Shown piece after piece: positions 1-64,000 of a stretch of 64,000 nt of DNA. The translations under genes and the position numbers were made by a program. This DNA comes from Alphaproteobacteria bacterium. Lineage in GTDB: Bacteria; Pseudomonadota; Alphaproteobacteria; Elsterales; Elsteraceae. A model generated the notes under the pieces. The model made no database searches. It saw nothing but the letters and a program-made list of their open reading frames with translations, and was not told where the DNA came from. The stretch covers positions 62,001 through 126,000 of the forward strand of contig RDXE01000024.1 in assembly GCA_004292755.1 (NCBI GenBank). The letters run 5' to 3'. Numbering within the stretch: position 1 is the stretch's first letter; the number at the start of each line of letters is the position of its first letter.

Positions 1-158
1 GGAGCGAGGGTGCCAGCGAGGGCCTGCGTGATCGCTGCAACGGGATCGGCGTCGATTGCCACGTCGTGGCACACAATCGGTCCAGTGACACCAGCCAGCA
101 GGTCGGTGCGTTCCGCAACACGGGCGTCGATCAAAAAAACCTGCACAACGTCAGACAT
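1..158 (-). CDS. N-terminus of a DUF4347-like protein (partial, runs off the window)
   Basis: The first 52 codons of a leftward gene are visible. The ATG at 156-158 is preceded by a strong GGAGGG ribosome site six bases upstream. The peptide starts MSDVVQVFLIDARVAERTDL and continues with a VTGPIVCHDVAIDADPVAAI stretch. This resembles the start of DUF4347 domains, where a VFID-SRV strand is followed by a leucine-rich helix, a second strand and a helix ending in LAG. DUF4347 usually opens very large secreted or adhesin-like repeat proteins, so a long gene may continue to the left. The family call rests on about 50 residues only. Confidence 0.55.
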   Translation of the reverse strand, partial: MSDVVQVFLIDARVAERTDLLAGVTGPIVCHDVAIDADPVAAITQALAGTLA

Positions 159-304
159 CACTAACCCTCCGGGACCGGCGCCTCATTATAAGCCAAAACA
201 AGGTTGGGAAACCTGTTCTTGGACGCCGTCATCCGGTCTAGGCGGATTGGGCTAGACCAGCATCGCCTTTGACAGAGGGCGGTTGGAGGCGGCATCAACA
301 GGGG

Positions 305-1498
305 GTGTTGTTCCTGCACGCAGCCGACATCCATCTCGACAGCCCGTTGCGCGGGCTCGCTCGCTATCCCGGTCTGCCAGCCGAGCGGTTGCGACTGGCC
401 ACGCGCGAGGCATTTGCCAATCTGATCGACCTCGCCATTGGCGAGCGGGTCGATCTCGTGGTGCTGGCCGGGGACCTTTATGACGGCGAATGGCCGGATG
501 TTCACACTGGCCTCACCTTCGTTGCCGCCATGACGCGCCTAGCGCAGGCGGGCATAGCCGCGGTGATCGTCCAGGGCAATCACGACGCTGCTGCCAAGAT
601 CACCCGCGCGCTGCCGCTGCCGCCAGGGGTGCACGTGCTGCCCAGCGACCGCCCGGCCACCGTTTTGATTGGGGAGCATTACGCCTGCCACGGCCAAAGC
701 TATGCCGTGGAAGCAACTGTCGAGAATCTGGCCCAGGGCTATCCTGCACCGGTGCCGGGGCGCATTAACATCGGCGTGCTGCACACAGCATTGAGTGGAC
801 GCGCAGACGGCCACATGCCCTACGCGCCGTGCACCACCCAGGACTTGATGCGCCTGGGCTATGAGTATTGGGCCCTGGGCCACGTCCATCGTCGCCAAGT
901 GGTGGAGAGCGATCCGCCCATTGTCTATCCCGGCAATCTGCAGGGCCGCCACGCCCGCGAGACGGGGGCGAAGGGAGCGATGCTGGTGCGCGTCATTGAT
1001 GGCCGTTGCGTGCCAGAGTTCCGCGCCCTTGACGTGATCCGGTGGGAGCGCGTGGAGATCGCGGCCCGCGATTGTCCCAATCCCGATGGTCTGCGCACCC
1101 GGCTGGTGGCGGCCGTCGATGCCCTCGTTGGCGCTGCTGAGGGGCGCTTCCTTGTTGTGCGCGCGGTTGTGCAGGGTGCCGACCCCGCACTCGCTGCCTA
1201 CCTCGGTGGCGAGGGGTTGGATGACCTCCGCGCGGCCGTGCTCGCCATCGGTGGGGTGGCGTTGGAGAAGGTGGAGGTGGTTGAGGCTGCTGCGATTGAG
1301 GCAGAGGCAGGCGATGCATCGGCGCTGGCCGCCTTGCTGCACGGCGCCGATCCAGCCGAGGAGGTGTTCGCCGATGTCCGCCGCTTGCTGGAGGTGCTGC
1401 CCGATGCGCTGAAGGACGATCCCGCCTTTGCACCGGAAGCTTTGTTGCGCACCGCCGAGGCCGTGGCCCTCGCGCATCTCTCGGACACCTCTACATGA
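305..1498 (+). CDS. SbcD/YhaO-type DNA repair exonuclease (metallophosphoesterase)
   Basis: Probable Mn-dependent DNA nuclease, the partner of the ATPase encoded next. Counting from GTG 305, the calcineurin-like phosphoesterase metal motifs appear in order: D-I-H at 8-10, GDLYD at 56-60, GNHD at 91-94, a histidine near 160 and GHVH at 192-195. A PGN motif follows. The C-terminal ~180 residues are a less conserved acidic/alanine-rich capping region. An in-frame TTG at 269 gives a longer reading. I prefer GTG 305 because the protein then starts directly with the first beta strand (LFLHAADIHLDSPL), as the family does. The stop overlaps the next ATG by four bases, indicating coupled translation. 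Length (about 398 residues) is normal for the family. Confidence 0.88.
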   Translation: MLFLHAADIHLDSPLRGLARYPGLPAERLRLATREAFANLIDLAIGERVDLVVLAGDLYDGEWPDVHTGLTFVAAMTRLAQAGIAAVIVQGNHDAAAKITRALPLPPGVHVLPSDRPATVLIGEHYACHGQSYAVEATVENLAQGYPAPVPGRINIGVLHTALSGRADGHMPYAPCTTQDLMRLGYEYWALGHVHRRQVVESDPPIVYPGNLQGRHARETGAKGAMLVRVIDGRCVPEFRALDVIRWERVEIAARDCPNPDGLRTRLVAAVDALVGAAEGRFLVVRAVVQGADPALAAYLGGEGLDDLRAAVLAIGGVALEKVEVVEAAAIEAEAGDASALAALLHGADPAEEVFADVRRLLEVLPDALKDDPAFAPEALLRTAEAVALAHLSDTST

Positions 1499-4400
1499 GG
1501 CTAGAGCGGCTGCTGCTGAGCGCCTATGGCGGCTTCACCGATCGGGTGCTGGACCTCGGCCCTCCGGGGCGTCTGGTGCTGGTGGTCGGCCGCAACGAAG
1601 CGGGCAAGAGCACCACGCTGCAGGCGATTGAGGATTTGCTGTTCGGGTTTCCGAAGAATGATGACGCGCCGATCCCTGCGCTTAAGGATCGCTGGCGCCG
1701 CCAGTTTCTGCATCGGCTGGATGCCGTGCGGGTGGGGGCGGTGGTCGATGGTCGCACCATGTTCCGCCGTCGCACCAATCGCGGTCCGGGCTGGGTGGGG
1801 GAGGATCGCCAGACCCCGATCGAGGATCCCCTGGGCGCCCTGCTGGCTGGGGTTGACCGCGCGCTGTTTGTCCGTCTGTGGAGCCTGGACCATCAACGCC
1901 TGCGTGCCGGGGCGGAGGAGTTGCGCGCCAATCACGGCGCACTGGGGGAGGCATTGTTTGCCGCCACCACGGGTGCCACCCGTCTGCGGCGCGCCCGTCA
2001 ATCCTTGCGCGACCAAGCAGACAAACTGTGGAAGCCACGGGCCCAGAACCCAGTCGTCAACGCACTGTTGAAAGAGTTGGCGGAGCAGAAAAAGGCGCGC
2101 CGGGACGAGGCGCTGTCGATTACGGTCTATGACCGCCTGGTTCGTCAACAAGCTGACGCCAAGGCTGAAGCAGCCCGTCTTATCGCTGCCAGTGACGCTG
2201 TCGCCAGCCAGATCGCCACCCTGGACCGGGTGTATCAGGCGATACCGCTGGTTCAGGATTGGCTCAACACCCAGGCTGAGTTGGAGCGTCTGGGAGATGT
2301 GCCAGCCCTGCCACCCGATGCAGCAGAGCAGCGCGCCCGCGCCCAGCAGCAGCGCGAGGGTGGCCTGATCCGCCTTCAAGAGGCACACCGCACGCTTGGC
2401 GAACTGGAGCGGGCGCTGGCTGCCCTACCACCGCCAGACAGCGTCAGCGGCGATGCCGCCAGCGTCACAACCCTGCTGGCGCGCTGCAATCCTGGTGGCG
2501 ACATCGCCAAGGCCCGCGCCGACTTGCCGAGGCGGCGGGGCGAGTGGCAGGAGACCCAGCGCAGTGCGCAGGACCTAGCCCACCGGCTGGGCGTGGTCGA
2601 GCTCCCGGCAATGCTGCCGGAAGCGGACCTCCTTGATGCCGAGGCGCTGTTGGCCCGCCACGAACGGCTGGAAGCCGGAGCCTCTGAAATCACCACCCGC
2701 CTCAGTCGTTTGGTGGAGGAGGTGGCAGCGGCGCAGCAAGCCCTGGCCCGGCTGCCAGCCAGCCCCCCGACCGACGCGCTGGAGGCCGCGGTTGATGCCG
2801 CCCGCAGTGCGGGTGACCTAGACGCGCGGGCCGAAGCGGCAGCGCGGGAGGCTGATCGCACGGCTGAACTCGCCGCACGGGCGCTGGCTGCGGTGCCCGG
2901 CTGGCAGGATGGGATTGAGGCTCTGGCCCATCTGGCTCTTCCGCTTCCTGCTGTGGTGGAAGCGGCGAAGCTTGCCCTCGCAGCTGCTGACCCAGCTCCT
3001 GCCCGGCGGCGGCTGGAGGATTTGATCGCCGAACGTCGGGACATCGAACGCGCGCTATTGGATGATCAGGAGTTGGCCGATCCGGCGCGGCTGCACCGGG
3101 TGCGCGCGCACCGGGATCGCGCCTTGGCCGCGGCCCTGGCCGATCCCGTTACGGCTGGTGCAGCGGCACTTGATGCTGTCGCCGTCGCCGATGCGGAGGC
3201 TGACCGGGCAATCTCCTTGGCGGAGCATGCCGGGCGACACCGCGCAATCCTAGCCCGGCGCACAGCCGTAGCGGCGCAGGAGACCGCCGCCGCGGCGCAG
3301 CTTGCAGCGATTGAATCGACCGCAGCCGCTGCGGATGCCGCGTGGCACCAGGAGTTGGTGCGAGCAGGTCTGCCACCCTTGTCACCCGCAGCCTTTGGCG
3401 AATGGCAGCAGGTGCGTCGGCGTGCCCTGGAGGCAGCGGACCTTGCCAGAGCCGCGGCAACTGAAGCCGTCACTCTGGCACAGCAGCGCCGCGCGGCGCT
3501 CACCCAGTTGATTGAGGCATTGGAGGTTGAGCCGGGGCCGGGCGCCTCCGTTGCGCGACTGATTGCCGAGGCGCAGCGGCGCATCAAGCTGGCACAGCAG
3601 ACCCGCCAACAACGCGATATCGCCGAAGCGAACCTCGCCTCTCAGCAACGACAACTGGCGCAGGCAGACAGCGACGCTGCTGTAGTCGCAAGCCATCGCC
3701 GGGACTGGCAAGCGGCTTGGAGCACAGTCATGCAGCGCCTGAGCCAGCCCGCGGATCGCACGCCCGACGGTGCGCGCGCCATGCTGACAGCGTGGCGCGA
3801 GGTCGCGACAGTGCGCAAACACCTAGCCGACCAGCAGCACCGCATCACGCAGATGGAGGCCGACGAGGCTGCCTGGGCGGCGGAAGTGGCGGCCCTCGCC
3901 CTCCGCCATGGCGAGGTGGCATCCACACCCGCCGATCATACCATCCGGCGGCTCGCCGCGCGGCTGGAGGCGGCAACTGCTGTCGAGCAGAGCCGAACCG
4001 CCCTGCTTGCCGATCAGCGCCGCCACCACTCCGCGATCACCCGCGCGCAGGAAGACGTGGCGGGCGCGGAAGCAACCCTGTCGGCCCTCCTTCAGGCCGC
4101 TGGAGTCGCCACGCTGGCGGCGTTGCCGGAGGTGGAGCAGCGAGCTGCCCGTCTGGCATCGGTGCGCGAGCGACTGGCGGTGATCGAACAGGGTTTGAGC
4201 GCGATTGATCCCCAGCGCAGCCTCGCCGAGATTGTTCAGGCGACGGAGGGTCAAGACCCCGATACCGTGGCCCAGCGGCTCACCGTGTTGCGCGCGGAGA
4301 AAGACCGGCTGGGGCAGGCATGGCACCAGGCAACCACCCACGCCGCTCAACTGGATGCGGAGCGCGCTCATCTGGATCGGGCGACCGGGGCCAGCCTTGC

Positions 4401-4920
4401 CCGGCAAGACTACGAACTCACCCTTGCTCGATTGGGGGAGGAGGCACAACGGGCGGCCGTTGCACTGATGGCGGCAGGCTTGCTGGAGCGCGCGCTTCGG
4501 CGCCAAGCCGATCAGCACCAAGCCCCGTTGCTGGTGGAGGCCTCACGCCTGTTTCAGGCTCTGACGGTAAAGCGCTGGCACGGCATCGTTGTGGAGGCGG
4601 CGGAGTCTGGCGAACTGGCGCTGGCAGCGGCCCCAGCGGAGGGGGACCCCGTGGCGATGCAGGCGCTGTCGGACGGTACGCGCGATCAGGTGTTCCTTGC
4701 CCTGCGCCTCGCCGCCTTGGCGCAGCGGCCCCAGCCCTTGCCTTTCCTTGCCGATGATATCTTCGTGCAATTCGATGATGAGCGCACGGCGGCTGGGCTT
4801 GCGGTGTTGGGAGAGGTTGCCTTGAGCCGTCAGGTGCTGGTGTTCACCCACCACCCCCATCTGGCCGAGCTGGCCTCCCGCACGCTTGGCCCCACTGGTG
4901 TGACAAGGATCGATCTGTGA
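1495..4920 (+). CDS. SbcC/YhaN-like AAA ATPase with long coiled coil
   Basis: An SMC/Rad50-like ATPase, 1141 residues, likely forming a DNA end-processing complex with the upstream nuclease. The Walker A motif GRNEAGKST lies at 32-40. The middle ~900 residues are Ala/Arg/Glu/Gln-rich and read as long coiled-coil arms. The ABC signature-like LSDGTRDQVFLALRLA begins near 1058, the Walker B LPFLADD lies near 1083-1088, and a THHPH H-loop is near 1118. This arrangement matches YhaN-type proteins (AAA_27) better than E. coli SbcC, and no CxxC zinc hook is evident. The start ATG overlaps the nuclease stop (ATGA), and the stop overlaps the thioesterase GTG (GTGA), so the three genes form one operon. 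Confidence 0.88.
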   Translation: MRLERLLLSAYGGFTDRVLDLGPPGRLVLVVGRNEAGKSTTLQAIEDLLFGFPKNDDAPIPALKDRWRRQFLHRLDAVRVGAVVDGRTMFRRRTNRGPGWVGEDRQTPIEDPLGALLAGVDRALFVRLWSLDHQRLRAGAEELRANHGALGEALFAATTGATRLRRARQSLRDQADKLWKPRAQNPVVNALLKELAEQKKARRDEALSITVYDRLVRQQADAKAEAARLIAASDAVASQIATLDRVYQAIPLVQDWLNTQAELERLGDVPALPPDAAEQRARAQQQREGGLIRLQEAHRTLGELERALAALPPPDSVSGDAASVTTLLARCNPGGDIAKARADLPRRRGEWQETQRSAQDLAHRLGVVELPAMLPEADLLDAEALLARHERLEAGASEITTRLSRLVEEVAAAQQALARLPASPPTDALEAAVDAARSAGDLDARAEAAAREADRTAELAARALAAVPGWQDGIEALAHLALPLPAVVEAAKLALAAADPAPARRRLEDLIAERRDIERALLDDQELADPARLHRVRAHRDRALAAALADPVTAGAAALDAVAVADAEADRAISLAEHAGRHRAILARRTAVAAQETAAAAQLAAIESTAAAADAAWHQELVRAGLPPLSPAAFGEWQQVRRRALEAADLARAAATEAVTLAQQRRAALTQLIEALEVEPGPGASVARLIAEAQRRIKLAQQTRQQRDIAEANLASQQRQLAQADSDAAVVASHRRDWQAAWSTVMQRLSQPADRTPDGARAMLTAWREVATVRKHLADQQHRITQMEADEAAWAAEVAALALRHGEVASTPADHTIRRLAARLEAATAVEQSRTALLADQRRHHSAITRAQEDVAGAEATLSALLQAAGVATLAALPEVEQRAARLASVRERLAVIEQGLSAIDPQRSLAEIVQATEGQDPDTVAQRLTVLRAEKDRLGQAWHQATTHAAQLDAERAHLDRATGASLARQDYELTLARLGEEAQRAAVALMAAGLLERALRRQADQHQAPLLVEASRLFQALTVKRWHGIVVEAAESGELALAAAPAEGDPVAMQALSDGTRDQVFLALRLAALAQRPQPLPFLADDIFVQFDDERTAAGLAVLGEVALSRQVLVFTHHPHLAELASRTLGPTGVTRIDL

Positions 4921-5339
4921 GCCCAAAGCTGGACGTTGATGCGTTCAACACCATCGTGCGCGAGGAACTGCCCTTCGCCCACGCCGTCGGCATCACCGCA
5001 CTCTCGCTCTCCGCCACGGGAGCGGTGGTGCTGCTGCCGTTTGACGATCAGCACCTGCGCCCCGGCGGCACAATCTCCGGCCCGTCGATCTTTTGCTTGG
5101 CGGATGTGTGTATGTACGCAGCCGTGCTGGCGGCACTGGGGCCGGTCAAGCAGGCGGTGACCACCAACCTGACCATCGACTTCCTGCGCCGCCCCGAGCC
5201 CGGTCCGCTCACCGCGGAAGGCACGATCTTGAAGCTGGGCCGCCGCCTCGCCGTGATCCGCGTCGACGTGCTGGACGCATCCCGCATCCTGGTCGCCCAC
5301 GCGACCGGCACCTATTCGATTCCGACGGCGCGCGGGTAG
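4917..5339 (+). CDS. PaaI-family hotdog-fold thioesterase
   Basis: A 140-residue hotdog-fold acyl-CoA thioesterase candidate. The conserved PaaI segment is recognisable: a GG-ISGP stretch followed by the hydrophobic helix (HLRPGGTISGPSIFCLAD) at about 44-62, then the strand VTTNLTIDFLRRP. It starts with GTG four bases inside the preceding ATPase gene (GTGA overlap), so it is translated together with the nuclease/ATPase pair. The substrate cannot be read from sequence. Whether it functions with the DNA repair pair or only hitchhikes in the operon is unknown. It ends head-to-head with the LysR gene, with six bases between the stops. Confidence 0.8.
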   Translation: MSPKLDVDAFNTIVREELPFAHAVGITALSLSATGAVVLLPFDDQHLRPGGTISGPSIFCLADVCMYAAVLAALGPVKQAVTTNLTIDFLRRPEPGPLTAEGTILKLGRRLAVIRVDVLDASRILVAHATGTYSIPTARG

Positions 5340-5345
5340 GGCGGG

Positions 5346-6188
5346 TCAATCCCCCAGCGAGCGGGTCAACATCGGCCTGATGCGCAACACGCGGGTCAGC
5401 ACACCCATGGCAGCTGAGTGGGGGCGCCCTGCAGCCCAGACCAGTTGAATCAGACGGGCGACCCCAGGCAGGGCAGGGCCCGTTGCCTCGAAGGTCGGCA
5501 CCGGTGCTGCCATCCAGCCGAGGCGTAGGCGCAACATCACTTCGGCTTGGGCTTGGGTTGCTGCACGATGGCGGGCGGGTGGCAGGTGTTCATCGGCAAT
5601 CGCCGCGAAGGCGATGCGATCGGTCGCAGCTTCCGGCGTGGTTTCGCCGGTCATGACGGGATGGTCAGGGGCGGCGTGGATATGGCACGGCTCCGTACCG
5701 AGGGGCAGCCAGTGCAACCCCTCCGGCGGGTGGTTGACCCCTGCAGGTGCATCGGTGATCGCCGCGTCTAGGGTTCCGTCGCGCAGGGCCTGGTGCAGTT
5801 GATCCTCGGCTGCCTGATCGAGGCTCAGTTGCAGACCTGGCAGGACACGGCGAATCTCGGCCAAGGCAGGTGCCAGCCGGTCCGCCCCGACACTGGGGCT
5901 GAAGCCCAGTGCCAACGGGGCGACATCCTTGCGCCGGAAGCTTTCGGCCTGCAGGCGAACCGCCTCCGCTGCGCTGTAGGTTTGCTCCAACAATGGCAGC
6001 ATGCGGCGACCCAGTTCGGTTAACACCACGGTGGGATCGCGGTGGAACAGGGTACCGCCCAACTCCTCCTCCAGCGCACGGATGGCTTTGGTGAGCGCGG
6101 GTTGACTGACCCCGCACACCTTCGCTGCGCGGGTGAAATTCAACAGCCGCGCGGCCTCCAGGACATAGCGCACCTGTTGTAGTTGCAT
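5346..6188 (-). CDS. LysR-family transcriptional regulator
   Basis: A 280-residue LysR-type regulator. The N-terminal winged helix-turn-helix is typical: MQLQQVRYVLEAARLLNFTR, then AAKVCGVSQPALTKAIRALE with the recognition helix around residues 26-46, followed by FHRDPTVVLTELG. The rest is a periplasmic-binding-protein-like effector domain, slightly short for the family. It lies five bases downstream of the FAD-dependent dehydrogenase on the same strand and is probably cotranscribed with it. The inducer is unknown; a role in controlling its own operon is an inference from position only. Confidence 0.9.
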   Translation of the reverse strand: MQLQQVRYVLEAARLLNFTRAAKVCGVSQPALTKAIRALEEELGGTLFHRDPTVVLTELGRRMLPLLEQTYSAAEAVRLQAESFRRKDVAPLALGFSPSVGADRLAPALAEIRRVLPGLQLSLDQAAEDQLHQALRDGTLDAAITDAPAGVNHPPEGLHWLPLGTEPCHIHAAPDHPVMTGETTPEAATDRIAFAAIADEHLPPARHRAATQAQAEVMLRLRLGWMAAPVPTFEATGPALPGVARLIQLVWAAGRPHSAAMGVLTRVLRIRPMLTRSLGD

Positions 6189-6193
6189 GCTCG

Positions 6194-7615
6194 CTACTCC
6201 ATCCGGCTGGGCACAACTTTGCCTGGGTTGAGCAGGCCCGCGGGGTCAAGCGCGGCCTTGACCCGTTGCATCAGGCCAATCTCCACAGGGCACTTATAGC
6301 GCACGACATCGCCAACCTTCAGGCGACCAACACCATGCTCGGCTGAAAAACTGCCGCCCAACGCCATCGCGCGATCATAGACAATGCGGTTCACCTCGTC
6401 CCAGCGCGCCAGGAATTGGGCGCCATCGGCTCCCACTGGCTGGCTCACGTTAAAGTGAACATTGCCATCGCCGATATGGCCGAAATTCACCACCCGCGCC
6501 CCAGGGATCGCGGCCATCACGGCTGCTTCTGTCTCGGTGCAATAATCCGCGATGGCACCGATTGGGACCGAGACGTCGTGTTTGATCGAGGTTCCTTCAA
6601 AGCCCTGGGCTTCGGGCAAGAATTCCCGCATGCGCCAGAATTGCTGACCCTGGCTGTGGGACTGCGCGATCAGGGCGTCCAGCACCAGCCCATCCTCCAG
6701 GGCACGTTCCAACCCAGCACTCAACGCCTCAACGAGGCCGGCACCAGTGCGGGGCGAGGTCAACTCGATCAGGACATAGTGCTCATGGCCCGGCAGCGGG
6801 TGGGTGAAGTTTGGGCCGTGGCGGACCACCATTTGCAGCCCGATCGCGTTCATGTATTCAAACGCGCTGACCTGATCGCCGCTGTCCCGGCGCATCAGAC
6901 CCAACAGAGCGACGGTGGCGCTGAGGTCTGGGACCGCCACCAGGGCAGTCGCCACATCGGCGTTGGCTGGAAACAGTTTCAGCACTGCGGCCGTGATCAG
7001 ACCCAATGTGCCCTCAGAGCCCAGGAACAGATGCTTGAGGTCATAGCCCGTGTTGTCCTTGCGCAGCGCCTTCAGGCCATTCCACACCGTGCCGTCGGCC
7101 AGCACGACCTCCAACCCCAGCACCAAGTCACGCGCATTGCCATAGCGGAGCACCTGGGTGCCGCCCGCGTTGGTGGACAGCACGCCACCGATTCGCGCAG
7201 AGCCCTCCGCAGCCAAACTGAGTGGAAATAGCCGCCCGGCCTCACGGGCAAGACGCTGGGCTTCGGCGAGAACAACGCCAGCCTCCAGCGTCATGGTGAA
7301 GCCCGCGGGGTCCACCGCGCGCACCGCCGTCATCCGTTCCATTGAGACCACCACTGTGCCGGGGTCAGGCACGCCGCCGCCGACCAAGCCAGTGTTGCCG
7401 CTCTGTGGCACGATCGCGATGCCAGCTGCGCCACAATGACGCACGATGTAGGCAACCTCCTCAGTCGTGCGCGGTCGCAGCGCAGCAAGGGCCTCGCCGC
7501 GCCACAGCTTGCGCCATTCCACCAGATAGGGGTCGAGCGCCGGGCCGGGACGGATCACCGCCTGCGGCCCCAGGGTCGCTTCCAGATCGGCCAGAACAGC
7601 GGCGGGTGTCGACAT
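6194..7615 (-). CDS. FAD-binding oxidoreductase, GlcD / D-2-hydroxyacid dehydrogenase family
   Basis: A 473-residue flavoprotein of the GlcD / D-2-hydroxyglutarate / D-lactate dehydrogenase group. The FAD-binding (PCMH) domain carries PQSGNTGLVGG at 70-80, a GSARIGGVLSTNAGG stretch and DNTGYDLKHLFLGSEGTLG. The C-terminal substrate cap has the metal-binding-type histidines in NFGHIGDGNVHFNV and the conserved AEHGVG near the end. The start is the ATG at 7615, preceded by AAGGAG with a six-base spacer; an upstream in-frame GTG (7639) lies in front of that ribosome site and is rejected. It would oxidise a D-2-hydroxyacid to a 2-oxoacid. The exact substrate is undetermined. Followed at once by the LysR gene. 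Confidence 0.9.
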   Translation of the reverse strand: MSTPAAVLADLEATLGPQAVIRPGPALDPYLVEWRKLWRGEALAALRPRTTEEVAYIVRHCGAAGIAIVPQSGNTGLVGGGVPDPGTVVVSMERMTAVRAVDPAGFTMTLEAGVVLAEAQRLAREAGRLFPLSLAAEGSARIGGVLSTNAGGTQVLRYGNARDLVLGLEVVLADGTVWNGLKALRKDNTGYDLKHLFLGSEGTLGLITAAVLKLFPANADVATALVAVPDLSATVALLGLMRRDSGDQVSAFEYMNAIGLQMVVRHGPNFTHPLPGHEHYVLIELTSPRTGAGLVEALSAGLERALEDGLVLDALIAQSHSQGQQFWRMREFLPEAQGFEGTSIKHDVSVPIGAIADYCTETEAAVMAAIPGARVVNFGHIGDGNVHFNVSQPVGADGAQFLARWDEVNRIVYDRAMALGGSFSAEHGVGRLKVGDVVRYKCPVEIGLMQRVKAALDPAGLLNPGKVVPSRME

Positions 7616-7917
7616 TCGAGGCTCCTTACGCGGCGACACCGTGCCTTGCCAGCCCCCAGTCGCGCAAGCATCCCCAGCGATGTGACAGTTTTGCAGTGCG
7701 TCAAAACAAAATGCTGCATCGCCGAGGACAAACTATTTTCGCATTGCAGTAATTCTTTGTGATGGAACTCCCTCTTGAGAAATGCACCCACCTAACCCTA
7801 AATAAGGATCAACAGGAAAACCGGACCCGAGCACGGGCCGCACGCAACAATCGTGTGGTTCAACCTGGGGGGTATGGGCCGGATGCGGCAATCGTCATAG
7901 GAATGGAGGGACGTATC
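7616..7917. other. Divergent intergenic region
   Basis: About 300 bases separate the dehydrogenase start and a small rightward gene. The centre (about 7685-7760) is noticeably AT-richer than its surroundings and must hold the leftward promoter. It contains TTTTG-N8-CAAAA at 7689-7706, and TGCARTGCG twice in opposite orientation (7692-7700 plus, 7740-7748 minus), which could be regulator sites. No RNA gene or further coding sequence is visible. Confidence 0.5.
7689..7748. promoter_or_regulatory. Possible LysR operator pair upstream of the dehydrogenase-lysR operon
   Basis: Two inverted copies of TGCARTGCG lie 40-odd bases apart, one of them inside a TTTTG-N8-CAAAA dyad of the T-N11-A type that LysR regulators favour. 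They sit about 75-135 bases upstream of the dehydrogenase ATG, a plausible position for autoregulation by the LysR protein encoded in the same operon. This is pattern-based inference only. Confidence 0.25.
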
Positions 7918-8289
7918 ATGTTCGGACTCCCGCGCGACGCTTCCATTTCCAGCAAGTTGGATCTGGTGTTGGACCATTTGGGTCTCGATCCAGTGGAGAT
8001 CGACCCCAGCTTCCGCCAAGCCGTTGCTGGTGCCTTGGCTGAGCATCGCTGGTCAGCAGGGATTGACGCGCAACCCGTCGATCTCGCCCTGCGCGATGCA
8101 GCCTATGTGCTGGCTTCGGTGCTGGAGCCGTCGAAGGTGGTACGCTTGGTCAAGGCTCCCACCCTGGCCGCCCATGCGGAGCGGGTGGAGGCGTGGTTGC
8201 GCCCAGTTTTGGGTCGGTTTGGCTATGACTGGCCGTGGGCGGCGCTGGAGGCAGCACCCGTCCAACAGCGCGTCGGAGTGATGGCCTGA
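7918..8289 (+). CDS. Hypothetical protein, 123 residues
   Basis: I do not recognise the family. The start is the ATG at 7918, supported by GGAGGG with a seven-base spacer; an in-frame ATG at 7759 exists, but its extension is low-complexity and lacks a ribosome site. The protein has no cysteine, signal peptide or membrane segment. It begins MFGLPRDASISSKLDLVLDH and looks mostly helical, with a Trp-containing C-terminus (YDWPWAALEAAP). It stands alone between a dehydrogenase promoter and a molybdenum hydroxylase gene with about 90 bases after it, so the context gives no function. Confidence 0.6.
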   Translation: MFGLPRDASISSKLDLVLDHLGLDPVEIDPSFRQAVAGALAEHRWSAGIDAQPVDLALRDAAYVLASVLEPSKVVRLVKAPTLAAHAERVEAWLRPVLGRFGYDWPWAALEAAPVQQRVGVMA

Positions 8290-8381
8290 CCGCTATGCTG
8301 CAGCGGGGGTTGGCCGATCTCGGTTAGCCCCCCTACACTCCCGACAGACGCCTAGTCAGGCTGATGTTCGGGGGACGACCG

Positions 8382-10718
8382 ATGGGGCAATTTGGAGTGG
8401 GCCAGCCGCTGGCTCGGCTGGAAGATCAGCGTCTGTTAACGGGCGCTGGGTGCTATACAGACGACATCACGCTGCCCGGCATGCTGTATGGTGTGGTCCT
8501 GCGTGCGCCCCATGCGCATGCTGAGATCGTTGGCATCGACACCAGCGGCGCGTTGGCGACGCCGGGCTGTGTTGCCGTCCTGACTGGTCAGGACGCGGAC
8601 GTCCGGGCGATTGGCTCGCTGCCATGTCTGGTGTCCTTGACCAACCGCGACGGCTCCACGATGGCGATGCCGCCGCGCCCGGTCCTGGCGGACGGTGTGG
8701 TGCGCCATGTTGGCGACGCGGTCGCCTTTGTTGTTGCCGAAACGCTGGAGGCGGCCCGTCTGGCATCGGAATCGGTGGATGTGGAGTATCGCGACCGGCC
8801 AGCCGTGGCGGAGGCGTCAGCAGCACTGGCTGCCGGCGCGCCCCTGGTGTGGGCTGATGTGCCGCGCAATCTGTGCTTTGACTGGCAGAAGGGTGATCCC
8901 GCCAAAACCGATGCGGCCCTGGCGAGTGCGGCCCATCAAGTGACCGTCACGCTGGTCAACAATCGGCTGATCAGCAATGCGATGGAACCGCGTGGCGCCA
9001 TTGGGGAATGGGACGGTAACCGCTTCACCCTCACGACCTCCTCTCAAGGCAGTCAGACCTTGCGCGACAGTTTCGGGCGGATGTTCGGCTGCGGGGCGGA
9101 GGGGATTCGCGTGGTCACCCCCGATGTCGGCGGTGGCTTCGGCACCAAGATTTTCCCCTATCCCGAACAGGCCCTGGTGCTCCTGGCAGCCAAGCGGTTC
9201 GGTCGTCCCGTCAAGTGGCGGGGCGAGCGTATCGACAGTTTCCTGGCCGATGCCCATGGGCGCGACAACGTGACCACGGCCACTGCAGCCGTGGAGCCCG
9301 ACGGCCGCATCACGGCGCTGAAGGTAGAGACGGTCGCCAATCTCGGCGCCTATTTGTCGATGTACGCCCCGTATATCCCGACCGGCGGCACGTCGATGCT
9401 GACAGGGGTGTATGACATTCCCGTCGCCTCGGTGCATGTCCAAGGGGTGTTCACCCACACAGTGCCGATTGATGCCTATCGCGGCGCCGGTCGCCCTGAG
9501 GCAGCCTATGTGATCGAGCGGGTGCTTGATGCGGTGGCCGATGCCCTGTCGATGGCACCAGCCGATGTGCGTCGCCGCAACTTCATCCGCCCGGAGCAGA
9601 TGCCCTACACCACGGCACTGGGCCAGACCTACGACAGTGGCGAGTTCCAGCGCACCTTGGACGACGCGCTGATGGCGGCCGATGCAGCGGGCTTTCCGGT
9701 CCGCCGTGCGGCCGCAGCAGCCCGCGGTCGTCTGCGGGGTTTGGGGCATGCGAGCTACATTGAGGTGTGCGGCGGCGGCGGTCCTGAATGGGCCACCGTG
9801 AAAGTGCAACCAGACGGCATTGTCTGGATCGGGGCGGGCAGTCAAACCAATGGCCAGGGGCACCACACGGCCTATGCCCAGATTCTAGCCGAAGTGCTGG
9901 GGATCGACCCCGCCATCGTGACCTTCCACCAAGGCGACACTGATATTCTGCCCAAGGGGTCGGGCACGGGTGGCTCGCGCTCCATCCCGGTTGGTGGAGC
10001 AGCGGTGCGCCAGGGCGGCCAGACGATCCTGGCGAAAGCCAAGCGCTTGGCTGCCCACTATCTGGAAGCAGCCGAGGTGGATATCGAGGTGGACGGTACC
10101 AGCTTTGCTGTTACCGGGACCGACCGGCGCTTGTCGCTGTTCGAAATCGCCCAGCGCGCCACCGACGCCCCCCCGGCCGGGGAGGCACCAGGGCTGGAGA
10201 CGTCGGAAACCTACAAGCCCGCGGCCTCCACCTATCCCAACGGGACCCATGTGTGCGAGGTGGAGATCGACCGCGACACAGGCCAGGTGCGGATTGTCGG
10301 CTACTGGGTGGTGGACGACTTCGGCACAGTGATCAATCCGTTGATGCTGGCCGGGCAGGTGCATGGCGGCATTGCCCAAGGCGTTGGTCAGGCCCTGCTG
10401 GAGGCCTGCGTCTATGACGAGACTGGACAGATCCTAACCGGCTCGTTCATGGACTACTGCATGCCGCGCGCCGATGACCTGCCGCAGATCGCCTTCTCGA
10501 CCCACAGCGTGCCCTGCACCACCAATCCCTTGGGTGTGAAAGGGGCAGGGGAGGCTGGGGCAATTGGGGCTCCGCCCGCCGTGGTGAATGCTGTGCTGGA
10601 TGCGCTGAAGCCCTTTGGCGTGCACAGCATTGACATGCCAGTGACGGCCGAGAAGGTGTGGCGCCTGCTCCACACAGCGTCAGGGTCCGGTTCGGCCCCG
10701 CGGTTGGCGGCTGAATAG
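8382..10718 (+). CDS. Xanthine dehydrogenase/CO dehydrogenase-family molybdenum-binding large subunit
   Basis: A molybdopterin-binding catalytic subunit of 778 residues. The N-terminal domain (LARLEDQRLLTGAGCYTDD, RAPHAHAEI) and the molybdenum cofactor motifs (GGGFGTKIFPYPEQALV, then AYRGAGRPEA, then GAGSQTNGQGHHTAYAQI, and GVKGAGEAG near the end) are all present. AYRGAGRPEA rather than the AYXCSFR loop argues against a true carbon monoxide dehydrogenase; an aldehyde, nicotinate or other heterocycle hydroxylase is more likely. The ATG at 8382 is preceded by GGGGGA with a six-base spacer; an upstream ATG at 8364 lacks one. No small iron-sulfur or FAD subunit gene lies nearby, so partners must be encoded elsewhere. 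The cysQ-like gene follows immediately. Confidence 0.88.
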   Translation: MGQFGVGQPLARLEDQRLLTGAGCYTDDITLPGMLYGVVLRAPHAHAEIVGIDTSGALATPGCVAVLTGQDADVRAIGSLPCLVSLTNRDGSTMAMPPRPVLADGVVRHVGDAVAFVVAETLEAARLASESVDVEYRDRPAVAEASAALAAGAPLVWADVPRNLCFDWQKGDPAKTDAALASAAHQVTVTLVNNRLISNAMEPRGAIGEWDGNRFTLTTSSQGSQTLRDSFGRMFGCGAEGIRVVTPDVGGGFGTKIFPYPEQALVLLAAKRFGRPVKWRGERIDSFLADAHGRDNVTTATAAVEPDGRITALKVETVANLGAYLSMYAPYIPTGGTSMLTGVYDIPVASVHVQGVFTHTVPIDAYRGAGRPEAAYVIERVLDAVADALSMAPADVRRRNFIRPEQMPYTTALGQTYDSGEFQRTLDDALMAADAAGFPVRRAAAAARGRLRGLGHASYIEVCGGGGPEWATVKVQPDGIVWIGAGSQTNGQGHHTAYAQILAEVLGIDPAIVTFHQGDTDILPKGSGTGGSRSIPVGGAAVRQGGQTILAKAKRLAAHYLEAAEVDIEVDGTSFAVTGTDRRLSLFEIAQRATDAPPAGEAPGLETSETYKPAASTYPNGTHVCEVEIDRDTGQVRIVGYWVVDDFGTVINPLMLAGQVHGGIAQGVGQALLEACVYDETGQILTGSFMDYCMPRADDLPQIAFSTHSVPCTTNPLGVKGAGEAGAIGAPPAVVNAVLDALKPFGVHSIDMPVTAEKVWRLLHTASGSGSAPRLAAE

Positions 10719-11501
10719 GTGTCGCTGATCACTCACCCCTTGGTCGCGGGTCTGGTCTCCGCAGCGCAAGCTGCTGGACAGGCGATCTTGCCGTATTTCC
10801 GGGCGGGTGAGGAAATCGCTGCCGATGCCAAGTCCGACGGCAGCCCTGTGACGGACGCGGACCGCGCGGCGGAGGCAGTGATCATCGCTGCCCTCGCCGT
10901 GCTAGACCCGGCCACGCCGGTCGTCGCTGAGGAGGCGATGTCAGCCGGTGGCGCACCAGCTCGCGTGGGTCGGCGCTTCTGGTGCGTCGACCCGCTCGAT
11001 GGCACCCGCCAGTTCGTGGCTGGTCTGCCCGACTTTGCTGTGTGCATCGGCTTGGTGGAGGATGAGTACCCGGTGCTGGGTGTGTTGCACCTGCCCGCCG
11101 ATGGGCGTGTGGTGGTTGGTGGGGCTGGCGAGGTGTGGCAGATGGCGCCCGACCTCCGTCGCCTCACTCCGCGCCCATGGCCAGTGGCGCCGGTGGCGGT
11201 GGGCAGCCGCTCTGCTAGACCCGGCAGCCGGACCGCCCGCTGGCTGGCGGAGCGCGGCATCGCTGACCTGCGCGGCATGGGTTCCGCCTGGAAGTTTGCC
11301 GAGCTCGCCAGTGGTGCGGCTGACATCTACTACCGTCCCGGCGAGACCAGCGAGTGGGACACCGCAGCCGGTCAAGCCGTGCTGGAAGCCGTTGGAGGCC
11401 GCGTGGTTGATTTGTCTGGCGCCCGCTTGCGCTATGGCAAAGAAGGCTTCCGCAACACGGGCTTCCTTGCCTGCACGGGCGATGCGCCGATCACCCTCTA
11501 G
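10719..11501 (+). CDS. cysQ: 3'(2'),5'-bisphosphate nucleotidase CysQ-like
   Basis: An inositol-monophosphatase-superfamily enzyme of 260 residues, best matching CysQ, which removes the 3' phosphate from PAP/PAPS in sulfate assimilation. Metal-binding motifs are in order: GSPVTDADRAAE, the glutamate pair in VVAEEA, WCVDPLDGTRQF, and the distal ETSEWDTAAGQAVLEAVGG. The GTG start directly abuts the stop of the molybdenum hydroxylase gene, so translation is probably coupled. The pairing with a hydroxylase has no obvious biochemical logic. An inositol monophosphatase with another substrate cannot be excluded. Confidence 0.82.
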   Translation: MSLITHPLVAGLVSAAQAAGQAILPYFRAGEEIAADAKSDGSPVTDADRAAEAVIIAALAVLDPATPVVAEEAMSAGGAPARVGRRFWCVDPLDGTRQFVAGLPDFAVCIGLVEDEYPVLGVLHLPADGRVVVGGAGEVWQMAPDLRRLTPRPWPVAPVAVGSRSARPGSRTARWLAERGIADLRGMGSAWKFAELASGAADIYYRPGETSEWDTAAGQAVLEAVGGRVVDLSGARLRYGKEGFRNTGFLACTGDAPITL

Positions 11502-11661
11502 GCAATCAGCCCGACAGCGAGCACCATTGATGTTTGAAGCAAGCAGCCGCGGAAGCTGCTCGATCCCATCCGTTGACCGCAGCCATGACGGCGGGACGGC
11601 GTCCTCAGCCCTCTCAGACTGATGGATGTGACCCGCTCCGGCGACACCAGCGACTGGCAAA

Positions 11662-11699
11662 CGCCTCCAGCCCTGCCGCTCGCGACAGGGCTGGAGGCG
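11662..11699 (-). terminator. Hairpin after rne (convergent with cysQ)
   Basis: A perfect 14-bp inverted repeat (cgcctccagccctg / cagggctggaggcg) with a ten-base loop lies 11 bases beyond the rne stop codon. On the minus strand it is followed by TTTGCC, a weak U tract, so it most likely terminates rne. It also lies in the path of readthrough from cysQ. Confidence 0.6.
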
Positions 11700-11709
11700 G
11701 TGCTGCGGA

Positions 11710-14514
11710 CTACGAGCGCTTGCTCCACCAGCCGCCGCGGCGGCGTTCGGGGGCAGGGGCGACGTCGTCGACGGACTGCACCTGGATCGGGGCGGAGGAG
11801 ATGTATCGCTCCGATGGCGCAGCGTCGTTGGCAGGAGCGTCCTCGGCAGGACCGTCAGTCGGCACCGGCGTGACCGGCTCCGGTGGGGCTGCCTCTCGTT
11901 GGGGCGGCTCTGGCGGCTCGGGCGCGACCTCGGCGAGGGGGGCCGACTCGACAACTGGCGCCAGGTCTTCCGGTGGCGCTGCCACGGGTAGGTCTTCTGG
12001 CACAGCGTCCGCTGCCACAGCCTCCACCACAGGAGCCTCGACGGTGGCTTTCTTGCGCCGGGATGGACGCTTCGGCTTGGCCGCCGCGGCTTCGATCACT
12101 GGGTCGGGGTTCGGTTCCACCAACGCGTCTGGCGCGGGGGCAGGGGCCTCGACTTCGGCCTTCTTGCGTCGGGTGCGCTTCGGCTTGGCGGGTGGGGCCT
12201 CAGCCACTGCGGCGTCGAGGGCAACCACTTCGGACGCGACGACCTCAGGGGCCGGGACGTATTCGCTAACCTCTGGCTGTGGCGCGGGCAGAGCGTCAGG
12301 GACCGGCGCGTTATCGCTGGCTTCGGCAAGCGGATCAGCGGTTGGCTCGTCCGCGCGGGCGTCGTCGGTGCCAGCGGCCTCAGCACCACCGTCCTCAAAG
12401 CCTGCGTCGTCCGCACCGGCGTCTTGGCGTCGATTGCGACCACCACGGCGCCCGCGGCGACGGCGACGGCGGCCACCGCCTTCGTCATCACCTGCGGCGG
12501 AGCGGGTCTGGCTCGCCTCCTCGCCCTCGGCGGGAGCGTCGCTCTCCTCGCTGTCGTCGCGGCTGTCTTGCTCGCGCTCGTCCTGACCGAATTCGCCCTC
12601 CGCGCGATCATCATCGTCGCGAGCGTCGAACTCGCCGCCGTCCTCATCGTTGCCAACGGCGCCGTCGCTCTGGGCATCGCCCTGGCTGTCGCTCGGGCCA
12701 TCACCGCGCCGCTTGCGCCGACGGCGCCGCCGCTTGCGTCGGTTGCCGTCATCCTCGCCCTCCTCAGCGCGGGCGTCGCTGCGCCCCTCAGCGCTGCGGT
12801 CGCGGGGAGCTTCGCGCTCAGCGACCTCCTCGCTGACCACGGGCTCATCCACCTCGTCGACATCATCCGGCAGGGCGATGGGGATGGAGCGGGCTTGCAC
12901 TGGCACAGCCTCGCCCGGCTCACGCAGGCGCAGGCGTTCAATCCGGTGGTCTGGCGCGATCAGGCTGTCGTCGGTTTCCAGCAACACCCGAATGGCGTAG
13001 CGGGTTTCCAGATCAATCAGCATGGTGCGCTTCTGGTTCAGGATGTATAGCGCCACGCGGGTTGGCACGGTCACTTGGAACTCGGCTGCCTTGCCCCTGA
13101 TCGCTTCTTCTTCGATAGCGCGCAGCATGTGCAGCGCAGTCGACTCCGTCGAGCGGACATAGCCCGTGCCGGCGCAGTGGGGGCAGCGCTCGGTGGTCAG
13201 TTCCAGCACCGAGGGGCGCAAGCGCTGGCGCGACAGCTCCAACAGGCCAAACGCCGAGATCTTGCCGATCTGGATGCGCGCCCGGTCGCTCTTCATCGCG
13301 TCCTTCAGGCGCTTTTCAACCGAGTGATTGTTGCGCGTGTCCTCCATATCAATGAAGTCGACGACAATCAGACCCGCCAGGTCGCGCAGGCGCACTTGGC
13401 GGGCGATTTCTTCGGCTGCTTCCAGATTCGTCTTATAGGCGGTTTCTTCGATGTGCCGCTCGCGGGTGGACTTGCCAGAGTTCACATCGATGGCAACCAA
13501 CGCCTCGGTCGGGTTGATCACAATGTAGCCACCCGAGCGCAATTGCACGACCGGGGAGTGGATGGCATCCAGCTGCTCTTCCACCTGGAAGCGGTGGAAC
13601 ATCGGCATGGCCGTGTCTTTGTAGGGCTGCACCCGCTTGGCATGCGAGGGCATGATGGTGCGCATCAGGGATTTGGCGGTTTTGTACCCTTCCTCCCCAT
13701 CCACCAGCACCTCTTCGATCTCGCGGCTGTATTGGTCGCGGATCGCGCGGGTGATCAGGTTGCCCTCCTCATGAATGAGGGCCGGTGCCACCGACGACAG
13801 GGTGCGCTCGCGAATCTCGCTCCACAACCGGATCAGGTATTCGTAGTCGCGTTTGATTTCGGTCTTCGGTCGATCCAGCCCTGCGGTGCGCACGATCACC
13901 GCCATACCGTCCGGCAGCTCCAGCTCATCCAATATGGATTTCAAGCGCTTACGGTCTGTTGCTGACGTAATCTTGCGACTAACGCCGCCACCCCGCGGGG
14001 TGTTTGGCATCAGCACGCAATAGCGCCCGGCGAGGGAGAGGAAGGTGGTCAGCGCGGCACCCTTGGTGCCACGCTCTTCCTTCACCACCTGCACCAGCAT
14101 GATCTGGCGGCGATGGATCACTTCCTGGATTTTGTAGTTCCGGCTGTGGGTGCGCCGACGGGGCCGCACCTCCTCCAGATCATCGCCGCCGAGGGTTTCA
14201 ACCCCATCGTCGCTCTCTTCATCGCGGTGGGCGGCGGCTTCGGCCAGCAACGCCTCGCGATCAGCGATTGGGATGCGGTAATAGTCCGGGTGGATTTCGC
14301 CGAAGGCCAGGAACCCGTGGCGGTTACCGCCATATTCCACAAAACAGGCCTGCAGCGATGGCTCCACCCGCGTGACTTTCGCGAGGTAGATATTGCCCTT
14401 CAGCTGCTTTTTGGACTGGTACTCGTGGTCGAATTCTTCAAGGCGATTACCGGAGAGAACGACGACCCGGGTCTCCTCCGGGTGGGTCGCATCGATGAGC
14501 ATACGCTTGGTCAT
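11710..14514 (-). CDS. rne: Ribonuclease E
   Basis: Essential endoribonuclease and degradosome scaffold, about 934 residues. The S1 RNA-binding domain (about 36-78) is interrupted by an acidic insert at 87-123, as in other alphaproteobacteria. Catalytic metal ligands are Asp 343 in AIDVNSG and Asp 386 in VVDFIDM. The zinc-link CPHCAGTG starts near 444. The C-terminal ~370 residues are low-complexity: arginine-rich RNA-binding blocks (RRKRRRRRRKRRGD, GGGRRRRRRGRRGGRNRR), acidic stretches, then Pro/Ala-rich sequence with repeated KPKR motifs. The protein ends in RRRGGWWSKRS; a terminal GWW is the PNPase contact described for Caulobacter RNase E. ATG 14514 is chosen because MLIDATHPEETRV is the usual N-terminus and GGAG precedes it; in-frame upstream starts are ignored. 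Confidence 0.95.
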   Translation of the reverse strand: MTKRMLIDATHPEETRVVVLSGNRLEEFDHEYQSKKQLKGNIYLAKVTRVEPSLQACFVEYGGNRHGFLAFGEIHPDYYRIPIADREALLAEAAAHRDEESDDGVETLGGDDLEEVRPRRRTHSRNYKIQEVIHRRQIMLVQVVKEERGTKGAALTTFLSLAGRYCVLMPNTPRGGGVSRKITSATDRKRLKSILDELELPDGMAVIVRTAGLDRPKTEIKRDYEYLIRLWSEIRERTLSSVAPALIHEEGNLITRAIRDQYSREIEEVLVDGEEGYKTAKSLMRTIMPSHAKRVQPYKDTAMPMFHRFQVEEQLDAIHSPVVQLRSGGYIVINPTEALVAIDVNSGKSTRERHIEETAYKTNLEAAEEIARQVRLRDLAGLIVVDFIDMEDTRNNHSVEKRLKDAMKSDRARIQIGKISAFGLLELSRQRLRPSVLELTTERCPHCAGTGYVRSTESTALHMLRAIEEEAIRGKAAEFQVTVPTRVALYILNQKRTMLIDLETRYAIRVLLETDDSLIAPDHRIERLRLREPGEAVPVQARSIPIALPDDVDEVDEPVVSEEVAEREAPRDRSAEGRSDARAEEGEDDGNRRKRRRRRRKRRGDGPSDSQGDAQSDGAVGNDEDGGEFDARDDDDRAEGEFGQDEREQDSRDDSEESDAPAEGEEASQTRSAAGDDEGGGRRRRRRGRRGGRNRRQDAGADDAGFEDGGAEAAGTDDARADEPTADPLAEASDNAPVPDALPAPQPEVSEYVPAPEVVASEVVALDAAVAEAPPAKPKRTRRKKAEVEAPAPAPDALVEPNPDPVIEAAAAKPKRPSRRKKATVEAPVVEAVAADAVPEDLPVAAPPEDLAPVVESAPLAEVAPEPPEPPQREAAPPEPVTPVPTDGPAEDAPANDAAPSERYISSAPIQVQSVDDVAPAPERRRGGWWSKRS

Positions 14515-15175
14515 GGAACGGCATCTCCGCCCTCTGCGGGGCGCCGACATGGCCAGCGCGCCCACGGGGCATGATCGAAAGAGCGCCGGCGAGGACGCCG
14601 CGCACAGACGGAGGGGACGAGACGGGGTGCCGCGCTGTCGTCATCTGGTCCCGTGCTGACCTGCCAGCGCCGCGCCACTGCCGTTGGCCGCGGCAACAAC
14701 CGCGGACCACGAGCTTGGCGGGGAGAACTGGCAGAAACCGGGCCATCGTGATCGCTGGCAACTCCCAAAGCCGGTGGCAGGGCCATCGGCGGGTAGGATA
14801 CGCAGCCATTGGCAAGCCGTTGGCTGGTAAAACTGTCAACCATCGGCAGGCCGATGGCAGGTGGTTGGGGCCCATGGCTGGACGCCCGGCCGCAGCTTCA
14901 TGGTGCGGTCAAACCCGACCGGCACCCACGTTGCCATGGCGAATGTTGTGATCATACAGACCACCCCCCCTCCTAGCCAGCAGTTTCCCAGCGGCTGGAC
15001 GGAGGGATCGAACCGCCTCAAGCAGCGCGGGGCAGGGGGCATTAATCGATAAAAAACATGCTTTTAGACGGGTATCTTAATTTTGTGCTTGAGCATTGCG
15101 AATCGCCCTGGCATGGTTTGTCCAACGGAACGGCATGGAGCCGAACCAAGGGGAGATGAGGGGAGGCATCAGGCT
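14515..15175. other. Long divergent leader region between rne and the amidase gene
   Basis: A non-coding stretch of 660 bases. The half next to rne is GC-rich and holds a three-unit tandem repeat (14770-14872) that would lie in the 5' leader of rne mRNA. The part at 15040-15105 is AT-rich (for example cgataaaaaacatgctttta) and is the likely promoter zone of the amidase gene. Long structured leaders are known for rne of E. coli, where RNase E controls its own mRNA; the same role here is an inference. No coding or tRNA gene is visible. Confidence 0.5.
14770..14872 (-). repeat. Three-unit 34-35 bp imperfect tandem repeat in the rne leader
   Basis: Each unit holds two nonamers of the form GCC(A/G)NYGGC-like separated by two or three bases, followed by NGGT. 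The nonamers start at 14770/14782, 14805/14816 and 14839/14850, so units are spaced 35 and 34 bases. In unit 3 the pair forms a perfect CCATCGGC-AG-GCCGATGG palindrome, and units 1 and 2 form imperfect hairpins. The repeat lies about 256-358 bases upstream of the rne ATG. Confidence 0.55.
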
Positions 15176-16669
15176 ATGGCCGCCCGCGCCACCATCGGGG
15201 CTCTCGTCAGAGTGGTGTGGATGTCGGTGCTGATCGCACCGTTCGTCGCACCGCCTGTCGCAGCGCAGCAGGTGTTGGCAACTGCGGTGACGGTAAGCGG
15301 CGAGCGGACACGACTGATCGCCCGGCTGAGCCAGCCGGTGGAGGAAGTGGTGCGCGCCGACGGCCGCGACGGCCTGATCATCGACTTGCCCGGTGCACGG
15401 TGGCGGTCATCCCCACCAACACCGCGGGGACTGATCGAGCGGGTGCGCGTGGAGGCTGGACGCTCGTCTGGCACCCGGCTGACCGTGGCGCTGGACAAAC
15501 CAGCCCAAGTGGTCAGCACCCATTGGCAGAAGGTTCCCGGCAGCTCGGCTGTCCGCCTGATCGTGGAGTTGGCGCCTGCCCCGGCAGAGCGTCGCGAGAC
15601 ATCCCCATCGACCGCCCGTGCGTCCAATGGGCGTACGGAAGCCGAGACACCGCCGCGGGCACACCGTGCCGCGGCGCCCCAGATACCGGCGGCGACGTCA
15701 CCACCGTCGCCACACCAGGCTGCGAGTCCTCCGCTCGCCGCCGCGTCGCCGCCGGTACCCCTGTTGCGTGGTCCAGAGCCAGCCACGCAACGCCTCCCGG
15801 CGGCGTCGGTCTCACCACCGTCGCCACACTGGGCGGTCGGTCCTCCGCCGACCGCGCCGACGCCGCCGGTCATGGCTCCATCCCCCGCTCAACGCCCGCA
15901 GCGTGCTGGACGCGAAGTTGTGGTCGCCATCCCGGCCGCTGCCCCCCGGCCCCCGCCGCGTGACAATCGGCTGGTGATCGCCCTTGATGCAGGGCATGGC
16001 GGGGTTGACCCCGGCGCGATCAGTGCCGTCACTGGCGTCTACGAGAAAACCATCACCCTAGCCGTTGCCCGCGATGTCCGTCGCGAGTTGGAGGCGTCGG
16101 GTCGCTTTCGCGTGGTGATGACCCGTGACAGTGACGTGTTCATCCGCCTGCGCGACCGGGTGCAGATTGCCCGGACAGCTGGCGCTGACTTGTTTGTTTC
16201 CATCCACGCTGACAGCCTGCAGGGCGATCAGAGGGTGTCTGGCCTGTCCGTCTACACGCTGTCGGAACAAGCCTCCGACCGTGAGGCGGAAGCCTTGGCC
16301 CAGCGCGAGAACCGCGTGGACAGCATTGGTGGCGCGGACTTGCGCGGAGCAGGGGACGAGGTGCTGTCAATCCTGATCGATCTGGCACAGCGGGAGACGC
16401 AAAACGCCTCGGCACGGTTTGCCCAGACCCTGGTGCGGCAGATGCGCGCGGCTGACATCCCCACCCTGCCGCAGCCGCACCGGTTTGCCGGCTTGGCGGT
16501 GCTGACCGCGCCGGATGTGCCCTCTGTGCTCGTGGAACTTGGCTATCTGTCCAACCGGGATGATGCGCGCAGGCTTGCCAATCCTGAACAGCGCCAGCGG
16601 CTGGCCCGCGGCATCGCCAGTTCGATTGAGCGGTTTTTCGACCCCACCACGGCGGTTGCCCGCCGATAA
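15176..16669 (+). CDS. amiC: N-acetylmuramoyl-L-alanine amidase (AmiC type) with AMIN domain
   Basis: A periplasmic peptidoglycan amidase of 497 residues, used in daughter-cell separation. It has an N-terminal signal peptide (VRVVWMSVLIAPFVAPPVAAQQ), an AMIN septal-targeting domain at about 30-130, a Pro/Ala-rich linker of about 130 residues, and a C-terminal Amidase_3 domain. The zinc and catalytic motifs are DAGHGGVDPG, EKTITLAVARDV, FVSIHADS and the glutamate of VLVELGYLSN. The linker contains two related ~20-residue units, SPPSPHQAASPPLAAASPPV and SPPSPHWAVGPPPTAPTPPV. The ATG at 15176 follows GGGGAGG with a nine-base spacer; the longer in-frame ATG at 15083 would bury the signal peptide. 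PBP1A follows on the same strand. Confidence 0.9.
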   Translation: MAARATIGALVRVVWMSVLIAPFVAPPVAAQQVLATAVTVSGERTRLIARLSQPVEEVVRADGRDGLIIDLPGARWRSSPPTPRGLIERVRVEAGRSSGTRLTVALDKPAQVVSTHWQKVPGSSAVRLIVELAPAPAERRETSPSTARASNGRTEAETPPRAHRAAAPQIPAATSPPSPHQAASPPLAAASPPVPLLRGPEPATQRLPAASVSPPSPHWAVGPPPTAPTPPVMAPSPAQRPQRAGREVVVAIPAAAPRPPPRDNRLVIALDAGHGGVDPGAISAVTGVYEKTITLAVARDVRRELEASGRFRVVMTRDSDVFIRLRDRVQIARTAGADLFVSIHADSLQGDQRVSGLSVYTLSEQASDREAEALAQRENRVDSIGGADLRGAGDEVLSILIDLAQRETQNASARFAQTLVRQMRAADIPTLPQPHRFAGLAVLTAPDVPSVLVELGYLSNRDDARRLANPEQRQRLARGIASSIERFFDPTTAVARR

Positions 16670-16795
16670 CGCGCCGCCGCTGCTGCCATACCGCTGCCAC
16701 CTCGGTCGTGGACGCTCTGCCGTCGAGCGGATAGTGTGCCCGCGATGGTGGCCTGCCACAGTGGGCGGGTCGACCCAGCAAAGGTTGATGGCGTG

Positions 16796-19240
16796 ATGCG
16801 GCGGTTCCTGTTTGGCTTGGTGGTCACGATGGTGATGCTTGGCGCGCTTGGCGCGGCAGGCGTCTATGCGGGCTACGAGTACTTCTCGCGCGATCTGCCC
16901 GACCCGCAGACCCTGGCTGACTATCAGCCCGCCACCACCACCCGTGTCCATGCGGGCGATGGCCGCTTGATGGGGGAATTTGCAGCCGAGCGGCGGATTT
17001 TTGTTCCCTACGGCGCGATACCGGAACGGGTGCGGCAGGCCTTTATCGCTGCCGAAGACAAGAACTTCTATCAGCATCAAGGGGTTGACCCGATCTCCAT
17101 TGCGCGGGCCGCTGTTCAGAACCTGCAGGCGTTGACCACTGGGGCGCGCCCCATCGGTGGCTCCACGATCACCCAGCAGGTGGTCAAGAACATGCTGCTG
17201 ACCAACGAACGCTCCCTGGATCGCAAGATCCGCGAGGCGATCCTGGCCTTCCGGATGGATCAGGTGCTGTCGAAAGATCGCGTGTTGGAGCTGTACCTGA
17301 ATGAGATATTTCTGGGGTATCGGGCCTATGGCGTGGCCCAAGCGGCGTTGAACTATTTCAATAAGTCCCTGGATCAATTGACCATTGGCGAGGCGGCATT
17401 CCTGGCAGGCCTGCCGAAGGCGCCCTCGAACTATGACCCTGTTCAATTCCCGGACCGCGCCCGCGAACGGCGCGACTATGTGATCGACCGCATGCGCGAG
17501 GACGGCCATATCACCCAGGAAGAGGCGGTCGCTGCCCGTGCCGAGCCGATCCAGGTCCGCCGTCGGGAAGCCGAAGAGGTGGTGCGCGCCGACTATTTTC
17601 TTGAGGAAATCCGGCGCCAATTGATTCAGCGCTTTGGCGAAGATGCGGTGCTGAAAGGCGGACTGAGCGTGCGCGCCAGCCTTGAGCCCAGCCTGCAAGC
17701 ACACGCCGATCAAGCCTTGCGCAATGGTTTGATCACCTATGACCGCCGTCACGGTTGGCGCGGCCCAATGGCCCGCGATGTCATTCAGCGCGCTGGGCAG
17801 GAGGATTGGCAGCGACGCGTCAATGGCGTGCAAGCCCCACCGGGCATCGCCCCGTGGCGCTTGGCGGTGGTGCTGCAGTTGACCGATCGCGATGTTGAGG
17901 TGGGGACCCAAGGCACGCCCGGTGTGCGGGGTCGCATCCCGATGGCGGAATTGACCTGGGCCGCCCCATGGCAGCCCGAGCAACGCGTCGGCCCAGCTCC
18001 CCGCCGCCCGCAGGAGGTGCTGGCGGTGGGCGATCTGGTTCTTGTGGAGCCTGTCAGCCTTGGCCCAGATGGCCGCACGCGCTATCCCGAGGGGACCTTT
18101 GGCCTGCGCCAAATCCCGGACGTTGGTGGCGCGCTCGTCGCGATGGACCCGCACACGGGCCGCGTTCTCGCGATGTCTGGCGGGTGGAGTTTTGAGGTTA
18201 GCCAGTTCAATCGCGCCACCCAGGCGATGCGCCAGCCCGGCTCCTCCTTCAAACCCTTTGTCTATATGGCGGCGCTGGACAATGGCTTCGCGCCGAACAC
18301 CATCGTGCTGGATGCCCCCTTCGTGGTCGATCAAGGTGCGGGTCAGCGCTGGCGACCGCAAAACTACTCCGAGCGATTCTATGGTCCGACGCCAATGCGG
18401 ACGGGCATGGAGCAGTCGCGCAATTTGATGACGGTGCGGATGGCCGAAGCCATCGGTATGGACAAGGTGGCAGACTATGCCCAGCGCTTTGGCGTGGTGG
18501 ACCGCCTGCAGCCCGTGCTGTCGATGTCGCTGGGGGCAGGCGAGACCACGCTGATGCGCATGACGGCTGGTTACGCGATGATGGTGAATGGCGGCAAGCG
18601 CATCACCCCCAGCCTGATTGACCGCGTGCAGGATCGCGATGGTCGCACCGTGTTCCGCCACGATGACCGAAACTGCACGGGCTGCAACGCCGAAACCTTT
18701 GCCTCCCCGACACCGCCGCGTCTGGTTGACACGCGGGAGCAGGTGGTGGACCCGATGACGGCCTATCAGATGGTCTCCATGCTGCAAGGCGTGGTGCAGC
18801 GGGGCACTGGCGGCAGCGTCGCGGCTGTGGGCAAGCCATTGGCGGGTAAGACGGGCACCACCAATGACGAGAATGATGCGTGGTTCGTTGGCTTCTCCCC
18901 CGATCTTGCCGTTGGCGTGTATCTCGGCTTCGATACGCCGAAGCACATGGGCCGGGGCGAGGGGGGCAGCCGGGCAGCCGCCCCGGTGTTCCGCGAGTTT
19001 ATGACCCACGCCCTGAAAGACCGCCCGGCAACCCCGTTCCGTGTGCCCCCCGGCATTCGCCTGGTGCGCATCAATCCGGAGACCGGTGACTTGGCGGGCC
19101 CCAATGACCGCAACGCGTTGGTAGAGGCGTTCAAGCCCGGTACCGAGCCCGCACCGGGTCGGCCCTCACAACTGCAGCAGTCCCTGGGCGGCAGCACGCC
19201 GCCGCCGCCGGGCGGGGCAGGTGTCGGTGGGCTGTACTGA
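16796..19240 (+). CDS. mrcA: Penicillin-binding protein 1A, bifunctional glycosyltransferase/transpeptidase
   Basis: Inner-membrane peptidoglycan synthase, about 814 residues. One N-terminal membrane anchor (FLFGLVVTMVMLGALGAAG) is followed by the GT51 glycosyltransferase domain, with the catalytic-glutamate motif AAEDKNFYQHQGVDP and GGSTITQQVVKNMLL. A variable OB-like insert follows, then the transpeptidase domain with the active-site serine in PGSSFKPFVYMAAL, the SRN triad in QSRNLMTVRM and KTGTTNDENDAWFVG. The chosen ATG (16796) places the membrane anchor at the N-terminus; GTG 16793 is equivalent. Longer in-frame starts add a non-signal-like extension. It lies 126 bases after the amidase gene, so the two wall enzymes may share a transcript. 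Confidence 0.93.
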   Translation: MRRFLFGLVVTMVMLGALGAAGVYAGYEYFSRDLPDPQTLADYQPATTTRVHAGDGRLMGEFAAERRIFVPYGAIPERVRQAFIAAEDKNFYQHQGVDPISIARAAVQNLQALTTGARPIGGSTITQQVVKNMLLTNERSLDRKIREAILAFRMDQVLSKDRVLELYLNEIFLGYRAYGVAQAALNYFNKSLDQLTIGEAAFLAGLPKAPSNYDPVQFPDRARERRDYVIDRMREDGHITQEEAVAARAEPIQVRRREAEEVVRADYFLEEIRRQLIQRFGEDAVLKGGLSVRASLEPSLQAHADQALRNGLITYDRRHGWRGPMARDVIQRAGQEDWQRRVNGVQAPPGIAPWRLAVVLQLTDRDVEVGTQGTPGVRGRIPMAELTWAAPWQPEQRVGPAPRRPQEVLAVGDLVLVEPVSLGPDGRTRYPEGTFGLRQIPDVGGALVAMDPHTGRVLAMSGGWSFEVSQFNRATQAMRQPGSSFKPFVYMAALDNGFAPNTIVLDAPFVVDQGAGQRWRPQNYSERFYGPTPMRTGMEQSRNLMTVRMAEAIGMDKVADYAQRFGVVDRLQPVLSMSLGAGETTLMRMTAGYAMMVNGGKRITPSLIDRVQDRDGRTVFRHDDRNCTGCNAETFASPTPPRLVDTREQVVDPMTAYQMVSMLQGVVQRGTGGSVAAVGKPLAGKTGTTNDENDAWFVGFSPDLAVGVYLGFDTPKHMGRGEGGSRAAAPVFREFMTHALKDRPATPFRVPPGIRLVRINPETGDLAGPNDRNALVEAFKPGTEPAPGRPSQLQQSLGGSTPPPPGGAGVGGLY

Positions 19241-19242
19241 CC

Positions 19243-19276
19243 GGGGTGAGGCACCCTTGCGCGCTTTCACCTCACC
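19243..19276 (+). terminator. Hairpin downstream of mrcA
   Basis: GGGTGAGG (19243-19250) and CCTCACCC (19269-19276) form an 8-bp perfect stem three bases after the mrcA stop. The 18-base loop and lack of a T tract make it a weak terminator candidate, or a boundary to the prfB leader. Confidence 0.4.
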
Positions 19277-19393
19277 CAGGGTATCGCTGGATGGGCTTGT
19301 CTGCGGGACTAAGTGATTCCAACTAGTCACGCTAGGGCTGGTGCGGTATCACCCGCGCCTTCGATTGCCGATCCGTTGTTCGAGGGTTGCTCC

Positions 19394-20506
19394 ATGCGCG
19401 CCGAAGCAGAGGCGTCCACCGCCGTTATCCGTCAGGCCCTGTTGCTGGTCCGCCGGTCGATTGATTGGGATGTCGCGACGGCGCGGCTGGAGGAATTGCT
19501 CGCGGCCGCTGACGATCCCAACCTGTGGAACGATGCAGCCAAAGCCCAGGCTCTGATGCGGGAGAAAACGGGGCTGGAACGCTCCATCTCAAAGATTCGT
19601 GGCATTGAGCGCGAAGTGGATGACGCCGTCACCCTGATCGAACTGGGCGAGGCCGAGGGCGATGAGGACACAGTGGCCGAGGGGCTGAAGGCCCTCGACG
19701 CGCTGCGTCAGCGCTGCGAAGTGCTGCAGTTGGAGAGCATGCTGTCGGGCGAAGCCGACGCGAACGACTGCTATCTCGAAGTTCACGCCGGCGCTGGCGG
19801 CACCGAGGCGCAGGACTGGGGCTCCATGCTCGCGCGCATGTACACCCGCTGGGCCGAGCGGCGCGGCTATAAGGTGGAATATCTGGAAGAGAGCCCCGGC
19901 GAAGAGGCGGGCATCAAGTCTGTCACCTTGAAGATCCAGGGCGAGAATGCCTATGGCTGGCTGAAAACAGAAAGTGGTGTGCATCGGCTGGTGCGCATCT
20001 CGCCATTCGACAGCCAGGCCCGGCGCCACACCAGCTTCGCCTCCGCGTGGGTGTATCCTGTGGTGGATGATTCGATTGAGATTGAAATCCTGGAAAAGGA
20101 TTTGCGCATCGACACCTTCCGCTCCTCCGGAGCCGGGGGGCAGCACGTCAACAAGACCGAAAGTGCCATCCGCATCACCCACATGCCGACCGGCATTGTC
20201 GTCGCTTGCCAACAGGACCGCTCCCAGCACCGCAATCGTGCCATCGCGATGCAGATGCTGAAGGCGCGGATGTATGAGGCAGAGCTGCAAAAGCGCGAAG
20301 TCGCCGCCCAAGCCGAGGCCGACAGCAAGAGCGACATCGGTTGGGGCCACCAAATCCGCTCCTACGTGTTGCAGCCCTACCAAATGGTGAAGGACCTGCG
20401 CACTTCAGTCGAAATCGGCAACGCCGGTGCCGTGCTGGATGGCGATATCGACGCCTTCCTGGAAGCCTCCCTCGCGCACCGTGTTGGGGGCAAGAAGGCG
20501 GCCTAG
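19394..20506 (+). CDS. prfB: Peptide chain release factor 2
   Basis: Recognises UGA and UAA stop codons and releases the peptide; about 370 residues. The stop-codon-reading SPF tripeptide (RISPFDSQARRHTSF), the GGQ peptidyl-transfer motif (SSGAGGQHVNKTESAIRITH) and the conserved C-terminus (SYVLQPYQMVKDLRT) are present. The start is the ATG at 19394 after GAGGG with a seven-base spacer; an in-frame ATG at 19313 only adds non-conserved sequence. The reading frame is continuous, so the autoregulatory UGA frameshift found in many bacterial prfB genes is absent here. Confidence 0.95.
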   Translation: MRAEAEASTAVIRQALLLVRRSIDWDVATARLEELLAAADDPNLWNDAAKAQALMREKTGLERSISKIRGIEREVDDAVTLIELGEAEGDEDTVAEGLKALDALRQRCEVLQLESMLSGEADANDCYLEVHAGAGGTEAQDWGSMLARMYTRWAERRGYKVEYLEESPGEEAGIKSVTLKIQGENAYGWLKTESGVHRLVRISPFDSQARRHTSFASAWVYPVVDDSIEIEILEKDLRIDTFRSSGAGGQHVNKTESAIRITHMPTGIVVACQQDRSQHRNRAIAMQMLKARMYEAELQKREVAAQAEADSKSDIGWGHQIRSYVLQPYQMVKDLRTSVEIGNAGAVLDGDIDAFLEASLAHRVGGKKAA

Positions 20507-20518
20507 GACCGGTTCAGC

Positions 20519-20539
20519 TGAGGCCGCACCGGCGGCTCA
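20519..20539. terminator. Small hairpin between the converging prfB and DUF455 genes
   Basis: TGAG-G-CCGC / GCGG-CTCA forms an 8-bp stem with a one-base bulge and a four-base loop. It overlaps the DUF455 stop codon and lies 13 bases after the prfB stop. There is no T tract, so a role in termination for either direction is only suggested. Confidence 0.3.
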
Positions 20540-21322
20540 AGCAGCCAGCGCCTCGTACCAGTCGGCTGGGAAGCCAGCGCGGCTGCGGCTGGTGTGGTTG
20601 AATGGGGGTTTGACAGCGCCGCGGAAGTGGGTGCGCACGGCCTCTTGCCAAGCCGTGGCGGGGGTGAGGCCGCGGCTGGTGGCTTCGTGGTGGAACCAGG
20701 TGAGGCCGATGGCGACGTGGCCGATCTCGTCATCATGGATGCGCTGCAGGATGCCGGCGCTCGCTTGGTCCTCCACCTCGGCGAGGCGCTGGATCATCTG
20801 AGGAGTCACGTCCAGGCCGCGCGCCTCCAGCACCATCGGCACCACGGCGAGGCGGGCCAAGCGATCATTGGCCGTGTCTTGTGCTGCCTCCCATAAACCA
20901 TCATGGGCGGGCAGGTCGCCATAGGCGGCACCAAGCTCGGCCAGTCGGGCGGCCAGCAGCGCAAAGTGCAGGGCCTCTTCCTCAGCAACGTGCACCCAGT
21001 CAGACAAGAATGCCGTCGGCATGCCTTGGCCGAAGCGCAACACCATGTCCCAGGCCAAATCGATGGCGTTCAACTCGATATGGGCCAGAGCGTGCAACAG
21101 GCCGATCCGCCCTGCGGTGCCACGGGTGATCCGCCGCCGTGGCATGTGGGACGCCGATTGCAGCAAGGGCCGCTGCGGCCGAGCCGGACGCTCCGGTGCT
21201 AGGCCGAGGGTGCCGACCGGCCATCCCCCCGCCCTCCAGAGCGAGGCTGCCTGATTGGTCAGCGCCACCTTGTCAGTGGCGCTGGTTAGAACCGCCAGCG
21301 CCCCCTCAGCCAGGCTGTGCAT
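20537..21322 (-). CDS. DUF455 family ferritin-like protein
   Basis: A 261-residue protein of the DUF455 family, with a ferritin-like four-helix fold. Likely di-iron ligands are visible: His/Glu in HALAHIELNAIDLAWD, Glu/His in EEEALHFALLAARLAELG and Glu/His in RIHDDEIGHVAIG. The middle also contains AHDGLWEAAQDT and PMVLEARGLDVTP. Its reaction is not established. Its ATG overlaps the stop of the HPt/pseudo-receiver gene by one base (TGATG), so the two are translationally coupled at the end of the glnE-bcp cluster. Confidence 0.82.
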   Translation of the reverse strand: MHSLAEGALAVLTSATDKVALTNQAASLWRAGGWPVGTLGLAPERPARPQRPLLQSASHMPRRRITRGTAGRIGLLHALAHIELNAIDLAWDMVLRFGQGMPTAFLSDWVHVAEEEALHFALLAARLAELGAAYGDLPAHDGLWEAAQDTANDRLARLAVVPMVLEARGLDVTPQMIQRLAEVEDQASAGILQRIHDDEIGHVAIGLTWFHHEATSRGLTPATAWQEAVRTHFRGAVKPPFNHTSRSRAGFPADWYEALAA

Positions 21323-22080
21323 CAGGTGATGCCGAAGCGCGACAGCGCCTCCGCCAGATCATCGCCGAACTTTGGCCCCTTGCGGATGATGGCCGCAGTG
21401 GGTGGCAGGCCGTCCAACTCCGGATGGCCCCACTCGAAGGAGGTTAGGAGGGCAAAGGGAATGCCGCGGGTCGATGGCATGGCGTTTAGCGCGCAGGCAA
21501 GGTCAACACCAGACAACACATCCAGCATCGCTGCACTGATCACCAAGTCGGGGCGCGATTGCACCGCCATCTCCAGCGCCTCAAAGCTGCGCTGGACATT
21601 GACCACGCGGTATCCGCAGGCCTGCAGCTCCCGCTCGATCAAGCGACTGGCGGTGCGGTTCGGGCCGACCAGCAGAATTTCGATGTTGAGGACCTGGATA
21701 TCGCCGATATCAAAGGTTTTTTTGGCGGGCAGCGCACGGGCGACGGACTTTAAATCCTCGCCAACGGGTTCCCCCTCCAGCACGGCGCGGATGCGGTCCG
21801 TAAAGGCCTGGATGTCGTCCAGGTGGCGATCATCCAGTGCTTTCAAATCCGCCAGATAGTCGTCCAGACGGTACAGGATCAAGTCGCAGGCGGCGAGACC
21901 AACCGACTTAGCGCCGATGCGCAAGTTGTGGGTGTCGCGCCGCATCCGGCCCAGCGCGTCTTCCGCCTTGACCAAGCGCGAGCGGACATTGCCCAACAGC
22001 ACGTCCATTGCGTTCAGGGTGTCCCGCGCCTCGTCTTGGAATTCTGAGGTCAACTGTTGGTCGAAATCATTGATGGTCAT
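21322..22080 (-). CDS. HPt-like domain fused to a degenerate receiver domain
   Basis: A 252-residue two-domain signalling protein. Residues 1-110 read as a helical HPt-like domain, with a candidate phosphohistidine at 51 in DTHNLRIGAKSVGL (compare the HxLKGxSxxxG motif). Residues 130-252 have the receiver layout (IEILLVGPN, PDLVISAAMLDVLSGVDLA, FALLTSF), but the phosphoacceptor position 183 is Ala and the N-terminal acidic pair is missing, so it should not accept phosphate. The C-terminal IIRKGPKFGDDLAEAL keeps the receiver lysine region. It lies between bcp and the DUF455 gene on one strand. A role as a phosphotransfer or docking protein is inference. Confidence 0.65.
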   Translation of the reverse strand: MTINDFDQQLTSEFQDEARDTLNAMDVLLGNVRSRLVKAEDALGRMRRDTHNLRIGAKSVGLAACDLILYRLDDYLADLKALDDRHLDDIQAFTDRIRAVLEGEPVGEDLKSVARALPAKKTFDIGDIQVLNIEILLVGPNRTASRLIERELQACGYRVVNVQRSFEALEMAVQSRPDLVISAAMLDVLSGVDLACALNAMPSTRGIPFALLTSFEWGHPELDGLPPTAAIIRKGPKFGDDLAEALSRFGIT

Positions 22081-22160
22081 GGGGCGAGGTCCCAGAAGAC
22101 GAGCGGCGCCGGACAGTACCGCGGTCCGAGGTCCGGCGCCATCATCGAAGCCGATCCTGA

Positions 22161-22625
22161 TTACAGCGCGTCGATGGCCTTCTTCACGGCGGCAACGTGG
22201 CCGGGCACCTTCACCTTGCGCCAGATTTGGCGCACGGTGCCGGTGCCGTCGATCAAGAAGGTGGCCCGGTCAATGCCCATGTAGGTGCGACCGTACATGC
22301 TTTTCTGCACCCAGGTGCCATAGCGCTCGCAGGTTTCCCCCTCGGCATCAGAGGCGAGGGTGAAGGTGAGGCCGTGCTTTTTCTTGAACTTGTCGTGGCT
22401 GGCGACGCTGTCCTTCGAGACACCGATCACCACGGCGCCGACGGAGTTGAACTGAGCCAGATTGTCCCGGAAATCGCACGCCTCGGCGGTGCAGCCGGAG
22501 GTGTCGTCCTTCGGATAGAAGTACAGCACCACGATTTTGCCTGCGAGGTCGCTCAAGCTGACGGTACCGCCGCCATCGGTCGGCATGGTGAAGGCAGGGG
22601 CGGGCTGGCCGACGTCAACGCTCAT
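22161..22625 (-). CDS. bcp: Thioredoxin-dependent thiol peroxidase (Bcp/PrxQ)
   Basis: Cytosolic peroxiredoxin, 154 residues, which reduces hydroperoxides using thioredoxin. The peroxidatic Cys 45 lies in PKDDTSGCTAEACDFRD and the resolving Cys 50 is five residues later, the arrangement of atypical two-cysteine PrxQ proteins. The end of the domain has RATFLIDGTGTVRQIWRKV. The ATG overlaps the glnE stop codon by four bases, indicating cotranslation. Length is standard for the family. Confidence 0.93.
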   Translation of the reverse strand: MSVDVGQPAPAFTMPTDGGGTVSLSDLAGKIVVLYFYPKDDTSGCTAEACDFRDNLAQFNSVGAVVIGVSKDSVASHDKFKKKHGLTFTLASDAEGETCERYGTWVQKSMYGRTYMGIDRATFLIDGTGTVRQIWRKVKVPGHVAAVKKAIDAL

Positions 22626-25573
22626 GAATTTGCTCCGTCCTGGAGTTGGGCATGGATGGGGCCAAGGCGGCGGGCAACCACGGCTGCGGCTGCCTCGGCG
22701 GCACCATCGATGTCTGCTGCGAGGGTGGGGAAGTCAACTGCACCCGTGGTGCGCGCCAGCAACGCTAACAAGCCGGGCGGTGCTGCAGTTGGCTCAAGCC
22801 GCCCGCTGGTGGTCAGCCGCAGCAGCGTCTGGATGGTTTGCAACAGGCTGAGCGCGCGGCTGAGCGTGGCACCATCCTCGACCGCCAGCACGTCAGCCTC
22901 CACCAACCGCTCCAGCGCGTCGCCGGTGCTGCCGGTGACCAGAGCCGGGCTTGCGTGGGCATGCAGCAGGATCAGGGTTTGGACCAGGAATTCGATGTCG
23001 GTCAGTCCACCGGGGCGGCGCTTGACGTCGAACCAGCCATCGGCGGGCTTCTCCCGCCCCAGCCGCCGCCGCATGGCGACTGCGTCGTCGATGATGGTCT
23101 GGGGCTCGCGTGGGCGGCACAGGATGCCATCCAACACCTGACGCATGTGATCGGCAAACTCTGCCGAGGTGGCAGCCACAACCCGTGCTCGGGTCAGGGC
23201 CATCAACTCCCACGTCCACGCACCATGCGGGTCATCGTAATAGTGCTGGAACCCTTCCAGCGCGATGGCGATCGGCCCTTTCTCGCCATGGGGTCTCAGC
23301 CGGGTGTCCACTTGATAAAGATCGCCCTCGGCGGTCGGTGCGGTAAGGGCGGAGATCAAGCGCTGCGCCAACCGATTCCAATAGACCGAGGGCACCAAGG
23401 CCTTCGGCCCCGTGGAATGGGCATCGCTGCCCGCAGGCGGTTGATAGACAAACACAAGGTCGAGGTCGGACGCAGGCGTCATCTCCCGCCCGCCCAGCTT
23501 ACCGAGCGCCAGAACTGCAAAGTCGCTGTCGGCCAGGGTGCCGTGCAACTCCTCAAACTGGCGTCGGGTGGCGGCCAGCAGCGCGGCGATGACCGCGTCG
23601 GCGACCATCGTCAAGTCGCGCGCGGCCTCTACGGGGGTGCAACCGGCGCGCAGCAGGCGGACACCAATCTGAAAGCGGGCGTCGCCTGCCCAGCGGCGCA
23701 CGAGGTCGAGCACGTCTTGATAGTCGCGCGCCTGATCCAGCAGACCCTCAAGCCCCAACGGCTCGCCCCGGTCACTCAGTAAACTGTCGAGCAACAGCGG
23801 GCGCCGCCCCAGTTGATCGGCGAGACTGGGGGCGCAGCCCATCACCAGCGCCACCAGCTCCAACAGGTGCGGGTTCTGGTAGAACAGCGAGAACAACTGC
23901 ACGCCCGCAGGCAGGTTTGACAAGAACAAGTCAAACCGATGAAACGCGCCATCGGGATCGACGGTGCGCGACAAGGCGGTGAGCAGGGTGGGAGTGAGTT
24001 CGGTCAGCAGCTCGCGCGCACGCACGCTGCGCATCGCGCGCACCCGCCCGTGGTGCCAGCCGCGCACCGCGGCCGACAGACGGGCGCCCTCGCGAAAGCC
24101 AAGGCCTTCCAGCGTCGCAAGGGTTTCAGGATCATCGTCGCTGCCGGTGAACACCAAGGTTCCGGGTCCAGCGAGCGGCGGTGCCTCCTCGAACAATTCG
24201 GCATAGTGGCTTTCGACCCGGCGCAGATGGCCCATCAAGTCCACTTCGAACTCGCTCGCCTCGGGATAGCCAAGAAAGCAGGCGACGGCTGCCAAGTCGG
24301 CTGGGTCTTCGGGTAGGCGATGGGTTTGGTGGTCGTCAATCATCTGCAAGCGATGTTCGACTCGGCGCAAAAACTCATAGGCGGCTGTCAAATCTTCGGC
24401 ACAGGTGCGGGTGATCTTACCCAGATCGGCCAGCGTGGCGAGTGTGGTGTCGGTGCGAGAACTGCGTAGGGCCGGAATTCGCCCACCCCAGATCAATTGC
24501 TGAACCTGGGCGAAGAACTCAATCTCGCGAATGCCACCGCGGCCCAGTTTGACGTTGTGGCCCAGCACGGCAACTTCGCTGCCACCGCGCTGAGCATTGA
24601 TTTGACGCTTGATGGAGTGGATGTCGTTGATCGCCGCAAAATCCAGGTGGCGACGCCACAGGAACGGACGCAGCGAGGCCAGGAAGCGCTGCCCCGCCTC
24701 TCGGTCAGCGGCCACGGGGCGCGCCTTGATCATCGCCGCCCGTTCCCAGTTCTGGCCGACGCTTTCGTAATAAGCCTCGGCAGCGCGGATCGATAACGCG
24801 ACTGGTGTGGAGGAGGGGTCTGGGCGCAGGCGCAAATCGGTGCGCAGCACATAGCCGTCGCCCGTCCGCTCCTCCATCATCCGCACCATGTCGCGCACCA
24901 GCCGGATGTAAACCTGCTGCAGAGTGCGATCCCCCGCCGCTTGATGCACTTCTGGCGGCACACGGTCGGGGTCGAACAGTACAATCAAGTCAATGTCGGA
25001 GGAGTAGTTCAACTCCCACGCGCCGTGTTTGCCCATGCCCAGCACAATCAAACCGCGGCTGTGGCCGGGCGTGGGCGGTGCGCCAACCAGTTTTGACAGA
25101 AGATGGGCAATCGCAACATCCAGGGCGGCATCGGCGAATCGGGCCAGTGCACCAGTCACGGCGGCGACGCCCCACATCTGGCCGATGTCGGCAACGGCGA
25201 CTGAAAGCGCCAAGCGACGCTTCAGCCGCCTGAGTTCTGCCATCACCTCAGCTGTATTCTCTCCAGCGGCAAGTTGCGGGTTGAGTGCCCCTAGAACTTC
25301 CGCCACGCTGGTTTCGGGTCCATGGGTGATCAGGCGCACGGCATGCGGTGCGTCCCGCAGGAGGCAATGGGTGAGATATGGGCTGTTGCCAAACACTGCG
25401 GACAGCAGTGCGGCCACCGGTGCTTCTCGACTGAGCGCCAGCAGAGTGGCGGCATCGGGGTTGGTGTCCGCGTTGGCGGTCAACCGTTCCAGTGCGATGG
25501 CGGCAGTGTCCGGGTGGGCGGCGGCGGGCCACGGTGCAGCGGCCAGACTCGCGTGAACGGATGAGGTCAACAT
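22622..25573 (-). CDS. glnE: Bifunctional glutamine synthetase adenylyltransferase/deadenylase
   Basis: Adds and removes AMP on glutamine synthetase in response to PII, linking this gene to the ntr genes elsewhere in the window. It has about 983 residues with the duplicated nucleotidyltransferase architecture. The N-terminal deadenylase domain carries GMGKHGAWELNYSSDIDL and the C-terminal adenylyltransferase domain carries LGKLGGREMTPASDLDL, each with the catalytic D-x-D pair. Helical regulatory segments lie between and after. The start is uncertain: TTG 25609, GTG 25582 and ATG 25573 are all in frame and none has a strong ribosome site; I give the ATG. bcp overlaps its end. Confidence 0.93.
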   Translation of the reverse strand: MLTSSVHASLAAAPWPAAAHPDTAAIALERLTANADTNPDAATLLALSREAPVAALLSAVFGNSPYLTHCLLRDAPHAVRLITHGPETSVAEVLGALNPQLAAGENTAEVMAELRRLKRRLALSVAVADIGQMWGVAAVTGALARFADAALDVAIAHLLSKLVGAPPTPGHSRGLIVLGMGKHGAWELNYSSDIDLIVLFDPDRVPPEVHQAAGDRTLQQVYIRLVRDMVRMMEERTGDGYVLRTDLRLRPDPSSTPVALSIRAAEAYYESVGQNWERAAMIKARPVAADREAGQRFLASLRPFLWRRHLDFAAINDIHSIKRQINAQRGGSEVAVLGHNVKLGRGGIREIEFFAQVQQLIWGGRIPALRSSRTDTTLATLADLGKITRTCAEDLTAAYEFLRRVEHRLQMIDDHQTHRLPEDPADLAAVACFLGYPEASEFEVDLMGHLRRVESHYAELFEEAPPLAGPGTLVFTGSDDDPETLATLEGLGFREGARLSAAVRGWHHGRVRAMRSVRARELLTELTPTLLTALSRTVDPDGAFHRFDLFLSNLPAGVQLFSLFYQNPHLLELVALVMGCAPSLADQLGRRPLLLDSLLSDRGEPLGLEGLLDQARDYQDVLDLVRRWAGDARFQIGVRLLRAGCTPVEAARDLTMVADAVIAALLAATRRQFEELHGTLADSDFAVLALGKLGGREMTPASDLDLVFVYQPPAGSDAHSTGPKALVPSVYWNRLAQRLISALTAPTAEGDLYQVDTRLRPHGEKGPIAIALEGFQHYYDDPHGAWTWELMALTRARVVAATSAEFADHMRQVLDGILCRPREPQTIIDDAVAMRRRLGREKPADGWFDVKRRPGGLTDIEFLVQTLILLHAHASPALVTGSTGDALERLVEADVLAVEDGATLSRALSLLQTIQTLLRLTTSGRLEPTAAPPGLLALLARTTGAVDFPTLAADIDGAAEAAAAVVARRLGPIHAQLQDGANS

Positions 25574-25658
25574 CCCCAGCACCGTGGCGGCCCCCGCTGT
25601 TCTGGTCAACCATCCGGCCTAGGGGTGCGCACCGCGCCCGCGCCTTGGAGACGCATCC

Positions 25659-28600
25659 ATGAGAGTTCGGGGCATCACCGGCGCATTGCTGACTGCCTTT
25701 GGTGGTCTGGCGACGGTCCTCTCGGTTGCGCTGTTGTGGTTCGGCTGGCGGATCACCGAGGCCCCCTTGTCGATTCGCCCGTTGATGCCGTTGCTGCTGA
25801 GTGAGGCCGCGGGGTGGCTGCCCGGTCGGACGTTGGAAGTGGCCGATCTCGACCTAGTTTGGGATCGGGAGGACTGGGTGCTGGCGGTGCGCGCCCAGGA
25901 TGTGCGGGTGCTGGGCGGCGCTTCGCCCCTGCAACTGGGCGAGATGACCGTGGCCCTGTCGGTTGAAGCCCTGCTGCGCGGGCGCTTGGCCCCTGTCGAA
26001 GTGTCCGTCGATCATCTGCAACTGACGGTCGAGCGTACCGCGGATGGTGTGCGCGTGGTCGGCGCCACGCTTCGGGGAGCAGAGAGCAGTGAGGCACGGG
26101 CAGCACCAACGGCCGCCGACGCAGAAACAGCGCTGGAGCGCTGGCTGCAGCCGCCCGATGGTGATCCCAACGATCCCATCAGCTTTCTGCGCCGGGTTCG
26201 CCTGATCGCGCCCGAGGTGACCGTGATGGATCGGCTTGCCGGTCCAAACCGGCCAGAGCGCTGGCAGATATCCTTGCGCGAGGTCACCCTTGATCGAGAC
26301 CGCCAAGGGCTGGTGGTACAGGCCGGTGGTCGCCTGTCTGCAGGAGATCTTGGCTTTGACCTCAACGCGGCGGCGCGCTGGCGCAGTGGCGCGGATGTGG
26401 TGGACCTGGAGGTAAGCGCCCCGACAGTGGAGCCATTGCGCCTAGCTGGATTGTTCGTGCCGGAGCAACTGCCCACGTTGTCGATGCCCGTTGCGATCAC
26501 GGCGCGTGCCGCAGTCGCTCTTACGGGGGCAGTGGTTACAGCACAGGCAACGGTAAGCGCAGGCGCAGGCACTGTGGTGGACGACCGCCTGCCGCGCGGT
26601 CGCCTTTCCATCAGCACGCTGCGCATCGCCCTCGCCAAGGACGCGGATGACACAATCCGTGTGACGGAGGGGATCGTGACGTCCGAGGCCATGCGGCTTA
26701 GCCTCAGTGGGCAGGGCAGGCAGGGCCCCGATGGTCGCTATCACCTCGGCGGTGCCGCCGTGGTGGAAGGGATGGCGATGGCGGAGCTGCCTGCCTGGTG
26801 GCCAGCGATGATGGCTCCGAATCCGCGCCAGTGGATTCTTGCCAACATCACCGAGGGTACAGCGCGCCGCGCGGCGGTTGAGTTCGCCGTCAGCACCCAT
26901 GACTTCGAGGATTTTGACGTCGAGCGGTTGTCCGGGACCTTCGACTATGCCGGACTGAAGGTGACCCACCTGCCGGGACTCCTGCCAGCCGAGCAGGTGA
27001 CCGGTGTTGGCCGGTTCGATGCCAACATCATGCACCTAGACATCGCCAGCGGCGTGGTCCGCCGCTTGCGGTTGGACGAGGCACGCATCGTGATCGATGG
27101 CCTTTCGGCCCGCGATCAAACCATCGACATCCAGGTGGCAGCGCGCGGTCCTGTGGCGGAGGTGTTGAGCCTCGTTGATGCGCCGCGCTTTCGCTATGCC
27201 CAGAAGGTTGGGATCACGCCCGCAGGGTCAGCCGGGGACGTGGTGGCCCGAATGCGCTTTCAGTTCCCACTGCTGAACGCGCTCAAAATCGACGACGTCA
27301 AGCTCTCGATTGGTGGCACGGTCACTGGCCTGCGGTTGCCGCGGATCGCGCGTGGACAAGATCTGACCGACGGGCGGCTGCGGATCGATCTCGATGGCGG
27401 TGGGTTGGTCGCTAGCGGGACGGCAAGCCTAGCGGGCATTGCCAGCCGGTTTGACTGGGTGGAGATGTTCAATGACCGCGCCCCGTTCCGCCGCCGGTTT
27501 GAGGTGCAGGCCAGCCTGTCGGACGCCGACCGCCGTCGGCTCGATCTGGGCCTGGATGACGTGGTCCGCGGCGCCGTGCCGATTGACGTTGAGTTGATCG
27601 AGTATGATGGCGGTCGCGCCCAGCTGCTGCTGCGGGCTGATCTCACTGCTGCACAGATGGCGATCGAACCGCTGTTGTGGAGCAAACCCGCAGGCATCAC
27701 TGCCTCCGCTTCAGCAGAGGCGATGGTGCAGGGCGGTCGGTTGGCATCGCTGCCTGGGTTTCGGCTGGATGGCGGCGGGCTGGTTGCGGCTGGCTCCGCC
27801 ACGGCAGACCGCGATGGCAATCTCACGCGTATCGATATCGCCCGGCTGCGTCTTGGTGAAAGCGATGCGCGCGTGCAGATTGACCGCAGTCAAGCGGTTC
27901 CCGTGATCACCATTGATGCCCGCCGGTTCGACCTATCGCCGTGGCGGGATGATCCATCGCCGCCCGCGCCGCCGGGTCAGGGGCCCAGCTTGCGGTTGGT
28001 GTTGCGCACCCCAGAGGTCTTGATCGGCAAAGGTGCACCGGCTCTGCCACTTGATGCTGCCGTCACCTTGGATCGTGGACGCTGGCGTGAGGCGCGGTTG
28101 ACCCTTGGCTCTGGTGGCAACGCATTGCAAATGCAGATCACGCCCACGCCCACGCGGCGGCGCCTTTCGCTCACGGCGTCTGATGCTGGGTTGGCTCTCA
28201 TGCTGTTGGGTCAAGGCGAGGCTGCATCCGGAGGGGTCTTGAAGCTCGACGGAGTGTTTGATGACAGCAACCCCGCCTCGCCGCTGGACGGCACGCTGTC
28301 CATTTCAGCTTTGCAGATCCGCCGCGCACCTGCGCTGTTGCAGTTGCTGCAGCTGGCCTCAGTGACCGGTATCCCTGAGTTTTTGAGCGGGGGAGGGATC
28401 GCCTTTGACCGCGTTGAAGCCAGCTTCCGCCGGGTTGGCGAACGGCTGGAGGTGAGTGAGGCGGTGCTGGCCGGGGCATCGTTGGGGATCAGCTTTGAAG
28501 GCACGATCGACGGCCCCGAGAGCCGGGCGCAGTTGACCGGCGTGCTGCGCCCGTTCAATGCGGTCAATCGCTTGATCGGTGCCATCCCCCTCTTGGGCCA

Positions 28601-28793
28601 GGTGTTGACCGATGGGGGCCGCGGCGGCATCGGCGCGTTCAACTTTTCAGTGTCGGGACCTTTGGATGAGCCATCGGTCTCCGTCAATCCGCTGTCGGCG
28701 CTGGCACCGGGCCCGCTGCGTCGGCTGTTTGAGGCAGCTGATCCAAGCCGCCCGCCGCAACCGCGCACCTTGCCCTCCAGCGACGATCGCTAG
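25659..28793 (+). CDS. YhdP-like AsmA-domain envelope protein
   Basis: A large inner-membrane-anchored periplasmic protein of 1044 residues. One N-terminal membrane segment (ITGALLTAFGGLATVLSVAL) is followed by DUF3971-type beta-rich repeats. The C-terminal AsmA-like region contains LQLASVTGIPEFLSGGGIAF, then GTIDGPESRAQLTGVLRPF and IPLLGQVLTDGG. This is the pattern of the YhdP/TamB/YdbH group, which forms bridges for phospholipid movement to the outer membrane in E. coli. ATG 25659 follows GGAG with a nine-base spacer. It is divergent from glnE and convergent with the methyltransferase gene. Confidence 0.82.
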   Translation: MRVRGITGALLTAFGGLATVLSVALLWFGWRITEAPLSIRPLMPLLLSEAAGWLPGRTLEVADLDLVWDREDWVLAVRAQDVRVLGGASPLQLGEMTVALSVEALLRGRLAPVEVSVDHLQLTVERTADGVRVVGATLRGAESSEARAAPTAADAETALERWLQPPDGDPNDPISFLRRVRLIAPEVTVMDRLAGPNRPERWQISLREVTLDRDRQGLVVQAGGRLSAGDLGFDLNAAARWRSGADVVDLEVSAPTVEPLRLAGLFVPEQLPTLSMPVAITARAAVALTGAVVTAQATVSAGAGTVVDDRLPRGRLSISTLRIALAKDADDTIRVTEGIVTSEAMRLSLSGQGRQGPDGRYHLGGAAVVEGMAMAELPAWWPAMMAPNPRQWILANITEGTARRAAVEFAVSTHDFEDFDVERLSGTFDYAGLKVTHLPGLLPAEQVTGVGRFDANIMHLDIASGVVRRLRLDEARIVIDGLSARDQTIDIQVAARGPVAEVLSLVDAPRFRYAQKVGITPAGSAGDVVARMRFQFPLLNALKIDDVKLSIGGTVTGLRLPRIARGQDLTDGRLRIDLDGGGLVASGTASLAGIASRFDWVEMFNDRAPFRRRFEVQASLSDADRRRLDLGLDDVVRGAVPIDVELIEYDGGRAQLLLRADLTAAQMAIEPLLWSKPAGITASASAEAMVQGGRLASLPGFRLDGGGLVAAGSATADRDGNLTRIDIARLRLGESDARVQIDRSQAVPVITIDARRFDLSPWRDDPSPPAPPGQGPSLRLVLRTPEVLIGKGAPALPLDAAVTLDRGRWREARLTLGSGGNALQMQITPTPTRRRLSLTASDAGLALMLLGQGEAASGGVLKLDGVFDDSNPASPLDGTLSISALQIRRAPALLQLLQLASVTGIPEFLSGGGIAFDRVEASFRRVGERLEVSEAVLAGASLGISFEGTIDGPESRAQLTGVLRPFNAVNRLIGAIPLLGQVLTDGGRGGIGAFNFSVSGPLDEPSVSVNPLSALAPGPLRRLFEAADPSRPPQPRTLPSSDDR

Positions 28794-28799
28794 ACCAAG

Positions 28800-28827
28800 G
28801 CGCGGTCAGGGCGGTGCCTAACCGCGC
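28800..28827. terminator. Hairpin between converging genes
   Basis: GCGCGGT (28800-28806) and ACCGCGC (28821-28827) form a perfect 7-bp stem in the 43-base gap between the yhdP-like gene and the oppositely oriented methyltransferase gene. The 14-base loop has a smaller internal stem. No T tract is present in either direction, so it is a candidate bidirectional stop only. Confidence 0.4.
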
Positions 28828-28836
28828 GAGCCGGGT

Positions 28837-29673
28837 CTAGTCGCCGATGATCGCGTAGCTGATCCGTGGCTCGAACGGGAAGCGACGGATACGCAAGCCG
28901 TTGAGGGAGCCGAAGTGCTCCAGCGCCGCGATGGTCTCGCCGGGGAAGGCCTCTTCATTCAACTCATCAAAGGCGACGATGCCGCCCTTTGGCACGCGCG
29001 GCAGGAACAGCTCCAGCGCGCGCTTGGTTGGCGCATAAATGTCAAAGTCCAGATACAGCAGGCTGACCACCAAGTGGGGGTAGTCTTCCAAGAACTTCGG
29101 CGCGGTTTCCATAAAGTCCCCCTTCACAAGGTGGACTTTCGGGAAGTGATTGAGGAAGCGGCTGATATCAAACAAGCCGACGGCTTGTTGCAAATCCTCG
29201 TAGGCATCGCCCGCGTGGAAGCCACCCTCTTTCAAGTGCGCGGACTTACGCTCCGGTCGACCACGCAGGTCAGCCTCGTGGATCGACGGGAAGCCTTCGA
29301 AGCTGTCAAAGCCGATCACACGGCGCTGGAAGTTGTAGGGCTCCAAGATCGCGGAGATCTTGGCCCAACTCATCAGGCCGCCGCCAAACAGCACGCCGCA
29401 TTCCACAATCGAGCCCTGAATCTGCTCAACCATTTTGAACAATTCATAGCGGACCAGAAAGCGGGCAAGATTCTGACGCGGCACGTACTTGGCGAAGTTT
29501 TCCAACTTCTCCGTCGCCGAGCCTGGGCTGCGTTCAAAATACTCTTCCAGCGCAGTGCGACTGGCATAATCAAACCCGGCTTGAGTGCGCGGGTCGTGCA
29601 TGGTGGGGGAGATATCAGCCACGCCGGTGTCCGGCGTGGCTGCGGTGACCTCAGGTGCCTTGGGCTCAGGCAT
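28837..29673 (-). CDS. TylF/macrocin O-methyltransferase-family SAM-dependent methyltransferase
   Basis: A class I methyltransferase of about 278 residues resembling TylF/MycF sugar O-methyltransferases. Key segments are IQGSIVECGVLFGGGLMSWA (SAM-binding region), RRVIGFDSFEGFPSIHEAD (acidic residue at the end of strand 2), a VHLVKGDFMET segment, SLLYLDFDIYAPTKRALELF (metal-binding aspartates) and GGIVAFDELNEEAFPGET. The ATG at 29673 follows AAAGGAA with a seven-base spacer and overlaps the oxygenase gene by eight bases. It is the last gene of the flagellar transcript flgI...flgL. A target in flagellin, hook proteins or their glycans is an inference from position. Confidence 0.8.
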   Translation of the reverse strand: MPEPKAPEVTAATPDTGVADISPTMHDPRTQAGFDYASRTALEEYFERSPGSATEKLENFAKYVPRQNLARFLVRYELFKMVEQIQGSIVECGVLFGGGLMSWAKISAILEPYNFQRRVIGFDSFEGFPSIHEADLRGRPERKSAHLKEGGFHAGDAYEDLQQAVGLFDISRFLNHFPKVHLVKGDFMETAPKFLEDYPHLVVSLLYLDFDIYAPTKRALELFLPRVPKGGIVAFDELNEEAFPGETIAALEHFGSLNGLRIRRFPFEPRISYAIIGD

Positions 29674-30562
29674 CCACCAGTTCCTTTGTCGAAGTCGATG
29701 TGGCCACCACGCCATCCGGCAGGGGTGACAGATCCTTCATCGACAGGAAATCGCCCAAAGTGCTGCCAGTGGAGCGGCAATCCACATTTGGTGCACCGCT
29801 GCCATTGGTCAAATCAGCCAAGGAAACGGTGCGGAAGTCCATGCTGAACCGGGTCTTGCCGCTATCGTTCGGGCAAGTTGCATGCAGGTGAGCGGCTGAA
29901 AACATCAGCAGATCGCCCGAGGTTCCTGCGATGCGGAACTCGGATGCACCAGATGCCTCTTCCATCGGCACTGGATGCTTGCGCGTGTCAACTGTCGTCT
30001 GTTGCATGGCAGCTGTCCGCCCAAAGGCACACCACTCGCCATAATCAAACTCAGCGGAGTTGTTGAGAATTGGGCGATCCCAATACTCCCCAAGGAACGC
30101 CATGGCGCGCCGCGGCACCACATCCATCACCGGCATCCACCAGTTGATCTGGGCATGTGGTGACGAATACCAAGTGTCCCGATGCATCTTGTAGGCATAG
30201 GACACGCCCGCGGCCAGATAGCCGTCGGACGGCACAACGCGCAGACGCGGCACATCGAACCAAGTGTCGTCCGGATCGCAGCCGTATTCGGCCAACACCG
30301 CCCGCACCAAGTCTTTGGTGCGCTGACCGTTGGTGAATTCCTTCTTCAGCGGCCCGACGATTTCGATGAACCGCGGCACCTCCAGGTGGTACTGCGCGGT
30401 TTCCGGATCCAGCGGGTGGAAGGCCGCGCGCACCATGTCGGCTGCGTGCTGAGCAAGCGCCTTGCTGGCGGGCGAGGCCCCGTAAACCAGCAGTTCGCCC
30501 GAGAAGAGCTGTGTCCGGCGCTGCGCATCGCTGAGCGCGTGGTTCATGTAGATGCCGACCAT
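29666..30562 (-). CDS. Phytanoyl-CoA dioxygenase-like 2-oxoglutarate/Fe(II) oxygenase
   Basis: A 298-residue protein with the jelly-roll oxygenase signature: the iron-binding HxD in YKMHRDTWYSSPHAQINWWM, a distal histidine in MFSAAHLHATCPND, and the arginine of KTRFSMDFRTVS that would hold 2-oxoglutarate. It most resembles the PhyH family, whose members hydroxylate small molecules, lipids or glycan-linked groups. It starts 31 bases after the end of flgL on the same strand and overlaps the methyltransferase gene. The gene pair looks like a tailoring unit added to the late flagellar operon. Substrate unknown. Confidence 0.72.
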   Translation of the reverse strand: MVGIYMNHALSDAQRRTQLFSGELLVYGASPASKALAQHAADMVRAAFHPLDPETAQYHLEVPRFIEIVGPLKKEFTNGQRTKDLVRAVLAEYGCDPDDTWFDVPRLRVVPSDGYLAAGVSYAYKMHRDTWYSSPHAQINWWMPVMDVVPRRAMAFLGEYWDRPILNNSAEFDYGEWCAFGRTAAMQQTTVDTRKHPVPMEEASGASEFRIAGTSGDLLMFSAAHLHATCPNDSGKTRFSMDFRTVSLADLTNGSGAPNVDCRSTGSTLGDFLSMKDLSPLPDGVVATSTSTKELVDA

Positions 30563-30593
30563 GGGATTTCCTCGCTGTCGCTAGCCCCCGCGG

Positions 30594-33500
30594 CTAAAGA
30601 TAGTTCACCAAGCTGAGATTGCGTATCTGCGAAATCGCCGCGTAAGAGGCTTCAATGGTGGTCTGCAAGGATTGCAGCTTGGCCACCGTCTCAGCAGGAT
30701 CAGCCGTGAGAATCTGATCCTCAGTGTTCTTCGCCAGCGAGATGGTTGTTTGGTGGAACTTGCGCGCGTCTTTCAACTGAAGCTGGTCGAAGGCGACGTT
30801 GGAGCGCAGCGTGTCCAAACCAGTGATTGACTGGTCGATCAACGTGAGTGCCGCGCTAAGGTCTGCGGTTGACAAGGGAACGCCCTGATCGCGGGCGTAT
30901 CGCAGGACGCGGACCAACTGCTCAAATGCTGGTTCGTCGGCACGCACGCCAATCGCCACCAACTGGTCATCGGCCACTCGGACGGCAATATCGGTCGCGC
31001 GCTTGTCATCCTGATTAGTGCCAGCCAAGTAATAGGTCGGGTCGGTCAGGGTTTGGGCCAGGGTTGGAACTGTCGGTGGGTTGCCAGCGCCCAGAGTACC
31101 AAACGGCTGGTCGCCCGATGCCACCAGCGAGGTAGAGGACGCACTCACGCTGAAACTGTTCTGCGTGAATTCCAACTGCGGGTTCAGAGTTGCGCCTGTA
31201 ATCGCAATGCCGCCAACGGGAGGACGCAGCACAATCGGGCGCCCAGCCGTGCCTTGAGCGTCGGCTGGATTGATGATGCCATTGGCATAGGTGATGCCGC
31301 CTGCAGTGGTAGTGCCGCCAGTGCGAGTGCCCAGTTGCTGCGGTGCCGCCAGCAATTCGGTGCCACTTGCATCCTTGGCCGAGACTAGGTAGGCGCGCCA
31401 TCCGAGTGTCGGCGGGGCACCGCTATTCTCATACTGAACCCGGATCAACGCGTTGAGGCGCCGCCCTGTCGAGTCGGTGATGGCATTCTGGCCAGTCAGG
31501 CTGATGTCATACCGATTGTTTTGCGGCGGCAGTGGCAATTGAATGGTCGGTGGTACGGCCTCAGCACCCACACCAGTGACCGCAGTCGGAGCGTTGTTGA
31601 AGTTGCCCGCCAACCGCACGGTCTGCGCCGTGCTGGCAAGCGTGTTTGCGGGCATCGTGGTGTTCTCTGCCCGCATCGCCGTGTTGGCTGTAATGTTGGC
31701 GTTTGCGAGCGCACCAGCTGGCACCTGAAGAGAGGTGCTGATGGTGTTGGCGTTGCGCAGGGTTGGCGCGAACGGCCCAATCGACGTCGCAGTGGTTGGA
31801 TCGAACAACCCGCCAATCGCCACGGGCGACGCTGCTGAAATCGCCGGTGTCGTAGACGCCTCTCCGTTCGACTGCTGGGTCATGGAGATGGCGTAGGCGC
31901 GCCATGTGGCGCCTGCACCTGCCTGCTCCTTCACGAACCGGATGGTGAGGTTGTGCCCCTTCAACCCAGAGTCCAGCAGGGCTTCCGATCCAGAGTAGGT
32001 AATGTCGACAAAGCTACCCGGAGTAGGGGCAGAGACCGACGTGTTGACCGGCGCGGCGGGGTCAAACCGTCCGCCCAGACGGATCGACTGGGTCCCCAAC
32101 GTCGCGGGGGGCACGGTGACCGACGTGAACTGCTGCGGGCTGGTTGCACTGCCAGTTGGCGAACCCACCTGCATGCCGAAGGCACCGGTCGGAATTGTGA
32201 ACGAGCCGGCGACCACGGCACCCGTAGCGCCCGTGCCATCGATGCCGGCGCCTGTGGTGTTCACGGTGATCGCGCCAGCAACGTTGGCGCCGCCCGCAGT
32301 GCCGTAAACCGTCGCCACTGGGATCGGCAACGGCGTGGTCGCAGCATTGGCTCCCGTGGCAGCGTTCGTCACGCTCACAATTTCGGAGCGCCACACATCG
32401 AACGGAATGTTGGCAGTGCCAGCCGGATAGGTTGCGTCAACCGCTGCTTGATTAACCTCAAGACCGGTGAAAAACGGGTCGGCCCACGCAAGTGATGCGT
32501 CCAGCGCACTCGGCGGCGAGATGTTGCCGTCGATCATCCGATTGCGGATCACGCCCAACGCATTGGTCACCAAGGAGCGAGCCTGCTCGCCTGGGTTCCC
32601 AGCCGTCAGTTCCTTGGTGAACCGCACCTGGAGCTGGAGACGACGGCCTTGGTCGTCATAGACATCGTTGACGGTTTGAGTGATCTGCGTGCCGACACCG
32701 GCCAGGGTGTCCAGGGCGCCGGTCATGGTGATCCGCGATGTTGCGGTCACGGCGGTTTGCGTCTGGATCAAGTTCGTGCCAGTGGCGGAACTGATCGCCG
32801 CACCGCCCGGCCCCTGGCCCTGAATGTTCAGGACCAGATTGCCAGCAGACGGGAGGGTAACGCCCGCCGCGTTCAAGTCCAGCCCTGTCGCCAAGTTGCC
32901 GGCGGCTGGGTTGGAAGCGTTGAACAGCGCCGGTGTCGCCAAGATTGGATTGTCGGCACTGATCGTGCCGTTGGCATTGGTGGCTTTCGAGCCGTCGGAC
33001 GCGCGCGTCACATCGGTGATGTACAGCCGCCAATCATTGGTGCCCGTATTCGCCTCACGCACATACCGCACGGAGACGTTGTAGGCCGTCCCGGTGCTGT
33101 CGAACACCGTGTTGACCTGGGCGTCAAGAAAGCTCCCCGGCGTCGGCGAGCCCGCCCGCTGCGTGTTCGCTGTCGCACCGGTCAGGTTGGCCGTCAGACC
33201 AAGGGATGTGGTGGGCAGCCGTGGCACGGTGGTCGCTTGCTGAATCGGCTGGTCATAATAGCGCGATCCGGACAGCACATAGCGACCACTACCGTCCTTG
33301 GTATTCATCAAGGATTCCAGCGCGGCCAGATAGCCATTCGCCTGCCCGGCAAAATTCGGCACACCGCCGTTACTGCCTTGCTGCACCAGCGTCTTGCGCA
33401 CGTCCTGCGCCAGATTGCGCGCACTGGATAGCACCGTGTCGGTCAAGGTGAGGCGGGTGGTCGCATCATCAATCGTGCTGGTGTATCCTTCCGCATTGCT

Positions 33501-33671
33501 GCGCAAAGCATTGACGTTCAGCAGACTTTGCGTGCCAGTGGCAATGGTATCAAAGGTCGGCCCTTTGGTCTTGGTGCTAAGCTGGTATTGGAGATCAGCC
33601 AGCGACACATTGTTGTTCCGGATTTGGAACAGCGTCCGCTGCTGGTTCGTGAAATCGGAGATGCGCGACAT
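30594..33671 (-). CDS. flgL: Flagellar hook-filament junction protein FlgL, giant form with FlgE-D2-like repeats
   Basis: The ends are ordinary FlgL/flagellin-like helices: 1-150 begins MSRISDFTNQQRTLFQIRNN and includes SGSRYYDQPIQQ, and 880-1025 contains LIDQSITGLDTLRSNVAFDQ and ends ISQIRNLSLVNYL. Between them sits a Thr/Ala/Gly/Pro-rich insert of more than 700 residues, giving 1025 residues against roughly 300 to 400 usually. The insert repeats a hook-protein D2-like module: a TVRLAGNF-type strand, then D-S-x-G, a strand such as LNALIRVQYE and a W-R-A-Y strand. Copies are near 183-222, 330-365, 525-600 and 678-772. It is downstream of flgK by 25 bases. A surface-exposed enlarged junction protein is the likely outcome. 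Confidence 0.88.
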   Translation of the reverse strand: MSRISDFTNQQRTLFQIRNNNVSLADLQYQLSTKTKGPTFDTIATGTQSLLNVNALRSNAEGYTSTIDDATTRLTLTDTVLSSARNLAQDVRKTLVQQGSNGGVPNFAGQANGYLAALESLMNTKDGSGRYVLSGSRYYDQPIQQATTVPRLPTTSLGLTANLTGATANTQRAGSPTPGSFLDAQVNTVFDSTGTAYNVSVRYVREANTGTNDWRLYITDVTRASDGSKATNANGTISADNPILATPALFNASNPAAGNLATGLDLNAAGVTLPSAGNLVLNIQGQGPGGAAISSATGTNLIQTQTAVTATSRITMTGALDTLAGVGTQITQTVNDVYDDQGRRLQLQVRFTKELTAGNPGEQARSLVTNALGVIRNRMIDGNISPPSALDASLAWADPFFTGLEVNQAAVDATYPAGTANIPFDVWRSEIVSVTNAATGANAATTPLPIPVATVYGTAGGANVAGAITVNTTGAGIDGTGATGAVVAGSFTIPTGAFGMQVGSPTGSATSPQQFTSVTVPPATLGTQSIRLGGRFDPAAPVNTSVSAPTPGSFVDITYSGSEALLDSGLKGHNLTIRFVKEQAGAGATWRAYAISMTQQSNGEASTTPAISAASPVAIGGLFDPTTATSIGPFAPTLRNANTISTSLQVPAGALANANITANTAMRAENTTMPANTLASTAQTVRLAGNFNNAPTAVTGVGAEAVPPTIQLPLPPQNNRYDISLTGQNAITDSTGRRLNALIRVQYENSGAPPTLGWRAYLVSAKDASGTELLAAPQQLGTRTGGTTTAGGITYANGIINPADAQGTAGRPIVLRPPVGGIAITGATLNPQLEFTQNSFSVSASSTSLVASGDQPFGTLGAGNPPTVPTLAQTLTDPTYYLAGTNQDDKRATDIAVRVADDQLVAIGVRADEPAFEQLVRVLRYARDQGVPLSTADLSAALTLIDQSITGLDTLRSNVAFDQLQLKDARKFHQTTISLAKNTEDQILTADPAETVAKLQSLQTTIEASYAAISQIRNLSLVNYL

Positions 33672-33695
33672 GGCGACTGATCCCTAGTCCGGCGG

Positions 33696-35639
33696 TCAGC
33701 GGGCAACGTTCAGCAAGGCGTCGAACATGGTCGATGTGGTTTCCAGCACCTTCGCCGAAGCGATATAGGCCTTCTGAAACGTTACCATGTTCGACAGTTC
33801 TTCATCGACGCTGACACCATCAATGGCGGCAGCCTTGCGATTGAGCTCGGCCACGTATTGTTCCTGGTAGCCCGCCGCCGATTTGGCCTGCGCCGCATTG
33901 TTGGCAGCGCTGGACATCATCGCTGAGGCGTAGGATTGCAGGGAATAGCGGCCACTCGACAGAGTGGCGCCAAAGCTGCTGTATGGTGCGGAGGCCGTGT
34001 CGATCTGCGTGCCTGGATTGAACGCGTCCGCAAGCCGCTGCGCCACCGACGGTACCCGATCCCCATCGATCCTGAGACGCCCGGCGCTGCCGCCGCGGTT
34101 CGGATCAAAGAATTGATTGACCGAGATGGAGCGACTGAAATCCACCGTCGTGTCATAGGGGTTGGCGGTGCCGTCGAACTGGAACAAGCGATAGGTGCGG
34201 CTGTCCATCCACGCTGAGGAGGCGCGGGTCGCACCCGAAATCTCCGTCAGCAAGCGGGTTTCCGGCTGCTGGAAGGCCAGGGTGGTCGGCGGGGAGGAGC
34301 CGTGCTGCAAGATCATAGCACCGATTGCCGGTGGCGAGGCGCCTCCGACCGTGATGGTGCCCAAATTGATTGGGTTGGCAGGCGTGATGGTTCCCGTCGC
34401 CGCTGGGGTACCAGCGCCGTTGGGGTTGACCGTCGCAGCCGAGCCATCGCTGGCGCGCACCAAGCTGGTCAAAGTTGCTGCCACGGTTGGCGGGGAAACA
34501 CCGGCCGCACTGGTTTTGGTGAAGGTCAGCTGCGCCCGGTAGGCAACGCCTTCGCTGTCATACAGGACGTAGTTGTTGTCCAGCAGATTGCCCGTCAAAT
34601 TGCCGAGGTTATAGGTGGTGCCGACGGCATCATCCCGGTTGATCTGCCCGGCAAAGGCCAGCCGCATGGTCGGTGGCGCGGCGCCAGTGCCCTCAGCGAC
34701 TGAAGTCGCCACTGCGGGAGGTGCCCAGGCCAAGTCATAGAGCGCGCGGCTCATCGTGTTGAGTTGACGTGTCACATCCGCCAACTCGCGATCACGCAGA
34801 TCGCGCAAGCCCTGCAGTTTGCCGGTTGAGATTTCCTGCGTGATGTCCAAGCGCTCATTGCCCAGCAAGATCGGCTGGAATGTGGTCTCGCCCGCAACGG
34901 TCCCAGCAGGGCGGTAGGACAAGAACTGAGCGACACCATCCACCAGCACGCGACCGCGCTGGCTGTAGACCACCATTTCGCCACTGTCGCGCACAAAGGT
35001 CTGAATGCCCATCTGCTCCGACAATTGGGAGACCGCAAGGTCACGCTGGTCCGCCAGTTCGGCCGTGGACTGGCCCAAGGCAAAGGCACGGGTGATCTGG
35101 CGGTTCAGGCTTTCGATTTTGCGCAGCGCGTCATTGGCCAGATCGACCGATTGCTTGATGTCTTGATCCACGTTGGTGCGCAATTGCTGCACACCCGTGG
35201 ACAGACGGCGAATGTTGGTCGCCAGCGTCTGCGCAGCATTCACCGCATTGCCCTGCGTTCCCGACTGTTCGGGGTTGCTGGCCAGCGCGTTCAAAGCCTT
35301 CGACAAATCATTCACAGCAGTGTTCAGGAAGCCGCCAGTCGACGGCGACCCCAACAAATCCTGCAAGCGCTGCTGGTAGTTAGAGCGGATGTCGGTAGAG
35401 CCCTGGGTTGAGCCTTCGCGCCGAATGTCCCGGCGCAAGAACTCATCAACCTTACGCACCACGACTTCGGTTTGCACACCGCTGCCAACCGCGTTGTACA
35501 CCCGATTGGACAGCGGTGTGGTCTTGCGGGTGTAGCCGACAGTCTGCGCGTTGGTGACGTTGTTGGAGATTGTCGCCAGCGTTGATTCCGCGGCGCGCAA
35601 CCCCGACAGCGCATTGTTCAAGGACAACGTCAGAGTCAT
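33696..35639 (-). CDS. flgK: Flagellar hook-associated protein 1, FlgK
   Basis: First hook-filament junction protein, 647 residues. The N-terminal rod/hook signature SLNNALSGLRAAESTLATIS-NNVTNAQTVGYTRK and the C-terminal helix ELSNMVTFQKAYIASAKVLE-TTSTMFDALL are canonical. In the middle, residues about 323-400 contain TMRLAFAGQI, VLYDSEGVAYRAQLTFTKT and TLTSLVRASDGSAATVNPN. This is the same FlgE-D2-like module repeated in the neighbouring FlgL, where ITDVTRASDGSKATNANG is nearly identical. The ribosome site AGGAG lies nine bases before the ATG, and two strong hairpins precede it. Confidence 0.94.
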   Translation of the reverse strand: MTLTLSLNNALSGLRAAESTLATISNNVTNAQTVGYTRKTTPLSNRVYNAVGSGVQTEVVVRKVDEFLRRDIRREGSTQGSTDIRSNYQQRLQDLLGSPSTGGFLNTAVNDLSKALNALASNPEQSGTQGNAVNAAQTLATNIRRLSTGVQQLRTNVDQDIKQSVDLANDALRKIESLNRQITRAFALGQSTAELADQRDLAVSQLSEQMGIQTFVRDSGEMVVYSQRGRVLVDGVAQFLSYRPAGTVAGETTFQPILLGNERLDITQEISTGKLQGLRDLRDRELADVTRQLNTMSRALYDLAWAPPAVATSVAEGTGAAPPTMRLAFAGQINRDDAVGTTYNLGNLTGNLLDNNYVLYDSEGVAYRAQLTFTKTSAAGVSPPTVAATLTSLVRASDGSAATVNPNGAGTPAATGTITPANPINLGTITVGGASPPAIGAMILQHGSSPPTTLAFQQPETRLLTEISGATRASSAWMDSRTYRLFQFDGTANPYDTTVDFSRSISVNQFFDPNRGGSAGRLRIDGDRVPSVAQRLADAFNPGTQIDTASAPYSSFGATLSSGRYSLQSYASAMMSSAANNAAQAKSAAGYQEQYVAELNRKAAAIDGVSVDEELSNMVTFQKAYIASAKVLETTSTMFDALLNVAR

Positions 35640-35660
35640 GGTCTACAGCTCCTGGCCGAC

Positions 35661-35707
35661 CCGGTGCTGGGCACCGGTACTCTTTCGACACCGGCGCTGG
35701 GCGCCGG
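35661..35707 (-). promoter_or_regulatory. Twin hairpins in the flgN-flgK intergenic leader
   Basis: Two perfect 7-bp hairpins with the same three-base loop stand 13 bases apart: CCGGTGC-TGG-GCACCGG (35661-35677) and CCGGCGC-TGG-GCGCCGG (35691-35707), as read on the plus strand. On the mRNA they sit between the upstream gene's stop and the flgK ribosome site at 35649-35653. There is no U tract, so protection or attenuation of the transcript is more likely than plain termination. Confidence 0.55.
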
Positions 35708-35715
35708 CACCCCTG

Positions 35716-36429
35716 CTACAGCACATCATTGACCTTCTGTGCGCCCGACCCCGTCTGCTTCGGCTGGGTGGTCACACCGAAGGCGGAATAGCGCGCCTCA
35801 GGCTCCGCACGGGTGTCAGAGACCGCGCGCACCACGGCCCGGATCAACCGGTCGGTGGAGCGCAGGGCCGCGCGCAAGGCCTGCTCATTGGCAATTGCGG
35901 CATCATTCATCGCCGTCACCGCCGCCTTCAGATCTTCGAGATCCTCGGCTGCATACTCCGACCCATCATCCAGCACACGGGGATCATGAGCGATCAGCAT
36001 GGCGGTTTGGCGCACGGCGGCCGACAGCCGCTCCTTCTCTTCCTGCAGCCCGCCGATCCCTGCAACGTCCCCGGCATCAATCAAGTCGATCTCATCCCAC
36101 AACAGTGTGGTCAGCCGATCCACCAGCTGGATGTAGTCGGGCACATCAATCGGCTCAGGCGCAGGCGTCTGGGTCTCCACAACTGCTGGACCGCCATCGG
36201 CGTACCCCAGCGGTGCTGTGCCGTCGTCATACCCAGGGGTTGGAGCGGCAGCTGCAACCTCGGCGTACTCCGCCTCTTCGTAGCCAGCTTCGTCGTAGCC
36301 AGCTTCGTCCCACTCCTCTTCGCCCTCCCACGCCTCGGCTTCCTCGGCGTAGAGGGTCTCTTCATCATACACCTCGCCCTCGACAGTGGCGGGCAGGGTT
36401 TGTGGTGCGGGAACGGGCAGCCGACTCAT
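35716..36429 (-). CDS. FlgN-like flagellar export chaperone with acidic N-terminal extension
   Basis: A 237-residue protein directly upstream of flgK. Residues about 98-205 form the helical FlgN-like part, starting DYIQLVDRLTTLLWDEIDLI, with LQEEKERLSAAVRQTAMLI and IANEQALRAALRSTDRLIRA. FlgN proteins bind FlgK and FlgL before export, which fits the gene order. The first ~90 residues are unusual: strongly acidic and tyrosine-rich with a short repeat (YDEAGYDEAGYEEAEYAE), then Pro/Gly-rich sequence. Its ATG overlaps the flgJ-like stop (ATGA). The name rests on pattern and position, as FlgN diverges widely. Confidence 0.62.
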   Translation of the reverse strand: MSRLPVPAPQTLPATVEGEVYDEETLYAEEAEAWEGEEEWDEAGYDEAGYEEAEYAEVAAAAPTPGYDDGTAPLGYADGGPAVVETQTPAPEPIDVPDYIQLVDRLTTLLWDEIDLIDAGDVAGIGGLQEEKERLSAAVRQTAMLIAHDPRVLDDGSEYAAEDLEDLKAAVTAMNDAAIANEQALRAALRSTDRLIRAVVRAVSDTRAEPEARYSAFGVTTQPKQTGSGAQKVNDVL

Positions 36430-36776
36430 GACGACACCTCCTGGTGACGCAGCATCTGCGCCTTGACGTGCTGAGCAATGCCAAGACCGCCATTCTTGGC
36501 GATCTGCTTGGCGTATTCATCGACCAGCATGGATTGGAACATGCTCTCGCCGTGGCCGCCGCCAAACGGGCCTTCGCCCAGCTTCAACTCGGCGAACATC
36601 GGCTGCAACATGGCGGACAAGAACATCGCCTCGAATTCCTTGGCGGCTTTGTCCACCTGAGCTTCGGTTGGCTTTGGCCCAGAGGTAAGGCTGCGCATAC
36701 GAGCGGCGCGCGCCTGGTCTTGAGCAACCTCACCCTGCTGGGCGATACCGCTCACACCCGGAGTGGCAGTCGTCAT
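36426..36776 (-). CDS. flgJ: FlgJ-type rod-binding protein
   Basis: A 116-residue protein equal to the N-terminal rod-binding domain of FlgJ, without the C-terminal muramidase domain, as is normal in alphaproteobacteria. The conserved core is AAKEFEAMFLSAMLQPMFAE, then GHGESMFQSMLVDEYAKQIA and GGLGIAQHVKAQML. It caps rod assembly. The ATG at 36776 overlaps the flgI stop by one base (TGATG); the GTG one codon earlier is less likely. Confidence 0.88.
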   Translation of the reverse strand: MTTATPGVSGIAQQGEVAQDQARAARMRSLTSGPKPTEAQVDKAAKEFEAMFLSAMLQPMFAELKLGEGPFGGGHGESMFQSMLVDEYAKQIAKNGGLGIAQHVKAQMLRHQEVSS

Positions 36777-38089
36777 CACAGCACCTCGATTTCAGCTTGC
36801 AGGGCGCCAGAGGCCTTGATGGTCTGCAGGATCGTGATCAAGTCGCGCGGGCCAACACCCAGGGCGTTCAACCCATTGACCAATTCACCCAGGGTGACGC
36901 CTGCCGGAACCACTGCCAAGCGCCGACCAGCCTGATCATCCACTTCGATCTGGGTACGCGGCACCACGACAGTTTGAGCACCACCGCCCAATTGCCCAGG
37001 CACGGCCTGCTCCACGAACTCAATGCGCGGCTGACCAGTCGCTGGGTCAATGATCGGCTGGCCGGTGGATGGATCCGTCACCGTCCGCGGCACCCGTACG
37101 GTCTGACCGGGCAGGCCGGTGGCACCGGGGGCGAAGGGGGCTGGCTGGGAGACCTGCGGGGTTTCAGTAACGCGGATGGTCAAATTACCCTGGGCGACAG
37201 CAACGGTGGAGATGCGCACATTCTCACCCATCACAATCACGCCATTGGTCTCATCAATCACCACGCGGGCAACTTGATCGGGCTCGATTGGCAGCCGCTC
37301 AATATCCGTCAGAAGACCGACGACATCGCCACGGTAGTTGCCGGGCACCTGCACCTGGACGGTCTTGGGGTCCAGCGCGCGGGCGACCGCCTGACCGGCA
37401 AACGCGTTGATCGCTTGGGAGATGCGCCGCGCCGTGGTCAAATCTGGGTTGCGCAACGCCAGCTTGATGGTGTCCAGCGAGGCCAGCTCAAAGCCGGTCT
37501 CCCGTTCAACAATGCCGCCATTGGCAATGCGACCGTTGGTCGGCACGCCGCGGGTGACCGTGGCTGCCTGACCCTGGGCGCGGAATCCACCGACGGCGAT
37601 CTGGCCTTGGGCGACGGCATAAACTTCCCCATCGGCACCGAGCAGCGGGGTCACAAGCAAGGTTCCGCCCAGCAGGGAGTTGGCATCGGCCATTGCCGAG
37701 ACTTGCACATCAATCCTGCTGCCCTGGCGGGCGAAGGGCGGCAGGGTTGCCGTGACCATCACAGCTGCGATGTTGCGGGTTCGCAGGTCGTTGTTGGCGG
37801 TGCGGGCGTTGACGCCCAGCCGCTCCAACATGCCCAGCAGCGATTCCCGGGTAAAGATCGAACGGTTCAGCGAATCGCCCGATCCACTCAGGCCAACCAC
37901 CAAACCATAGCCCACCAACATGTTGTCACGGACACCTTCAAATTCGACGATGTCCTTGATCCGTGTGGTCTGGGCCAGAGTTGGTACGGTGGCCATCACC
38001 CCCAGCATCGCTACCAGTGCCGCAACAATGGTGCGGGCGGCGCAGGTGCGACCGAGACGGGTGGGGCGGGGGCGGCAAAGGTCGGTCAT
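36776..38089 (-). CDS. flgI: Flagellar P-ring protein FlgI, with an extended loop
   Basis: Periplasmic P-ring subunit, 437 residues including a signal peptide (TIVAALVAMLGVMATVPTLA). Typical FlgI segments are RIKDIVEFEGVRDNMLVGYG, GTLLVTPLLGADGEVYAVAQ and IGRLPI-like IERLPIEPDQVARVVIDE, ending with TLGELVNGLNALGVGPRDLI. It is longer than usual: between VSQPAPFAPG and VVVPRTQIEVDD an extra ~50 residues contain a near copy of the edge (TVRVPRTVTDPSTG) and a DPSTGQPIIDPATGQP repeat. ATG 38089 is chosen because it opens the signal peptide; earlier in-frame codons extend into the fliX side. It heads the operon flgI-flgJ-flgN-flgK-flgL. Confidence 0.92.
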   Translation of the reverse strand: MTDLCRPRPTRLGRTCAARTIVAALVAMLGVMATVPTLAQTTRIKDIVEFEGVRDNMLVGYGLVVGLSGSGDSLNRSIFTRESLLGMLERLGVNARTANNDLRTRNIAAVMVTATLPPFARQGSRIDVQVSAMADANSLLGGTLLVTPLLGADGEVYAVAQGQIAVGGFRAQGQAATVTRGVPTNGRIANGGIVERETGFELASLDTIKLALRNPDLTTARRISQAINAFAGQAVARALDPKTVQVQVPGNYRGDVVGLLTDIERLPIEPDQVARVVIDETNGVIVMGENVRISTVAVAQGNLTIRVTETPQVSQPAPFAPGATGLPGQTVRVPRTVTDPSTGQPIIDPATGQPRIEFVEQAVPGQLGGGAQTVVVPRTQIEVDDQAGRRLAVVPAGVTLGELVNGLNALGVGPRDLITILQTIKASGALQAEIEVL

Positions 38090-38123
38090 CGGGTCAGTCC
38101 AATGCTGGTGCTCGCGCTGCTGT

Positions 38124-38140
38124 AAGCGAAGCGCATGCCA
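38124..38140 (-). promoter_or_regulatory. Sigma-54-like promoter for the flgI operon
   Basis: On the minus strand TGGCAT-N5-TCGCTT matches the -24/-12 consensus TGGCAC-N5-TTGC with the invariant GG and GC ten bases apart. Transcription would start about 24 bases before the flgI ATG. Late flagellar genes of Caulobacter are sigma-54 dependent, which supports the call. Confidence 0.5.
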
Positions 38141-38277
38141 CAGGTAAAAATCAAGAAAAATCAGCGGCATGGCGTTTTTCGCTAAGATTCTTTGTGATGA
38201 TTCGGCGGGCAAAGGCTGCCGGGTCGGCAGTTTTTGCCTCTGGTGCGCTTCGGCGCGAAATCGGGTATGAAACAGGC

Positions 38278-38721
38278 ATGAAGGTTGAAGGTCCTCGCAC
38301 ACCCCGACCCACCACCACCACTGGCTCCCGCCCGGTCACCGCGGCTGGCTTGAGTGGGGAGTTTGCCCGCGTCCTCGGTGCAGCGCCGCAACCGACGGGA
38401 ACGCCTGCCACACCGGTGCGCACGGTCAGTGCAGCCGAGGCGCTGTTTGCCATTCAGGAAGTGGGCGACGCGACTGAGCGCTCCCGCCGTGCCCGGCGCC
38501 GCGCCCATGAGGTGCTGGACCGGCTGCAAGCCCTGCATCGTGGCCTGATTGAAGGTCGGCTTGGGCTGGGCGAGATTCAGGACCTGATTCGCGTGGTTGC
38601 CAGTGAGCGCGACCAGGTGGATGACCCCGCTTTGGCCGCTCTGCTGGATGAAATTGACTTAAGAGCACAGGTTGAGGTGGCAAAGCTGGAAACGGCCCTT
38701 CAAGAGTCGCGCGAATCCTAG
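38278..38721 (+). CDS. fliX: Flagellar assembly regulator FliX
   Basis: A 147-residue protein of the alphaproteobacterial FliX family, which in Caulobacter links completion of the early flagellum to late gene expression through FlbD. The start MKVEGPRTPRP, the middle VSAAEALFAIQEVGDATERS and the end LDEIDLRAQVEVAKLETAL match the family. It is transcribed away from flgI, as in Caulobacter. The reading frame is open further upstream across the promoter, but ATG 38278 gives the usual N-terminus. The first ~45 residues are Pro/Thr-rich and probably disordered. Confidence 0.85.
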   Translation: MKVEGPRTPRPTTTTGSRPVTAAGLSGEFARVLGAAPQPTGTPATPVRTVSAAEALFAIQEVGDATERSRRARRRAHEVLDRLQALHRGLIEGRLGLGEIQDLIRVVASERDQVDDPALAALLDEIDLRAQVEVAKLETALQESRES

Positions 38722-38852
38722 CGGGAGTCACGAAACGCAGCTTGTGTCGCGCGGCGCTTTGCGGCATGGCATTCCCCGACACCGGCAAGGGCCGACGCAT
38801 GCAGTTGGCACTGGCCGGACCGCCCAGTCGAAGCCGCGTGCCGAGGTGCCCT

Positions 38853-39269
38853 ATGTCGCCGCTGCTGCCACCAGACTACCGCCCGTCGGAAGACGAGCCG
38901 TTCATGAACCCGCTGCAACTGGAATACTTCAAGCAGAAGCTGCTGCGTTGGAGGGCCGAGTTGCTGCAAGAATCCAATCAGACTGTCCACTCCATGCAGG
39001 AAGAAAGTCTGCAGCAGCCAGACCTGACAGACCGCGCGTCCATGGAGACGGATCGAGCCCTGGAACTTCGCACCCGCGACCGTGAACGCAAATTGATTGC
39101 CAAGATCGACGCCGCCCTGCGCCGCATTGATGATGGCTCTTACGGATACTGCGAAGAAACGCAGGAGCCGATTGCGCTACGCCGCTTGGAGGCGCGTCCC
39201 ATCGCCACCCTGTCGCTCGAAGCGCAGGAGCGCCACGAGCGGATGGAACGCACACACCGCGAAGAGTAG
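38853..39269 (+). CDS. dksA: RNA polymerase-binding transcription factor DksA
   Basis: Binds the secondary channel of RNA polymerase and acts with ppGpp; 138 residues. The coiled coil carries the acidic tip (QQPDLTDRASMETDRA) followed by RTRDRERKLIAKIDAALRRI. The zinc-finger region DGSYGYCEETQEPIALRRLE keeps only one of the four usual cysteines (position corresponding to C114), with Thr, Ser and Ala at the others, so it is a zinc-independent type. ATG 38853 follows GAGG with a six-base spacer; upstream in-frame ATGs add non-conserved sequence. It lies 131 bases after fliX. Confidence 0.92.
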   Translation: MSPLLPPDYRPSEDEPFMNPLQLEYFKQKLLRWRAELLQESNQTVHSMQEESLQQPDLTDRASMETDRALELRTRDRERKLIAKIDAALRRIDDGSYGYCEETQEPIALRRLEARPIATLSLEAQERHERMERTHREE

Positions 39270-39277
39270 CAGTGGCG

Positions 39278-39312
39278 CCCTTGGGTTACGGTCACCTCCC
39301 GTAGCCCAAGGG
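39278..39312. terminator. Bidirectional hairpin between dksA and the pncC-like gene
   Basis: CCCTTGGGTTACGG (39278-39291) pairs with CCGTAGCCCAAGGG (39299-39312) over 14 bp with a single G-T wobble and a seven-base loop. It lies nine bases after dksA and 25 bases before the end of the opposing gene. No T tract is present, but the position is typical of a shared terminator. Confidence 0.55.
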
Positions 39313-39336
39313 ATCCGCGCACCCCCTGTTCGTCGC

Positions 39337-40530
39337 CTAGCGCCGACCTGAGGGTTTGGGCCTTTTGGCGCCCTTCTTCGGGGCTTCCTCGGCCATGGCG
39401 TCCAGCGCGTCTTCAATGCTGATGCCCGCGTTGCGAGTGGCGAAGATCAGCGCAGCCAGCCGATTGCGTTCGTCCTCGCTGGGTGGTTTTGGGTATTCGC
39501 GCTTCAGGCGGGTTACCTCGCCCGGGTCCAGATCGATGGTCGGACCGGCAGGAATGGCGAGGCCATTGATGGTGAGGCAGCGCACCGCCACCACTGCCCC
39601 CTCGGCCAGGGTCTCCTTCAACTCGACATCCACCAGCTGGATTGGTGCGTCGCCCGACAGGGCCTCGCGCGCGGCAATCGGCTGATCAGCGTGGATGCGG
39701 TCGATGCGCAGCACCAGCACGGTGTTGGTGAGCAGGGCTGCTGGCGTCACCGGGCCTGTGAACAAGTCGGCGGCAATTGCTGCCTCGATGTAGGCTTCGA
39801 GCGGGGAGGGGTCGTCGTCCCCCTCGGATGGACCCGTGCCGAACAGGGCCAAGTCGTTGGCGCCGATCAGGGCCAGATCGGACGGCGGCCCGCCATTGGT
39901 GATCACATCCAGGGCTTGATCGACCAATCCGCGCGGGATGGTGTCAATCGCGCGGGTGACGTGGGCCGCAATGTCAGCGCGCAGGCGGTGAGACACGGCA
40001 TCCAGGTTGGTCGGCGCCGCCCCGATGGCTGCAATCGCTTTGGTCAACAGAGTGCAGGCATGCAGCACCGCGGCGTGGCGGATCGCGGCGCGGTCGCCGT
40101 CAAACACCTGGGACTCGACCTGTGTCTCAATGCTGTGGGCGCCAACGGCAAACCACACCAGCCCGACTGGCTTCTCATCGCTGCCGCCACCGGGGCCCGC
40201 GATGCCGGAGATGGCGATGCCCAGATCGACACCGGCCTGACTTAGCAAGTCTTCCAGCATGTCCTCGACGACAGTGCCGCTGACCGCCCCTTCCTCTGCC
40301 AGCAGATCGACCGGCACGCGCAGCCGGTCTGCCTTGGCGCGGTTGGAGTAACTGACCACTGCCTGCTCCACCACGCGGGAGGAGCCAGGGGTCTCCGTCA
40401 AGGCAGCGGCAAGCAAGCCACCGGTGCAGCTTTCCGCTGTGGCGAGGCGCACACCGGCCGTCTCAGCCGCAAGCAGGACCTCGCGCGCGGCCGCCACCAG
40501 CGTTGGCGCAAGGGTCAGGACATCAGCCAT
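39337..40530 (-). CDS. Nicotinamide-nucleotide amidase (PncC/CinA C-terminal) fused to an unknown ~235-residue domain
   Basis: Residues 1-160 are a complete PncC domain, which deamidates NMN in NAD salvage: TAESCTGGLLAAALTETPGS, then VVSYSNRAKADRLRVP and ISGIAGPGGGSDEKPVGLVW. Most stand-alone PncC proteins stop here, but this one continues to 397 residues. The extension contains IDTIPRGLVDQALDVITNGG, AYIEAAIAADLFTGPVTPAA, LSGDAPIQLVDVELKETLAE, and a lysine-rich tail (KKGAKRPKPSGRR); I do not recognise it. ATG 40530 follows GGGGAG with a seven-base spacer and overlaps pgpA by 16 bases. Confidence 0.85.
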   Translation of the reverse strand: MADVLTLAPTLVAAAREVLLAAETAGVRLATAESCTGGLLAAALTETPGSSRVVEQAVVSYSNRAKADRLRVPVDLLAEEGAVSGTVVEDMLEDLLSQAGVDLGIAISGIAGPGGGSDEKPVGLVWFAVGAHSIETQVESQVFDGDRAAIRHAAVLHACTLLTKAIAAIGAAPTNLDAVSHRLRADIAAHVTRAIDTIPRGLVDQALDVITNGGPPSDLALIGANDLALFGTGPSEGDDDPSPLEAYIEAAIAADLFTGPVTPAALLTNTVLVLRIDRIHADQPIAAREALSGDAPIQLVDVELKETLAEGAVVAVRCLTINGLAIPAGPTIDLDPGEVTRLKREYPKPPSEDERNRLAALIFATRNAGISIEDALDAMAEEAPKKGAKRPKPSGRR

Positions 40531-41006
40531 CGGTGGGCTCCCCAAAGAACAAGCATTGCGTAGAGACCGGCGATCAAATCATCGGTCATGATCCCAATCC
40601 CGCCCTTCAACGAGCGATCCGCCCAATTGGCCGGGAACGGCTTTACGATGTCGGCTGCACGGAACAAGAAGAACCCGGCGATCCACAGGAGCGGGTCCAG
40701 CGGTACCAGCGCCAGTGTCAACCACTGGCCGGCCACTTCGTCGATCACCACGGGGCCTGGATCGCCAACCCCCAGCTTGGAGGCATAGAGGCCACCGGCC
40801 CAGATGCCGACGGCGAACACCAGCAAGGCCGCCGGGATCAACGCCAATGGTCCGGCTGCCCAGGCAATCAGCCAGCCGAACGGCAGAGCAGCAGCCGAAC
40901 CCCACGTACCCTTGGGACCTGGCAGCCGACCGCTCCACCCCCAAGTGGCGAGCAGTACGGCTGGATGGAACGGCGACAACCCCGTCGGCACCGGTGCGAG
41001 CGCCAT
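40515..41006 (-). CDS. pgpA: Phosphatidylglycerophosphatase A
   Basis: Inner-membrane phosphatase, 163 residues, that makes phosphatidylglycerol from its phosphate. Family motifs are LPGPKGTWGS, the metal-binding DPGPVVIDEVAGQWL and GIMTDDLIAGLYA. About four hydrophobic segments are visible. Its ATG overlaps the ispDF stop by one base and its end overlaps the next gene, so ispDF-pgpA-pncC are cotranslated. Active-site acidic residues are intact. Confidence 0.93.
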   Translation of the reverse strand: MALAPVPTGLSPFHPAVLLATWGWSGRLPGPKGTWGSAAALPFGWLIAWAAGPLALIPAALLVFAVGIWAGGLYASKLGVGDPGPVVIDEVAGQWLTLALVPLDPLLWIAGFFLFRAADIVKPFPANWADRSLKGGIGIMTDDLIAGLYAMLVLWGAHRWLMS

Positions 41007-42202
41007 CAGAGAGACTCCTCATCGTCAAAAGGCAGGCGAACCGTGGCGACGGCCTGGGCCGCAAGACCTTCGCGGCGGCCAGTGAAGCCCAGTTGCTCAG
41101 TTGTGGTCGCTTTGACCGAGACGCGGCTCGGCGCCAGTCCCAGCAGACCGGCCAAACGCTGCACCATCGCGGCCCGGTGAGGCGACACCTTGGGCCGCTC
41201 GCCGATGATCGTCAGGTCAACATGGGCGATCACGCCGCCGCGGGCAGTGATCAAATCCGCCGCATGGCACAGGAATCGGGCGCTGTCCGCACCGCGCCAC
41301 CGCGGGTCCGACGGTGGAAAATGCTGGCCGATATCACCGGCTGCGATGGTGCCAAGCAGCGCATCCGTAAGGGCGTGGAGCGCGACATCGGCATCGGAAT
41401 GCCCGTCCAGCCCAGCGTCATGGGGAACTGCCACGCCGCACAGCATCACATGGTCGCCAGGACCAAAGCGATGGACATCGAAGCCGGTGGCAACCCGCAC
41501 CTCCCCCTCGCGCAGCAGGCGGCGTTCGGCCTCCGCCATGTCAGCGGCTGTGGTCAGTTTGATGTTGGCGGCGTGGCCCGGTACGGCCTGCACGGTCGCA
41601 CCAGTCAGAGCCAAAACGGAAACATCGTCCGGCAGTGCTTGGCCCGCGGCTTTGCGGTGCGCCGCCAAAATCTCAGCGAACTGGAAGCCTTGTGGCGTCT
41701 GGGCGCGGGCAAGGCCGGTGCGGTCAACAGCACTGGTCACGCACCCGCCCTCCACCCGCCACAACGCATCCACCACGGGCAGGGTCGGCAACGCTCCTGC
41801 AGAGGCGCTGAGTGCGGCGACCACCCGCGCGATCGTGCCGCCATCCACGAAGGGCCGGGCGGCGTCATGGATCAGCACACGCTCCGGCGCGAGGGCAGCC
41901 AGCGCCTCCAGGCCTGCGCGCACACTGTCTTGGCGTTCGTGCCCGCCGGGCACTGGATCGGGCAGGGCGAGGCCCTTGACCGCCTCCTCATACAGAGCGC
42001 GGTCCTGCGGGCGGATCACCACTTGGATGACGTCGATGCCGGGGCACTGGGCCAGCGCCAGCACCGTGCGCCGCAACACCGGCACACCGCCCAGGCGCTG
42101 ATACTGCTTTGGCACCTCGCCACCCGCACGGCTGCCGCTGCCGCCTGCGACGATCAGGGCGGCTGTGCCGCAGGCACTGGAACGGGGGGTTGGCTGGACC
42201 AT
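41006..42202 (-). CDS. ispDF: Bifunctional IspD/IspF of the MEP isoprenoid pathway
   Basis: One 398-residue protein carrying two steps of isoprenoid precursor synthesis, a fusion common in alphaproteobacteria. IspD (about 15-235) has [29 protein letters not shown] and TPQGFQ. IspF (about 240-398) has the zinc ligands in [13 protein letters not shown], the [18 protein letters not shown] motif, [20 protein letters not shown], and [16 protein letters not shown] near the end. IspE, the intermediate step, is not nearby. ATG 42202 is used; GTG 42208 is in frame two codons earlier and neither has a clear ribosome site. Confidence 0.94.
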
Positions 42203-42245
42203 GCGCACGGGGCGTTAGCACGCCCGCCCGCGCGACGCCACTGGA

Positions 42246-42611
42246 TCACGCAGGCTCTGCTGTGGCAACCCGATCCCCCAGGGTAGTGGGGGTGGAGATC
42301 ACGAGGAACCGCACCGCCTCCGCCCAAGGGTTGCAGGCGCGATGAACCACACCGGGCGCCACGTCAATCGCCTGCCCCGGTGCTAGATCGTGGGTCGCGT
42401 CAGCGACCTCCATCGTCAACTTCCCACTCAGCACATAGAAAACTTGCCGGGCATGGCGATGGTGGTGGGCCACCTCGCTGCTGCCGGGTGGCATCTCTTC
42501 CTCTGCAACGGCAAGGTCTGGCGATTGGATGAGCCGCCAGGCGTAACAGCCGGTGCCCCAGGGCTCGGCCTCAGTGGTCGCAGTCGACAGGGGTTCGGTT
42601 CGGCTGGTCAT
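42246..42611 (-). CDS. Small cupin-domain protein
   Basis: A single-domain cupin of 121 residues. Cupin motif 1 is visible as HHHRHARQVFYVLSGKLTMEV (a His cluster then the G strand) and motif 2 as PGQAIDVAPGVVHRACNPW. A mononuclear metal site is likely. The substrate or ligand is unknown. ATG 42611 is chosen because the longer in-frame reading overlaps the divergent promoter of the next gene. It sits 43 bases upstream of ispDF on the same strand and may share its transcript. Confidence 0.78.
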   Translation of the reverse strand: MTSRTEPLSTATTEAEPWGTGCYAWRLIQSPDLAVAEEEMPPGSSEVAHHHRHARQVFYVLSGKLTMEVADATHDLAPGQAIDVAPGVVHRACNPWAEAVRFLVISTPTTLGDRVATAEPA

Positions 42612-42691
42612 GGTGGCGATCCGCTGGCGGTGGGGTGTGCCGTGGTCTGGTGATGCATCGGGCGCACGGCTAGAGTAGCGTTCCAGCACCG

Positions 42692-43489
42692 ATGATCACC
42701 ACGCTCAACCTTGCCGCTCTGGCCGCCCTGGTTCCGGCCTTGCTGATCAGCCCCGAGGCAGAGCGCCGCGATGCGCGCTTTTGGGGCACCTTGGCGCTGG
42801 CGATTGCGGGTCCGCTGATTGCACTGATCTTAGTGTTTGATGGCCATTGGCAGACGGGATTCGCCGCGGCGCTGTGGCTGGGGGTCGTCGCAAGTTTGTT
42901 GCTGTTTGCGCTGATCGTCGGCAACTCCCCAGTCGCTGCCCGGCTGACCCCATTGGTGATCGCCCATGCTCTCGCGATCGGGACACTGGCAACAGCCTTT
43001 GCCGGTACGGAGTCGCGTGCCTATGCGCCAGCGGCGCCGGGTGTGTGGCTGGCCACCCATATCGCGCTGTCGATTGTCACCTATGGTGTGGTGACGCTGG
43101 CGGCGTTGGCTGGGCTGGCGGTGTTCTTACAGGAACGGGCGCTGAAGCGCCGCCAGCCAACTCGATTGACCCGTCTGCTGCCGCCAGTGCTGGCGGGGGA
43201 GACGCTGCAATTCCGACTGCTGCAAACCGCGGCAGCCTTGTTGACCGTGGGGCTGGTGAGCGGCATCGCCGTGGAGGTGGTCAGCACCGGGCGCTGGTTG
43301 CGCGTCGATCACAAAACCGTGCTGGTGATGGCGGCCCTTGCGGCCGTGATCGGGGTGTTGGTGGCCCACGCCCGCATTGGTCTACGCGGTCGACGCTTTG
43401 GGCGCATGGTGCTGGTGGCCTATCTGCTGCTGACGCTTGCCTATCCTGGCGTCAAGTTCGTCACGGACGTGGTGTTGGCGCGCGGCTGA
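42692..43489 (+). CDS. CcsA/YpjD-like cytochrome c assembly membrane protein
   Basis: An integral membrane protein of 265 residues with about eight hydrophobic segments, of the cytochrome c assembly (CcsA/CcmC/YpjD) family. The histidine-bearing [20 protein letters not shown] and the conserved [20 protein letters not shown] and [12 protein letters not shown] segments are recognisable, with the two histidines (THI, DHK) as candidate haem ligands. In many proteobacteria a YpjD homologue stands near ffh or corC; here it precedes dusB. The role in haem handling is taken from the family. Confidence 0.78.
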
Positions 43490-43583
43490 CCCGAGCCCGC
43501 CAATCTTGGCGATCCCCCCTCTTTTCACAGAACCGCCATTGCGCGATTGTCCTTCCGCGCGGTTTCGGCTATTGGTTAAAAAA

Positions 43584-44624
43584 ATGGCAACTCTGGACTC
43601 TGCTAACTCAATGGGCAATCGTCTGGCTCCGATCGCTGTCGGACCGGTCACCATTGCGGAACCGGTGATCCTGGCCCCGATGTCTGGGGTCACGGACCAG
43701 CCGTTTCGCAAGTGGGTGAAGCGGTTTGGCGCGGGCTTGGTGGTGACGGAGATGATCGCCTCGGAGGCGATGATCCGCACCACGCCACGGACCTTGCTGA
43801 TGGCCCGCAATTCCAGCGAGGAGCAACCGCTGTCTGTTCAGTTGGCGGGGTGTGAACCCAACCGCATGGCGGAAGCTGCCCGCCTGAACGAGGGCACGGG
43901 TGCTGCCATCATCGACATCAACATGGGCTGTCCGGTGAAGAAGGTCACCAACGGTCATGCAGGCTCCGCCCTGATGCGGGAGGAGGAGCATGCCGTCCGC
44001 CTGATTGAGGCGACAGTCGGCGCCGTTGATCTGCCCGTCACCTTGAAGATGCGCAAGGGCTGGGACGACGCCAATCAAAATGCTCCCTCCCTGGCGCGCA
44101 AGGCCGAACAGGCTGGCGTGCGGATGATCACCGTCCACGGGCGCACCCGCAATCAGATGTACACCGGCACGGCCGACTGGCGCTTCATCCGCACGGTGAA
44201 GGAAGCCGTGAGCGTGCCGGTGATCGTCAATGGCGACATCACCCGGGTGGAGGATGCCGTTCGCGCGCTGGAGGAATCCGGTGCTGATGGCGTGATGATT
44301 GGCCGTGGCTGCTATGGTCGGCCCTGGTTCCCGGCTCAGGTGATGTACCACCTGCGCACCGGCGGTTACCTGCCAGACCCCAGCCTTGCTGAGCAATACG
44401 CCGTGGTGTTGGAGCATCTGGACGACATGCTGAGCCTGTATGGCACGGAAACCGGCCTGCGCATCGCGCGCAAGCACCTGGGTTGGTACAGCAAGGGCTT
44501 GGTCGGGTCCGCCGAGTTTCGGGCGGAGGTCAACACCATGGACGATCCAGCCGCTGTGCGGGCGTTGCTGGAGCGGTTCTATCAACCGCTGTTGGCCGCA
44601 CAGACCCCCCGGATGGCCGCCTGA
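43584..44624 (+). CDS. dusB: tRNA-dihydrouridine synthase B (nifR3)
   Basis: FMN-dependent enzyme reducing uridines in the tRNA D loop; about 346 residues, the first gene of the ntr operon as in many alphaproteobacteria (nifR3). Motifs: [17 protein letters not shown], the catalytic cysteine in [44 protein letters not shown] and [13 protein letters not shown]. The start is uncertain: ATG 43584 follows an A-rich run, ATG 43611 is nine codons later, and neither has a good ribosome site. The stop overlaps the ntrB ATG by one base. Confidence 0.92.
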
Positions 44625-45742
44625 TGGCGCGGGTCGCCTTGCGTTTTCCAACGTTGAGCCGTCGCGGCGGCGGCGCCGATGCAGGCGCCATTTTGGACGC
44701 GTTGGCCTATCCCGTGCTGGTGTTGGATGCCGACGACCGGGTGATCAACATCAACTTGGCTGCTGAGGGGTTTTTCGCCTGCTCCCAAGCGATGCTGCTA
44801 GGCCATCTGTTGTCCGACCACGTGCCAGAGGACAGCCCGCTGTTCTCCCTGGTCCGCATGGTGCGCGCGGAGCAGGGTAGCCGCACCGAGTATGGTCTCG
44901 CCCTTGAAAACCCGCGCATGGGGCGCCGTCTGGTCACGGCCGATGTTGCCCCGATGGCCGATCGTCCGGGTGCAGTGGTGGTGTCGCTGCATGAACGCTC
45001 CATCGCCGTGAAGCTGGACCGCCAGCTGACCCACCGCGGCGCGGCGCGGTCGGTTTCGGCGATGGCGGAAATGCTGGCCCATGAGGTGAAGAACCCGATG
45101 TCCGGCATTCGCGGCGCCGCGCAGCTGCTGGACCAGACTGTCCCGCCCGAAGATCGCACCCTGACCCGCCTGATCATCGACGAGGTGGATCGAGTGGTGG
45201 CGCTGGTAGACCGGATGGAGGTGTTTTCCGACAGCCGCCCGATGCAACGGGGTCCGGTCAACATCCACCAAGTGCTGGAGCATGTGCGGCGGGTGGCACA
45301 AAACGGCTTTGCCCGCCGTGTGCGGATGGTGGAGCGGTATGACCCGTCGCTGCCGCCGGTGTTTGGCAACCGCGACCAGCTGATTCAGGTGTTCTTGAAT
45401 CTGGTCAAGAACGCAGCCGAAGCCGTGCCGGAGGAGGGTGGGGAGATCCTGCTGGTAACGGGGTATCAGCACGGTGTGCGCCTGCAGATTGCAGGCAGCG
45501 ATGCCCGCGTGCAGCTTCCCCTGGTGGTGACCGTGCAGGACAACGGCCCTGGCATTCCCGAGGACCTGCGCCCCCATTTGTTCGACCCGTTCGTGACCAC
45601 CAAGGTCAATGGCTCGGGTCTGGGTCTTGCCCTGGTTGCCAAGATCGTTGGCGACCATGGCGGGGTGATTGAGTTCGACAGCCAACCGCGCCGCACGCTG
45701 TTCCGCGTGATGTTGCCGGTCTCAACGGAAGCAGGCGCATGA
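44624..45742 (+). CDS. ntrB: Nitrogen regulation sensor histidine kinase NtrB
   Basis: Cytosolic two-component kinase (GlnL/NtrB), 372 residues. It has an N-terminal PAS domain (about 20-125), the phospho-acceptor His 153 in [19 protein letters not shown], an N box [10 protein letters not shown], and G boxes [10 protein letters not shown] and [12 protein letters not shown]. It phosphorylates NtrC under nitrogen limitation and is controlled by PII proteins, as is GlnE in this window. The longer open frame upstream runs inside dusB; the TGATG coupling fixes the start at 44624. The ntrC ATG overlaps its stop. Confidence 0.94.
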
Positions 45743-47190
45743 GCGGCGCTACCATCCTGGTCGCAGATGATGACCGCGCGATCCGCACGGTGTTGAGCCA
45801 GGCGCTTGGGCGTCTGGGCCACGAGGTCCGCACCACGGGAACAGCTGCCGGGCTGTGGAGTTGGATTGAGGCGGGTGATGGGGACTTGGTCATCACCGAT
45901 GTGGTGATGCCCGACGAGAATGGTTTGGACCTGATCCCGCGTGTGCGCAAGCTGCGGCCCGACCTGCGCATCATTGTGATGAGTGCGCAGAACACACTGC
46001 TGACAGCTGTGAAAGCCACCGAACGCGGGGCGTTTGAGTATCTGCCCAAACCCTTCGACTTGAATGAATTGGTGCGTGTCGTCCAGCGCGCCCTGCAGGA
46101 GCCGCGGGCAGGCTCCAGCGAAGCCCTGCCGGTGACCGAGGCAGAAGCCGAAGATCAGCTGCCAGTGATCGGCCGCTCGCCCGCGATGCAGGAAATCTAC
46201 CGTGTGCTGGCCCGTCTGATGGGCACCGACCTTACAGTGATGATCACAGGCGAGAGTGGCACGGGTAAGGAATTGGTGGCACGCGCGCTGCACGATTACG
46301 GCAAGCGCCGGGCTGGTCCGTTCGTTGCCCTCAACATGGCGGCGATCCCGCGGGAGCTGATCGAGTCCGAGCTGTTTGGCCATGAAAAGGGTGCCTTTAC
46401 TGGAGCCCACAGCCGCGCGGCGGGTCGCTTTGAGCAGGCGCAGGGCGGCACCTTGTTCCTGGATGAAATTGGCGACATGCCGTTGGAGGCACAAACCCGC
46501 CTGCTGCGCGTGCTGCAGGAAGGGGAGTTCCAAACCGTCGGCGGTCGCAATCCAATCAAGGCGGACGTGCGCATCGTCGCCGCCACCCACCGCGATTTGC
46601 GCCATCTGATCCGCCAGGGTTTGTTCCGCGAGGATTTGTTTTATCGGCTAAACGTGGTGCCGATCCGCCTGCCGCCTCTGCGCGAGCGATCAGAGGATGT
46701 GCCGGCCCTGGTGCGCCACTTCTTCAAGCTTGCCACCCAGGAGGGCCTGCCAGCCAAGAGCCTGGATCAAGCCGCCCTGGATCGGCTGAAGCAGTATCGT
46801 TGGCCCGGCAATGTGCGCGAGTTGGAGAACCTGGTGCGCCGTCTGGCCGCCCTGTACAGCCAGGAAGTGATCGGCGCCGACATCATTGACCTGGAACTGG
46901 CCGACCCAGCGCTGCCAAGCGACGTGGCCGTGATTCCCCAGGATGAGGGCTTGGGTCAAGCGGTGGAGCGGCACCTGAAGGGCTATTTCGACGCCCATCG
47001 CGATGGTCTGCCGCCCAACGGCCTGTATGACCGCATCGTGCAGGAGGTGGAGCGACCGCTGATCTCCCTCTCGCTGATTGCGACACGCGGCAATCAAATC
47101 AAGGCGGCGCAATTGTTGGGCGTCAATCGCAATACCTTGCGCAAAAAAATCCGTGAGTTGGACATCCAGGTGATGCGCGGAGTACGATAG
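45739..47190 (+). CDS. ntrC: Nitrogen regulation response regulator NtrC
   Basis: Sigma-54 activator of 483 residues. The receiver phospho-acceptor is Asp 54 ([13 protein letters not shown]). The AAA domain has Walker [16 protein letters not shown], the sigma-54-contacting loop [17 protein letters not shown] and Walker [14 protein letters not shown]. The C-terminal Fis-type HTH is [20 protein letters not shown]. All functional residues are intact. Four-base overlap with ntrB (ATGA). Confidence 0.95.
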
Positions 47191-47241
47191 AGCGGCGGAT
47201 CGGCTCCTGCCGCCGCCCACTGGACTGTTGTCTAACGTTCG

Positions 47242-49527
47242 ATGACTGCCACCTCGCTTCCTCCGGCTGCCCCGTCTGCGCCACCGCTCGGCCGCCGTCT
47301 GTTGGGTTGGGTGCGCACCCTTGGGCTTGCCCGCAAGCTGTCTGTGATGCTGCTAATCGGTGCGCTGGGGTCAGCGATTGCGACCTACGCGGCGTTCATC
47401 GGTCTGCCGCCCTTTGGGCCCGACCCAGCCGTCGTGCTGTGGCTGCTGAACCTCAACTTGGTGTTGGTGTTGATGCTGGCGCTGGTGATCGCCCGCCGGT
47501 TTGTTGAGGTGTGGACGGAGCGGCGGCGCGGGCAAGCAGGCTCCCGCTTGCAGGCGCGCTTGGTCGTCGTGTTCGGCGTGGTGGCCGCAGCACCGGCGGT
47601 GATTGTTGCCGTGTTCTCCGCCCTGTTCATGAATTACGGCTTGCAGGGCTGGTTCTCGGAGCGGGTGCGCTCTGCTGTGACCACCTCGCAGGAAGTCGCC
47701 CTAGCCTATTTGTCGGAGCATCAACAGGCCATCCGTGGTCAGATTCTCGCCATGGCGCAAGACTTGAACCGCGAGGCGCCACTGCTGCTGACCAATGCCG
47801 CGCAGTTTCAGCAGTTGCTGCAGGCGCAGGCGGCGTTCCGCGGTTTGTCCGAAGCGATTGTCATTGATGGCAATGGCCGGGAGGTGGTGCGCGCCGGGTT
47901 TGTCATCGGCCTTGCCGTGGACCGCATGCTGCCCTTCGCGTTGGAGCGGGCGCGCAACGGCGAAGTGGCGCTGATCGTCTCGGACTCCGATGACCGCGTG
48001 CGCGCTGCTGTACGGCTTGCGGCGTTTTCGGATGTGTATTTGGTGGTGGGCCGCTTTGTTGATCCACGCGCGGTGCAGTTTCTGGAACAAAATCAGGCAG
48101 CCGTAGAAACCTACCTCTCGCTGGAGGGGCGACGGTCCGAAATCCAGATCACCTTCACGTTGATGTTTGCAGTGCTGGCGCTGGTGCTGTTGCTGGCCGC
48201 GATCTGGTTCGGCCTGATGTGGGCCACGCGTCTGGTGCGGCCGATCTCGGCGTTGATGAGTGCCTCGGAGCGGGTGCGGGCAGGGGATCTGGCGGCGCGC
48301 GTTGGTGAGTCGACGGACGGCGACGAGATTGCCCAACTGAGCCGGGCCTTTAACCGCATGACGGAACAGCTGCAGGCGCAGCGTCAGGCATTGATCCAGG
48401 CAAACCAGGAGCTGGACCACCGCAGCCGCTTTACGGAAGCAGTGTTGGCCGGTGTGTCGGCTGGTGTGATCGGGCTGGACCGCGACGGGCGGATCAATCT
48501 GCCCAACCGCTCTGCCTCTGAGTTGCTGGGGGAGGATTTGGGCGAGGCAGTGGGCCAGCCGTTGGACGTGGTGGTGCCAGAGATGGGCGCCCTGCTGGAG
48601 CAAGCGCACCGCCGCCCGGATCGCGTGGTTGAAGGGCAGGTGCGGCTGGTGCGGGAGAAGAAGGCCCGTACCTTGCTGGTGCGTATTGCAGCCGATCAGG
48701 CGCTGGATGCTGTGCCCGAGCCAGACACCGTGCTGGAGGACCCGTCCGGCTTTGTCGTCACCTTCGATGATGTGACGGAGCTGCTGCAAGCCCAGCGCAC
48801 AGCCGCCTGGGCCGATGTGGCCCGGCGCATCGCCCACGAGATCAAAAATCCGCTGACGCCGATCCAGTTGTCAGCCGAGCGGCTGAAGCGCAAGTACCTG
48901 AAGGAAATTCAAAGCGATCCCGAAACCTTCATCGAGTGCACCAGCACCATTGTGCGTCAGGTGGGCGATATTGGGCGCATGGTTGATGAGTTCAGCGCCT
49001 TCGCCCGCATGCCCGCACCGGTGATGAAGGAGGAGAACCTCGCCACGTTGGTACGGGAGGCAGTCTCCCTCCAGCGCGGTGCGGATTTGGGTGTGACGTT
49101 CACGGTGGAGGTGCCGGAGGCGCCGGTGCGTCTGCGCTGTGATGCGCGTCAGGTGCGCCAAGCGCTGACCAACCTGCTGCAAAACGCGCTGGACGCCATC
49201 GATGGGCGAAATGAGCCCAATCCGCCGCCCGGTCATGTGACAGTTCGTGTGGTTGATTCGGGCAGAACCCTTGCGCTTGACGTGTTAGACAATGGCAAGG
49301 GCCTGCCGGAGGGCGAGCGCGACCGGCTGGTCGAGCCCTATGTCACCACCCGCGCCAAGGGCACCGGTCTTGGGCTTGCGATTGTGAAGAAGATCATGGA
49401 AGACCATCAGGGTGAGGTGGTACTGGACGATGCGCCGGGGGGCGGGGCACGGGTGCGTCTGATCTTCACCCGCGCAGACGAACAAGAACCGGCGGAACAA
49501 GCCAAGGCCGTGTCGCATGGCGCATGA
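47242..49527 (+). CDS. ntrY: Nitrogen regulation sensor histidine kinase NtrY
   Basis: Membrane-bound kinase of 761 residues. Three N-terminal hydrophobic segments lie between about 30 and 130, followed by a periplasmic region, a further membrane segment (MFAVLALVLLLAAIWFGLMW) and a HAMP domain (RLVRPISALMSASERVRAGD). A PAS domain (VLAGVSAGVIGLDRDGR) precedes the phospho-acceptor histidine in VARRIAHEIKNPLTPIQLSA. The ATPase domain contains NLLQNALDAIDG, DNGKGLP and GTGLGLAIVKKIMEDH. It pairs with NtrX, whose gene overlaps its 3' end by eleven bases. Confidence 0.95.
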   Translation: MTATSLPPAAPSAPPLGRRLLGWVRTLGLARKLSVMLLIGALGSAIATYAAFIGLPPFGPDPAVVLWLLNLNLVLVLMLALVIARRFVEVWTERRRGQAGSRLQARLVVVFGVVAAAPAVIVAVFSALFMNYGLQGWFSERVRSAVTTSQEVALAYLSEHQQAIRGQILAMAQDLNREAPLLLTNAAQFQQLLQAQAAFRGLSEAIVIDGNGREVVRAGFVIGLAVDRMLPFALERARNGEVALIVSDSDDRVRAAVRLAAFSDVYLVVGRFVDPRAVQFLEQNQAAVETYLSLEGRRSEIQITFTLMFAVLALVLLLAAIWFGLMWATRLVRPISALMSASERVRAGDLAARVGESTDGDEIAQLSRAFNRMTEQLQAQRQALIQANQELDHRSRFTEAVLAGVSAGVIGLDRDGRINLPNRSASELLGEDLGEAVGQPLDVVVPEMGALLEQAHRRPDRVVEGQVRLVREKKARTLLVRIAADQALDAVPEPDTVLEDPSGFVVTFDDVTELLQAQRTAAWADVARRIAHEIKNPLTPIQLSAERLKRKYLKEIQSDPETFIECTSTIVRQVGDIGRMVDEFSAFARMPAPVMKEENLATLVREAVSLQRGADLGVTFTVEVPEAPVRLRCDARQVRQALTNLLQNALDAIDGRNEPNPPPGHVTVRVVDSGRTLALDVLDNGKGLPEGERDRLVEPYVTTRAKGTGLGLAIVKKIMEDHQGEVVLDDAPGGGARVRLIFTRADEQEPAEQAKAVSHGA

Positions 49528-50914
49528 AATTCTCATTGTTGATGACGAAGCCGATATTCGGATGCTGATCGCTGGCATTCTGAAGGACGAAGGCTTTCAG
49601 ACGCGCGCCGCAGCCGATGCTGATGGTGCCTTGCAGGCCTTGGCCGCGCGCCTGCCCAGCCTGGTGATTCAGGACATCTGGCTGCAGGGCTCCTCCATGG
49701 ATGGCATGGGGGTGCTGGAGCGCATTGTGCGCGACCACCCGCTGTTGCCAGTGGTGATGATTTCCGGTCACGGCACCATCGAAACCGCAGTGGAGGCGAT
49801 CCGCCTTGGCGCGTTCGACTTCATTGAAAAGCCGTTTCAGGCCGACCGCTTGATCGTCACCGTGCAGCGCGCGATTGAGCAAGCGCGCCTGAAGCGCGAG
49901 AACCAGGAATTGAAGCTGCGCGCAGGCGGCGAAATTGCGCTGATCGGCGCCTCGCCCGCCATGTCGCAGTTGCGCGCGCAGATCGACAAGGTGGCGCCCA
50001 CTGGCAGCCGGGTGCTGGTGCAGGGTCCGGCTGGCGTTGGCAAGGAAGTGGCGGCGCGGCTGCTGCACACCCGCTCCCGCCGATCGGGTGGGCCGTTCGT
50101 GGTGGTCAATTGCGCCACCATGCACCCCGACCGCATTGAGTACGAGCTGTTCGGCGCCGATGGCGAGGGCGACGCGCCGCGCAAGGTGGGCCTGTTCGAG
50201 CAAGCCCATGGCGGCACGCTGCTGTTGGACGAAGTGGCCGACATGCCGCTGGAGACCCAGGGCAAGATTGTCCGCGCGCTGCAGGAGCAGGTGTTTGAGC
50301 GCGTCGGTGGCCGCACCAGGGTGGAGGTGGATGTGCGCGTGGTTGCCTCCTCCGCCCGCGATGTCGAGGCGGAAATGGCTGCCGGGCGGTTCCGTCAGGA
50401 CCTCTATTATCGTCTGGCCGTGGTGCCGGTGCGCGTGCCCGCCCTGCGCGACCGGCGCGAGGATATTCCGCACCTTGCCCGCCATTTCATCGAACGCACG
50501 GCCGAGGCCTCGGGCCTGCCCGCGCGCGCCTTGGGCGAGGATGCGTTGCTGGCGCTGCAAGCCTATGACTGGCCGGGCAATGTGCGCGAGTTGCGCAATG
50601 TGATCGAGCGCCTGTTGATCCTGGCCCCAGGCGACGCCCGCGCCGACATCCGCGCCGACATGCTCCCCCCCGAACTCGGCTCAGCCGCCCCGGCCGTGCT
50701 GCGCTGGGACAAGGGCTCGGAGATCATGACACTGCCCTTGCGCGAAGCCCGCGAAGTGTTCGAGCGCGAGTACCTGCTGGCCCAAGTGAACCGGTTTGCC
50801 GGCAACATCAGCCGGACGGCAGCCTTCGTCGGAATGGAACGCTCGGCATTGCATCGCAAGCTGAAGTCGCTGGGTGTGCAGGGGACAGATCGGCCGTTAC
50901 CGCCGTTGAAGTGA
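49517..50914 (+). CDS. ntrX: Nitrogen regulation response regulator NtrX (no GAFTGA loop)
   Basis: Response regulator of 465 residues. Receiver Asp 53 lies in LVIQDIWLQGSSMDGM. The AAA domain has a modified Walker A (GPAGVGKEVAARLLH instead of GESGTGKE) and Walker B TLLLDEVADMP. The GAFTGA loop is replaced by ELFGADGEGDAPRKVGLFEQ, so it is unlikely to activate sigma-54 RNA polymerase; NtrX proteins lacking this loop are known in alphaproteobacteria. The C-terminal HTH is NRFAGNISRTAAFVGMERSA. Ends nine bases from the oppositely oriented first gene of the AT-rich islet. Confidence 0.94.
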   Translation: MAHEILIVDDEADIRMLIAGILKDEGFQTRAAADADGALQALAARLPSLVIQDIWLQGSSMDGMGVLERIVRDHPLLPVVMISGHGTIETAVEAIRLGAFDFIEKPFQADRLIVTVQRAIEQARLKRENQELKLRAGGEIALIGASPAMSQLRAQIDKVAPTGSRVLVQGPAGVGKEVAARLLHTRSRRSGGPFVVVNCATMHPDRIEYELFGADGEGDAPRKVGLFEQAHGGTLLLDEVADMPLETQGKIVRALQEQVFERVGGRTRVEVDVRVVASSARDVEAEMAAGRFRQDLYYRLAVVPVRVPALRDRREDIPHLARHFIERTAEASGLPARALGEDALLALQAYDWPGNVRELRNVIERLLILAPGDARADIRADMLPPELGSAAPAVLRWDKGSEIMTLPLREAREVFEREYLLAQVNRFAGNISRTAAFVGMERSALHRKLKSLGVQGTDRPLPPLK

Positions 50915-50923
50915 GGGGGGTGG

Positions 50924-52114
50924 TTAGTCGGGCTTGCGCCAATTTAGCCCAACCCAGGTGTCTCCACTCTGGTTAGACCTATCCGTCGCGGTCTTCAGGT
51001 CAACGAATCGATCAACAAGGGCTCGGTCATGCTCCAGTGTCTTCTGTAGAATGCTGTTCTGGACAATACAGTCTGCATCGGGATGCGATTTCCTCAGTTT
51101 GAGTAAATCAATGTCAGACATAATTGATGCAACAAACGTGATGGCACCAAGTTTATGCCGATCATGCATATGAGTATCTTTGTAGATTTTAAGACGCGAG
51201 TGGCCAAAAATATACTGAGACCCATTATCCCGAAGCGATTTCAAAAGAAGATTCGTGATTTCATTTGGATCCTTCCGATCTTTGATGGTCCGAAACTGGC
51301 TACTTTTGACAAAATCGCGATGCTGTAACTCAAGCCATATCGACTTTGCCCGCTCCCGGTCGAGAGCGCCTAATTCAGCTGCACACTGATACCGAACAAT
51401 AAGATCAAGCGCGTGTAGCACGCCCCGGAAAAAGATTTGAAGATCAAGATTTTGAGCTATATCTAACAACACATTTTTTTCTCCATCACTGGTATTTGTA
51501 TACACGTCCGCAGCAACTCCGCGCTCAACTCGATGTAATATTTTGCTATCACCTGAGTTGCTGCCAATTAGCATCAAAATTTCATTCTCTAGTCGATCAT
51601 GTAACACATTTTCACTGAGCTGTGTACGAAAGAGTTCAGCAGCTTGCTGTCTGGTTAACTTCTTCTCACCTTCCTGTAGCTTGGAAATTCTCCGATCTGC
51701 AAAGTTTTCTTCTCTTCTAACTAATGTCAGATTTTTCGGAATGGCAAAAAGAATGGAATGCGTTGAGTTAGCTGTCTCAATCTTTCTTGGAATGAGAGGG
51801 GAGCCGACGGTCCGTTCCCAGTTTCGGACTGTTTTTGGATCAAAACCAAGGGGCATTTCCGTATCTTGTAGATTAGCAAGCGCAAAATCCGCTCCAGTCA
51901 GAACAAATTCTGAAAGATCTTCACCTGACAAGTCATAGCCAGCGAAATTATAATCGATAAAGTCTTTCTTTGTATCAAGGCCTAACGCTTCAGCAATCTT
52001 CAACGTCCAAGTAGTAACCTGTCTTCTGCGACCTTGAATTAATGAAAGACGATATGCAGATTCTTCAGCTCCAATACGGAGTGCCTCTGAAATCTTTTTG
52101 GGAAAGTCAGACAT
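50924..52114 (-). CDS. Unknown protein with short pentapeptide-repeat strip, partner of a TIR protein
   Basis: A 396-residue protein I do not recognise. Residues 1-48 are helical with a possible HTH-like segment (SAYRLSLIQGRRRQVTTWTL). Residues about 55-85 form a short pentapeptide-repeat strip (NFAGY-DLSGE-DLSEF-VLTGA, then DFALA). The remaining ~300 residues are charged and mainly helical, with no membrane segment or recognised catalytic motif. It lies 12 bases downstream of the TIR gene on the same strand, so the two form an operon. Base composition is far AT-richer than the flanking core genes, indicating recent transfer. A sensor, regulator or structural partner of the TIR effector is a guess from context. 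Confidence 0.75.
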   Translation of the reverse strand: MSDFPKKISEALRIGAEESAYRLSLIQGRRRQVTTWTLKIAEALGLDTKKDFIDYNFAGYDLSGEDLSEFVLTGADFALANLQDTEMPLGFDPKTVRNWERTVGSPLIPRKIETANSTHSILFAIPKNLTLVRREENFADRRISKLQEGEKKLTRQQAAELFRTQLSENVLHDRLENEILMLIGSNSGDSKILHRVERGVAADVYTNTSDGEKNVLLDIAQNLDLQIFFRGVLHALDLIVRYQCAAELGALDRERAKSIWLELQHRDFVKSSQFRTIKDRKDPNEITNLLLKSLRDNGSQYIFGHSRLKIYKDTHMHDRHKLGAITFVASIMSDIDLLKLRKSHPDADCIVQNSILQKTLEHDRALVDRFVDLKTATDRSNQSGDTWVGLNWRKPD

Positions 52115-52126
52115 GTGCCACCTATG

Positions 52127-53365
52127 CTATTTTTCTTCGATTGGAATTGACATTTCTGCATACTGCCCCTGCTGATCAGGCCTTAGCAACTCACTCTTTT
52201 GAAGAGCTCGAGCGATTAGCTCACTCACGTTATGTGCAACACTCGCGAGAAGTGGCTTACCTGAGTGATCATAAGATACGCAGTTCTGAGGTCTGAGTTG
52301 GAGATAGGCCAGAACTTTAAGGTCATCAGCGGGTACCTGTTTCTTAAGATTGGCAATACAAACAGGTACTTTAGAGTCCTGGTTCAGAACGAAGCGTCGA
52401 GCGCCAACTAGCTTTTGACTTTTTCCCCGATCTGGATCGGTGTTTGGTCGAAACTGGTATGTATGTCCCTCTTCCCATCTTTCATCTTCTATATTTTCAA
52501 GACGAGCTTTTGTGCCAACCACGTTCGGTATACCTTTAACTGGGTCACCTAGGACGTCCGGTTTGCGGCAAAGTACTTTTAGCATTCCGGCATGAAGTAG
52601 AAAATAGTGTGTTTTCCCCTTTTCTTCTAAATAAAGCTCATCAACTAGATCGAATATCAAATCAACCTTATTTGCACTCAGAAATGCTTTTGCTTCGGAG
52701 ATTGGATTAACATGCCGGATGTCCCAAGCCGATTCAGATGTATATTTGGGAGATGCTCTCTTCTGTAACATTCCTTCTTTTATCCCAATAATACAAACAA
52801 TACACTTAGTTACAGTATCAGCGATGGCGTCCCACGCCTTTCCCTTGGCCTTCAAAATATTGGCTTCGGTACCATTTTCTTTTCCCGCAGTGCGAAAATC
52901 AATATCCGATATGTGGACGCACGATCTAAGATAGTCCGCTATTGAATTGGATCCCGCAGCAATCGTTGCAATGGACTCTTTCGCGGATTGATTGAGATAA
53001 AATATTTCGGAACACCCATAAGTTCCCTTATTCTGCGTCATATCTAGAAACTCAAGGACCTCAAATTGACAGTGTTGAGAAGCAAGCCAGTCTTTAGTGA
53101 CTAGAGCGATAAAAATGTCCGTTCTTGCAATTTGGTTCCGAATGACTTCCCGAACAAGACCAGGCCCGTGCTCCAATGTTATTGGTCCAGAGAAAGATAA
53201 AACAATCTCAGTATTCAAAAAGAATCTTTTGTATTCTGGTCGATCCAAATTCTTTTGGACTGTTGTATTTAGAAATTCACGGAAGCGGCGCAAATTTTCT
53301 TTGTTTTTTAGAGTATCACTAGATGCGCTGCTGATGAATATGCTGATCGATTCTTGAGGCTTCAT
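52127..53365 (-). CDS. TIR-domain protein with unknown C-terminal domain
   Basis: A 412-residue protein whose first ~125 residues read as a TIR domain: strand A SISIFISSASSD (6-17), GPGLVREVIRNQIARTDIFI, a LVTKDWLASQHCQFEVLEFL stretch with the candidate NADase glutamate at 102. The rest (about 190-412) is unrecognised; it contains NKVDLIFDLVDELYLEEKGK and LKVLAYLQLRPQNCVSYDHS and has no transmembrane segment. Bacterial TIR proteins often degrade NAD or make signalling nucleotides during phage infection, so this is a plausible toxic effector. First gene of a two-gene AT-rich operon (19 G+C in bases 52741-52800). Catalytic activity is inferred, not shown. Confidence 0.78.
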   Translation of the reverse strand: MKPQESISIFISSASSDTLKNKENLRRFREFLNTTVQKNLDRPEYKRFFLNTEIVLSFSGPITLEHGPGLVREVIRNQIARTDIFIALVTKDWLASQHCQFEVLEFLDMTQNKGTYGCSEIFYLNQSAKESIATIAAGSNSIADYLRSCVHISDIDFRTAGKENGTEANILKAKGKAWDAIADTVTKCIVCIIGIKEGMLQKRASPKYTSESAWDIRHVNPISEAKAFLSANKVDLIFDLVDELYLEEKGKTHYFLLHAGMLKVLCRKPDVLGDPVKGIPNVVGTKARLENIEDERWEEGHTYQFRPNTDPDRGKSQKLVGARRFVLNQDSKVPVCIANLKKQVPADDLKVLAYLQLRPQNCVSYDHSGKPLLASVAHNVSELIARALQKSELLRPDQQGQYAEMSIPIEEK

Positions 53366-53403
53366 AACGGCGACACCTTAGCCAAAGTACCAGGGACTCG
53401 TAG

Positions 53404-53423
53404 TGCTTGTTTCTGTGCAAGCA
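53404..53423. promoter_or_regulatory. Inverted repeat upstream of the TIR gene
   Basis: TGCTTG and CAAGCA flank eight bases, about 40-58 bases before the TIR start codon. The surroundings are AT-rich and contain minus-strand TATAGT near 53453-53458. An operator within the promoter of the TIR operon is possible but unproven. Confidence 0.3.
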
Positions 53424-53865
53424 TACAGAATACTGAGTAGGCAGAAAAGCTTACTATAAATGTCTTGTATGTGCGGGAAAATTGTAGGGGTCTAAGCCAG
53501 ATTGCTTATCATGACGCACCATGTTCGATGAGATGTGATTCAACGCAGCCGCGCGAAGGGTCTAGGCGTGCTCTATCTTTTGTTCCGAGGGTGTGTCGCC
53601 GCCAGCGTCAAGTGGGCGCCCCACCGCCTCCGGTCATAAAGCTTGCGAATTTTGGACTGGATGGACGGTGCACGGTGAGGAAATGCTGTCAACAGAACGG
53701 AAAGTGAGAGATGCGCAGGCTCAGCGTGGCGGAGGCGAAGTCTCTGCGGCCTACTGTGATCGCGGCGGGCACCCCTTGCCCAGTCTTTCGATCCGGTACC
53801 GTGATCTGCGTGGGAGCGAAACAACGCCACCGTTGGTCGGCTGATAAGACGGTTGGCGGGGATCA

Positions 53866-54036
53866 TTGACATCCGCGGCCCAAATCTGGGTTCCCGACAC
53901 CCGCCTTCCCGCTGTTGTGGCGGACTGTCGGCGCCAAACTCGGGTAGAGGCGGATCGGGCGGATGCAGAGTTGGACAGTGTCCTTGATGCCGCCTTGCTC
54001 GATCGCAACGACGAGGCCGCCGCGCCAGCCGCGATG
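53866..54036 (+). pseudogene. Remnant of a MazE-like (DUF3018) antitoxin gene
   Basis: The frame reads SAAQIWVPDTRLPAVVADCR, then RQTRVEADRADAELDSVLDA and ALLDRNDEAA. This matches the body of DUF3018/MazE-like antitoxins, which have IWVPDTR-P-F-EE-RRQ and end D-ALADLD. The usual N-terminal ~25 residues with the start codon are absent: a TAA stop lies 20 bases before the homologous part. The expected toxin gene does not follow. It is best read as the wreck of a toxin-antitoxin pair. TTG 53866 could still give a short peptide. Confidence 0.5.
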
Positions 54037-54219
54037 ACGCAACAATGGCGGCCGTCACAGGGTCGTTGGCTCAAGGTCTTGGCTTCGCCTCAGCGACCGA
54101 GGGGAACCCAGATTAAAACAGCCCACCTGAGCGCGTGTGGCCGCAGCCCACCCACCCCCTAGCCGCCCCCGCCGATTGCTCCTAAACTCGTCGCTTCCGC
54201 AGGAAGCAGGGTGAGAGCG

Positions 54220-55086
54220 ATGTCGCGGGTGGCGTATGTCAATGGGCGGTATGTGCCGCACACAGAAGCAGCGGTGCATATTGAGGATCGCGGCTATCAG
54301 TTCGCCGATGGCATCTATGAGGTCACGGCCGTGCAGGGGGGGCGCGTGATTGATGAGGAGGCGCATTTTGATCGGCTGGAACGCTCGCTGACGGAACTGC
54401 GCATACCCGTGCCGATGGGGCGCCCGGCGCTGCGGCACATCACGCGGGAGATGCTGCGGCGCAATGGCGTGGTCGACGGCTTGATCTACATGCAGATCAC
54501 CCGCGGTGTCGCCCGGCGCGACCATCCGTTTCCGAAGGAGGGCACCCCGCCCTCAGTGGTGATGACCGCCAAACGCGTGAAGCCGCACGATCCCAAAATG
54601 CTGCAAACCGGTGTCGCCGCGATCACCATTCCAGACATCCGCTGGGGCCGCTGCGACATCAAGTCGGTCTCGCTGCTGCCCAATGTGCTGGGCAAGCAAC
54701 AAGCCCGCGAGGCCGGTGCCTACGAAGCCTGGATGATCGATCAGAACGGCATGGTAACCGAGGGGACCAGCACCAATGCCTGGATCGTCACCCGCTCGGG
54801 CGAGGTGGTCACCCGCGCGCTGACCAACGCCATCCTGGGCGGCATCACCCGTAAGAGCCTGATGGCGCTGGCGGCCGAGGCCCAGATCAAGATTGTCGAG
54901 CGCAGCTTCTCAGCCGCTGAGGCGCGCGATGCAGCCGAGGCGTTCCTCACCTCCACCACCGGCTATGTGCTGCCGATCGTGCGCCTGGACGGCCAGCCGA
55001 TTGGCGACGGCACGCCCGGCCCGATGGTCAAGCGCCTGCGTGAACTGTATCTGCAGTTCATGGCCAGCGATCAACACGCCGCCTAA
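54220..55086 (+). CDS. dat: D-amino-acid aminotransferase (PLP fold type IV)
   Basis: A 288-residue class IV aminotransferase, most like D-alanine transaminase, which feeds D-glutamate/D-alanine metabolism. The catalytic PLP lysine lies in RCDIKSVSLLPNVLGKQQA; other family segments are HIEDRGYQFADGIYEV, then EGTSTNAWIV and LTNAILGGITRKSLM. A branched-chain aminotransferase-like activity cannot be ruled out. ATG 54220 follows AGGGTGAG; a GTG three codons upstream is possible. In relatives this gene sits between ntrX and hfq, which is the case here apart from the inserted islet. Confidence 0.88.
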   Translation: MSRVAYVNGRYVPHTEAAVHIEDRGYQFADGIYEVTAVQGGRVIDEEAHFDRLERSLTELRIPVPMGRPALRHITREMLRRNGVVDGLIYMQITRGVARRDHPFPKEGTPPSVVMTAKRVKPHDPKMLQTGVAAITIPDIRWGRCDIKSVSLLPNVLGKQQAREAGAYEAWMIDQNGMVTEGTSTNAWIVTRSGEVVTRALTNAILGGITRKSLMALAAEAQIKIVERSFSAAEARDAAEAFLTSTTGYVLPIVRLDGQPIGDGTPGPMVKRLRELYLQFMASDQHAA

Positions 55087-55141
55087 GGCTTGGGTTGCGT
55101 CCTGGGTTGCATCGCTGGGGCTCGGCAAGACAGTATTGGGT

Positions 55142-55167
55142 GGAGCGGCGGGTGTAACCGCCGCTCC
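55142..55167 (+). promoter_or_regulatory. Strong hairpin in the hfq leader
   Basis: GGAGCGGCGG-GTGTAA-CCGCCGCTCC is a perfect 10-bp stem with a six-base loop, 75 bases after dat and 53 bases before the hfq start. There is no T run after it. It may end the dat transcript partly or structure the hfq 5' leader. Confidence 0.5.
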
Positions 55168-55220
55168 CGATCGCCAAACCGCTGCGGCGACGCAGCCAAG
55201 AACAAGAAATGAGGCAGATC

Positions 55221-55472
55221 ATGTCCGCCGATAAGTCCCAAAACCTGCAAGACGTGTTCTTGAATCATATCCGCAAGAACAAAATGGAAGTGACTGTGTT
55301 CCTGATCAATGGCGTGAAGCTACAGGGCATTGTGACGTGGTTCGATAACTTCTCGCTACTGCTGCGTCGGATGGAATCATCCCAGCTGGTCTACAAGCAT
55401 GCGATCTCCACCATCATGCCGAAGGATCCGGTGCGATTGTATGATGGTCCGCGGGAGGGTGGCGAGGTCTGA
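55221..55472 (+). CDS. hfq: RNA chaperone Hfq
   Basis: Sm-like hexameric RNA chaperone, 83 residues. The Sm1 motif with Gln in [20 protein letters not shown] and the Sm2 YKHAIST motif are canonical. ATG 55221 follows GAGG with a six-base spacer; an in-frame ATG four codons earlier lacks one. The stop overlaps the hflX ATG by one base (TGATG), the classic hfq-hflX coupling. Confidence 0.97.
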
Positions 55473-56797
55473 TGGGAATGGTTGACACCGCGGCCCCGAC
55501 CGGTCGCGCGTTGGTGGTTCATCCGGTGCAACCGGTGGAGGCGGGCGTCGAGCGCCCGCGCAGTGTGGAGGGGCGGCTGGCCGAGGCAGTTGGTCTGGCC
55601 GCGGCTATCCGGCTGGAGGTGGTGGAGACGGCCGCGCCGGTGTTGCGCCAGCGCAAGCCCGCCACGCTGTTCGGCACCGGCCAGGTGGAGCGCCTGCACG
55701 AGCGTATCGAGGCGACCGGAGCTGGCATCGTCGTCGTCGATGGGGCGCTGTCACCGGTGCAGCAGCGCAACTTGGAACGCGCCTGGAACGCCAAGGTGAT
55801 CGACCGCACCGGCTTGATCCTGGAGATTTTCGGCGCCCGTGCGCGCACCCACGAGGGGCGCCTGCAGGTGGAGTTGGCGGCGCTGACCTATCAACGCTCC
55901 CGCCTCGTGCGCTCCTGGACCCACTTGGAGCGTCAGCGCGGCGGCTTCGGCTTTCTGGGTGGCCCTGGCGAAAGCCAGTTGGAGATCGACCGCCGCCTGA
56001 TCGGTGATCGCATCGCCCGGCTGCGGCGCGAGTTGGACGAGGTTCGCCGCACGCGCGATCTGCACCGCAGTGCGCGCAAGCGGGTGCCCTATCCCATTGT
56101 GGCGCTGGTTGGCTACACCAACGCTGGCAAGTCCACACTCTTCAACCGGCTCACTCGGTCAGAGGTGTTCGCGCAAGACCTGCTGTTCGCAACGCTTGAT
56201 CCAACCATGCGCGCGCTTGATCTGCCGTCAGGCCGACGGGTTATTCTGTCAGACACTGTGGGTTTTATTTCGGACCTGCCAACCCACCTAGTCGCAGCGT
56301 TTCGTGCGACTTTGGAAGAGGTGTTGGAGGCCGATTTGATCCTGCATGTGGTTGCGACTGATCATCCCGACGCGGAGGCGCAACGCCGCGATGTTGAGGC
56401 GGTGTTGACCGACCTTGGACTTAGCACGCTGGTGGAGCGTGGCTTGACCGAGGTGTGGAACAAGATCGACGCGCTGCCGGAGGAGGAGCGGGCCGCCCGC
56501 ATCGAGGCCGCCTCCCATGCCGCACAGCCGTGCCACCCGGTGTCCGCCTTGAGCGGGGAGGGCGTGGACCGTCTGCTCCATTGGCTCGACCGGCACTTCG
56601 CCAGCGCCAGCAGCGTGGTTGCCATCCGCGCGCCCCATGGCGACGGCCGCTTGTTGGCGTGGCTGCACGCCCATGGCGATGTGCGCACCCGCACCGATGA
56701 TGAGACCGCCGCCACCCTCACCGTCGCACTCGACCCGCCGAACCGGGCGCGGCTGGAACAATTGTTCCCCGGTGCAGTGGTGGAGCAGGCGGTTTAG
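55472..56797 (+). CDS. hflX: Ribosome-associated GTPase HflX
   Basis: Ribosome-splitting GTPase, 441 residues. The N-terminal HflX domain has the glycine-rich SWTHLERQRGGFGFLGGPGE, GESQLEIDRR and a coiled helix. The G domain has G1 GYTNAGKSTLFNRL, the switch region LFATLDPT, G3 DTVGFISDLP, and G4 as VWNKID. The C-terminal domain ends LEQLFPGAVVEQAV. It converges on the phzF gene, with stop codons overlapping by four bases. Confidence 0.95.
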   Translation: MGMVDTAAPTGRALVVHPVQPVEAGVERPRSVEGRLAEAVGLAAAIRLEVVETAAPVLRQRKPATLFGTGQVERLHERIEATGAGIVVVDGALSPVQQRNLERAWNAKVIDRTGLILEIFGARARTHEGRLQVELAALTYQRSRLVRSWTHLERQRGGFGFLGGPGESQLEIDRRLIGDRIARLRRELDEVRRTRDLHRSARKRVPYPIVALVGYTNAGKSTLFNRLTRSEVFAQDLLFATLDPTMRALDLPSGRRVILSDTVGFISDLPTHLVAAFRATLEEVLEADLILHVVATDHPDAEAQRRDVEAVLTDLGLSTLVERGLTEVWNKIDALPEEERAARIEAASHAAQPCHPVSALSGEGVDRLLHWLDRHFASASSVVAIRAPHGDGRLLAWLHAHGDVRTRTDDETAATLTVALDPPNRARLEQLFPGAVVEQAV

Positions 56798-57702
56798 CTG
56801 AGCCGCAACACTCCCTCCATCACCGGCACGGCACCACCGCCGATGCGCGTTTCGGTCACGATGCCGCCGCGCTTGGTGGCGGAGGCGGCGAGCCGGCTCG
56901 GGCGGCCCATATCATCGCCCTGGCCGATGGCGAGGCTGAGGTCAAGATCGGCTGCGGGGTCACACGCGGCATAAAGGCCGACCAGCGCGACATTGGCGGA
57001 GCCTGTGGCCGGGTCTTCCGGGATGCCGTGCAGCGGGGCGAACATCCGCGTCTCGCAGTCCAATCCAGGCTGCGCGCCGGGGCAGTGCAGGTGAATGCCC
57101 ACGGTTTGAGTGCTGCGCAGCAGCGGCTCCAGCACCTCGGTGCGCGGCTTGGCTGCAGCAAGCGCCGCCCGGTCGCTGAGCGCGGCAAACAGAAACCGCG
57201 TGCCGCAGCCCGCCACCACCGGGGCGTGCTGGTGGATGACCACAGCCGCCTCCGGCAGCCCAACGCTGGCGGCCACTGCCGCCACTGGCACCAGTTCCGC
57301 CAGCGTGAACGGGCGGGGCGCGGACAGTGTGGCGGCCACGGGCTCGCCATCCTCCCAGGTGATGTCCAGCGGCACGAGGCCCGCCAACTGCTCAAAACAC
57401 ACCCGCTCGCGCGGCACCGGCTTGCCAAACAGCGTGCCGAGCCGCGCGACGGCCACGGCTGTTCCAACATTCGGATGCCCCGCAAAGGGCAACTCCGCCC
57501 CCGGCGTGAAGATGCGCACGCGCGCGGTATTGGCGGGGTTCTCCGGCGGCAGCAGGAAGGTGGTTTCGGCGATGTTGAACTCGGCCGCAATCGCCTGCAT
57601 CTCGGCGTCGCTCACCCCTTGCGCATCCAGCACCACCGCCAGCTGATTGCCACCAAACCGCGCCCGCGTGAACACATCCAAGGTTTGAAACCGCACCTGC
57701 AT
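56794..57702 (-). CDS. PhzF-family isomerase/epimerase
   Basis: A 302-residue PhzF-like protein with the two-lobed diaminopimelate-epimerase fold. Family motifs include FTRARFGGNQLAVVLDA, the catalytic Glu in FNIAETTFLLPP, TPGAELPFAGHPNVGTA and EDPATGSANVALVG. In phenazine producers PhzF isomerises a pathway intermediate; here no other phenazine genes are visible, so the substrate is unknown. ATG 57702 follows GGGGGGAG with a five-base spacer. Its upstream region contains an unusual run of G tracts. Confidence 0.88.
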   Translation of the reverse strand: MQVRFQTLDVFTRARFGGNQLAVVLDAQGVSDAEMQAIAAEFNIAETTFLLPPENPANTARVRIFTPGAELPFAGHPNVGTAVAVARLGTLFGKPVPRERVCFEQLAGLVPLDITWEDGEPVAATLSAPRPFTLAELVPVAAVAASVGLPEAAVVIHQHAPVVAGCGTRFLFAALSDRAALAAAKPRTEVLEPLLRSTQTVGIHLHCPGAQPGLDCETRMFAPLHGIPEDPATGSANVALVGLYAACDPAADLDLSLAIGQGDDMGRPSRLAASATKRGGIVTETRIGGGAVPVMEGVLRLS

Positions 57703-58011
57703 GATCGCTCCCCCCATCAGGAGAGTAGGAGGGTGGCACGGGTTGGGGGCGGGGTGGAAGTGGGTGGGTTTTGGTTGAGGGGGGCGGGGGCAGGGCGCTA
57801 TCCTAGGTCAATCGGGACTAGACATTGACTTAGGTTGTAGCGAGATGATCGATCCCCATGTCTGGCAGGAGTGGTGCGGGCGCGCTCTAGTCGCGAAGGA
57901 CGAGACAGTCCGGACCAATTGCAGACGATTCGTGCGTGATTGGGGAGTTGATCACTTCAATGATAGTAAGTCAGATGTTATTCGCTCAGTGAGTTCAGTC
58001 CGAGGAAGAGA
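57703..58011. other. Intergenic region with G-tract cluster
   Basis: About 310 bases between phzF and the tandem-TIR gene. Bases 57727-57800 on the plus strand hold many runs of three or more G separated by short gaps, a G-quadruplex-type pattern. The remainder is of lower GC than the core. A plus-strand frame from 57845 lacks a clear ribosome site and overlaps the TIR gene; I do not call it. Confidence 0.45.
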
Positions 58012-58767
58012 CTACGACGGCGCAAGCTGGTGCAGCGCGTCTGCGAGCCTTGCGGGGCCGGTCGCGGGATCGTCAGTCGTGTTGAGTACGTGAATTGAAC
58101 CTATCGGAGCCGGAAGCGCAGAGATTGATAGTCCAGGATCAATCAAGACCGGGACAAACTTCGCGCCGAGTTGCATGGCGAACTCAATTTCCTGCTGAAC
58201 CCACGCGCTTTGCAGAGAGCGATGTGTGAGGAACGCAACAACCCAGCCATTCTTCGCCGCACGCCGTAGTTCGTTTTCAATCACAGCTGCAATGTTGTCG
58301 CCAGGAACCAACGTCTCCAAGTCATTGAAAACTTCGAAACCGCGAGCTGCGAGTTCGTCAAGGTAAGGACGAACCAGATCGCGATCGCTGTGAGAAAATG
58401 ACGGAAAAACCCGCGTCGTGGCGATGAAGGCGTCCAGCGATGACAGGTCGAGTTCGCCGTCGTCTACTCGGATTGAACTCACGCGCTTGGGTTTTCGTCC
58501 GACTGCCTTCGCCACGGCGTCACGTTCCCGCTTCACCCAACGCGAGTTCAAGGCGGCCTCGCTCTCACAGTATAGGAAGAAGTCCCGAGCAGCGATTTCG
58601 CGTTCGATTATGGGCCAGAACTCTGCCTCTTGCTGGAGTGCGAGAAGGTGAAAAAGTAGAGGCGATGCGTCCTTTTCTTCGAGATAGTTCCTAACTAAGC
58701 GAACCGCTATCAGGTCGGCGCTGGCGTGCGAGACAAAGATTCAGGTTCTATCCGAAATCGGAGCCAC
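58012..58767 (-). pseudogene. Tandem-TIR-domain gene with in-frame stop near its start
   Basis: Reading leftward from GTG 58767 (MAPISDRT), a TGA at 58741-58743 interrupts the frame at codon nine. Directly after it the homology begins: IFVSHASADLIAVRLVRNYL and EAEFWPIIEREIAARDFFLY, with a catalytic-type Glu in SRWVKRERDAV, form a first TIR domain. A second TIR domain follows: TTRVFPSFSHSDRDLVRPYL, then LETLVPGDNIAAVIENEL and SAWVQQEIEFAMQLGAKFVP, with another candidate Glu. No ATG, GTG or TTG lies between the stop and the first domain; the first usable codon (TTG 58551) would lose that domain. So it is either a nonsense-inactivated gene, one using an unusual start, or carries a sequence error. 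GC is lower than neighbours. Confidence 0.65.
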
Positions 58768-58907
58768 GATGACGTGCCCCCTGAGGCCAATCAGCACCGA
58801 CGGATATCCTATTCGAGGTTCCGTTTGTTGAGCACAGGCGGCTGAATGTCTGGTATCGGAATGGTGAGGGTGGAGGTCTGTTTCTGGGATTGACCAACCC
58901 TACGCCT

Positions 58908-59246
58908 TTAGTCGTCATGATCCGGAAGATGGCGCGGAACTTCCATGCTGTCGTGCAGGATCCGAACGATCGTGAGGATGTCGTCGGCTGCTTTGTAGAC
59001 GAGCAAGTGTCTACCTCGCCGGCCCCGTTTGCTCATGTGGAAAGTTCGGAGGCCGATGGCGATTTCATCGCGCGCTTTGCTTCGGATCGGTTCCCCTGAC
59101 GAAAGTTCGTCGATCGTATCGAGAAGAGCATCGACGTAGATCTCGGCCTGCTTCTGTCCGTAGTTTTCGGCGGTCCAAGCGGCAATGTCCGCAAGATCGT
59201 TCTCCGCCAGCTGGCTGAGAACGATTTTTATCTTCCGCGGGCTCAT
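58908..59246 (-). CDS. parE: ParE/RelE-family toxin
   Basis: A 112-residue toxin of the RelE/ParE superfamily. Typical features are IVLSQLAENDLADIAAWTAE at the N-terminus, then EIAIGLRTFHMSKRGRRGRH and LVYKAADDILTIVRILHDSM near the end. ParE proteins poison DNA gyrase, while RelE members cut mRNA; the C-terminal RILHDSMEVPRHL favours ParE. The ATG overlaps the antitoxin stop by four bases, so toxin synthesis depends on antitoxin translation. It lies in islet 2 beside the broken tandem-TIR gene. Confidence 0.88.
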   Translation of the reverse strand: MSPRKIKIVLSQLAENDLADIAAWTAENYGQKQAEIYVDALLDTIDELSSGEPIRSKARDEIAIGLRTFHMSKRGRRGRHLLVYKAADDILTIVRILHDSMEVPRHLPDHDD

Positions 59247-59536
59247 TCGGCGCGCTTCGCGCCCGCGATCGCTTTTGCCGCGACATCTCTCAAGTGGCGC
59301 CGCAACGATGCCGCATCATCGAAAGTGGGCGCTTCGCCATTCTCGACGCTGGCCATTCCAAGCTTTGCGGCCTCCTTCAGCGCCGCCAGCTTAGCAGCGT
59401 CTTGAGCCTCCCGTTGCTCCACGAGCCGTAGGCCTTCACGCAAAACTTCGCTGGCATTCTGATACTTCCCAGAATCCACCAGTGTATTGATCAGATTTTC
59501 CTGCCGCTCTGTAAGAACAACGTTTCGGGTCGCCAT
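59243..59536 (-). CDS. parD: ParD-family antitoxin
   Basis: A 97-residue antitoxin. The N-terminal ribbon-helix-helix (MATRNVVLTERQENLINTLV, then GKYQNASEVLREGLRLVEQR) binds DNA; the C-terminal tail neutralises the toxin. ATG 59536 follows CGGAG with an eight-base spacer; an in-frame upstream ATG (59557) falls inside the operator and is rejected. Upstream lies a sigma-70-like promoter with a palindrome over the -10 box, consistent with self-repression by the ParD-ParE complex. Confidence 0.9.
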   Translation of the reverse strand: MATRNVVLTERQENLINTLVDSGKYQNASEVLREGLRLVEQREAQDAAKLAALKEAAKLGMASVENGEAPTFDDAASLRRHLRDVAAKAIAGAKRAE

Positions 59537-59551
59537 GCCTCGTGCTCCGGA

Positions 59552-59585
59552 TGGCATATTATGCCAACGCGCCTGCCGAGGTCAA
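59552..59585 (-). promoter_or_regulatory. parDE promoter and palindromic operator
   Basis: On the minus strand TTGACC (59580-59585) and CATAAT (59558-59563) are separated by 16 bases, a good -35/-10 pair. TGGCAT-ATT-ATGCCA (59552-59566) is a perfect palindrome lying over the -10 box, the expected ParD binding site. The parD start is 16 bases downstream. Confidence 0.65.
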
Positions 59586-59636
59586 TTGACACGACCATCC
59601 CAGCCAAGCGGCCCCAGGATATGAAGGACACCCCCC

Positions 59637-59922
59637 ATGAAACTCCAATCCTTCACCAACGTCTGGGACGCGCTGACCGACTCCCCAGCGGACTCTGCAA
59701 CTATGACGCTGCGGTCCGACCTTCTGATCGTCTTGCAGCAAACGGTCACTGGCTGGGGGTTTACTCAGGCGGAGGCGGTGCGGCGGCTTGGGATCACGCG
59801 GCCTCGGCTGACCGACCTGGGGGGGGGGGGGGAAGGTCACCACGTTCTCGCTCGATGCTTTGGTCAATCTTGCGACTGAGGCGGGGTTGAGTGTGGAACT
59901 GCGGACGTCTCGGGCAGCGTGA
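59637..59922 (+). pseudogene. HigA-like HTH antitoxin/regulator gene frameshifted in a 14-G tract
   Basis: The first 61 codons encode MKLQSFTNVWDALTDSPADS and LLIVLQQTVTGWGFTQAEAV with RRLGITRPRLTDL, the N-terminal two thirds of a small Xre/HigA-type (HTH_37) protein. At 59819-59832 there are 14 consecutive G residues. The frame then reads out of register and stops at 59879. Removing one G restores GKVTTFSLDALVNLATEAGL-SVELRTSRAA with a stop at 59922, giving a normal ~94-residue protein. ATG 59637 follows AAGGA with a nine-base spacer. No toxin partner is adjacent. The tract may be a phase switch, a fixed mutation or a sequencing error. Confidence 0.75.
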
Positions 59923-60035
59923 CCGGGGCAGAGCGGTCTGCCACACGCTACCCCCTCCCCCCCCGAACAGGGCTTTCTCTCCCGGCGCCAGCGGATTAGG
60001 GTCGCGCGTGTTTGTTGCCAGGGAGGACATCGTCG

Positions 60036-61769
60036 ATGCCGCTCGATAAAGCTGCTCAGTTCGACAAGTCGAAGCTGCCCAGTCGTCATTCCACCAGCGG
60101 GCCGGAGCGGGCGCCGCATCGGTCGTTTCTGTATGCCATGGGCCTGACGGAGGAGGAGATTGCGAAGCCGCTGGTCGGCGTCGTGTCCTCCTGGAACGAG
60201 GCGGCGCCGTGCAACATCGCGCTGATGCGGCAGGCACAAGCGGCCAAGCGGGGTGTGTCGAAGGCGGGGGGCACCCCGCGGGAGTTCACCACCATCACGG
60301 TCACCGATGGCATCGCCATGGGCCACCAGGGCATGCGCTTCTCACTGATCTCGCGCGAGGTGATCGCGGATTCGGTGGAGTTGACGGTGCGCGGCCACTG
60401 CTATGACGCCGTGGTGGGCCTGGCGGGCTGCGACAAGTCGCTGCCGGGCATCATGATGGGCATGCTGCGCTTGAACGTGCCGAGCGTGTTTATCTATGGC
60501 GGCTCCATCCTGCCGGGCCGGTTCAAGGGCCGCGACGTGACGGTGCAGGATGTGTTCGAGGCCGTGGGCCGCCACGCCGCGGGTGTGATCGATGATGCCG
60601 AATTGCGGGAGTTGGAGATGGTGGCCTGCCCATCGTCTGGCTCGTGCGGTGGGCAGTTCACCGCCAACACCATGGCCTGCGTGTCGGAGGCGATTGGTCT
60701 CGCCCTGCCGGGCTCCTCTGGCGCGCCAGCACCGTATGAAACGCGCGATCAGTATTGTGCGGCCTCGGGCGAGGCGGTGATGAACCTGCTTCGCCTGCGC
60801 ATCCGCCCGCGCGACATCTGCACCCGCAAGGCGTTTGAGAATGCCGCGATGGTGGTGGCAGCCACGGGTGGCTCCACCAACGCAGCGCTGCACCTGCCCG
60901 CCATGGCGAACGAAGCCGGGATCGAGTTCGACCTGCACGATGTCGCCGAAATCTTCAAGCGCACCCCCTATATCGCCGATCTGAAGCCCGGTGGCGCCTA
61001 TGTCGCGAAGGACCTGTTCCAGGTCGGCGGCGTGCCAGTGGTGATGAAGGCGCTGCTGGACGGCGGCTTCCTGCATGGCGACTGCCTCACCGTCACCGGC
61101 AAGACCATGGCGGAAAACCTTGCCAGTGTGGAGTTCCCCACCAACCAGGACGTGGTCCGCCCAACCTCCAACCCGATCACTGTCACCGGTGGCGTGGTTG
61201 GTCTGCGCGGCAATCTTGCCCCGCAAGGCGCCATCGTGAAGGTGGCGGGCATGAAGACCCTGAAGTTCACCGGCCCCGCGCGCGTGTTCGATTGCGAAGA
61301 AGACGCGTTCGAGGCGGTGCAGAAGGGCGACTATGCCGATGGCTCGGTGCTGGTGATCCGCTACGAAGGGCCACGCGGTGGCCCCGGCATGCGCGAAATG
61401 CTGGCGACCACGGCCGCGATCTACGGCCAGGGCCGGGGCGAGAAGGTGGCCCTGATCACCGATGGCCGCTTCTCCGGTGCCACGCGCGGGTTCTGCGTCG
61501 GCCATGTCGGGCCAGAGGCGGCGGTTGGTGGCCCGATTGCGCTGTTGAAGGATGGCGACGTGATCGAGATCGATGCCGACACCGGCACCCTCTCGGTCAT
61601 GGTGGATGACGCCGAACTGGCTGCCCGCAAGGCCGCCTGGCAGCCGCGGCGCAACAACCACCAATCCGGTGCGTTGGCGCGCTATCAGCACGTGGTCGGC
61701 GATGCGGAGAAGGGGGCGGTCACCTGCCCCGGTGCCCGCGACGAAACCCACTGCTACGCGGACATCTAG
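60036..61769 (+). CDS. ilvD: Dihydroxy-acid dehydratase
   Basis: Iron-sulfur dehydratase of branched-chain amino acid synthesis, 577 residues. Cluster cysteines lie in [27 protein letters not shown] and [20 protein letters not shown]. Other signatures are [20 protein letters not shown] and the C-terminal [23 protein letters not shown] 60036 follows GGGAGG with a nine-base spacer; an earlier in-frame start is rejected. It is a core gene that marks the right boundary of islet 2. Confidence 0.96.
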
Positions 61770-61825
61770 GTCCAGAGGTGAGGTAGGGGCTCGACGAGCC
61801 GGGCGGCAGCGCTACATCTGCCGCC

Positions 61826-63001
61826 ATGCTGCCCTCTCCCTCTCGCGCAGCGGGGCTCGCCCGGCTGGACGCGTTTCTTCCTGCGGCGGGCCGTGCCTAT
61901 GCGGCCCGCCGCAATCATGACAGTGGCCCGGGTCTCAGGTCCGAGGTCTCAATGCTCTCCGGCCATCTCCGTCATCGCTTGGTGGCGGAGACCGAGGTGC
62001 TGGCGGCTGTGATCGCCCGCCATGGCACCACGGCGGCGGAGAAATTCATCCAGGAAGTGTGCTGGCGCACCTATTGGAAGGGCTGGCTGGAGCTGCGCCC
62101 CGCGATCTGGCAGCGCTATCGCGCCAGCCTTGCGGAGTTGGAGCGCGGGGCCGGTTGGCGCCGCGCCGTCGAAGGCCGCACCGGCATCGACTGCTTTGAT
62201 GCCTGGGCGCAGGAGCTGGTGGAGACCGGCTATCTGCACAATCACGCCCGCATGTGGATGGCCTCGCTGTGGACCCACACCCTCCGCCTGCCCTGGCAGT
62301 TGGGAGCGGAGTGGTTTCTCACCCACTTGATCGATGGCGACCCTGCCTCCAACACACTGTCGTGGCGCTGGGTGGTGGGATTGCAAACCCAGGGCAAAAC
62401 CTACCTGGCACGTGCCGACAACATCGCCCAATACACCGGTGGTCGCTTCCAGCCCACGGGCCTGGCACCCGTGGCAGAGGCGCTGCCGCCTGAACCTTTG
62501 CCCAGCCCACGGCGTCTCGCGTCAGCCGATTCCCTGCCGGTCGGTCCTTTCGCTCTGTTGGTGACGGAGGAGGATTCGACGCCGGACCAAGTGCTGGGGG
62601 ACCGCCATCCCGCCGCCATCGCCGTCCAGGCTGCTCCGATGGCGCGCGATCAGGCTGCCCTGCCGCCGCCAGTCGCCAGCTTTGTGCAGGGGGCGTTGGA
62701 CGATACCGCCCAGCGGTTGAGCGCCTGGGCCGGGGTGACGGTGGAGCGGATCGCGTTGCACGACGCGGCCTCCTGGGCGGGCCCTTTGCCGCTGGTGATG
62801 CTGGCCCCGCCGGTCGGACCCGTCGCGGAGGCGGTGGGCGATCTTGCCTGTCATCGCCTGCGCCGTGCGTGGGACGACGCGGCCTGGCCGCACGCCACCC
62901 GTGGCTTTTTTCCCTTTCGCGAGCGCATTCCAGAGCTGCTGGTGCGCGCCGGGTTGGACCAGTCCGACCTACCGCTGTTTCAGGATCGGAGAGCATCATG
63001 A
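61826..63001 (+). CDS. Photolyase-like FAD-binding domain protein lacking the photolyase N-terminal domain
   Basis: Residues about 35-215 match the helical FAD-binding half of DNA photolyases/cryptochromes: GLRSEVSMLSGHLRHRLVAE, VCWRTYWKGWLE, GYLHNHARMWMASLWTHTLR, then DGDPASNTLSWRWVVGLQTQ. The usual N-terminal antenna-binding Rossmann domain is missing; the protein starts almost directly at the FAD half. The remaining ~170 residues (about 225-391) are not part of photolyase and contain FALLVTEEDSTPDQVLGDRH and LPLVMLAPPVGPVAEAVGDL, perhaps a degenerate or rearranged alpha/beta domain. It overlaps the next gene by four bases (ATGA). It may be a light-dependent repair enzyme or photoreceptor. 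Confidence 0.8.
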   Translation: MLPSPSRAAGLARLDAFLPAAGRAYAARRNHDSGPGLRSEVSMLSGHLRHRLVAETEVLAAVIARHGTTAAEKFIQEVCWRTYWKGWLELRPAIWQRYRASLAELERGAGWRRAVEGRTGIDCFDAWAQELVETGYLHNHARMWMASLWTHTLRLPWQLGAEWFLTHLIDGDPASNTLSWRWVVGLQTQGKTYLARADNIAQYTGGRFQPTGLAPVAEALPPEPLPSPRRLASADSLPVGPFALLVTEEDSTPDQVLGDRHPAAIAVQAAPMARDQAALPPPVASFVQGALDDTAQRLSAWAGVTVERIALHDAASWAGPLPLVMLAPPVGPVAEAVGDLACHRLRRAWDDAAWPHATRGFFPFRERIPELLVRAGLDQSDLPLFQDRRAS

Positions 63002-63729
63002 GCACCAGCCTTGGCTTCGACCGTCCGATCCGCGCCGTGGTCATTGGTGCTGGCGGCGGCATTGGTGCGGCCCTGGTCCAGCGCCTGATGGCCGACCCCG
63101 GCGTTGCACACGTCAGCGCCTGCGCGCGCCAGCCGCTGGCCTCTGGCATCGGTCATGCCCAGCACGCCCTGGACATCACCGATGAGCCATCGATTGCTGC
63201 TGTCGCCAGCACCGTCGGCGCGGTCGATCTGGTGCTGGTGGCAACGGGCTTGCTGCATGGCCCCGGCATCCAGCCAGAGAAGACCTGGCGCAGCATCGAT
63301 CCCACGGCACTGATGGAGCTGTATCGCGTCAACGCTGTGGGTCCGATGCTGGTGGCCAAGCACTTCCTGCCGCTGCTGCCGCGCCAGGGGCGCAGCCTGT
63401 TCGCGGCCATCTCAGCCAAGGTTGGCAGCATTGAGGACAACCGGCTGGGTGGTTGGTATGGCTATCGCGCCGCCAAGGCCGCCTTGAACCAGTTGCTGAA
63501 AACCGCAGCGATTGAGCTGGTGCGCACCCGGCCCGACGCCGTAGTGGCCGCCCTCCACCCCGGCACAGTCACCACCCGCTTGTCCGAGCCGTTTCGCGGC
63601 GGTGTGTCAGCCGAAAGCTTGGTGACGCCGGACATTTCGGCCAACAACCTGTTGACGGTGCTGGGGCAGCTGGGTCCCGCGGACAGCGGCGGCCTGTTCG
63701 CTTGGTCCGGCCAGCGCTTGCCCTACTGA
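62998..63729 (+). CDS. Short-chain dehydrogenase/reductase (CsgA/C-factor type)
   Basis: A 243-residue SDR. The NAD(P)-binding motif is GAGGGIG in RAVVIGAGGGIGAALVQRL; the catalytic region has FAAISAKVGSIEDNRLGGWY followed by the YxxxK motif YRAAK; HPGTVTTRLSEPF is typical of C-factor-like SDRs. ATG 62998 follows GGAGAG and overlaps the photolyase-like gene. It lies between two photolyase-type genes, an arrangement that suggests a shared light-repair or cofactor role. Substrate unknown. Confidence 0.87.
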   Translation: MSTSLGFDRPIRAVVIGAGGGIGAALVQRLMADPGVAHVSACARQPLASGIGHAQHALDITDEPSIAAVASTVGAVDLVLVATGLLHGPGIQPEKTWRSIDPTALMELYRVNAVGPMLVAKHFLPLLPRQGRSLFAAISAKVGSIEDNRLGGWYGYRAAKAALNQLLKTAAIELVRTRPDAVVAALHPGTVTTRLSEPFRGGVSAESLVTPDISANNLLTVLGQLGPADSGGLFAWSGQRLPY

Positions 63730-63738
63730 GGCGCTGGC

Positions 63739-64000
63739 ATGACCCTGTTGCTGCCGGTGCTGGGCGACCAGCTCAGCCTGTCGCTCGCCTCGCTTCGTGG
63801 GGTCAACCCCAGCGACGCCGTGGTGCTGATGGTGGAAGTGGTGGAGGAGGCCACCTACGTCCGCCATCACGTCCAGAAGATCGCGCTGGTGCTGTCCGCC
63901 ATGCGCCACCACGCCGTTGCCCTCACCCAGGCGGGCTGGCGGGTTGACTATGTCCGCCTCACGGATTCTGGCAACACTGGCAGCTTTACGGGCGAGGTGA
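63739..64000 (+). CDS. Cryptochrome/photolyase of the FeS-BCP (PhrB) group, N-terminus only
   Basis: The first 87 codons before the window end. The sequence TLLLPVLGDQLSLSLASLRG, VVLMVEVVEEATYVRHHVQK and IALVLSAMRHHAVAL, followed by VDYVRLTDSGNTGSFTGEV, is the characteristic N-terminal antenna domain of iron-sulfur bacterial cryptochromes/photolyases (6-4 photolyases such as Agrobacterium PhrB). The ATG at 63739 is nine bases after the SDR stop. The cluster-binding cysteines lie beyond the window, so they cannot be checked. Confidence 0.85.
   Translation, partial: MTLLLPVLGDQLSLSLASLRGVNPSDAVVLMVEVVEEATYVRHHVQKIALVLSAMRHHAVALTQAGWRVDYVRLTDSGNTGSFTGEV

Follow-up and report, generated by a model that had tools for sequence, protein, structure and literature searches.

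The two genes that follow flgL in the window (the whole stretch of 64,000 nucleotides analysed here) are, with strong support from gene neighbourhoods, the tail of a nine-family pathway for a CDP-activated sugar, whose other seven families lie in the same genome behind a second flagellar gene, flaF. One of the two genes encodes a predicted 2-oxoglutarate/Fe(II) oxygenase of the PhyH fold (hereafter OX) and the other a TylF-family methyltransferase (MT). We consider it likely that these enzymes are the last, tailoring members of the pathway and that the pathway serves the flagellum in this genus; the flagellum of this bacterium is probably coated with a branched, methylated sugar. The facts that are new here are the presence of the seven missing families at flaF, the existence of a nine-family parent cluster in other bacteria, and a flgL-linked cluster of related genes in another family of the class.

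In the window, the genes concerned are arranged on the minus strand in the order flgI-flgJ-(FlgN-like)-flgK-flgL-OX-MT, and MT converges with a plus-strand gene located 43 bases away:

36776..38302, minus strand, flgI (FlgI 447.4 bits)
36426..36779, minus strand, flgJ-type rod-binding gene (Rod-binding 53.4 bits)
35716..36429, minus strand, FlgN-like chaperone gene (FlgN 23.7 bits, under the cut-off of 30.5)
33696..35639, minus strand, flgK (FlgK_D1 131.5 bits)
30594..33671, minus strand, flgL, 1025 aa, directly upstream of OX (Flagellin_C 34.9 bits, FlgE_D2 34.9 bits; Pfam Flagellin_N 21.1 bits, under the cut-off of 26.6)
29666..30562, minus strand, OX, PhyH-fold 2-oxoglutarate/Fe(II) oxygenase, 298 aa (fold model, iron ligands)
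28837..29673, minus strand, MT, TylF-family sugar O-methyltransferase, 278 aa (Pfam TylF, CalS11 homology)
25659-28793, plus strand, YhdP/AsmA-like gene

The coordinates agree with the first-pass annotation of this DNA, which had placed the two genes after flgL on the same strand, with a gap of 31 bases and a mutual overlap of 8 bases; the overlap applies when MT starts at the ATG at 29673, an alternative in-frame ATG at 29715 giving a 50-base overlap and a protein of 292 aa. A separate promoter for OX-MT, named there as a point against a functional link, was not detected: a scan of positions 28700-30800 returned 0 sigma-70-like promoters and 0 terminators, which is weak evidence for a single transcript, as shuffled sequence gives 0.5 and 1.6, respectively. 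A second genome of the same genus (G001, the source genome of the window being G000) has this gene order as well, flgK-flgL-OX-MT-><-YhdP, read there across two contigs that both end within OX, the gene being split by the contig break. The two genomes share 88% identity in MT, 71% and 74% in OX and 73% in FlgL, and the dN/dS values are 0.08/1.38 for MT and 0.24/0.70 and 0.20/1.69 for OX; with dN lower than dS, both genes are under selection at the protein level. Base composition gives no clear signal of recent transfer (GC 60.4% in OX and 59.0% in MT, with 61.5% in flgL, 61.2% in flgK and 63.9% in the window; GC3 is in range), and no tandem repeats were found in 28000-36000. FlgL measures 1025 aa in the window and 307, 355 and 574 aa in three compared genomes, and the unusually long FlgL of this genus could itself be a glycan acceptor.

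The initial designation of OX as a PhyH-type oxygenase holds at the level of the fold and fails at that of the Pfam family. Pfam PhyH (PF05721, cut-off 22 bits) gave no row for OX at E<=1, and a whole-genome search with PF05721 found seven other places, OX not being among them. OX has a weak match to Pfam 2OG-FeII_Oxy_5 (19.6 bits, cut-off 27), reaches 25 bits against a cut-off of 150 for TIGR04324 (sporadic carbohydrate cluster 2OG oxygenase), and gave no match in a sequence search of the PDB. Its AlphaFold2 model (pLDDT 91, pTM 0.90, 44 sequences) is similar to PtlH (Z 16.1, rmsd 3.5, 222 aligned), PHYHD1 (Z 14.1, rmsd 4.2, 224 aligned) and human PHYH (Z 13.0, rmsd 4.5, 219 aligned), with EvdO2 (Z 13.4) and the epimerase SnoN (Z 13.1) as further fold matches and a proline hydroxylase among the Foldseek matches. 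The substrates of SnoN and EvdO2 are sugar moieties of antibiotics. PhyH-fold oxygenases are characterized by an HxD...H iron triad and a downstream 2OG-binding arginine, and H127, D129, H227 and R238 of OX are invariant in all 44 aligned sequences. The fold together with the conserved iron- and 2OG-binding residues therefore suggests that OX works like a PhyH-fold oxygenase, though it stands outside Pfam PhyH. No second OX was found in the source genome at E<=0.001.

The TylF label of MT holds by its Pfam model (PF05711; 49.8 bits, cut-off 23). The closest solved relative of MT is CalS11, a TDP-rhamnose 3'-O-methyltransferase (E 3.1e-38 over MT residues 42-277), the second-best being a mycinamicin methyltransferase (E 1.2e-4); the solved homologues comprise CalS11, mycinamicin III 3''-O-methyltransferase and NovP. 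From its sequence, MT is predicted to methylate a sugar hydroxyl in a SAM-dependent manner. According to the available text of PMC4760980, CalS11 methylates its sugar at the sugar-nucleotide stage (TDP-rhamnose) and has Asp191 as a putative catalytic residue. D211 of MT (position counted on the alignment) corresponds to this Asp191 and is present in 7 of 9 aligned MT rows, being replaced by Ser in L129 and by Cys in L130. CalS11 differs from MT in that its pathway, as that text presents it, yields an antibiotic, uses a TDP sugar and is not linked to flagella, whereas the predicted substrate of MT is a CDP-linked C-methyl sugar. There is no second strong copy of MT in the source genome, the next match having E 9e-5.

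The parent arrangement of the two genes is best seen in Caenimonas sp. SL110 (L177), which has an unbroken one-strand row rfbF-rfbG-rmlC-CMT-EPI-MT2-cmcI-OX-MT, where CMT denotes a 3-C-methyltransferase, EPI an NAD-dependent epimerase/reductase and MT2 a second methyltransferase. Arenimonas oryziterrae (L176) exhibits the same one-strand row, except that cmcI and OX are separated by a Polysacc_synt flippase gene (59.5 bits); a flippase of this family occurs in the clusters of both species. An Omnitrophota MAG carries a shorter version, rfbF-rfbG-CMT-OX-MT-rmlC (L180), and a Sericytochromatia MAG one that is shorter still, OX-MT-rmlC (L179). In the source genome of the window all nine families are present but divided: OX-MT stands after flgL, and the other seven stand after flaF on contig C48, which was located by a search for the C-methyltransferase family and bears the following one-strand row:

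flaF (Pfam FlaF 77 bits)
PhyH-like gene beside flaF (22.7 bits, cut-off 22)
frame of 101 aa
rfbF, glucose-1-phosphate cytidylyltransferase (TIGR02623 438 bits, cut-off 300; PDB E 6.7e-115)
rfbG, CDP-glucose 4,6-dehydratase (TIGR02622 403 bits, cut-off 278; PDB E 7.6e-90)
3-C-methyltransferase, CMT (PDB D-mycarose 3-C-methyltransferase, E 1.8e-82)
RmlC-like 3,5-epimerase (185 bits)
NAD-dependent epimerase
second methyltransferase, MT2
CmcI/rhamnosyl-O-methyltransferase-like gene (236 bits)

For three of the C48 proteins the identity to the query relatives is low: 30% for the epimerase, 36% for MT2 and 43% for the CmcI-like protein. The same row is present in G001, with flaF 81% identical.

A flgL-linked version of the cluster also exists outside the family of the window. 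Genome G311, from another family of the same class, has the one-strand row flgK-flgL-rfbF-rfbG-CMT-rmlC-MT-cmcI running to the contig end, with an MT homologue at 46-49% identity; G311 is not among the class genomes with an OX match. Two complementary parts of a pathway standing behind flagellar genes and kept in two species, together with the G311 cluster, would be unlikely without selection for flagellar co-expression. In G005, a member of the window's family, the region downstream of flgL holds genes for an acetyltransferase, an opposite-strand frame, a cytidylyltransferase/aminotransferase, PseG (203 bits, cut-off 153.6) and NeuB. The differing sugar genes after flgL in G000, G311 and G005 show that the site behind flgL receives sugar genes of several kinds. 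In P. aeruginosa a glycosylation island lies between flgL and fliC. A flgL-fliD cluster of P. syringae and P. aeruginosa is also named in a figure legend on glycosylation genes in the available part of PMC3927599.

Matches to OX occur in 8 of 60 genomes (the source genome and its relatives). Within the window's family they are confined to the two genomes of the genus, the other seven genomes, some of them incomplete, having no match; 26 of 385 genomes of the class (own included) have one, the best other being 39% identical. The 18 class loci with wider context have, by eye, sarcosine/DMSP-type, phosphofructokinase, AsmA-like and other neighbours. None of the 21 distant loci (these 18 plus 3 from the phylum) has a match to a flagellar query, and the notion of OX as a general flagellar enzyme was thus rejected; L072 among them carries CMT and RfbF, and L136 carries MT. 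Relatives closer than these come from outside the class: a contig scan with the OX sequence alone found none, and one with the OX alignment found 261 loci. Among the best 80 of these 261 loci, matches to CMT were found at 60, to RfbF at 61, to RmlC at 44 and to RfbG at 15, these counts being lower bounds as some loci are short. At least two of CMT, RfbF and RfbG occur at 56 of the best 80, compared with 1 of the 21 distant loci, and neighbour clustering run independently placed at least two of the four commonest families at 57 of the best 80. OX of the window's kind is therefore apparently, for the most part, a sugar-cluster enzyme. AsmA-like proteins also seemed, by eye, to be encoded near OX at L059 and L061, but the idea of tying OX to its YhdP/AsmA-like neighbour was dropped, this neighbour not being among the commonest at the best 80 of the 261 loci.

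The OX-MT pair itself, on the same strand, recurs in Arenimonas oryziterrae (OX 61% and MT 72% identical), Caenimonas sp. SL110 (59% and 73%), the Sericytochromatia MAG (48% and 71%) and the Omnitrophota MAG (48% and 66%). It is also found in G499 of the same phylum (42% and 43%), while a Pseudonocardiales MAG has an MT-like gene (31%) ahead of OX and Nonomuraea a weak one (25%). In the class, a PhyH-type oxygenase is encoded within 0.5 kb of the MT homologue at 8 of 39 loci (41 places minus the window and minus one of two places that share a locus in G155), where 0.17 would be expected given how many PhyH genes those genomes hold. Query proteins came from three of the eight, and excluding them leaves 5 of 36. 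All eight of these oxygenases pass Pfam PhyH (42-79 bits), unlike OX, suggesting that the pairing has arisen more than once; the oxygenase at L172 scores 69 bits. In the OX tree, the window groups with Arenimonas and Caenimonas (support 100/76), and five labelled pair-bearers stand outside a 76-row group (99/83) without forming one clade (2 changes, with shuffles as low in 92 of 500); G499, an unlabelled pair-bearer, is likewise outside that group, on a long branch. A single origin of the OX-MT pairing is not supported by this placement.

A survey for co-occurrence with flgKL had been recommended at first pass. Beyond the order kept in G001, it yielded 0 flagellar-query matches at the best 80 of 261 OX loci, for which flanks of up to 8 kb were covered in both directions, and a FlgL/flagellin-family match within 9 kb of MT at 2 of 39 class loci; the latter figure is not significant against about 0.8 expected if each genome is crudely taken to hold three flagellin-family sites, so a general enrichment of MT near flagellar genes is unsupported. 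NeuB lies within 9 kb of MT at 11 of the 39 loci (the NeuB query having been taken from one of these), which points to glycan clusters in general. Flagellin matches were absent from three of the four other pair-bearing genomes searched (Arenimonas, Caenimonas and Omnitrophota), their completeness not being given and one being a 1.5-Mb MAG. The pair was thus not invented for the flagellum, and its enzymes are not specific to that organelle.

As for the possible acceptor, a flagellin gene of the source genome, on contig C2, is flanked by genes for three proteins combining TPR with Glyco_transf_41 (970-1034 aa), the locus continuing with a CapE-like dehydratase, an RmlD-like reductase and fliK; Ser and Thr make up 33.5% of the middle part of this flagellin. 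Similar proteins surround a flagellin in G001 (by eye), and a second flagellin gene of the source genome lies on contig C35. Sugar-nucleotide genes are thus linked to flagellar genes at three places in this genome: at flgL, at flaF and at a flagellin gene. The CapE-like and RmlD-like genes raise another possibility, namely that flagellin bears a sugar made by these, in place of or along with the C-methyl sugar. NeuB (PF03102) has 0 matches in G000 (99.9% complete) and G001 (88%) and is present in G005 and G007; a pseudaminic-acid route is thereby rejected for these two genomes, and the sugar must be other than a nonulosonic acid. A comparable system is that of Caulobacter crescentus, where the TPR-glycosyltransferase FlmG glycosylates flagellin in the cytoplasm (available text of PMC7591256). 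The candidates of G000 would likewise join an activated sugar to flagellin by a cytoplasmic TPR-glycosyltransferase, but FlmG as described there uses pseudaminic acid and has 596 aa, whereas the enzymes of G000 match Glyco_transf_41 and are longer, and neither genome of the genus has a NeuB match.

A pathway can be drawn on these grounds. RfbF and RfbG would build CDP-6-deoxy-4-keto-glucose, CMT would add a methyl branch at C3, and the product would then undergo 3,5-epimerisation and a reduction or epimerisation, followed by further methyl transfers. OX would hydroxylate a sugar carbon, perhaps that of the methyl branch or C6, and MT would methylate a hydroxyl while the sugar is still nucleotide-linked, in the manner of CalS11; hydroxylation followed by methyl capping is the simplest chemistry for the two enzymes. 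The TPR/GT41 glycosyltransferases would then link the sugar to Ser/Thr residues of flagellin in the cytoplasm, a role that FlmG fulfils with another sugar, and having part of the pathway on the flgL transcript and part on that of flaF would coordinate sugar supply with filament building. The flagellar target of the sugar is probable, whereas its delivery to flagellin, the individual reactions and their order are what we infer from gene content and homology. We hence offer only tentatively, as somewhat short of an even chance, the full picture of a flagellar glycan of a new kind, a CDP-derived 3-C-methyl-branched 6-deoxyhexose that is hydroxylated by OX before being O-methylated and is the product of a nine-enzyme pathway that stems from a mobile polysaccharide cluster and was split between flgL and flaF so as to match sugar supply with filament assembly.

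The sugar might instead be flagellar as proposed, with OX catalysing another reaction typical of PhyH-fold enzymes, i.e. removing an O-methyl group, epimerising, desaturating or closing a ring. We regard this as a serious possibility, though one we would bet against. PHYHD1 and its relatives demethylate 2'-O-methylnucleosides (available text of PMC12709175), which makes demethylation by OX a live rival, SnoN and EvdO2 are among its fold matches, and OX usually acts without this MT, as 76 of the best 80 of 261 OX loci have no MT match at >=66% identity. The recurrent pairing of MT with PhyH-type oxygenases nevertheless suits hydroxylation before methylation. It is rather unlikely, in our view, that LPS or a secreted polysaccharide is the destination of the sugar and that the positions of OX-MT after flgL and of the other genes after flaF are accidental. 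The pair-bearers with no flagellin match must send the sugar elsewhere, and the window's genome could do so too; the flippase in the Caenimonas and Arenimonas clusters fits this explanation, as does a 12-kb contig of G002, from the same family, with an rfbF/CMT/rfbG/cmcI cluster and no match to the FlgL, FlgK, FlgI, FlgJ and FlgN queries. It is opposed by the conservation of both flagellum-linked arrangements in two species and by the cluster behind flgL in G311.

The first-pass annotation had envisaged modification of either a flagellar glycan or an exported flagellar protein. The glycan is favoured by the presence of both genes in sugar-nucleotide clusters, and the exported protein has found no support. 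Hydroxylation or methylation of side chains of flagellin, FlgL or the hook would agree with the operon position and with the proline hydroxylase among the Foldseek matches of OX, but we give it very little credence, as the best solved relatives of MT are sugar methyltransferases and OX and MT both reside in sugar clusters elsewhere.

The same annotation knew of no described pathway of this composition. This was too broad, for such gene clusters do exist in polysaccharide-type loci, and it holds to the extent that none was linked to flagella among the literature matches listed. No open-licence paper was found that joins phytanoyl-CoA dioxygenase to flagellin glycosylation or to O-antigen/polysaccharide methyltransferases, and a search of open-licence literature for flagellin with C-methyltransferase and cytidylyltransferase returned, in the text available, only a Listeria biocide transcriptome. 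Pathways for CDP- or TDP-linked 3-C-methyl-deoxysugars are familiar from LPS or antibiotics. An example of such a sugar is virenose of Coxiella (available text of PMC3539893). The source genome shares RfbF, RfbG and the 3-C-methyltransferase with these pathways (mycarose/TcaB9-type) and departs from them in that OX and MT are added to the pathway and its genes are distributed over two flagellar loci. The viosamine island of P. syringae offers a parallel in an O-methylated sugar of a flagellin glycan: glycopeptide ions of flagellin from a vioM mutant are 14 smaller, which was read as a missing methyl. It differs in employing dTDP-viosamine, and its seven-gene table contains no C-methyltransferase or 2OG oxygenase (available text of PMC3927599, for all these points).

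Nonulosonic acids and viosamine/rhamnose chains are among the flagellin sugars encountered in the literature, as far as the accessible texts go. If confirmed, a deoxyhexose that is C-branched, hydroxylated and methylated would add a chemical class to them, and it would demonstrate the capture of a polysaccharide-tailoring module and its division between flagellar transcripts. The OX-MT pair, known from Pseudomonadota, an Omnitrophota MAG and a Sericytochromatia MAG, also provides a handle on an unassigned family of 2OG oxygenases; among the best 80 of the 261 loci, Nostoc, Nitrospira, Acidobacteriota and actinomycetes have members of this family in their sugar clusters.

The predicted route to a CDP-linked 3-C-methyl-6-deoxyhexose, which includes the PhyH-fold oxygenase gene behind flgL (OX), may hold two oxygenases, because a PhyH-type oxygenase gene lies between flaF and rfbF in both the window's genome and a second species of the genus (44% identity between the two):

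L265 (window's genome) 14848-15648, PhyH-type oxygenase gene, 22.7 bits (cut-off 22)
L266 (second species) 3400-4206, PhyH-type oxygenase gene, 28.5 bits (cut-off 22)

Another candidate member of the OX-linked carbohydrate pathway is a DUF4910/DUF2172/HTH_47 family; of the OX loci surveyed (the best 80 of 261), 50 encode such a protein:

L181 (an OX-type locus) 6520-7980, DUF4910/DUF2172/HTH_47 protein

Convergent to the sugar operon lies a large gene whose product gave no Pfam match at E<=0.01, and the end of which is also present in the second species (54%):

L265 1456-4131, 891-aa protein

One flagellin locus of the window's genome appears FlmG-like in its layout, with putative TPR-glycosyltransferases at the flagellin gene, but differs in its predicted sugar, as a genome-wide search for NeuB returned no match:

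L164 2510-13313, three long TPR+Glyco_transf_41 proteins around one flagellin gene

FlgL is about 1025 aa long in the window's genus (the comparison with the second species took in 1018 codons), whereas in three genomes used for comparison its length is 307, 355 and 574 aa. The protein would present a large surface domain where hook and filament meet, and it is a possible glycan acceptor:

30594-33671 of the window, flgL product with a FlgE_D2-like stretch (Pfam)

Among the distant relatives of OX are proteins with a Nif11 domain at the N-terminus:

L073 7215-8393, 26.7 bits (cut-off 23.8)
L074 7406-8572, 25.7 bits (cut-off 23.8)

The former, as read by eye, adjoins an apparent C39-type peptidase/ABC exporter, which suggests a link to a RiPP-like system.

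Follow-up and report, generated by a model that had tools for sequence, protein, structure and literature searches.

Ordinary FlgL proteins, such as those of Salmonella (HAP3, 317 aa), Xanthomonas and Burkholderia, have helical D0/D1 ends and a single outer region, inserted between the halves of D1, with one D2 domain or none, and their genes lie directly behind flgK. The exposed D2 domains of FlgK and FlgL, the 11 copies in each ring and the stress-buffering role of the junction are described in PMC12221982. In some species, the D2 domains of FlgL and FlgK share a common fold and probably meet (PMC6155364), and in the hook, D2-D2 contacts organise the structure and hold it together (PMC5069557). 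Large FlgL proteins are already known: those of Campylobacter and its relatives reach 750-950 aa and carry a bulky D2 (PMC5691160, PMC12221982), which in C. jejuni affects the cap (PMC12221982).

The FlgL described here shares with the ordinary proteins the helical ends, the position behind flgK and the single outer region, but this region spans about 740 aa and consists of four modules of the FlgE D2 type. As in Campylobacter, large outer domains of the junction ring coincide with a changed FlgK; a FlgE D2 repeat is not reported for the Campylobacter proteins in the available portions of PMC5691160 and PMC12221982, and the two cases are set apart here by description. Giant flagellins similarly carry a duplicated outer domain inside an axial protein, but they are flagellins rather than junction proteins and the domain is of another type (PMC6248924). 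The modules resemble FlgE D2 (PF07559) in sequence and in strand order, with one of them exceeding the curated Pfam cut-off, but they reside in FlgL and FlgK, are arranged in tandem in FlgL and lack the D0/D1 parts of FlgE. In the open-licence literature searched, no description of FlgL or FlgK with D2 modules of the FlgE type turned up; hence, whereas large FlgL proteins are not new, the presence of such modules in both junction rings appears to be.

The flgL gene and its neighbourhood

In the window (the whole 64,000-nt stretch analysed), flgL occupies positions 30594-33671 of the minus strand (ATG at 33671, stop codon at 30594-30596) and encodes a protein of 1025 aa (105.6 kDa), about three times the usual size, found in one lineage of uncultured alphaproteobacteria. 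The source genome (4.2 Mb in 95 contigs) is 99.9% complete, and the nearest named record is the alphaproteobacterial MAG JAAFHH010000355.1. The assemblies are of the metagenome type, and the giant FlgL is known here from genes alone. flgL directly follows flgK (33696-35639, minus strand; 647 aa; TIGR02492, 290 bits, above cut-off), and flgN-like, rod-binding (flgJ-type) and flgI genes lie upstream. In the FlgN-like chaperone (35716-36429), residues about 19-75, close to the N-terminus, are strongly acidic and rich in E, Y and A (pI 4.05). Behind flgL, on the same strand, positions 28837-30562 encode a putative 2OG-Fe(II) oxygenase and a TylF-like methyltransferase, with the oxygenase found at the same place in the congener; a possible function is modification of flagellar or surface glycans.

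Both ends of the protein are flagellin-like and helical, corresponding to D0/D1. The N-terminal part (residues 1-147; 33231-33671, minus strand) matches TIGR02550 and Flagellin_N, the latter over residues 5-136 (E = 3.5e-4) with 21.1 bits in one Pfam search and 26.8 bits in a second, against a cut-off of 26.6; the C-terminal part (residues 890-1025; 30597-31004, minus strand) matches Flagellin_C above cut-off (residues 942-1025, E = 2e-8). T, A, G, S and N together make up as much as 53% of the insert between them. Pfam searches detected neither the Flg_bb_rod N-terminus nor the Flg_bbr_C C-terminus, the hallmarks of FlgE, and the source genome encodes two FlgE proteins separately.

The TIGR02550 score (80.7 bits versus an equivalog cut-off of 127.2) might suggest that the frame encodes a flagellin or a fusion artefact rather than a junction protein. 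However, this cut-off does not separate here, given that only 35 of the 387 genomes searched in the class exceed it, whereas 185 contain matches. The position of the gene directly behind flgK, the lack of any other FlgL in a genome which encodes separate clear flagellins of 405 and 415 aa, and the presence of the same gene in a congener from a different assembly make such an origin highly improbable. The identity and the 1025-residue length given by an earlier sequence-only reading, which did not name the strand, are thus borne out.

Four modules and their relationship to the hook protein D2 domain

Residues 152-870 were split, with approximate borders, into M1 (residues 152-308; 32748-33218), M2 (309-526; 32094-32747), M3 (527-681; 31629-32093) and M4 (682-870; 31062-31628), all on the minus strand. 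With the congener orthologue included in every module profile, hhalign linked M1 to M3 (5.9e-9), M3 to M4 (1e-6), M1 to M2 (7.7e-4) and M1 to M4 (1.1e-3), with weaker values for M2-M3 (0.029) and M2-M4 (0.073). Of 60 column shuffles, 7 reached the observed score of M2-M4, so that the similarity of this pair is not above chance, while for all other pairs no shuffle did. The internal similarity expected from the earlier proposal of at least four repeats is accordingly present in the profile alignments. The repeat motif is looser than had been proposed: the order of strand, turn, V-R-F-Y strand and W strand holds in M1-M4, but the T-x-R-L-x-G-x-F strand is found in M3 and M4 only (SIRLGGRF and TVRLAGNF), as is W-R-A-Y (WRLY in M1, WRSE in M2), and the D-S-x-G turn departs in M2 (DDQG) and M3 (DSGLKG). 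In M2, about 65 additional residues (about 358-424) precede the W strand and are helical in a low-confidence model.

Pfam FlgE_D2 (PF07559) matched residues 176-264, within M1 (2.7e-8, 34.9 bits, curated cut-off 22.7), while M2 (13.4 bits) and the FlgK module (13.5 bits) remained below the cut-off and M4 gave no match. The congener FlgL yielded two matches, corresponding to M1 and M3 (E = 0.0018 and 0.003, the latter 19.3 bits), both below the cut-off. Against an external D2 profile, derived from 29 FlgE proteins that do not belong to the family, hhalign gave 5.3e-6 for M1 and 6.8e-6 for M2, values that no shuffle reached, and 0.02 for M3 alone; M4 had no direct match (0.46). The FlgK encoded next door carries one module of the same type (residues 317-463; 34251-34691, minus strand), which matched the external profile at 2e-5 alone and 8.8e-6 with its orthologue, again with no shuffle reaching the score, and FlgL M1 at 9.1e-6. 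Judging by these E-values, M1, M2 and the FlgK module are linked to FlgE D2 directly, whereas M3 and M4 are linked mainly via M1 and M3, M4 through M3 only.

The strongest sequence-based test of homology is the reverse search with a profile (A2) built from M1, M3, M4 and the FlgK module, with no FlgE inside. Among 397 Pseudomonadota genomes, the foreign proteins that this profile retrieved at E <= 1e-3 number 11; every one of them is FlgE, and the matched positions that were checked fall in D2. Among 177,635 PDB sequences, its best match was FlgE residues 165-298 (E = 0.039) and the third best was also FlgE (E = 0.84). A module-profile match to a chemotaxis receptor (E = 0.015) was taken as chance, and for this reason the marginal matches in the same search (M2, 0.003; FlgE1, 0.015) carry little weight on their own. 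Collectively, the profile comparisons support homology of the modules to FlgE D2.

Structure prediction contributed less. An AlphaFold model of M3, for which the input was restricted to seven junction modules to keep FlgE from biasing the result, showed the expected three-strand meander (pTM 0.71, core pLDDT 80-90), but a Foldseek search of this model against the PDB returned 21 matches, all with E above 2 and none to FlgE. The full-length model, built from two sequences, has a pLDDT of 35 and is unusable for claims about the fold, which leaves the borders of the domains and the way they are arranged provisional. The proposed likeness to FlgE D2 therefore holds at the level of sequence profiles, directly for M1 and M2 but not for M4, while the M3 model neither bears it out nor refutes it.

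The missing fold match of M3 would be compatible with the insert being an expanded canonical D2 beta-sandwich of FlgL and FlgK, with a likeness to FlgE D2 that is convergent or very ancient. FlgL D2 of Xanthomonas indeed resembles FlgK D2 (PMC6155364), and D3 of Burkholderia FlgK resembles its own D2 (PMC5691160). Yet Pfam, the PDB sequences and all 11 foreign matches point to FlgE rather than to FlgL or FlgK, which renders an expanded canonical domain improbable.

Distribution, selection and origin of the modules

The giant FlgL was found in two genomes only. The congener (G001) encodes a colinear FlgL of 1018 aa (74% identical) and an 87% identical FlgK which shares the module. In the sister genus (G005 and G007), FlgL and FlgK have about 575 and 595 aa, respectively, and the G005 inserts show no match to the modules or to FlgE D2 beyond shuffle level, except for a single 13-column alignment of the FlgL insert with FlgE D2 (E = 0.06, above its shuffles). 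Thus, the modules are present or absent in parallel in FlgK and FlgL. PF07559 was matched in 58 of 114 genomes of the class, and among the loci classified, every FlgE_D2 match was FlgE except for the FlgL described here. FlgE-type D2 in FlgL hence looks rare in this survey, which more divergent copies would escape. Several FlgL insertions in other families (e.g. L011 and L012) look different by eye. Very large FlgE-type proteins do occur in the class (L094, 1282 aa; L098, 1254 aa; L093, 1071 aa; L092, at least 957 aa); considered as candidate junction fusions, these frames of 957-1282 aa all proved to be FlgE.

Between the two congeners, identity is 80% in the N-terminal D0/D1 part, 71% in M3 and 82% in M4. 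The dN/dS estimates, for which dS is near saturation, are 0.22 (M1), 0.17 (M2), 0.07 (M3) and 0.10 (M4), compared to 0.09 in the C-terminal part of FlgL, which indicates that the modules are under purifying selection.

In the phylogenetic tree, the FlgL modules form one group (support 92/94) in which M3 and M4 are sisters (97/87), and orthologous module pairs join before different modules do, which places the duplications before the divergence of the two species. The modules of FlgL and FlgK, together with a D2-like domain from a DUF1217 protein, lie on the same side of the tree as the second FlgE paralogue of the family (87/89). This placement weakly points to a relationship with that paralogue; its role as donor is only a suggestion, given that the domain is short and the bootstrap unsettled. 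The idea that FlgE outer domains were duplicated into FlgL thus stands in so far as hhalign and the tree point to one family that duplicated within FlgL; a direct copy from FlgE is less well supported, considering that FlgK also carries a module and that the tree places the junction modules near the second FlgE paralogue only weakly.

Two different FlgE genes are arranged in tandem in G000 (contig 2, L036; 6906-8723 and 8832-10154), encoding proteins of 605 and 440 aa which both exceed the FlgE_D2 cut-off. Two FlgE genes are also present in G002, G003 and G005, which represent other genera of the family, and this suggests an old origin of the pair within the family. In the 16 kb region that contains the tandem pair, a candidate additional D2 copy in FlgE1 (residues 186-301, before D2) scored only marginally, at 0.008 against external D2 and at 0.0015 against the FlgK module, and was rejected. 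The DUF1217 protein is encoded in another genome of the same family (G003, L122, 5793-7160), beside a flgL fragment, and its D2-like domain, located before DUF1217, matches the external FlgE D2 profile at 5.2e-8 (hhalign), which adds one more protein of a flagellar cluster to those with this module. DUF1217 was not found in the source genome, in a search run without a positive control. Tentatively, FlgE-type D2 might be a transferable outer-domain cassette of the flagellar axis that, in this lineage, passed from the second FlgE paralogue to FlgK, FlgL and the DUF1217 protein, with the hook and both junction rings sharing a surface contact as a continuous outer sleeve; we regard this broader scenario as possible but doubtful.

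A possible collar at the hook-filament junction

We consider it likely, with a probability of roughly 0.7, that in the sole FlgL of this genome four beta modules in tandem, homologous to FlgE D2, have taken the place of the usual outer D2 region or overgrown it, that FlgK carries one more, and that the modules form a stiffening collar on the surface. The helical D0/D1 ends of FlgL would make up the second ring of the junction, flanked by FlgK and flagellin, with the FlgK ring and its single module beneath. The modules would be exposed on the flagellum surface, side by side with the D2-type domains of FlgE and FlgK, much as D2 domains are in the hook. Eleven copies of the insert, of about 75 kDa each, would then produce a collar wider than the ordinary filament, placed at the hook-filament boundary because of the position of FlgL in known flagella; both these hook-like side contacts and the collar itself are inferred. 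The likely role of such a structure would be to let mechanical properties change gradually between the flexible hook and the filament, and docking of the FliD cap might be affected as a side effect.

Alternatively, the modules could be adhesive or antigenic decorations, or armour against phages or predators, devoid of a mechanical role at the junction. The outer domains of axial proteins are highly variable, and the amino acid composition of the insert is like that of many surface domains. Nevertheless, conservation of M3 and M4 at levels comparable to D0/D1 is unlike that of a diversifying surface, and the parallel change in FlgK suggests a structural partnership, so that a purely decorative function seems unlikely, even if somewhat less so than an expanded canonical D2.

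A lineage with hook-type surface domains on both junction rings offers a natural experiment on how FlgK and FlgL reconcile a beta-type hook with a helical filament. The arrangement suggests that axial proteins can exchange their outer domains and that the surfaces of FlgE, FlgK and FlgL evolve together.
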